A DNA stretch of 23,671 nt, from IMG/VR virus record IMGVR_UViG_3300038456_000067, positions 1 to 23,671 of that record, one strand, 5' to 3'. The translations under genes were made by a program, and so were the position numbers. Shown here in pieces: positions 1-23,671 of this stretch. Source of the DNA: a virus. Below the pieces are notes generated by a model. That model saw only the letters and a program-made list of their open reading frames with translations. It ran no database searches and was not told where the DNA came from. Numbering within the stretch: position 1 is the first letter of the stretch; every line of letters starts with the position of its first letter.

Positions 1-600
1 ATCCTGGTCGCGGCGACTGCGGCCTCGATTACCGGCGTCGATGCCGGCAACCTCGGTTCCGAAGCTTTCGGGACGAGCACCACTAACTACACGACTGACA
101 CTGCGATGGGCTACATCATCCAGGACAGTTTCGGCGCCTCTGCCGCGACTGGTCTGACGGTGGCGAAGCTGATCGAGCTGAAGCGCGCGTATCGCAAGTT
201 CCACGTTGACCTCGATGAAGAGGGCGCCGTGCTGATCATCGGTTCGCAGCAAGAAGCCAACCTGCTCTCGCAGCAGCAGATCGTCAGCCGCGACTACAAT
301 GATGCGCCGGTCCTCAAGGACGGCAGCCTCAAGCGGTTCCTCGGCTTCGACATCGTGGTTATGGAACGAGTTCCTCAGAGCACTGTCGGTACGACCCGCG
401 GTTGCGTCTCCTTCGTCAAGTCCGGTGTCTATCTCGGCATCTGGCGCGACCTGATGAACAACGTCTCCCAGCGCCTCGATCTGTCGAGCGAGCCCTGGCA
501 GCTCTACACCCAGGCGATGTACGGTGCGACCCGTACCCAGCTCGGCAAGGTGTTCCAAGTCAACTGCGCCGACACGACTGGCGCCGACATCAATCCTTGA
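1..600 (+). CDS. Major capsid protein, C-terminal part (partial)
   Basis: The frame is open from the first base, so only the last 199 residues are present and the true start lies upstream. It would form the icosahedral head shell. The segment RDYNDAPVLKDGSLKRFLGF followed by DIVVMERVP matches, from memory, the pattern near the end of podoviral HK97-fold capsid proteins of the Phage_capsid_2 type: a displaced-tyrosine loop, a GxxxxFLGF-like strand, then a hydrophobic strand ending in E-R. The late position (YLGIWRDLMNNVSQRLDLSS) also fits a capsid P-domain. Placement directly before small structural genes and a tail adaptor supports this. The stop TGA is followed by a strong hairpin. The exact family assignment is inference; capsid identity is fairly sure. 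Confidence 0.8.
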   Translation: MLVAATAASITGVDAGNLGSEAFGTSTTNYTTDTAMGYIIQDSFGASAATGLTVAKLIELKRAYRKFHVDLDEEGAVLIIGSQQEANLLSQQQIVSRDYNDAPVLKDGSLKRFLGFDIVVMERVPQSTVGTTRGCVSFVKSGVYLGIWRDLMNNVSQRLDLSSEPWQLYTQAMYGATRTQLGKVFQVNCADTTGADINP

Positions 601-613
601 TGTTGAAATCTTA

Positions 614-640
614 CCGGCCCAGGGAACTTTCCTGGGCCGG
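614..640 (+). terminator. Strong hairpin after the capsid gene
   Basis: A perfect 10-bp GC-rich stem (CCGGCCCAGG pairing with CCTGGGCCGG) encloses a 7-base loop, starting 14 bases after the capsid stop. No long T tract follows, so it may be a weak terminator, an attenuator or an mRNA-stabilising 3' end rather than a strong intrinsic terminator. A second inverted repeat, CTTCCCC at 645-651 with GGGGAAG at 659-665, lies directly behind it. Confidence 0.5.
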
Positions 641-644
641 GCTA

Positions 645-665
645 CTTCCCCCTTCGTAGGGGAAG
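645..665 (+). terminator. Second hairpin in the capsid-distal gap
   Basis: Inverted repeat of 7 bp (CTTCCCC / GGGGAAG) with a 7-base loop. The flanking GGG at 639-641 could pair with CCC at 666-668, which would compete with the hairpin at 614-640. Together the two account for most of the 135-base gap between the capsid gene and the next start. I see no convincing -35/-10 promoter in this gap. Confidence 0.35.
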
Positions 666-735
666 CCCTACCGGTCCTGGGAACCCCCAAGGCCGTCGAT
701 GGCGAAAGCCAGAACGAACTTGAAAGGTTACTCAA

Positions 736-1461
736 ATGGCTACCACGAAAAGTGTCAACATCACCATTCTGGATGCCGTACCGGCAACCGGTTATGTTGG
801 TACCCCCACTCTCGCTGCGGGCGAAGGCGCCCCGGCTCGCCTCAAGATGATCGAAGATGCCTGCCCGGTTGGGCTGGCTGCCACGACCACCGCTTCGGTT
901 TTCAAAATCTTGCGCTTCCCGACTACGGCGAAGATCAAGAAGTTGGAGGTCTGGTCCGATCTGGCCCTGGACATCACTGGCACGACTTCCGTGTTGGTCA
1001 TGTCGTTTGGTGTCATGTTCTCGGACAGCACCACTGATGGAACTCCCGCTGGCGTGCGCGGCCTCGTCCCGAACGTTTCGGGCCTCGGCACCACCGTTGC
1101 GGCTCCGTCCACCACGGGCACGAACGATCTGTTCGGTTCTGTTGCGGCTCGCGCCACTGCCCTTGACCCGATGCTGGTCACGGACATCACATTCACTTCA
1201 AGCGGTGGCACGACCACCACCACTGGCCCGACCACTGGTTATGCTGGCCTCACCAACTACGGCACCCCGACTGTTTCGGGCGCCCCGAGCCAACTGACCT
1301 TCACGCAAACCCCACTGCTCAACCTCCTGGGCTTCTCGTCCAGCACAGGCGTTCCGTGGGCTGCGGCTGGTTTCTTCGACCTCTATGCGCGTATCACGAC
1401 TGTGGCCACGACTGGCCAACTCGGATCGAGCATCCTCGGTCGCCTAACCTACGCTGAGTAA
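736..1461 (+). CDS. Structural protein of unknown role (capsid-proximal)
   Basis: 241 residues, rich in Thr, Gly, Ser and Ala, with alternating hydrophobic strands and no membrane segment or signal peptide, so a soluble beta-rich protein. Start chosen at the ATG preceded by GAAAGG about 9 bases upstream. Residues about 60-110 (KILRFPTTAKIKKLEVWSDL and following) look like the start of a jelly-roll or sandwich in which a 'physical property of a surface' strand pattern is repeated. Position between a capsid gene and tail genes, flanked by two hairpins, suggests an abundant virion protein such as a head decoration or head-fibre protein. I do not recognise a named family; the decoration role is inference from place and composition. 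Confidence 0.6.
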   Translation: MATTKSVNITILDAVPATGYVGTPTLAAGEGAPARLKMIEDACPVGLAATTTASVFKILRFPTTAKIKKLEVWSDLALDITGTTSVLVMSFGVMFSDSTTDGTPAGVRGLVPNVSGLGTTVAAPSTTGTNDLFGSVAARATALDPMLVTDITFTSSGGTTTTTGPTTGYAGLTNYGTPTVSGAPSQLTFTQTPLLNLLGFSSSTGVPWAAAGFFDLYARITTVATTGQLGSSILGRLTYAE

Positions 1462-1473
1462 GCGATCTTGCTC

Positions 1474-1496
1474 CCCCGAGGCTCAAAGCCTCGGGG
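1474..1496 (+). terminator. Hairpin between structural genes
   Basis: A perfect 9-bp stem (CCCCGAGGC pairing with GCCTCGGGG) around the loop TCAAA begins 12 bases after the preceding stop. No T run follows and the next gene's Shine-Dalgarno begins about 8 bases later. It therefore looks like a leaky terminator or transcript-stabilising structure that helps set differing levels of early structural genes. Confidence 0.45.
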
Positions 1497-1516
1497 ACCA
1501 ATTCAAGGAGTGAACT

Positions 1517-1747
1517 ATGGCTTCAGCATATTACGGCGCCAATCGCGGAACCTCGCTCGGTCTGATCCCCAAGGACTTGACGACCAGCGCTAGTTCTTCG
1601 GGTTCCACCGACATCGAAATCCGTATCGACCTCACGAAGAATTGGACCCGGCGCGAAATCGCGGAGTTCCTTCACATCGCGGCGGACAAGTTCGCGTGCC
1701 CGGAACTTGGTGGTGATCTCCCCGAGATATACGGCGCTGACCTCTAA
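1517..1747 (+). CDS. Small hypothetical structural-region protein
   Basis: 76 residues with an excellent Shine-Dalgarno (AAGGAG) 7 bases before ATG. The N-terminal half is Ser/Gly/Thr-rich and probably flexible. The C-terminal half (DIEIRIDLTKNWTRREIAEF and following) predicts a beta strand and then one amphipathic helix. No catalytic motif, cysteine pair or membrane segment. Its stop overlaps the Shine-Dalgarno of the next gene (TAAGGAG), so expression of the two is linked. Family not recognised. It may be a minor virion component or head-completion factor, but only the location supports this. Confidence 0.6.
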   Translation: MASAYYGANRGTSLGLIPKDLTTSASSSGSTDIEIRIDLTKNWTRREIAEFLHIAADKFACPELGGDLPEIYGADL

Positions 1748-1758
1748 GGAGCTCGATC

Positions 1759-2055
1759 ATGGGCGTTTGGAATAGCAACGACAGCTTCAAGCTGTCCAAC
1801 AAAGCTGCAGCCACCTATCCGTTCACGCTGCGCGGCGGCTACTATTGGATCGAGTTCAATGGCACCGGCAGCGGCACCGTTGATGTGAAACGGCTCGGGC
1901 CGGATGGCTCGACGTACACCGCCCGCATCACTCAGATCACCGCCACGGTCGGTCAGCAGTCCATTGCCTTGGCACCCGGCTCCTACGAAGTGGTCATCGC
2001 CACGTTCACCGCCAACTACTTCGAATGCACGCGGATACCGATGGCTGTCGAATAA
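1759..2055 (+). CDS. Small beta-rich virion-associated protein
   Basis: 98 residues. Start ATG follows AAGGAG at a 7-base spacing. Sequence alternates hydrophobic and polar residues (YPFTLRGGYYWIEFNGTGSG, then TVDVKRLGPDG and SYEVVIATFTA), as expected for a small beta sandwich. The pattern 'sensory strand, GxGTVDVKRLGPDG' resembles proteins encoded beside capsid genes in many podoviruses, recalled rather than searched. Its N-terminus MGVWNSNDSFKLSN shares a W-N-x-x-D...LSN pattern with the N-terminus of the next protein, possibly a common docking peptide. No enzymatic residues are evident. Probable virion surface or adaptor protein; function unknown. Confidence 0.6.
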   Translation: MGVWNSNDSFKLSNKAAATYPFTLRGGYYWIEFNGTGSGTVDVKRLGPDGSTYTARITQITATVGQQSIALAPGSYEVVIATFTANYFECTRIPMAVE

Positions 2056-2067
2056 AGGACAGCTTTC

Positions 2068-2679
2068 ATGACTGCCACCATTTGGAATGCCTCCGACAAA
2101 TCAGCCGGGATGACCCTTAGCAACGGCAGCTTGGAAGCTGCTGGCGGCGGGTCAGGCGAGGTGGGTGTTCGCAGTACCAACAGTTACACATCCGGCAAGT
2201 GCTATTTTGAGTATCCTGTCATCACTGCTTTGGTCGGCGGTGGCTCGGCAGTTGGCATCGCCAATTCTTTGGCGGTCTTGACTACGATGGGCAGTGCAGC
2301 GGCGAACGCTGCACTTTGTTTCAACGGGGTAATTTATGTCAGTGGTTCTAATACTGGCATAAATATCGGAACCATTCAAGGCGCCAGTATGCAGGTCGCT
2401 GTCGATCTGGGGGCTGAACTTATCTGGATGCGAAACGCTGGTGGCACTTGGAATAACTCAGGCACTGCCAATCCAGCGACGGGAGTGGGTGGCATTGACA
2501 TAAGCGGCTGCTTCACGGCAAATACCACTGCGGCCTATGCAGCCTTTGTCGCCAATGGTGCCTCTGACATCACTGTGAACTTTGGAGCAACTGCCTTCGC
2601 CTACACGATCCCAGCCGGGTTCTCCCGGTGGGATGCACTGGGCGGTGGTAGCTCGGCAAATTGGTGGTACTGGCTATGA
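2068..2679 (+). CDS. SPRY-like domain virion protein
   Basis: 203 residues; start ATG lies 12 bases after the previous stop with AAAGGAC as Shine-Dalgarno. The body matches the SPRY/B30.2-like fold seen in phage structural proteins: GKCYFEYPV (strand near residue 48), VGIAN, a strand ending VAVDLGAELIWMRNAGGTW where the 'GDVIGVAVDLD..KIWFSKNG' element is expected, NPATGVGGIDIS, AAFVANGASDITVNFG and AFAYTIPAGF near the C-terminus. Such domains bind protein or glycan ligands and occur in phage tail and head appendages. It sits directly before the tail adaptor, whose start overlaps its stop as ATGA, so the two are translationally coupled. Ligand and precise virion location are unknown. Confidence 0.75.
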   Translation: MTATIWNASDKSAGMTLSNGSLEAAGGGSGEVGVRSTNSYTSGKCYFEYPVITALVGGGSAVGIANSLAVLTTMGSAAANAALCFNGVIYVSGSNTGINIGTIQGASMQVAVDLGAELIWMRNAGGTWNNSGTANPATGVGGIDISGCFTANTTAAYAAFVANGASDITVNFGATAFAYTIPAGFSRWDALGGGSSANWWYWL

Positions 2680-3815
2680 TCCTTGTTCCTGGCTTCGCAA
2701 TCCCCGAAGACATCGTGAACCGTGGCCTCCAGCATGTGGGCGCCGAACGGATCAGTACGCTTGCGGACAACTCCAAGAGTGCGCTTGAATGCGCGTTCGT
2801 CTATCACCGTTTGCGGCAGGCTGAACTACGGCGCAATAACTGGGACTTCGCTATCAAGCGCCGGATGCTCTACGCGATTACCCTCACCACGATGGCCTGG
2901 ACGCCACCGACTTATAATCCCGCCACGACCTACCCTGTTGGAGCAGTGACAGCCTATGACGACACTTACGGTCCCCGACTATACCTGTCTAACAACGCAG
3001 GGAATGTCGGAAATACTCCCGGCACAGACGACGGTTGGGAAGATTATTTCGGGCAAGTCACGCCAGACATCTGGGCATTAGGTCAGAGTTACTGGGCAGG
3101 CGATGTCGTTATCGCCCCAGCCACTGTCAATGCCGGGTCTCTGGTCGTTGGAGTTGGATACACCATCGCCACGCTTGGCACTAGCGATTTCACGCTTGTC
3201 GGAGCTGCTTTCAACACCGTTGGAACCCAATTCATCGCAACCGGTGTAGGCGCTGGCACCGGCACAGTCACTGGCGCAGGCACTGTGCCGTACATCTCTC
3301 TGCTCAACAGCAATCAAAACGCTCTTACTGTCCCAGGTGCCTGGGTAGCCGTCAACGGAACCCTGGCTCCGCTGGAACTGATCTATCCTGTTGGTGCCGG
3401 CCCGACCATTCAATCCGGCACCGACAACGTGTTCCCGCTGCCATACGGCTTCCTCCGCAAGGTCAACCAGGCGCCGCATGTTGGCCAGACCAGCATCTGG
3501 GGTGCGCCCTCTGCGACCATGATCACCGATTGGCTGATCGAGGGACGCTATATGATCGCGCCCGACACCGGCCCTATTACCTTCCGCTTCGTGGCAGACG
3601 TGACCTGGGTTCCGATGATGGATCAGATGTTCTGCGAAGGCTTCGCGGCACGCATCGCTTTAGAAGTCTGCGAGAGCCTGACGCAATCCACCGAGAAGCT
3701 GAACAAGTGCGCTGGTCTCTATCGTGGCGCGATCGTTGAAGCCCGCCTGGTGAACGGCATCGAGGCTGGCCCCGAACAATCTCCCGAGGACGACTTTATA
3801 ACGTGCAGGCTTTAA
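2676..3815 (+). CDS. Head-tail adaptor / tail tubular protein A (T7 gp11-like) with inserted modules
   Basis: 379 residues from the ATG at 2676, which overlaps the previous stop (ATGA); a TTG five codons upstream is also open but has poorer context. N-terminal helices (VNRGLQHVGAERISTLADNS, then FVYHRLRQAELRRNNWDFAI) and the C-terminal half (FPLPYGFLRKV, EGRYMIAPDTGPITFRFVAD, CEGFAARIALEVCESLTQS) match tail tubular protein A, which forms the ring between portal and nozzle. Between them, residues about 75-227 are accessory. A carbohydrate-binding-like W..xxY..G module (75-125) is followed by a second such module (133-226). The second is interrupted by a glycine/threonine module at 153-203 (GYTIATLGTSDF ... 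GVGAGTGTV). The core assignment is strong; glycan binding by the insert is inference. Confidence 0.8.
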   Translation: MILVPGFAIPEDIVNRGLQHVGAERISTLADNSKSALECAFVYHRLRQAELRRNNWDFAIKRRMLYAITLTTMAWTPPTYNPATTYPVGAVTAYDDTYGPRLYLSNNAGNVGNTPGTDDGWEDYFGQVTPDIWALGQSYWAGDVVIAPATVNAGSLVVGVGYTIATLGTSDFTLVGAAFNTVGTQFIATGVGAGTGTVTGAGTVPYISLLNSNQNALTVPGAWVAVNGTLAPLELIYPVGAGPTIQSGTDNVFPLPYGFLRKVNQAPHVGQTSIWGAPSATMITDWLIEGRYMIAPDTGPITFRFVADVTWVPMMDQMFCEGFAARIALEVCESLTQSTEKLNKCAGLYRGAIVEARLVNGIEAGPEQSPEDDFITCRL

Positions 3816-3818
3816 GTC

Positions 3819-6800
3819 ATGGCACGAAGTTCATATCTCCAAACCAGTTTCTTAGCCGGCGAATGGAGCCCGTTCTTTCAGGGCCGCGCCGACAAGAAGG
3901 AATACAAATCGGCAATGAATGTTTGTCGCAACAGTTTCCCCCTGGAGGAGGGAACGTGGGTGCGGCGCCCTGGCTTCCGCCTGATCGCGCCGTGCCAGTT
4001 TGGCGGCGCCATCTTCTCTCAATCGAGGGTATATCCGGTAGAGTTCACCGAGGATCAGCCCATTGACTTGGTTCTCCAGGATGGGCGGATAGGCTTCCTT
4101 TACGGCAATGCTCCGCTGCTCACAACGGGTATCCCGACGCTCGATGGTATCTCGACCTCCAATCCGGCCCTGCTTACTCTGGCCACCAACGCCTACAACT
4201 GGCAGGCTGGGGACGAGGTTATGTTCCTGTTCGACCAGACTGTTCCCGGCATTGAAGGGCTTCCGTTGCGCGGCGGCCGACTGTTCTTGCTTGGAAGTTC
4301 TGCTGCTGGCACCGTGTCAAACTTCGTGACCTATGCCAGCGATGTCAGTCAGATTGAACAGCTATTTGTCGCTTACTTGGGACGTTCAGCAGCCCCAGTC
4401 GGCATGACGTATTGGCTCAATGCTTTTCTCGGTGGCATGCCGATGAACGCGATTGCCGCTTCATTTTGCGTGCAACCGGAGACCCTTGGGCTTTTCCCCT
4501 ATCTGACCAATCCGGCCACGGTCACAACTTTGCAGTGGGGTGCCTTCCTCAACTCCGTGTTTGAGAACCTATTCAACCACGCAGAAAATGTTGGGGTCGA
4601 TCCCACCGGCTTTGCTTATTGGATGGCTCAACTCGCTGCGGTTACCAATGTCAACCAGCTCGGACTTGTGGTGCGAAACATCATCTCCGGGGCCGCTGGC
4701 ACTGATCTCACCACCATGACAAATAGGACAACGGTTGCCAGCTTCTTCACGCAGCAATTCGCCGCCTATGATGTGCCGTACATTTCGGCAGCAATCACTC
4801 TTTCGCACGCGGTCATCACCGCGACAACTTCCACTTCAGGAACCGTGACAACCGAGGAAGCAGCGATCACGGCTTACATCACTGCCGTGGGCGGGGTTCT
4901 AGTTGCGGGGTCGGGCTACTCGTTTACTTTATACGACGCGTTCACGGGGGCTCCGCTGGATGGATCATCCCTTGGTCTCAATGGCGTGGCTGGCATCACT
5001 GTCGGCCGCCTGGCTATTGTGAACTCTCCCAATACAGGCGGCACCTTGGCGCAGACCCGCATTGTGCAGAACCAGGACTTCGCGCTTATCCTTAATGGTG
5101 CAGACCCCCCCCAGGTTTTGACCATAGCGAATTTTGCCCCAGTGGACACCTCTTATAGCTGGCTCGGTCCTGACTTTCCGGTGGCCACGGCCGATGTCGA
5201 GCTGGTGCCACTCACCATGCTCGATGGTCCCTACCTCGATCCAGTCGTGGACAGTTCCAACACACCTAGCGTTGTGAATTGGACAGGCGGCACGATCTCT
5301 GGCCCATCTATTGTTCCGGGTGACGGTACCTATGCTGGCGGCGCAACACCGGGCACTATCGTGGCCGTCAAGCAGCCTTTGTTGGCAGATGTCACTTCTA
5401 CCCAGTACACTTTCTGGACCTTCACGGGCCATAACACACAGGCCAATGGAGATCAGGTGCTCGCCACTGCGCCGGCCGGACCAATTTGCGACCAAGCTGG
5501 TTGGGCGCCGGCTGATCCTACGGGCAGCAACTCTCAGGCGACGGGCACCTTCACCATTACGGCGGGGTTCCAAGCTTGGGTGAATAAGCAAGCGTATATG
5601 CCAGGCAACTGCGTCTCTATCAGCACGCAAGCCTATCGCTGCCTTTGGCCCTGCGCTTCTGTCCAACCTGGCGTAACGACTGGTTGGGCACAGTATTGGG
5701 TGGCAATTGACAGCGGCTATGCGGTCACGGGGCCTGCGGCTGCGCTTGTCGGGTTCCAGCCTACAGACATCGGCCGCATGGTGCGCCTGTTGTCCGCGCC
5801 AGCCGATTACGATCCAACGGTTGTGTATGGCGATGGCGCGCTCGTCATGTTCGACAACCAAGCCTACGTTCACACAGGCGAAGGCATCGCTTCGTACGAC
5901 AGCACGGGTGCTCAACTGTTGCTGGGCACAACGATGAACCATGCAGGCACCGCGGGCGTATCCCCCGCCACGTTTGCTGCTCCTCAATTTGGTACACTGT
6001 GCTTTGACCAATTGGACGATGCTCAAACCGGCACCCCGGCCAATCCGCCCGTCAGCTCAACCCTCAAGCCTGGCTGGGCGCCAGCGGCGAATGCGTTCAA
6101 TTGGATTTGGGGCCGGATCGTTTCCGTCACCAGTTCTTCCGTTGCTGTGATCACACTTGATCCCGCCAGCGCGCCCATGCTGGCACCGCTTAACAATTTC
6201 CAGATCAACACCTGGCGCCTGGGAGCATTTGCCGAGGGCTCCTGGCCGGCGTGTGGCACCTTCTATGAAGCCCGCTTCTGGTTGGGTGGAGCTATCAAAA
6301 ACCGTTTCGACACTTCACAATCCGATGGCTGGGTGCCTGGCAACACCGTTCTGAATATGTCGCCCACGGTGGTGACGGGCGATCTGGACACCGGCTATAG
6401 CAACGATGGCACCGTGACGGATGCGTGCGGCATCTCCTATACGCTGCAGAGCAAGGACGCGAATGACATTCGATGGTTTAATCCTGACAAGGATGGTCTC
6501 CTCGCCGGCACTATCAGTGGCGAATGGATGATCGCGGCCAGCGCATTGAGCGAACCTTTGACGCCCACCAGCATCCAGGCGAAGCAAGTGACCCACTACG
6601 GCTGCGCGGATATTGAACCCCGCAAAACTGGTATGGGCCTCGTGTTTATTCAAAAGTTCATGCACCGGGTCATGGAGTTCTTGCCCCAGGTGTTCGTCGG
6701 TGGCTTCATCGCGCCGCATTTGAACGAAGCAGCCAAGCATCTTTCTACCAACACGTTGGTCGAGATGGCCTACCAGGAAGAGTTGGCACCGTTGCTGTGG

Positions 6801-9767
6801 TTCCGCACTGGGGTAGGCAATCTCGTAGGGGCTCTCTATCGGCGCACCAGTGCCTTCCTCACGGACGGCACGACCATCATCGGATGGCACCGGCATGATC
6901 TCGCCCCCTGGATCACGGGCGGCATGACCGTCGCCAGCCTGGGCGTGAACGCCTCCCCGAACGGCAACCTCGATGCGTTAGTTATAACAGTGGCGGATAA
7001 CAAGAATGATATGTGGGTCGAGAAGGCTACGCAGGTATTCGATGAAGATGATGTGCTCGCGGACGCCTTCTTCTTGGATCATGCCAAGGTGCCGGACACG
7101 CTCCTGGAAACCTCCGTGAATGGTGTGCTGGGCGTCCGCCTTACGGGGCTCTGGTATCAGGCCGGGACGGCCACGGTCACAATCGCCGGCCTCGATCTGG
7201 GTGACTTCGATCTCGATACACAGACCCCCCACAGCTCTGTCTTTGTGCCCTATGGCACCGGGATTGCCCCGAAGTACATCGACTACACGCAGCCGGGTGC
7301 AGGCGCCTATCTGTTCACGCCGGCTTTCCTGGCTGCAAATACAACGCAGACTATTGCGCGCAACGGCAGCGCGGTCGTGTTCGCTGGCTCAGGTGCAACT
7401 GCAACCACCACCACTTCGGTGACCACGACCTTCTCCGTCCAGTCTTTCGTGCCTGTGGCTTCGATCGACAGCAACGTGGATACGCAGAACACCAATGCGT
7501 TGATTGATTGGACGAACAACATTCTGGCCATCCCAGCGCATGATAGTAGCGGTATCCGGGAGTTCGGAGCGCTGACCGGCGTTGAGAACTATGCTCTGTT
7601 GATGGACACCATTGATAGTGGCAGCGGCACGACTTGGAAGAACGACATCGGCGCAATCCAGAATGGTGATGTCTATGTGCAGACCAAGGGCGGCGATTAC
7701 GGTGACCTTGCGAAGATCGACAACACGTTGACCCTGACCTATGATCAAGTAGGCAATGCCAATGAGACATCTGGGCCGTATGCTATCCCGTACGCAGCAA
7801 GCATGGCTATCTCAAGCGGTGGCGACTTCCTCTGCACCTCCAGTTCAACGCACGGCATTGGATTGAGCCAGACTTCGGATGGCAGTCCTATCGGGACCGC
7901 AAGTTGGGTCACGGCAACAGATTTCAGCAACGTGGCGCCTGACACCAACGACAATTTTTATCTGTTGAACAGTAGTGGCAACATCTATCAGCTTCTGACA
8001 CCGCAGCCTTTGAAGAAGCAGGGCATGATGCTTAATCTGCTCGGGCTGCTCCCGAGTGAAACCATTGATCCCACTTGGAACAATGGGCAAGGCACTTTTT
8101 CCGGCCTGGCGGTGGACGCGGCGGACGGCGGCCTTATCTTCTTTGCCAAGGGAAATTTCTCTGGGCTTTCCGCGTGGGCTTCTGGCACCACTTATGCCGA
8201 AGGCGCTATGATCTATGATGGCGCTGATTTCACAGATGACATCTATACCAGCAAGGTGGCCGGCAATGTCGGCAACCAGCCCGACCTCAGCCCAACCTAT
8301 TGGAACCGTACCACGCTCCAATACCTGGTGAAGGTGAATATCACGGAGTTGACCGGCCTTACAACCTCCCTTACAACCTCGGTCATCTCCGCTCAGATTG
8401 AACAACTCTTTGTCGCTTACTTTGGACGTGCAGCAGCCCCAGACGGCATGACTTATTGGGTAGCCGCTGCTCAGGGCGGCATGCCAATGGTGTCCATCGC
8501 CGCTTCCTTTGGGGTGCAGCCCGAGAGCCTTGCCCTCTATCCATTCCTGGTTAACCCCGGCGCCGCGACTACGCTCGAACAAGAAGCTTTCCTAAATGCC
8601 CTCTATGGCAACTCGTTTAATCGCCTGCCCACTACGGCTGGGGTAGCCTACTGGCTGCCGCAGCTCGTTGCGGCTGGCAGCGATATTAACGCCATTGGCG
8701 CCTTCGTTATGAACATCATTTCGGGGGCCACAGGAGCAGATGTGACTACGCTGGCCAATCGGGTCACAGTCGCAAGCTACTTCACCAACGGATTAACCCA
8801 ATATGGCTTGCCCTACAATGCAGCGGCCGCTGTTGTGTCATCCGCGGTGATTGCCGCCACTACTTCTGATCCCGCAACGGTGACGACCGAAGAGGCTGCT
8901 GTTCTCACCTACCTAAATGGGGTTGGCGCAACCGATGCGTTCGTGACCTCTTCGACTGCGGCCATCGTGCCATCAAACTTCACATTGGCTTGGGCAGTCC
9001 CGACGACTTTCATGCCCAATGGCACGAATGATCTGCTGTCGCAAAGCACAATCAATGGGTCATTCACTTTCGTGAGCCCGTGGATTTATTCCGCCTCCCT
9101 GCCCAATGCTACCGTAGTTGCAACCACGGTCAACACCGTCACGGGAGCCGTCACCACTACGCTCTGCCCTGGCCTTGATATGGAAAGTGCGGGTCAGGCC
9201 TACGACAGCGTTTCCAACAGCATCGTGTTCAACGGCAAATATGTGAGCACGACTTCAGGGGCGCCAGCTCCTCTCAATGCAACAGTCACTTGCGATGCCA
9301 CTTGGCTGCGCCTGTTCCTCGGTGGCACCTCTACCCTGCCTCCCAGCACGGTTCTGACCGGCCTCTACACTTTCGCTGGCTACATCCAAGCCGTGGTGGG
9401 TTACGGCTACACCTCGCAGGGCCAGATACTGCGCCCGATCAGCCCCGACGACACTGGGGCCAAGGCAGGCCCGGGGTTTGAAAAGACCCGGCGTAGTCAT
9501 GTTGTCGGGATGCTTTTGCATAACACAATAGGATTGCAGTTCGGCACCTCGTTCACGGGGAGCCAGCTTCAGCCGGCCGTGCTCAAAGGCGGCCAGGACG
9601 GCAATACGGGCACCCAATTGGCCCCCAACGAGATGTTCTCCGGTCATTATCGACGCCCATTGATTGATGACTATTCTTATGATAGTATGCTGGCCTGGCA
9701 GATCACGCGCCCCTACCCAGCCTCCGTGGTGAACATCGGCGCCTTCATCGAAACACAGGACATCTAA
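3819..9767 (+). CDS. Giant tail nozzle / tail tubular protein B-like protein with two DUF4214 domains
   Basis: 1982 residues, about two to three times the usual length of T7 gp12-type nozzle proteins (~800). It begins four bases after the adaptor stop. N-terminus (SFLAGEWSPFFQGRADKKEY, then NSFPLEEGTWVRRPGFRLIA) has the typical 'GE.SP...GR.D...Y......N......G....RPG' signature. Residues ~905-1025 (IAASALSEPLTPTS ... GMGLVFIQKFMHRVME ... GWHRHDL) are the conserved core. Residues ~1891-1982 give the usual end (LFxGH-like MFSGHYRRPL, YPASVVNIGAFIETQD). Extra length comes from DUF4214 at ~176-358 and ~1522-1705, a beta-propeller-like stretch at ~1208-1451 and carbohydrate-binding-like W..xxY..G segments at ~585-630 and ~1448-1506. 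It forms the distal tail tube; the additions are probably surface-exposed and host-contacting (inference). Confidence 0.8.
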   Translation: MARSSYLQTSFLAGEWSPFFQGRADKKEYKSAMNVCRNSFPLEEGTWVRRPGFRLIAPCQFGGAIFSQSRVYPVEFTEDQPIDLVLQDGRIGFLYGNAPLLTTGIPTLDGISTSNPALLTLATNAYNWQAGDEVMFLFDQTVPGIEGLPLRGGRLFLLGSSAAGTVSNFVTYASDVSQIEQLFVAYLGRSAAPVGMTYWLNAFLGGMPMNAIAASFCVQPETLGLFPYLTNPATVTTLQWGAFLNSVFENLFNHAENVGVDPTGFAYWMAQLAAVTNVNQLGLVVRNIISGAAGTDLTTMTNRTTVASFFTQQFAAYDVPYISAAITLSHAVITATTSTSGTVTTEEAAITAYITAVGGVLVAGSGYSFTLYDAFTGAPLDGSSLGLNGVAGITVGRLAIVNSPNTGGTLAQTRIVQNQDFALILNGADPPQVLTIANFAPVDTSYSWLGPDFPVATADVELVPLTMLDGPYLDPVVDSSNTPSVVNWTGGTISGPSIVPGDGTYAGGATPGTIVAVKQPLLADVTSTQYTFWTFTGHNTQANGDQVLATAPAGPICDQAGWAPADPTGSNSQATGTFTITAGFQAWVNKQAYMPGNCVSISTQAYRCLWPCASVQPGVTTGWAQYWVAIDSGYAVTGPAAALVGFQPTDIGRMVRLLSAPADYDPTVVYGDGALVMFDNQAYVHTGEGIASYDSTGAQLLLGTTMNHAGTAGVSPATFAAPQFGTLCFDQLDDAQTGTPANPPVSSTLKPGWAPAANAFNWIWGRIVSVTSSSVAVITLDPASAPMLAPLNNFQINTWRLGAFAEGSWPACGTFYEARFWLGGAIKNRFDTSQSDGWVPGNTVLNMSPTVVTGDLDTGYSNDGTVTDACGISYTLQSKDANDIRWFNPDKDGLLAGTISGEWMIAASALSEPLTPTSIQAKQVTHYGCADIEPRKTGMGLVFIQKFMHRVMEFLPQVFVGGFIAPHLNEAAKHLSTNTLVEMAYQEELAPLLWFRTGVGNLVGALYRRTSAFLTDGTTIIGWHRHDLAPWITGGMTVASLGVNASPNGNLDALVITVADNKNDMWVEKATQVFDEDDVLADAFFLDHAKVPDTLLETSVNGVLGVRLTGLWYQAGTATVTIAGLDLGDFDLDTQTPHSSVFVPYGTGIAPKYIDYTQPGAGAYLFTPAFLAANTTQTIARNGSAVVFAGSGATATTTTSVTTTFSVQSFVPVASIDSNVDTQNTNALIDWTNNILAIPAHDSSGIREFGALTGVENYALLMDTIDSGSGTTWKNDIGAIQNGDVYVQTKGGDYGDLAKIDNTLTLTYDQVGNANETSGPYAIPYAASMAISSGGDFLCTSSSTHGIGLSQTSDGSPIGTASWVTATDFSNVAPDTNDNFYLLNSSGNIYQLLTPQPLKKQGMMLNLLGLLPSETIDPTWNNGQGTFSGLAVDAADGGLIFFAKGNFSGLSAWASGTTYAEGAMIYDGADFTDDIYTSKVAGNVGNQPDLSPTYWNRTTLQYLVKVNITELTGLTTSLTTSVISAQIEQLFVAYFGRAAAPDGMTYWVAAAQGGMPMVSIAASFGVQPESLALYPFLVNPGAATTLEQEAFLNALYGNSFNRLPTTAGVAYWLPQLVAAGSDINAIGAFVMNIISGATGADVTTLANRVTVASYFTNGLTQYGLPYNAAAAVVSSAVIAATTSDPATVTTEEAAVLTYLNGVGATDAFVTSSTAAIVPSNFTLAWAVPTTFMPNGTNDLLSQSTINGSFTFVSPWIYSASLPNATVVATTVNTVTGAVTTTLCPGLDMESAGQAYDSVSNSIVFNGKYVSTTSGAPAPLNATVTCDATWLRLFLGGTSTLPPSTVLTGLYTFAGYIQAVVGYGYTSQGQILRPISPDDTGAKAGPGFEKTRRSHVVGMLLHNTIGLQFGTSFTGSQLQPAVLKGGQDGNTGTQLAPNEMFSGHYRRPLIDDYSYDSMLAWQITRPYPASVVNIGAFIETQDI
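4344..4893 (+). repeat. DUF4214 domain copy 1 (in-frame internal duplication)
   Basis: Encodes residues ~176-358 of the nozzle protein: QIEQLFVAYLGRSAAPVGMT followed by YWLNAF, the typical DUF4214 opening 'lY.ayfgR.aD..G..YW'. It inserts between native strands GSSAAGTVSNF and GSGYSFTLYDAFTG. The 5' 70 bases are nearly the same as those of copy 2 near 8390; the rest has diverged. Confidence 0.75.
8382..8935 (+). repeat. DUF4214 domain copy 2 (in-frame internal duplication)
   Basis: Encodes residues ~1522-1705 of the nozzle protein: QIEQLFVAYFGRAAAPDGMT then YW, GGMPM, ASFGVQPESLALYPFL, MNIISGATGADVTTLANR and VTTEEAAVLTYLNGVG. All align in order with copy 1. The canonical R-x-A-x-x-x-D-G form is kept here (AAAPDGMTYW), whereas copy 1 has V for D, so copy 2 looks closer to the family consensus. 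Confidence 0.75.
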
Positions 9768-9768
9768 T

Positions 9769-10272
9769 ATGGCTGGCGGGATTGGCGGTCTTATCGGCGG
9801 GATCGGCGGCGCCGTCTCGGATATGTACACTTCGGAAGCTGACAGCATCGAAGCTGCCGGCGACTGGACGGCCGCGCAATCCGATACGGCTGCAGCCAAC
9901 ATTGAGAACCAGAACATCAATCTGGAGAAGCTGTCCACGCAATTCCAAGACGTGCAGACGCAGCGTAAGATTTCGCAGACCGAAGGGGCAGCCACCGCGA
10001 TCGAAGGCTCCGGTAATGTCGGTGGTGGCTCGGCTGGCGACATCATGCGCGAGAGTGTCCAGCAAGGCGCCCTGGCCAAGACGATCATCAATACGCAGGG
10101 TGCCATGCAAGAGAATGCCTTCCAAGCGCAGGAGGACGCCTATACGGGTGAAGCCACCGCGCTGAAGGCCAAGAGCAACGCTGAAGACAAAATGGCGCAA
10201 GGCGCACAGGTCGCCGGGATGTTCTCGATCCTGGGCGGCGTAGCAGGGATGATGGGCGGGATGGGCGGCTAA
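9769..10272 (+). CDS. Internal virion protein (T7 gp14-like, ejection protein A)
   Basis: 167 residues. ATG one base after the nozzle stop, with AGGA about 10 bases upstream. The ends are Gly-rich and hydrophobic (GGIGGLIGGIGGAV near the start, MFSILGGVAGMMGGMGG at the end). The middle is Ala/Gln-rich helix (ENQNINLEKLSTQFQDVQTQ) with the pattern GSGNVGGGSAGDIMRESVQQG, as in small internal virion proteins of podoviruses. These are packed in the head core and ejected into the outer membrane at infection. The stop overlaps the next start by one base (TAATG), and two larger internal proteins follow, reproducing the T7 gp14-gp15-gp16 order. Direct homology to gp14 is not claimed; the role is by composition and order. 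Confidence 0.7.
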   Translation: MAGGIGGLIGGIGGAVSDMYTSEADSIEAAGDWTAAQSDTAAANIENQNINLEKLSTQFQDVQTQRKISQTEGAATAIEGSGNVGGGSAGDIMRESVQQGALAKTIINTQGAMQENAFQAQEDAYTGEATALKAKSNAEDKMAQGAQVAGMFSILGGVAGMMGGMGG

Positions 10273-12632
10273 TGCCAAAAATTCCAATTTTTGATGCAGG
10301 CTCCGGTAAACTGACGCCGCCCGAACAGGGCGCGCAGGCGTTGTCGCGCGCCGGCATGATGGAGGCTCGCTACGCTTCCGAGACTGCCAGCGGCATCAAG
10401 CAGGAAGGTGCCGAGATTGGCCGAGGCATCGCCTCGATCGGAGTTGGGATCAACGACTACACCGAGCACGCCCAGGCGCACACCGATGCTCTGGCCGAGA
10501 CGGATGCGGACGCTCAGATACTTTCGAACAAACTGAATGCCCAAGGAGCAATCACAGACGCCGCGACGGCCCACGACCCGGATGGCAATCCCATTCCTGA
10601 GGCCGAGAACCCCGGCTTCGGTGGTGATAAAGGCTTTCCGCCGGGCTCCCAGGTTCCTACACCGGAAGCTGTTGGAGCTAAAGCCAGTCAGACAATCAAT
10701 CAGCATCAAGCCGCGGGACAAAGTATCCTGGATCGGCTCGATGGCCAAGGTGTCAGCGACGCGGCGCAACAGCGCATCAATCGCAAAATCCAAGCGGCGA
10801 ATGGTGAACTCCAGCTCAAGGCAGCAGATCAGCACAGTAAAGCAGTAGCTGCCCATGTCATCAACCAGACAGATGAAAGCACCCGTGCGCTGTTGGGTGA
10901 TACCAATCAACATCCCGAGAATTTGGATGCCAATCTGGATCAAGGGCACGAGTTTTTTAAGACGTTGCGCGGTCACGCAAGCGGCGAATATGTTGGCCCG
11001 ATGGACGAAAAAGCCACGGAGATGGAAAGCGCCTTCCGAGAAGCAACCGTCACGGCTGCCGTGGAAGCGACTGCACGCGATGGTCAGCCCGGTGCCATTG
11101 ATCGCGCCACGAAACTCATGGATCAATATCCGAAGGATGTGAAGAACCGGGATGCAATGGTGACCCACATCACCGAGCTGGCCAAGCAAGCCACTACCAG
11201 CCAGAACGCTCAAGAAGAGATGACCAATCGGCACGAGAAAGAAACGATTGCCACCCAGACTGGTCAAGCGTGGAGCAACTATAAGCCCGGCATGGCCTTC
11301 CCTGCCGAGATTGAACATTCGATTGAAGGGATGAAGCATCCTCAGACGGTCGCGCAGATGAAGGCAGTCTGGGCCGCCAACGAACAAACCCGGCTGCATG
11401 GCAATCAAGTTGATCCCAATGTCGCTGAGACAAACATGAGCCCAATTCGACAAGAGCTGTTGGGCAACGGCGATCCTGATGTGGCTGTGGAGCATCTACG
11501 GCAGGCCTACGGCAACAAGCAAATCAACAAGGCTGATTATGAGGAAGGGATGCTGCTTCATAATGATCCTGCGACCAAAGGAACGGCCAAAGCCGGCGAT
11601 GACTGGCTGAAAACTGGTGGCGAAAGCCAGATTGACCGGGCGTACACTGTCTCTGATCCCCAGTCAAAATCCAACCTTGGTCAACAGTCGGTCCAGAAAT
11701 GGCGACAGGATTATGCTGCACGCGCAGCGGCCGACCCGGCTCACGCACGAGACTTGCTGGACCCATCCAAGCCGGGCAACATGGTATCGCCGGAAGGCTT
11801 GGCCAAATATCGCACGACAGCCGCGCAGAGCCAGGCTTACGATAAGCAGCAGACAGACCTCGACAAGGCTGCTGACAAGGCCCGTGCGGCTGCGCCCATA
11901 GCGCCCGCCTTGGGGGTGCCCGCGAAGGCTGTAGCACCCGCTGCGCCAGCCAAGGATAGTCTCGGGCGCATTGGGGGGCCAACTGCGGCGCCCATCCAGT
12001 TTAGCCATGGCGATCTGTTGGCGAAGGGCATCACTACGCCAGAAGCGGCCCTCGCCTACGCGGTCAAGACTTATCAGCCTGGCACCAGGATCACTGACAC
12101 GACGACTGGAAAACAATATATCGTTCCAGGTACTGCAGCTCCAGCGGCTGCGGCACCGGCTGCGCCTGTCCAGAAGATGAACTATGAACCCCCGACTACC
12201 AATGCGGCACCCGCGCATGCCGCTTCCGTTCGAAACAATAATCCTGGGGCTCAGTGGCCGAACGCTCTGGCCAAAGAGTACGGCGCCACCGGGCATCAGA
12301 ACCTGGCCGATGGCAACAAGATTGCAACCTTCCCAACTCCGATGCACGGCGCCGCCGCTAACATGGCGTTGTTCGACACCAAATACGTTGGGCACACGAT
12401 AGAGCAAATCCAAAAGACCTGGAGTGGTCAGCATCGTGCAAGCCTGCCAGGCTATGCCCCTGGAACGCGCGTCACGGAAGAGATGGCGCATGATCCCAAA
12501 TTCATGATCCCCTTCATGAAGGCAATGGCAGAAGCAGAGGCTCCGCGTGGGTCCTCGGTTATGTCGGATGCTCAGTGGAAACAGGCATTTGACTTTTATC
12601 AGAGCAAGTCGTCCAGCAATACGGGGACGTAA
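10272..12632 (+). CDS. Internal virion protein B with C-terminal RNNNPG cell-wall-type domain
   Basis: 786 residues, start overlapping the preceding stop (TAATG). Residues ~1-540 are mostly polar Ala/Gln/Glu/Lys-rich helix without membrane segments, as expected for an ejection channel or core protein like T7 gp15. A Pro/Ala linker follows (~540-580 and ~620-640, e.g. APAAAAPAAPV). The C-terminus from residue ~653 starts VRNNNPGAQWPN and continues GHQNLADGNKIATFPTPMHG with AAANMALF and TIEQIQKTWSG. That is the signature of RNNNPGN domains, which recur in phage virion proteins linked to peptidoglycan degradation (recalled from structural protein P5-like and muramidase-like families). It may open the murein during DNA entry. 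Catalytic residues cannot be assigned with confidence. Confidence 0.7.
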   Translation: MPKIPIFDAGSGKLTPPEQGAQALSRAGMMEARYASETASGIKQEGAEIGRGIASIGVGINDYTEHAQAHTDALAETDADAQILSNKLNAQGAITDAATAHDPDGNPIPEAENPGFGGDKGFPPGSQVPTPEAVGAKASQTINQHQAAGQSILDRLDGQGVSDAAQQRINRKIQAANGELQLKAADQHSKAVAAHVINQTDESTRALLGDTNQHPENLDANLDQGHEFFKTLRGHASGEYVGPMDEKATEMESAFREATVTAAVEATARDGQPGAIDRATKLMDQYPKDVKNRDAMVTHITELAKQATTSQNAQEEMTNRHEKETIATQTGQAWSNYKPGMAFPAEIEHSIEGMKHPQTVAQMKAVWAANEQTRLHGNQVDPNVAETNMSPIRQELLGNGDPDVAVEHLRQAYGNKQINKADYEEGMLLHNDPATKGTAKAGDDWLKTGGESQIDRAYTVSDPQSKSNLGQQSVQKWRQDYAARAAADPAHARDLLDPSKPGNMVSPEGLAKYRTTAAQSQAYDKQQTDLDKAADKARAAAPIAPALGVPAKAVAPAAPAKDSLGRIGGPTAAPIQFSHGDLLAKGITTPEAALAYAVKTYQPGTRITDTTTGKQYIVPGTAAPAAAAPAAPVQKMNYEPPTTNAAPAHAASVRNNNPGAQWPNALAKEYGATGHQNLADGNKIATFPTPMHGAAANMALFDTKYVGHTIEQIQKTWSGQHRASLPGYAPGTRVTEEMAHDPKFMIPFMKAMAEAEAPRGSSVMSDAQWKQAFDFYQSKSSSNTGT

Positions 12633-15600
12633 TGGCAGCCATTAAAGACATCAATCCGGCAGCCGGTCCTGATCCCGAAACGCAATTGAAAGCTGGGATG
12701 GCTGATAATGCCAACCCTGGCCTAGAGGGTGGCATCCCGGAAGGGACGCAACCGCCTGAAGGCCAGGTTCAGCCAGACATCAGCCCGAAGCAGGCTGCAG
12801 ATAAGCCGGCCGAAGACCTGTTCTCTAAGTTCCAGGCTGCGCCAGCCGCGCCTCCCGAAGACCTGTTCTCTAAGTTCCAGGCTGCCCCTGGCCCGTCAAT
12901 CGACCCAAGCCCGCAAGCGTTTGAAGACCGGGTTAACCAAGGGAAGGCCGTAGTTTCGGGCTGGGAAAAAGAACTCAAGGAATGGTCTGGCAAACAGCTT
13001 TTCAGCGGTGACACCTATCACGCGATGGCTGGCGGCCTGGGCGTCCTTGGCGCCACGGGCCTGGGCGTTGTCAATTCGATCTTGAGTGGTGCCACACTGC
13101 CCCATGATGTCGATGCCGGCCGCGTCACTTCAATGGATGAACTGATCAGCCGCTCCCGCGACCTGGCGATGCTCGGTGGCGTGACGGCCGATATACGGTT
13201 CGGTGGCGTGAAACCACTGGTCGACGCCGGCAATGGTCAGACTGCCAGGCTTGGGGATGATCCTGCTACAGGAGCGGTGAAGGGTGATCTGGTGGGCGAA
13301 TATCCGCCGAAGCCCGCAGACTTCACCAACGCTGCTGCCTCCGTGGCCAAGACGCTGCCCGAGAAGATCACCAGCGCTGCGATGCGCGATGGCGAGCATG
13401 TCGCAATGGGCACCAACCATGCCGAGGCCGCGCAGGCCCTGGAAGATGCCGGGCACAATGGCTTTGGCGGCGAGCGTGGTTATACCACCACGCAGCGGGC
13501 CTTCGTGCCAGAAGAAGAAGCACAAGGAATTGCCAAAGCCCAAAGCCAGACGACAGCGGAGGCTCCGAAATCAGAAGATATTACAATGCACAAGCCCGAG
13601 ACGGTGCAGGGCAACATCGAACAGAACCTCCGTGACAAGTGGCAGACCGAAGGCCTGCATCCCGCCGAAGTAGCACTCGATGCCAAACACGATACTTTCC
13701 TGGCCCACGATCTGGGCGCCGCAGCCGGCAGTGCGCCGACGATGCCGCCGCTGGTCTCCCCAATGGTGCAGCCGCTATCCCCCGTTGGCAAGCTGCTGCA
13801 AGTCGGCCGTGTCGGATTGGATACCCTGCTTGACATCGGCCACGACATTCAGAAAGCACTTGATCCCATGTCCGTGGGTTCACGGCCGGCGCAGGCGATC
13901 GCTACCGATGTGGCCAACACTGAGCGCCGCATTGCCTGGGATCATGCGCGTACCGACAAGTACATCTCTGACAACTTCCCGCCCGAGAGCCGCGAGAGGA
14001 TGTGGAATGCTATAGACGAACAGAGTGTAGCCATGCAGCGCGGTGAGAGCACTGAGCATCAAGGCCTGGCCACGCTGGAGCCCCATGAACAAGAACTCGT
14101 CGCTGCATTGCAGGAACACTCCAAGCGGACTTGGGACATCGCCCGCGACATTGGCATGGTCAAGGGCGAAGGGCTACCCTCCTATGGCCCCCGCATCATG
14201 ATCAATATGCTGGCCGATGTCGAAAGCAAAGTCCCGACAGCATTGGGGCGCAAGATTTCCACGCGCACCCAGAACATGATCACGCGCAAATATCTGACCG
14301 CCGAGGAAACCGAAGCTGCCGGCAAGAATATTACCGAAGGTGGGCAACTGATCCGCGATGTTCGCACCCTGCCATTGGTGACGGCCAGGATGGAACGCGC
14401 CATCATGTGGCATAAGGCGATCACGAAGATCGAGGACATCGGCGCCACCACCGGTAACAACACCGTATGGTCTGGCCCCCTGGCTGAAGGCATGGACCGC
14501 AAAGATTGGTTCACTCGACCGGAGCCAGCGTTCCAAACCTGGCAGCCTATGTTAGATCGTGGGCCAGATGGCACCCCGCGCCTTGAAGGCAACATGATGA
14601 AGATTGCCAAGAACGAAGATGGCGAAGAACTCTATGAACGGGTGCCACGCTACATCCACAAGGATTTCGAAGGCCCGCTTGATGCCATCATCCAGAAGCC
14701 GTACGGCACCGCGATGTCTGGCCTGATGAACCTCAAAGGCAAGACCATGAGCCTGGTCATGTACAGCCCTGTCATCCATAACCTGGTGGAGTTCAGCCGC
14801 GCGTTGCCGGCCGTCAATGGCAACCCAATCAAGCTGGTGCGGCTGTACTTTGATGGCAATGCGTTGAAGAACAATGCCGGCGCAATGCGCGAAGCAATCG
14901 ATGGCGGCCTGGTGCCGATCGGCAAACGCTTTTTCAACCAGGACATGTTCGCCACGATCGAGAGCCCAACTCTCACTCCCGGCCGCTCCTGGACTTCCCA
15001 GATCGCGGGGTTCTTCGGGGATATGTATAGCGAGGGAGCCGGCACCACCGCTCGCAGTGGAATAGATCGCGCGGGCGACTTCTGGCACAACACACTTTTG
15101 TGGGATCGCGTGGCCGATCTTCAGGCCGGTCTCTACAAGAACTTCCTGGACGAGTTCGGTGCCATCCCTGGCATTGATCGGTCCTCGGCAGTCCGGGCCT
15201 CGGCCCACTTCGCCAACCGCTTCGCTGGCTCCTTGCCGGTCGAAGCCATGAGCCGCGGCGCACGAACAGTTGCCAACATTGGCCTCTTCTCTCGTACCTT
15301 CACCGCGGGCAACTACGCCCTGTTCAAGGATGCTATACTAGGGTTGCCAGGAAATGTGGCTGCCCAGGTGGAGCGCGCCGTTCCCGCGGATGTGTTCCGC
15401 ACCCTCAACACGCAAGCCAAGCGCGTGGCCTTCCACGCCGTCGCCACGGACGTGGCACTGAAGTATGCCACGGGCTCAATCTTGGCCAGTGGGTTGGCGG
15501 TGATGGCCTCCGATCAGGATTGGGGCGGTGCCCTATCCGAAGTCTATCATGGCTACGTCAAACGCTTCCAAACGGCCTTTGAGAAAGGTGTTGAGCATCC

Positions 15601-16345
15601 TCTCAGCATCCTGGCTCACCCGTTCGACACGGTGAACTCTCTCACACCAATGTCCGAGAATGAACCGGGCAAGGAAGATCGGATCAAATTGCCTTGGCGT
15701 ATGCCAGACGGCGCCGCGATGTATGCCACCAACCCGGCCGGCAAGATCGCTGATCAATATCTTGGCTCGATCTTTCATCCAATCGACACCTTACACAATA
15801 AGTTGAGCACCTTCGTGCGGCCGGTGTGGGATGTATTGGCGAACGACAAGGGCTTCGGCCGTAAGATATTCGATCCGGAGTACACCGACAACGCCGCCCG
15901 CTTTCAGTCGGCTCTCGACGTAGCCAAGATATTCGCAGAGGCTCAGGCGCCTACCGGACAGATGGCCTCGTTTGGTCGCCTGGCCACGGGCGAGGGCGAT
16001 AAGCAACTCAATGCGCTGCAAACGGTTGGGCCGTTCTTCGGCACCAACGTCTCTCAAGGTGCGCCAGGGGGCGAGCACAAAGCGGTGCTCTATAAAGCGC
16101 AGGAGGCCGAGAAGTTCAGAATTGATCAGGCCATGCCCGACATCAAGAAGGCCGTGCAGGATGGTGACAACATCAAGGCCCGAGAGATCATGACTGGCCT
16201 CGGCATGTCGAACCGATACCAAAACTCGATCATCCATTACCAGAGCAACCCCGGCCGTGTGTCGAGCAGCGCTGAACGTGATCTGATGCGCTACGGCACA
16301 CCAGAAGAGAAAGAGCGCTTCCAGGCGTTCAAGGCAGGGCGCTAA
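12632..16345 (+). CDS. Large internal virion protein C (T7 gp16 position), ejection protein
   Basis: 1237 residues, start overlapping the preceding stop (TAATG). The first 90 residues are Pro/Gln-rich and disordered, with an exact duplicated peptide EDLFSKFQAAP at 61-71 and 76-86. Residues ~420-540 are charged helix (ERRIAWDHARTDKYISDNFP). The C-terminal third (LFSRTFTAGNYALFKDAILG, then DVALKYATGSILASGLAVMA) contains an amphipathic or membrane-active stretch, then IKLPWRMPDGAAMYATNPAG and HPIDTLHNKLSTFVRPVWDV. The latter resembles domains found at the ends of very large phage polyvalent or internal proteins (recalled, family name uncertain). It probably completes the trans-envelope DNA conduit. 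No lytic transglycosylase glutamate motif is seen here, unlike T7 gp16; the cell-wall domain instead sits in the preceding protein. Confidence 0.7.
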   Translation: MAAIKDINPAAGPDPETQLKAGMADNANPGLEGGIPEGTQPPEGQVQPDISPKQAADKPAEDLFSKFQAAPAAPPEDLFSKFQAAPGPSIDPSPQAFEDRVNQGKAVVSGWEKELKEWSGKQLFSGDTYHAMAGGLGVLGATGLGVVNSILSGATLPHDVDAGRVTSMDELISRSRDLAMLGGVTADIRFGGVKPLVDAGNGQTARLGDDPATGAVKGDLVGEYPPKPADFTNAAASVAKTLPEKITSAAMRDGEHVAMGTNHAEAAQALEDAGHNGFGGERGYTTTQRAFVPEEEAQGIAKAQSQTTAEAPKSEDITMHKPETVQGNIEQNLRDKWQTEGLHPAEVALDAKHDTFLAHDLGAAAGSAPTMPPLVSPMVQPLSPVGKLLQVGRVGLDTLLDIGHDIQKALDPMSVGSRPAQAIATDVANTERRIAWDHARTDKYISDNFPPESRERMWNAIDEQSVAMQRGESTEHQGLATLEPHEQELVAALQEHSKRTWDIARDIGMVKGEGLPSYGPRIMINMLADVESKVPTALGRKISTRTQNMITRKYLTAEETEAAGKNITEGGQLIRDVRTLPLVTARMERAIMWHKAITKIEDIGATTGNNTVWSGPLAEGMDRKDWFTRPEPAFQTWQPMLDRGPDGTPRLEGNMMKIAKNEDGEELYERVPRYIHKDFEGPLDAIIQKPYGTAMSGLMNLKGKTMSLVMYSPVIHNLVEFSRALPAVNGNPIKLVRLYFDGNALKNNAGAMREAIDGGLVPIGKRFFNQDMFATIESPTLTPGRSWTSQIAGFFGDMYSEGAGTTARSGIDRAGDFWHNTLLWDRVADLQAGLYKNFLDEFGAIPGIDRSSAVRASAHFANRFAGSLPVEAMSRGARTVANIGLFSRTFTAGNYALFKDAILGLPGNVAAQVERAVPADVFRTLNTQAKRVAFHAVATDVALKYATGSILASGLAVMASDQDWGGALSEVYHGYVKRFQTAFEKGVEHPLSILAHPFDTVNSLTPMSENEPGKEDRIKLPWRMPDGAAMYATNPAGKIADQYLGSIFHPIDTLHNKLSTFVRPVWDVLANDKGFGRKIFDPEYTDNAARFQSALDVAKIFAEAQAPTGQMASFGRLATGEGDKQLNALQTVGPFFGTNVSQGAPGGEHKAVLYKAQEAEKFRIDQAMPDIKKAVQDGDNIKAREIMTGLGMSNRYQNSIIHYQSNPGRVSSSAERDLMRYGTPEEKERFQAFKAGR

Positions 16346-16911
16346 TGAGCCCGCCCGGCATCAAACTCCAGGGCATCCGCGCGCCCATTCCCCCAGGCTA
16401 TATTCTCGGCCGGACTTCTCCAGGCACGGGTGTCGTCGAACTTATCAAAATCGCTGACCTCGGCAAAGCCCTGGTGGTAGCTGGACAAGGTTCAACCCTT
16501 GGCGTAGCGGGCAGAGCTGCGATCCCAGTGGTGCCGTCGAAGTCCTACGTCGAATATCTTGGCTTCCAGGCGCCGGGTCCGTTCACCGCCACCCAACAGT
16601 TTACGCTGGCAATGGCGCCGCGAGCTGTACAGTTCCCCAGCATCTCCACTGTTGATCTGAGCAGCGCGACTTGCACCAGTGCGCCTGCGGCCGATACCAG
16701 TCTGGTATTGACCGACAACCTTGCCAACTACCTGTCCCACGGCACCAACATCGTGTGTACCGTCAGCTTCGCTGCCAGGGCCAAGGTTGGAACTCTGGCG
16801 TGGGGAACACCACCACTGGAGCCGATTGGCACCATTCTCTACATCGTCATGATCACCTCTGATGCGTCCTTTGCCGGCGTCCAGTGCCTGTTCGCAGGAG
16901 ACGCACAATGA
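16345..16911 (+). CDS. Probable tail-tip/fibre adaptor protein with PPGY-LGRTSPG motif
   Basis: 188 residues, start overlapping the preceding stop (TAATG). Residues 13-35 (IRAPIPPGYILGRTSPGTGV followed by VELIKI) form a short N-terminal peptide I have seen at the start of many phage tail-associated proteins, usually as 'PPG.llGR...G.G..e.i', perhaps a docking segment. The rest is a beta-rich domain (FTATQQFTLAMAPRAVQFPS; TIVCTVSFAARAKVGTLAWG-like strands), ending in GVQCLFAGDAQ. Its stop overlaps the start of the repeat protein downstream (ATGA). Likely part of the host-contact cassette. Ligand unknown. Confidence 0.6.
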   Translation: MSPPGIKLQGIRAPIPPGYILGRTSPGTGVVELIKIADLGKALVVAGQGSTLGVAGRAAIPVVPSKSYVEYLGFQAPGPFTATQQFTLAMAPRAVQFPSISTVDLSSATCTSAPAADTSLVLTDNLANYLSHGTNIVCTVSFAARAKVGTLAWGTPPLEPIGTILYIVMITSDASFAGVQCLFAGDAQ

Positions 16912-18641
16912 CGTGGGCAGTCACAGATCAGGGCACAGTCACAGGAACATCTGGCGCAACACTTGTCTGCACCATCCCAACTACTATCGCGGTTGGCTCC
17001 TTGGTTGTCGTTGCTGCTGCTGTTCAAGGCTCAGCGACGATAGCAGATAGCCAAAGCAACACATATACTTTGATCACTGATGTTTTTACAGGCGGTGGCA
17101 CAAATTTTGAGGCCCTGTATTATTCAGTCCTTACGACAGCTTTGGTGGGTGGCACCGACACGATTACCCTGACAAAAACCCCATCTGGTGCAGCAGCCGC
17201 TCTGTCAGTATTGTCAGCTACAGGCAACAGTTCTACCCCTCTCGATACCTCCGTAACGGCAACAACTTCTGGGTCGTCGTCGTCTGGAATGGGAACCCTC
17301 ACCTCTGGGACCCCGTCCGTCGCTGGTGAATTGTTTGTCGCATTTGCTGGCGCAACGGACGTGTTCAACTCGTTGGCTTCGGATACAACTCACAGTTGGA
17401 CTACGCCTCCCTTTGCCCTGCAAACAACCGTCGCCCCCCACAGTGTAGGGGCCTATCAAGTTAACGCGGGGACTGGAACACAAATCTATGCACCCACCGC
17501 GATGGATGCTGGCCAGTGGGGTATAATTATTGCTGGCTTCAAACCTGGTACAACTAATGCCACCGGCACCGTGGCTATGGCATTCGCCAAGCCGAAGATT
17601 GCTGCCACCGCGCAAGAAGGAGATGCTCACGGCACTGTGAGTATGACCTTCGCCAAGCCGAAGATTGCTGCCACCGCGCAAGAAGGAGATGCTCACGGCA
17701 CCGTGGCTATGGCATTCGCCAAGCCAGCGATTGCTGCCACCGCGCAAGAAGGAGATGCTCACGGCACCGTGGCTATGGCATTCGCCAAGCCAGCGATTGC
17801 TGCCACCGCGCAAGAAGGAGATGCTCACGGCACTGTGAGTATGGCCTTCGCCAAGCCAGCGATTGCTGCCACCGCGCAAGAAGGAGATGCTCACGGCACC
17901 GTCACGATGACGTTTGCCAAGCCTCACATCACAGCCGCTGGCTACAATCCAATCCACGGCACAGTGACGATGACGTTTGCCAAGCCAGTCCTCACTGTGC
18001 ATGGCACCGAGGGGGCGATCCTAGCCACCGTTCACATGGCCTTCGCTGGCCCCGTGATAACAGCCTCCTCGACCGAAGGAGATGCTCACGGCACTGTGAG
18101 TATGGCCTTCGCCAAGCCTCACATCACAGCGGCCGGCTACAATCCAATCCACGGCACAGTGACGATGACGTTCGCCAAACCTGCAATCACAATTGCTGGT
18201 ATTGAAGGGGATGTCACCGGCGCAGTGACGATGGCGTTTGCTAAGCCAGTCCTCACTGTGCATGGCACCGAGGGGGCGATCCTAGCCACCGTTCACATGG
18301 CCTTCGCTGGCCCCGTGATAACAGCCTCCTCGACCGAAGGAGATGCTCACGGCACCGTCACGATGACGTTTGCCAAGCCTCACATCACAGCCGCTGGCTA
18401 CAATCCAATCCACGGCACAGTGACGATGACGTTCGCTAAGCCGTTGCTGGCCGTCATCAATACTCTCAATGTAACCGGAACTGTGACGCTGACATTCGCC
18501 AAAGCCAAGATCGACGCGGGCAACCTCACACACGGGACTGTAACCCTGACTTTCACCCATCCGAAATTCGCCAGCCTTGGTAGTCAATTGGCTGCCTCTG
18601 GCAATCCAAGCTACTACTCATGGTGGTTCCTTGGTCCTTGA
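16908..18641 (+). CDS. Tail-associated protein with sixteen ~22-residue C-terminal repeats
   Basis: 577 residues from the ATG at 16908, preceded by AGGAG at a 7-base spacing and overlapping the previous stop (ATGA). An upstream GTG at 16884 is rejected as poorer. The N-terminal ~218 residues are a beta domain (TADSQSNTYTLI-like; VGSLVVVAAAVQGSATIADS) of the kind found in phage tail and cell-surface proteins. From residue 220 the chain is built of sixteen imperfect repeats, consensus GTVtMaFAKPxIxAxxxEGDAH. Each would form one or two strands of a beta-repeat, probably trimeric, shaft. Variants fall into types, e.g. AATAQEGDAH, AAGYNPIH, VHGTEGAIL and ASSTEGDAH. It is likely a tail fibre or needle shaft protein. 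The repeat count is directly visible; the shaft model is inference. Confidence 0.7.
   Translation: MTWAVTDQGTVTGTSGATLVCTIPTTIAVGSLVVVAAAVQGSATIADSQSNTYTLITDVFTGGGTNFEALYYSVLTTALVGGTDTITLTKTPSGAAAALSVLSATGNSSTPLDTSVTATTSGSSSSGMGTLTSGTPSVAGELFVAFAGATDVFNSLASDTTHSWTTPPFALQTTVAPHSVGAYQVNAGTGTQIYAPTAMDAGQWGIIIAGFKPGTTNATGTVAMAFAKPKIAATAQEGDAHGTVSMTFAKPKIAATAQEGDAHGTVAMAFAKPAIAATAQEGDAHGTVAMAFAKPAIAATAQEGDAHGTVSMAFAKPAIAATAQEGDAHGTVTMTFAKPHITAAGYNPIHGTVTMTFAKPVLTVHGTEGAILATVHMAFAGPVITASSTEGDAHGTVSMAFAKPHITAAGYNPIHGTVTMTFAKPAITIAGIEGDVTGAVTMAFAKPVLTVHGTEGAILATVHMAFAGPVITASSTEGDAHGTVTMTFAKPHITAAGYNPIHGTVTMTFAKPLLAVINTLNVTGTVTLTFAKAKIDAGNLTHGTVTLTFTHPKFASLGSQLAASGNPSYYSWWFLGP
17982..18094 (+). repeat. 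Higher-order duplication in repeat array, copy 1
   Basis: This 113-base stretch is identical to 18243-18355, exactly 261 bases (four repeat units) downstream. Flanking bases are similar but not identical, which marks the edges of a recent duplication or gene-conversion tract within the array. Confidence 0.9.
18243..18355 (+). repeat. Higher-order duplication in repeat array, copy 2
   Basis: Identical 113-base partner of 17982-18094. It encodes the KPVLTVHGTEGAILATVHMA and following GPVITASSTEGDAHG segment a second time. Confidence 0.9.
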
Positions 18642-18689
18642 CGCCCGACCCCTTAACCCCTATAGTGCTCAACCCAACGGGAGATTGAT

Positions 18690-19145
18690 ATGGCTAATTC
18701 ACCAATGTGTTCGATGGCCGCTGCAGAAGCCGCCCTGACATCCCTCTGTGCCGAACTGAACGCCAATGGCGGACACGATGGCGTCCTCAAAGTGTTCTCC
18801 GGGGCACTGCCGGCAACCTGCGAAACGGCGGACCCATCAGGCGCGTTATCAGTAGGCTGCACTTTCGCCTCGACCGCCTTCACGATCACCGATGGTGGTT
18901 CGAACGGCTTGGCGACAGGAACGGCCGGCACAATCGCCGCCGATACCAACATCTCCTCGGGCGGCACCGCGCTCTGCTTCCGCGCCTACAACTACAATGG
19001 CACGACCTATGTCTGCCATTTGCAGGGCACGGTTGGCACCTCCGGCTGCGACATGAACCTGAACACCACAACCCTCGTCACGGCCGCGACGTTCACCATC
19101 ACTTCATTCGTTGTCACCCTGGCCGATGGTTCGGGCGCCGACTAA
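18690..19145 (+). CDS. Conserved phage protein of unknown function, tail cassette
   Basis: 151 residues. The ATG follows GGGAG at a 6-base spacing. The sequence follows a layout I recall from many small phage proteins: a short N-terminal helix, then LKVFSGALPATCETADPSGA with LSVGCTF, then a C-terminal beta stretch where TALCFRAYNYNGTTYVCHLQ is followed by GTVGTSGCDMNLNTT and FTITSFVVTLADG. Those relatives usually read 'iy.G..P......p.G.ll.t' and 'a.wfR.....G....dGtVGt.gaDl.l' and are encoded near tail fibre genes. Cysteines (at least five) are unusually frequent compared with neighbours. Function unknown; a virion protein at the tail tip is a plausible inference. Confidence 0.65.
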   Translation: MANSPMCSMAAAEAALTSLCAELNANGGHDGVLKVFSGALPATCETADPSGALSVGCTFASTAFTITDGGSNGLATGTAGTIAADTNISSGGTALCFRAYNYNGTTYVCHLQGTVGTSGCDMNLNTTTLVTAATFTITSFVVTLADGSGAD

Positions 19146-19161
19146 TAACTGGAGGCTACCA

Positions 19162-19425
19162 ATGGGAATTGGAATAGCTAAACCGAAACTGAGCATCAGC
19201 GGGATCGTCAAGAACCCGCCGATGCCACTCTTCGCATCCCCGGCGAGCATCGTTGCCCGCCGCTCACTGACCATCACTGCACATCCTGACGGGCAGCACT
19301 TCGTGTTCACCATCCAAACAGGAGGCGGTATCGAAATCGCCACCTGTCAGGTTTCTCGCGCTGGAGCGAAACAACTTGTCATCGACCTCACCCATGCGCT
19401 GGGTGGGGTTATCAAGTCGCTCTAA
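19162..19425 (+). CDS. Small hypothetical protein, tail/lysis boundary
   Basis: 87 residues from the ATG at 19162, chosen because GGAGG lies 7 bases upstream; the frame stays open to an earlier start inside the previous gene, which lacks such a site. The N-terminus (MGIGIAKPKLSISGIVKNPP) is beta-like and shares the 'AKPKLSISG' flavour of the repeat unit AKPKIAATA in the upstream tail protein. The C-terminal half (RRSLTITAHPDGQHFVFTIQ, then VSRAGAKQLVIDLTHALGGV) predicts two strands and a helix. No membrane segment. Family not recognised. Confidence 0.6.
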   Translation: MGIGIAKPKLSISGIVKNPPMPLFASPASIVARRSLTITAHPDGQHFVFTIQTGGGIEIATCQVSRAGAKQLVIDLTHALGGVIKSL

Positions 19426-19442
19426 CCAGGTAAGCCCGGCCC

Positions 19443-19790
19443 ATGTTTGACAAATCTCCCTTACATTGGGCCGGGGACGCCCTCTCCGTCAGTACCATGA
19501 TTGCGTGGCTCGCAGGAGCCCTGCCGGCGATCGCCACGCTGGCCTCACTGGTCTATTTCATACTGCAGATTTATCATGACCAATCGGTGCAGGATTGGAT
19601 ACAGAATTGGCTGAACCGGCGCCGCGAGAAGCGCCTGGCCAAACTGATCGCCAGGCAGGCCGTCGCCCAAGCGGAGATCGCCGCGCTCGAACTCGCCCGG
19701 CATCAAGCCGCTCATGCTGTTGCTGTGGTTGAGACTGCGAAAGTGACGGCCGCTACCTTGGTGGCAACGACCGTCATTCCCCCTTTATAG
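19443..19790 (+). CDS. Probable holin (single membrane segment, charged C-terminal helix)
   Basis: 115 residues. Residues ~19-44 (MIAWLAGALPAIATLASLVY and FILQIY) form one hydrophobic membrane segment followed by a long, strongly charged helix (NWLNRRREKRLAKLIARQAV) with an Ala-rich tail. A short N-terminal tail, one membrane span near the start and the 'LASLVYFILQIY.....VQ.WI' pattern fit small phage holins encoded behind the tail genes. These permeabilise the inner membrane at the end of infection. Shine-Dalgarno is weak (CAGGTAAG about 12 bases upstream). No endolysin or spanin is visible next to it, so the lysis cassette is incomplete here. A virion membrane protein is the alternative. 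The last 17 bases overlap the convergent minus-strand gene. Confidence 0.6.
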   Translation: MFDKSPLHWAGDALSVSTMIAWLAGALPAIATLASLVYFILQIYHDQSVQDWIQNWLNRRREKRLAKLIARQAVAQAEIAALELARHQAAHAVAVVETAKVTAATLVATTVIPPL

Positions 19791-20133
19791 TGGCTTCTTC
19801 CAGCTCAAGCTGGAGAATAGCAAGCGCTCTCCAGGCGACCTCAGTCGAATGCCGCGACTGCCCATCCATCTTTCCCCGATCCACCAGATGCCGAAGGAGG
19901 CAGTCCGCATGGTCCGCACTCTTGTCCCTCGCCCAATGAAGTGGCTCACCCGGATTATGCTTCTGATTGCCTTGGTAGGACAACTCGGCCACTGCAATCA
20001 GGGCAAGCGGGAAGTAATCAAGGAGCCCAGTACAAAGAGGCACCTTCTTCCTGGTGGCACTGTCAGTCGGTAGATACTGGCCATGAACTTCGGGATTGGT
20101 GGTCGGAAAATCAGTCCACTCACTTTTCAACAT
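19774..20133 (-). CDS. dATP/dGTP diphosphohydrolase-like protein (former DUF5664)
   Basis: 119 residues, ATG preceded on the minus strand by TTAGGAG. The run LDYFPLALIAVAELSYQGNQ followed by KHNPGEPLHWARDKSADHAD, CLLRHL and VAWRALAILQLELE is, from memory, the hallmark of the short phage members of the dATP/dGTP diphosphohydrolase N-terminal family (PF18909). This family is related to MazG/MazZ-type all-alpha NTP pyrophosphohydrolases. They hydrolyse purine dNTPs, which would reshape the dNTP pool during phage replication. E50, D74, H75, D77, H82 and E98 are candidate metal or catalytic residues (inferred from conservation I recall). It is the last gene of the minus operon, overlapping its upstream neighbour by 14 bases and the holin gene by 17. 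Whether it serves base modification is unknown. Confidence 0.75.
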   Translation of the reverse strand: MLKSEWTDFPTTNPEVHGQYLPTDSATRKKVPLCTGLLDYFPLALIAVAELSYQGNQKHNPGEPLHWARDKSADHADCLLRHLVDRGKMDGQSRHSTEVAWRALAILQLELEEATIKGE

Positions 20134-20446
20134 ATTCTGCTCCTAAAACAACTACGGTGAGCCCCAGCGCTTCCGCGAGGGCGATCTCGGCCTTGGCGCC
20201 CTTGCTGTTCTCCCAGCCAGGGAGCAAGGCAACGGCATCTGCGTGCCGGCATATCCAGGAAGTGTCGTCCCGCAGGGCCCTGCGAATATCAAAGGAGGCC
20301 CCTTGGTTATCAGTCTCCCGGTCATTGTCAGCCGGCGAGAAGACAGTGTAGCCCTCCTCCCGCAACTTCTCAGCCGCAAAGTCGAAGGCCGGGAAGTTGT
20401 AATCAGGGACATTTCTCATTGGTCCAGCCAGATACCAGTTCTTCAT
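20120..20446 (-). CDS. DUF4406 / nucleoside 2-deoxyribosyltransferase-like protein
   Basis: 108 residues from the ATG at 20446. It overlaps the metallophosphoesterase stop by 4 bases (ATGA), with AAAGGTG upstream. Longer starts extending to 20590 lie inside the upstream gene and are rejected. The sequence opens with a Rossmann-like strand and the typical MKNWYLAGPMRN loop, then NFPAFDFAAEKLREEGYTVF with SPAD. It ends HADAVALLPGWENSKGAKAE with IALAEALGLTVV. In the nucleoside deoxyribosyltransferase superfamily the AGPM loop, the D of 'AD.v..lpgW..S.Ga..E' (D70) and E87 bind the nucleotide or act catalytically. Probable nucleotide salvage, exchange or N-glycosidic hydrolysis. Exact substrate unknown. 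Confidence 0.75.
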   Translation of the reverse strand: MKNWYLAGPMRNVPDYNFPAFDFAAEKLREEGYTVFSPADNDRETDNQGASFDIRRALRDDTSWICRHADAVALLPGWENSKGAKAEIALAEALGLTVVVLGAEYVEK

Positions 20447-21576
20447 TTGAGCACCTTTCGCATGGCATGTGCGGCATCCTTGTCCCACGTCAACCACTCG
20501 CGTGTGGCATAGGGATGCTTCTCGTCCAGATACACCGGCCAAGAGGCAGTGAAACCATATTTCTCGTTGAGGAACCAGAGAGCCTGGCACGGCCGACTGG
20601 CGGGCACGCGCAGACCAACGTGGGCGTATTCATTGTAGCCGATCAGGCTGCCATTGCCAACGGCCGGAACGAGGTCGCCGCGAGGCATGTACGCATGATA
20701 ATGGCCTAAGATAACCGTGTCCACCCGGTACCCCGACGCCGCCTCAGCGCGGAGAAGCTTAAAGACACCTCGCGCAATAGGCCCAATCGCGCCGATAATT
20801 CCGTCGCCCCCGTGGCTTGCCAGAGCATCGCCGTGCGTGCAGAGGAAATTATGCCCATAGACAGTGAAACGGGCATCCACTTCGTTTGGAATGAAGAAGA
20901 CAACACGGGGGTCAGAACGGAAATAACTCTCAAGTTGGCAGTAGAGGTTCCATTCATAGGACGTGTAGACGCGGTCTTTGGCGCGCGGCTTGAGGGTCGT
21001 CCTGCCATGATTTCCCACTACGCAAGGAACAAAGACCTTGCCAAATTTATCCGCCATTGTTTTCAGGGCGGTTATCAGTTGCTCTTGAACATCCAGCAAC
21101 GCAACTTGGACTGGACCATCGTTAGTTTCCCGGAGGTCCTCATGGATCGCCCCCGTAATCATATCCCCACCCAGGCATATGATGATGCCTGGATAGTTTG
21201 GCTTTACCATATGGTGGAGGGTCAAGTCAATAGTGCTGTCAACTAGTCGATGGATACGCTCCCTAGCAATCTTTCGATTGAACACATTCTTGCCCCCAAC
21301 CTGGGACTTGTCCACCTTCTCCCCCATGTGCCAATCGCTCCAATTGGTCATGGGCACCCCTACTGTATGCTGCCCTATGTGCTTTGGATTAAGCCATTTC
21401 GGAGGATCAGGGGTCATCGCCTTGAGATCATAGATTTCCGTCCTGATCTTCTCAGCGGCATCATTGTCTTTACGGAGCAACTTGATCTCTCGCAAGGCAT
21501 TGGCTAGTTTGGTATGCTCCTTGCGGTTTTCCTCCATTGCATCAGCGAGGTAGTCCTTATCGGTTTTCTTTTGCAT
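20443..21576 (-). CDS. Calcineurin-like metallophosphoesterase
   Basis: 377 residues from the ATG at 21576, chosen because AGAGAGG sits 9 bases upstream; an ATG at 21582 is only 3 bases from it. Residues ~1-55 are a charged coiled-coil-like helix (EENRKEHTKLANALREIKLL). The catalytic domain has every two-metal motif in order: D81-W-H83, GGD138, GNH190, TH248GD and GH292YH294. Family members cleave phosphomono- or diesters; phage versions are often annotated as nucleases or 2',3'-cyclic phosphodiesterases. Length exceeds minimal members because of the coiled-coil and an insert around 200-240. Its start overlaps the repeat-protein stop by 20 bases and its stop overlaps the DUF4406 start by 4. 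Substrate cannot be told from sequence. A nucleic-acid role is inferred from the operon. Confidence 0.8.
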   Translation of the reverse strand: MQKKTDKDYLADAMEENRKEHTKLANALREIKLLRKDNDAAEKIRTEIYDLKAMTPDPPKWLNPKHIGQHTVGVPMTNWSDWHMGEKVDKSQVGGKNVFNRKIARERIHRLVDSTIDLTLHHMVKPNYPGIIICLGGDMITGAIHEDLRETNDGPVQVALLDVQEQLITALKTMADKFGKVFVPCVVGNHGRTTLKPRAKDRVYTSYEWNLYCQLESYFRSDPRVVFFIPNEVDARFTVYGHNFLCTHGDALASHGGDGIIGAIGPIARGVFKLLRAEAASGYRVDTVILGHYHAYMPRGDLVPAVGNGSLIGYNEYAHVGLRVPASRPCQALWFLNEKYGFTASWPVYLDEKHPYATREWLTWDKDAAHAMRKVLK

Positions 21577-22018
21577 GTGCATATGCCTCTCTAGCTTTGA
21601 AGTTAATCCACTCACGATTAGCAGCGCCATAACGCCTACTGCTTTGCCGATGACTTTCTCTACCTTTCGAGGAAGTAGCAGCCCTATGTTGACTTGCCAT
21701 TCCTTTCGGCGTAGCCCGATAACGGCGCATAGTGGCTATGCCCTTCAAAGAACTATTATAGCGTCGAAGACAAGCTGCCCGTTTTACTGATGCTTGATAG
21801 CGCCGCTGGCTCGCAATTCCTTTTGGGGACGTATGCGCCCGCCGCTGGGTCGCAATTCCTTTCGGAGACCCCTGATACCGCCGATGAATAAGCAAACCTG
21901 CTGGGGAAGCATAAAAACGAAGACACTGCTCTCGGTTCGCCCAATACCATTTTTTCGCCCTAGCATTTCGATGCAACCGTTCTGCCTCTGTCATGTCCTT
22001 AACCAGCTTATACGACAT
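21557..22018 (-). CDS. Basic protein of seven tandem 13-residue repeats, unknown function
   Basis: 153 residues from the ATG at 22018, which shares one base with the resolvase stop (TGATG) and has GGAGAG upstream. A longer frame to 22060 lacks such a site. The N-terminus is helical and charged (TEAERLHRNARAKKWYWANR). Residues ~34-124 consist of seven 13-residue units, consensus R-Y-x-x-S-P-K-G-I-A-x-x-R. Examples are RYQGSPKGIATQR, RAHTSPKGIASQR and RYNSSLKGIATMR. The C-terminus again becomes polar helix (ANREWINFKAREAYAHAKEN). The whole is strongly basic, so nucleic-acid binding is plausible. No zinc ligands or HNH motif are visible. I recall similar Ser-Lys-Gly repeats in phage hypotheticals but cannot name a family. 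Position between a resolvase and a phosphoesterase suggests a DNA transaction role (inference). Confidence 0.7.
   Translation of the reverse strand: MSYKLVKDMTEAERLHRNARAKKWYWANREQCLRFYASPAGLLIHRRYQGSPKGIATQRRAHTSPKGIASQRRYQASVKRAACLRRYNSSLKGIATMRRYRATPKGMASQHRAATSSKGRESHRQSSRRYGAANREWINFKAREAYAHAKENR
21647..21919 (-). repeat. Seven tandem 39-bp coding repeats (13-residue units)
   Basis: Seven in-frame units encode the 13-residue periodicity at residues 34-124 of the basic protein. Units are divergent at the nucleotide level; the best conserved bases encode the S-x-K-G core, e.g. CAATTCCTTTTGGGGA and CAATTCCTTTCGGAGA on the plus strand near 21817 and 21852. This argues for an old repeat maintained by selection at the protein level. 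Confidence 0.75.
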
Positions 22019-22449
22019 CACGCTCTCTCCGCATTCTGCTCTGCATACTTCAGCAACCAAAACGCATCCGCTTCGTGTTCATTCGAACCCTGATACCCGA
22101 GCCGCTGCGCCGCCCTGACCATCATGTCTTTCGAGGCCCGGCCGTCTCGCGTGGCGAACTTCTTGATCGTCGCCACAGCAACATCAATTACTGGCAGCCC
22201 TGCCAATGAAGCAGCAGCCTCGATCACACCGGCACTGCCCCAGCCACAGCGCGTGGCATCTCGCCCCCTGGCGAATGGTGTCTCGTAGACTACCAGATCG
22301 AGCCCACCACTCAACATATCAGGGAGCCAATCCAGGAGCTGCCCCTGCCGATGGGCGCGCGGGCCGGTGAAGAGTTTAGAGCCAACACCATAGGGGCTAT
22401 TGCAGGCCCAGCCGATCGTTGCTCCGAGATCGAATGCGATGATGTTCAT
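22018..22449 (-). CDS. RuvC-like Holliday-junction resolvase (phage type)
   Basis: 143 residues from the ATG at 22449, which overlaps the stop of the upstream gene by 4 bases (ATGA). An upstream extension to 22467 is rejected. The first strand MNIIAFDLGATIGWA carries the first acidic residue D7 in the DxGxxxGWA RuvC pattern. VVYETPFARG carries E56; ATIKKFATRDGRASKDMM is the 'K.....G...Ka' helix region; NEHEADAFWLLKYA supplies the last acids (E126/D128). These four acidic positions bind the two metals of RNase H-fold resolvases. It probably cuts branched replication or recombination intermediates before packaging. The length, about 140-150 residues, is typical. Confidence 0.8.
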   Translation of the reverse strand: MNIIAFDLGATIGWACNSPYGVGSKLFTGPRAHRQGQLLDWLPDMLSGGLDLVVYETPFARGRDATRCGWGSAGVIEAAASLAGLPVIDVAVATIKKFATRDGRASKDMMVRAAQRLGYQGSNEHEADAFWLLKYAEQNAERA

Positions 22450-22661
22450 GGGTGCTCGTTCTCCCACTTCTTCAGGGCTCGGAACATTACCTCGGAATGC
22501 ATCAGCATCGTGAAAGCCTCAAGAGGCTCCCCATGGAGAAACAGTCGATTAGAAACAAGTTCGTTGCCATTCTCCAGAGTGGCAACCAGCCCCGCATGGA
22601 ACAGCGACTTGTCAAAAGACCAACGCCGAAATTTGAGAGTGACTTTTTCAATGTTCATCAT
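22446..22661 (-). CDS. Small hypothetical protein in replication operon
   Basis: 71 residues. Two adjacent ATGs (22661 and 22658); the outer one overlaps the polymerase stop (ATGA), the inner one starts one codon later. The Shine-Dalgarno is weak, so translation probably depends on coupling with the polymerase. The N-terminal half is a beta hairpin with basic residues (IEKVTLKFRRWSFDKSLFHA). The C-terminal half predicts a helix (PLEAFTMLMHSEVMFRALKK). No motif recognised. The basic hairpin could bind nucleic acid or the polymerase (inference). Confidence 0.6.
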   Translation of the reverse strand: MMNIEKVTLKFRRWSFDKSLFHAGLVATLENGNELVSNRLFLHGEPLEAFTMLMHSEVMFRALKKWENEHP

Positions 22662-23671
22662 TTTCTGTAACGTGATCCTTCCCAGGTGTCAACACCAATC
22701 GGGACTTTAATTTCTCGGGCCCACGGCTGCACGTCAAGCATGATTTGTTTGAGCATCTTCTCGTCCGCGGCGCCGGCACGCGGCTCGATCAGGATTTCGT
22801 CATGGACTTCGAGGACCACCGGCAGCCCCTCCTTCTCGCACAGGAGTTGCGCGTGGGTCATGATGTCCCGTTCCATCCCCATGATGACGTTCTCGGTGAG
22901 CTGGCCGCCGAAGGCCTTGATGGTCACCCATTGGCCAGCCTTCATGGCCTGGTAGGTCCAGCCCGGCCGGATGTCGTCGGCATCCCAGGGCATCGGGAAC
23001 ATGCCCTTCCGGGGGTTCCTGTACCACATCTTCCGGCCAGAGGGCAGCCTGGCGGACAGCCAGCCGTCCTCCAGCTTGTAGATCACCCCATAGGCCTCTT
23101 GGGGCACCCCATCCCACACAGCCTTCCTGGCGGCGTTCTGGAGGGCATACCAGACTTCAGGCACCTTGGGCGCCCATTCCGTACGGTAGGTCTGTACCAC
23201 TCCGGTACAGAACTCCAGGGTCTGCTCTTGGGCATATTTGAATTGGAACTTTGGGGCCCCCATCTGGAAGCCGAGGCCGAGAACGCTGTTCTTGCCTATG
23301 CCCCTTTCCCAGGGGTCTTTCTTCTTGTCGATCGGCCGCTTGAATATCTGCGCCGCCATATCACAATAGACATCGGCGCCAGAGGCCATGAGCGCCGTCT
23401 TATCGTGCTGCCCAGCCAGAGCCAGAACGAGACGAGCCTGGATACCGCTGTAGTCTCCAGAGATGAAAGTATTCTCTTGCTCCGGTACGAGGGCGTGTCG
23501 TAGGCCTCCCACGACCGTTTCAATGGCTGGCCCGACCGTCTCTTCGACCAGCCGGTTGTTTCCTGACATGATCGCCGCGACGATCCGATCGACCGGGATA
23601 ATCTCGTCATTTTCTTTTAGGGTCGGGCGGGGGAAGTTGTGGGGCTGGAGTAGGCGCCCAGCGGATCGGCC
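22658..23671 (-). CDS. Family A DNA polymerase, C-terminal polymerase domain (partial)
   Basis: The last 337 residues are in the window; the frame is open to the edge, so the N-terminus (probably a 3'-5' exonuclease domain) lies outside. An internal ATG at 23569 is not the start. In order: GRLLQPHNFPRPT (pre-palm loop near 23630); motif A SGDYSGIQARLVLALAG with catalytic D at 23453-23455; motif B, R-G-I-G-K-N-S-V-L-G-L-G-F-Q-M-G (~23255-23305); and motif C LEVHDEILIE (~22790-22815). It would replicate the phage genome. Notable: Gln replaces the Glu of the Pol I motif A DYSQIELR (E710). The residue in the O-helix Y766 position is Phe, and that at F762 is Leu. The upstream neighbour is unknown. 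First gene visible of the minus operon. Confidence 0.85.
   Translation of the reverse strand, partial: GRSAGRLLQPHNFPRPTLKENDEIIPVDRIVAAIMSGNNRLVEETVGPAIETVVGGLRHALVPEQENTFISGDYSGIQARLVLALAGQHDKTALMASGADVYCDMAAQIFKRPIDKKKDPWERGIGKNSVLGLGFQMGAPKFQFKYAQEQTLEFCTGVVQTYRTEWAPKVPEVWYALQNAARKAVWDGVPQEAYGVIYKLEDGWLSARLPSGRKMWYRNPRKGMFPMPWDADDIRPGWTYQAMKAGQWVTIKAFGGQLTENVIMGMERDIMTHAQLLCEKEGLPVVLEVHDEILIEPRAGAADEKMLKQIMLDVQPWAREIKVPIGVDTWEGSRYRK

What the first reader, a model, noticed from the sequence alone, without database searches (positions are those of the whole stretch)
17565..18617. Expanded 16-unit repeat shaft with recent 261-base higher-order duplication
The tail protein's C-terminal half is almost wholly a 66-bp in-frame repeat. 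Units 1-5 are near-identical, units 6-14 form mixed types, and 113 identical bases recur exactly four units (261 bp) apart. This indicates ongoing recombination that changes shaft length in whole units, a simple way to tune host-contact distance or vary receptor surfaces. The strict GTVxMxFAKP strand motif with a variable EGDAH/YNPIH/TEGAIL turn suggests turns are the variable, exposed part.
Basis: partly seen in the sequence, partly recalled or inferred. Interest (0 to 1): 0.65.

Follow-up and report, generated by a model that had tools for sequence, protein, structure and literature searches.

The report
Phage fibre with length-variable repeat shaft
An uncultured short-tailed phage carries a probable host-adhesion fibre gene whose second half is 16 copies of a 22-residue repeat, some duplicated very recently, and related genes in other phages have 3 to 14 copies, so the shaft length can change in whole steps.

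Summary
Gene 16908-18641 (577 aa) holds 16 in-frame units of 19-22 aa at 17565-18599. There is a 113-bp exact repeat 261 bp (four units) apart. Units 1-5 show four-gamete evidence of recombination inside units.

Searches with the repeat itself found no relative. Using the downstream gene (18690-19145) as bait did. In IMG/VR phages the gene directly before its homologue is the same kind of protein: a variable beta-rich N-terminal part, tandem ~22-aa units, and in many a conserved 35-aa C-terminus. Unit numbers are 3, 3, 3, 8, 8, 9, 11, 13, 14 and 16 here. They differ (8-14) among relatives whose neighbour gene is 87-92% identical, and are equal in closer pairs. Only this window has long exact repeats (113 bp against 8-20 bp), so recent expansion is peculiar to this lineage.

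Best reading: a virion fibre/adhesin in a three-gene cassette. Its third gene resembles a chain in the solved tail-fibre model of phage 7-7-1, probably its 'garland' protein. The cassette lies at the tail-fibre position here but in the capsid gene block of other phages, so 'tail' is likely, not proven. No tip domain follows the shaft. No data show host-distance tuning, diversifying turns or ongoing variation.

The parts
16345..16911 (+). first gene of the cassette (188 aa, 'o188'): N-terminal IPPGYILGRTSPGTG motif and a C-terminal beta domain
   Evidence: homologues directly precede the repeat gene in L023, L113, L101-L105 and L110; window vs L110 42%, E 2e-29
16908..18641 (+). repeat fibre/adhesin gene, 577 aa
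   Evidence: ORF; follows gp14/15/16-like internal virion genes as the tail-fibre gene does in MW202898
16908..17564 (+). N-terminal domain, 219 aa, predicted beta-sandwich(es)
   Evidence: AF2 with 10 relatives: pLDDT 70.5, pTM 0.74; related domains in L101, L105, L110 and Send513 gp32; best PDB Z 7.4, in the range of a common arrangement
17565..18599 (+). 16 tandem units of 19-22 aa (GTVxMxFAKPxI...)
17565..17894 (+). units 1-5, near-identical; four-gamete evidence of recombination inside units
17663..17767 (+). 105-bp block repeated exactly at +66 (17729-17833)
17982..18094 (+). 113-bp block, first copy (second copy 18243-18355, +261)
18243..18355 (+). 113-bp block, second copy
17880..17977 (+). 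98-bp block, first copy (second copy 18336-18433, +456)
18336..18433 (+). 98-bp block, second copy
18534..18638 (+). last unit plus C-terminal tail, 35 aa (...ASGNPSYYSWWFLGP)
   Evidence: ungapped score against the 35-aa C-termini of L101, L102, L103, L105 and L106: 31.8; best of 93,926 background 35-mers 18.6; best of 2,739 background C-termini 4.0
18690..19145 (+). third gene of the cassette (151 aa, 'o151'), phrog_3758 virion structural protein
   Evidence: phrog_3758 E 8.5e-21; 42-61% identical homologues follow repeat genes in relatives; related to solved 'Structural protein' chains 44nx_B and, through L102, 9rkv_A

Best explanation
The gene encodes a virion fibre/adhesin. An N-terminal beta-sandwich, one of several exchangeable modules, is carried on an extended shaft of 16 two-strand units that ends in a conserved 35-aa C-terminus. 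It is encoded in a cassette with an upstream small beta protein (16345-16911) and a downstream phrog_3758 protein (18690-19145), which probably binds the fibre as the garland protein does in phage 7-7-1. The conserved codons of each unit act as homology for unequal crossing-over or gene conversion, which changes the shaft in whole units without shifting the frame. In this lineage such events are recent. Shown: the array, its recombination, unit-number differences between relatives, the conserved C-terminus and the cassette. Inferred: fibre/adhesin role, shaft fold, contact with the o151 protein, and that length matters for host contact.
For: Array and exact repeats; four-gamete pattern. Synonymous codon diversity at invariant residues (V3: four codons, F7: two) shows selection on the first strand. 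Position after gp14/15/16-like genes, as the tail-fibre gene in MW202898. Same cassette order in L023/L112, L113, L101-L105 and L110. Unit numbers 3-16. C-terminal 35-mer homology. Exchangeable N-terminal modules: two F5/8 type C domains in L023, a beta-propeller in L103, beta-sandwich in others. Isolated mycobacteriophages have a phrog_3758 gene two genes after a 'minor tail protein' with similar-looking repeats. The o151 homologue of L102 matches 9rkv_A, 141 aa, 2.7e-6; 9RKV is the tail-fibre model of phage 7-7-1, whose small garland protein contacts the fibres (PMC12796354).
Against: No relative of the full protein in GenBank phages, PDB, Pfam, PHROGs or NCBIfam. Homology of the units themselves to the L101-L106 units is only moderate (hhalign P 0.0026, column-shuffled controls 0.18-0.7; plain HMM searches do not find it). 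No tip domain. In L101, L102 and L110 the cassette lies between scaffold and major capsid protein, which would fit a capsid fibre. The single-sequence shaft model is weak (pLDDT 51-76 over the units) and AF2 is known to invent beta-solenoids for repeats (PMC11795689). That 9rkv_A is the garland protein is inferred from its size.
Confidence: 0.62

Rival explanations
1. A capsid (head) fibre or decorating adhesin rather than a tail fibre: it projects from the head and gives weak binding to host surface or surroundings.
For: In L101, L102 and L110 the repeat gene lies between scaffold (phrog_206) and major capsid protein (phrog_247), just before the phrog_3758 gene, which PHROGs classes as head and packaging. 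Precedent: phiCbK gp76, the candidate head filament, was expanded by tandem duplication (PMC3556154).
Against: In the window and in L023 and L113 the cassette follows the gp16-like gene, the tail-fibre place. In mycobacteriophages it is among minor tail genes. The o151 relative 9rkv_A is in a tail-fibre model.
Confidence: 0.22
2. The array length is an assembly artefact: short reads collapsed or duplicated identical units.
For: The window is a metagenomic virus contig; units 3 and 4 are identical and exact repeats reach 113 bp. Further identical units would be easy to lose, so the count may be too low.
Against: The longest exact repeat (113 bp) is shorter than usual short reads. Units 6-16 differ enough to be ordered. 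The mosaic of types, with different offsets, is not a simple duplication of one block. Relatives without long exact repeats also carry 8-14 units.
Confidence: 0.12
3. Neutral drift of a tolerant repeat: unit number changes by recombination and has no function in host contact as long as strand 1 and the C-terminus are kept.
For: Unit numbers 3-16 are all tolerated. Turns show no sign of diversifying selection. Number is equal in the closest pairs.
Against: Purifying selection on strand 1 (pN/pS 0.24) and an intact frame through 16 units show the shaft is functional, though not that its length matters.
Confidence: 0.4

Closest known systems
Minor tail proteins Charlie gp22 and Send513 gp32 with phrog_3758 neighbours gp24/gp34 (mycobacteriophages)
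   Same: ~22-residue beta-type repeats in a structural protein encoded two genes before a phrog_3758 protein; Send513 gp32 also has domains related to the window's N-terminal domain (E 1.7e-4, unfiltered blastp)
   Different: repeats N-terminal to the domain; unit sequences not significantly alike; size constant among isolates
Phage 7-7-1 long tail fibre gp015 and garland protein gp014 (9RKV, PMC12796354)
   Same: the o151 homologue of L102 matches a 141-aa chain of that tail-fibre model; fibre with a beta-helical middle part
   Different: gp015 has an N-terminal anchor, a beta-helix and C-terminal jelly rolls; here the beta-sandwich is N-terminal; no sequence match of the repeat protein to the PDB
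phiCbK gp76 (candidate head filament) and Tweety gp54
   Same: phage genes enlarged by in-frame tandem duplication (PMC3556154, PMC2884959)
   Different: glycine-rich or tetrapeptide repeats of another type
T7-like tail fibre gp17
   Same: gene position after the gp14/15/16-like genes
   Different: no T7 gp17 N-terminal domain found by Pfam
Adenovirus-type triple beta-spiral shaft
   Same: alternating hydrophobic residues, then a turn with P or G, then a second strand and a loop (own knowledge)
   Different: 21-22 residues per unit instead of about 15; trimer not testable here

Membership tests
phage tail fibre | encoded with tail genes at the fibre position | tested here: met
   follows gp14/15/16-like genes; same place as the annotated tail fibre in MW202898
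phage tail fibre | known N-terminal virion-attachment domain (such as T7 gp17 N-terminus) | tested here: not met
   no Pfam, PHROGs or NCBIfam match
phage tail fibre | C-terminal receptor-binding tip beyond the shaft | tested here: not met
   only 13 residues follow unit 16
phage tail fibre | present in the virion, trimeric | not testable with these tools
   no proteomics or structure for this phage
repeat-fibre cassette described here (o188 - repeat protein - o151) | homologue of 18690-19145 (phrog_3758) directly downstream | tested here: met
   42-61% identity to the o151 homologues of eleven relatives, whose preceding gene ends in tandem repeats
repeat-fibre cassette described here (o188 - repeat protein - o151) | homologue of 16345-16911 directly upstream | tested here: met
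repeat-fibre cassette described here (o188 - repeat protein - o151) | conserved 35-aa C-terminus | tested here: met
   none of 93,926 background 35-mers reaches the window's score
repeat-fibre cassette described here (o188 - repeat protein - o151) | homologous ~22-aa units | tested here: inconclusive
   to L023 z 6.2, 0 of 5,000 shuffles reach it; hhalign P 2e-4 to L111-113 and 0.003 to L101-106, in register; plain HMM not significant
carbohydrate-binding module (N-terminal domain) | CBM or lectin fold | tested here: inconclusive
   beta-sandwich model; best Z 7.4 to the beta-sandwich part of a GH86 enzyme, with lectin and CBM rows at 5-7, below the trust level
triple beta-spiral shaft | ~15-residue repeat, trimer | tested here: not met
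   unit length 19-22; trimer not testable

The most novel reading that the evidence does not exclude
An undescribed adhesin cassette that moves between phages of different build and is inserted either in the tail-fibre or in the capsid gene block. Its polarity is inverted: an exchangeable binding module at the N-terminus, a shaft whose unit number is adjustable, and a conserved C-terminal anchor held by a garland-like partner.
Probability: 0.3. Interest if true: 0.6.

Novelty: new variant of a known kind. Interest (0 to 1): 0.42.

Why it matters
Length of phage fibres is thought to matter for reaching receptors through surface layers, but natural series of one shaft with different unit numbers are rarely to hand. 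This cassette gives such a series (3 to 16 units with the same kind of partner gene). It also offers a handle on three uncharacterised phage protein types that standard family libraries leave unnamed or without a defined function, and a link from phrog_3758 to a solved fibre-associated protein.

Tried and rejected
Direct searches with the whole protein, the N-terminus, the repeat profile and degenerate motif patterns gave nothing in GenBank phages, IMG/VR or 84,980 genomes. The 13 IMG/VR pattern hits have one match each and no array: chance. The gp16-like protein found no relatives. Weak Pfam/PHROGs hits (GAF_PdtaS, Nmad2, Carmo_coat_C, phrog_9223) are below cut-off and lie in repeats: rejected. 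The muramidase-like match in MW202785 is not syntenic. Foldseek for the single-sequence model gave nothing at E <= 0.001 in PDB or BFVD. An open minus-strand frame over the array (17214-18002) is a by-product of the stop-free repeat and was rejected as a gene. Literature searches for repeat-number variation in tail fibres gave no direct precedent for this repeat. The identity of 44nx could not be found.

Full report
OBSERVATION. The gene at 16908-18641 encodes 577 aa. From 17565 to 18599 it consists of 16 in-frame units of 19-22 aa. The types run A A A A A B C D B' E C D B F G H. B copies 6 and 13 and D copies 8 and 12 are identical in DNA; C copies 7 and 11 differ at 3 bases. The 113-bp exact repeat at 261 bp is real. 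A 105-bp block at 66 bp and a 98-bp block at 456 bp add to it. TRF and the motif count leave no room for chance. Unit 9 joins the start of unit 5 (44 identical bases, offset 261) to the end of a B unit. Among units 1-5, haplotypes at codons 2-6 and 10-11 occur in all four combinations. So exchange happens inside units, across the conserved TTCGCCAAGCC tract, as well as of whole units.

SELECTION INSIDE UNITS. Codons 1-10 have pN/pS 0.24, codons 11-15 0.74, codons 16-22 0.77. V3 and F7 are invariant although written with four and two codons. The first strand is therefore kept by selection; the rest is loosely constrained. Between the two nearly identical relatives L102 and L104 the repeat part has pN/pS 0.19, and the turns are not enriched for amino-acid change.

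SURROUNDINGS. The record is a linear IMG/VR fragment of 23,671 bp. It carries a major head protein end, tail tubular A and B, a gp14-like protein, two further large internal-virion-type proteins at 10272-16345, the cassette, then replication genes on the other strand (DNA polymerase A). The order matches the podophage MW202898, where the tail fibre follows the gp16-like gene.

FINDING RELATIVES. Direct searches failed. A tail-tubular-B alignment found kin podophages. In one, L023, the genes are o188 homologue, a 360-aa protein ending in three units (GTVAMTFGALTLSASGND...), then the o151 homologue. The unit similarity is beyond 5,000 shuffles (z 6.2). An alignment of the two o151 proteins then found 27 loci. 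In eleven of them (L101-L107, L110-L113; L112 is the same contig as L023) the gene directly upstream of o151 ends in tandem units.

UNIT NUMBERS. L105 14, L106 13, L101 11, L103 9, L102 and L104 8, L112, L113 and L111 3, window 16 (hand segmentation, checked against the translations). The o151 proteins of L102-L106 are 87-99% identical to each other. So the number differs between relatives, and is equal in the 99% pair. The longest exact repeat is 8-20 bp in all relatives but 113 bp here: recent expansion is specific to the window's lineage. In the mycobacteriophage isolates the possibly related protein keeps 404-405 or 593 aa.

IS IT THE SAME FAMILY? Synteny on both sides and the C-terminal 35-mer (window score 31.8, best of 93,926 background 35-mers 18.6) say yes. 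Profile comparison of units alone is in register but moderate (P 2.3e-4 to L111-113, 0.0026 to L101-106; shuffled columns 0.18-0.7), and plain HMM searches do not connect them. I call the protein homologous on the strength of C-terminus and neighbours.

FUNCTION. N-terminal parts are exchanged: two F5/8 type C domains in L023, an NHL/SGL-type propeller in L103, and beta-sandwich domains in others, of which the window's is predicted with pTM 0.74. The fold resembles lectin and CBM sandwiches only at a level common by chance (Z up to 7.4). The o151 homologue in L102 matches the solved chains 44nx_B and 9rkv_A; the window-L023 profile matches 44nx_B at 3.3e-9. 9RKV is the tail-fibre model of Agrobacterium phage 7-7-1; its components are long fibre, short fibre and the small dimeric garland protein that holds fibres. 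A 141-aa chain can only be the garland protein by size; this is an inference. Together this suggests a fibre plus a garland-like partner.

TAIL OR HEAD. In L101, L102 and L110 the cassette lies between scaffold and major capsid protein. In mycobacteriophages Charlie and Send513 a phrog_3758 gene follows minor tail genes. The location on the particle is therefore open; the window's own context favours the tail.

SHAFT FOLD. The single-sequence AF2 model gives two strands per unit at pLDDT about 51-76. AF2 is known to produce beta-solenoids for arbitrary repeats (PMC11795689), so the model is weak evidence. Pattern V3-M5-F7, P10, I12, A14 fits an amphipathic two-strand unit (sequence).

LIMITS. 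Reads were not available, so standing variation and assembly collapse of identical units were not tested. The count of 16 is a lower bound if identical units were lost.

Noticed in passing
3819-9767: The tail-tubular-B-like protein is very long (1982 aa); DUF4214 is found at residues 1585-1617 (E 5e-12), and a similar stretch (SQIEQLFVAYLGRSAAPVGMTYW) lies near residue 180, so two DUF4214-like insertions are likely.
   Followed up: partly
L102:2222-7767, L101, L110: The repeat gene and its phrog_3758 neighbour lie between head scaffolding and major capsid protein genes in these phages.
   Followed up: partly
L128 (Charlie gp22) and L129 (Send513 gp32): Mycobacteriophage minor tail proteins carry ~22-aa repeats of similar look and, in Send513, domains like the window's N-terminal domain.
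   Followed up: partly
2068-2679: A gene before tail tubular A is related to a gene at the fibre locus of L026 (12924-13736), which ends in short repeats (FSGEALLMPPQAAASVYK).
   Followed up: no
21557-22060 (minus strand): A basic protein with ~13-aa repeats (KGIATQRRY...), seen by TRF as a 39-bp period at 21795-21883.
   Followed up: no
10272-12632: C-terminus (residues 652-772) is 42% identical to a protein of phage MW202785 that lies outside its tail block; it looks like a lytic domain inside an internal virion protein.
   Followed up: no
L027, six-frame + strand near 850: A further phage protein with GSIALAPATPTILITEAEDF-type repeats at a kin locus.
   Followed up: no
L102 versus L104: Repeat part has higher synonymous divergence (0.155) than the N-terminal part (0.061) of the same gene, perhaps from recombination.
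   Followed up: no
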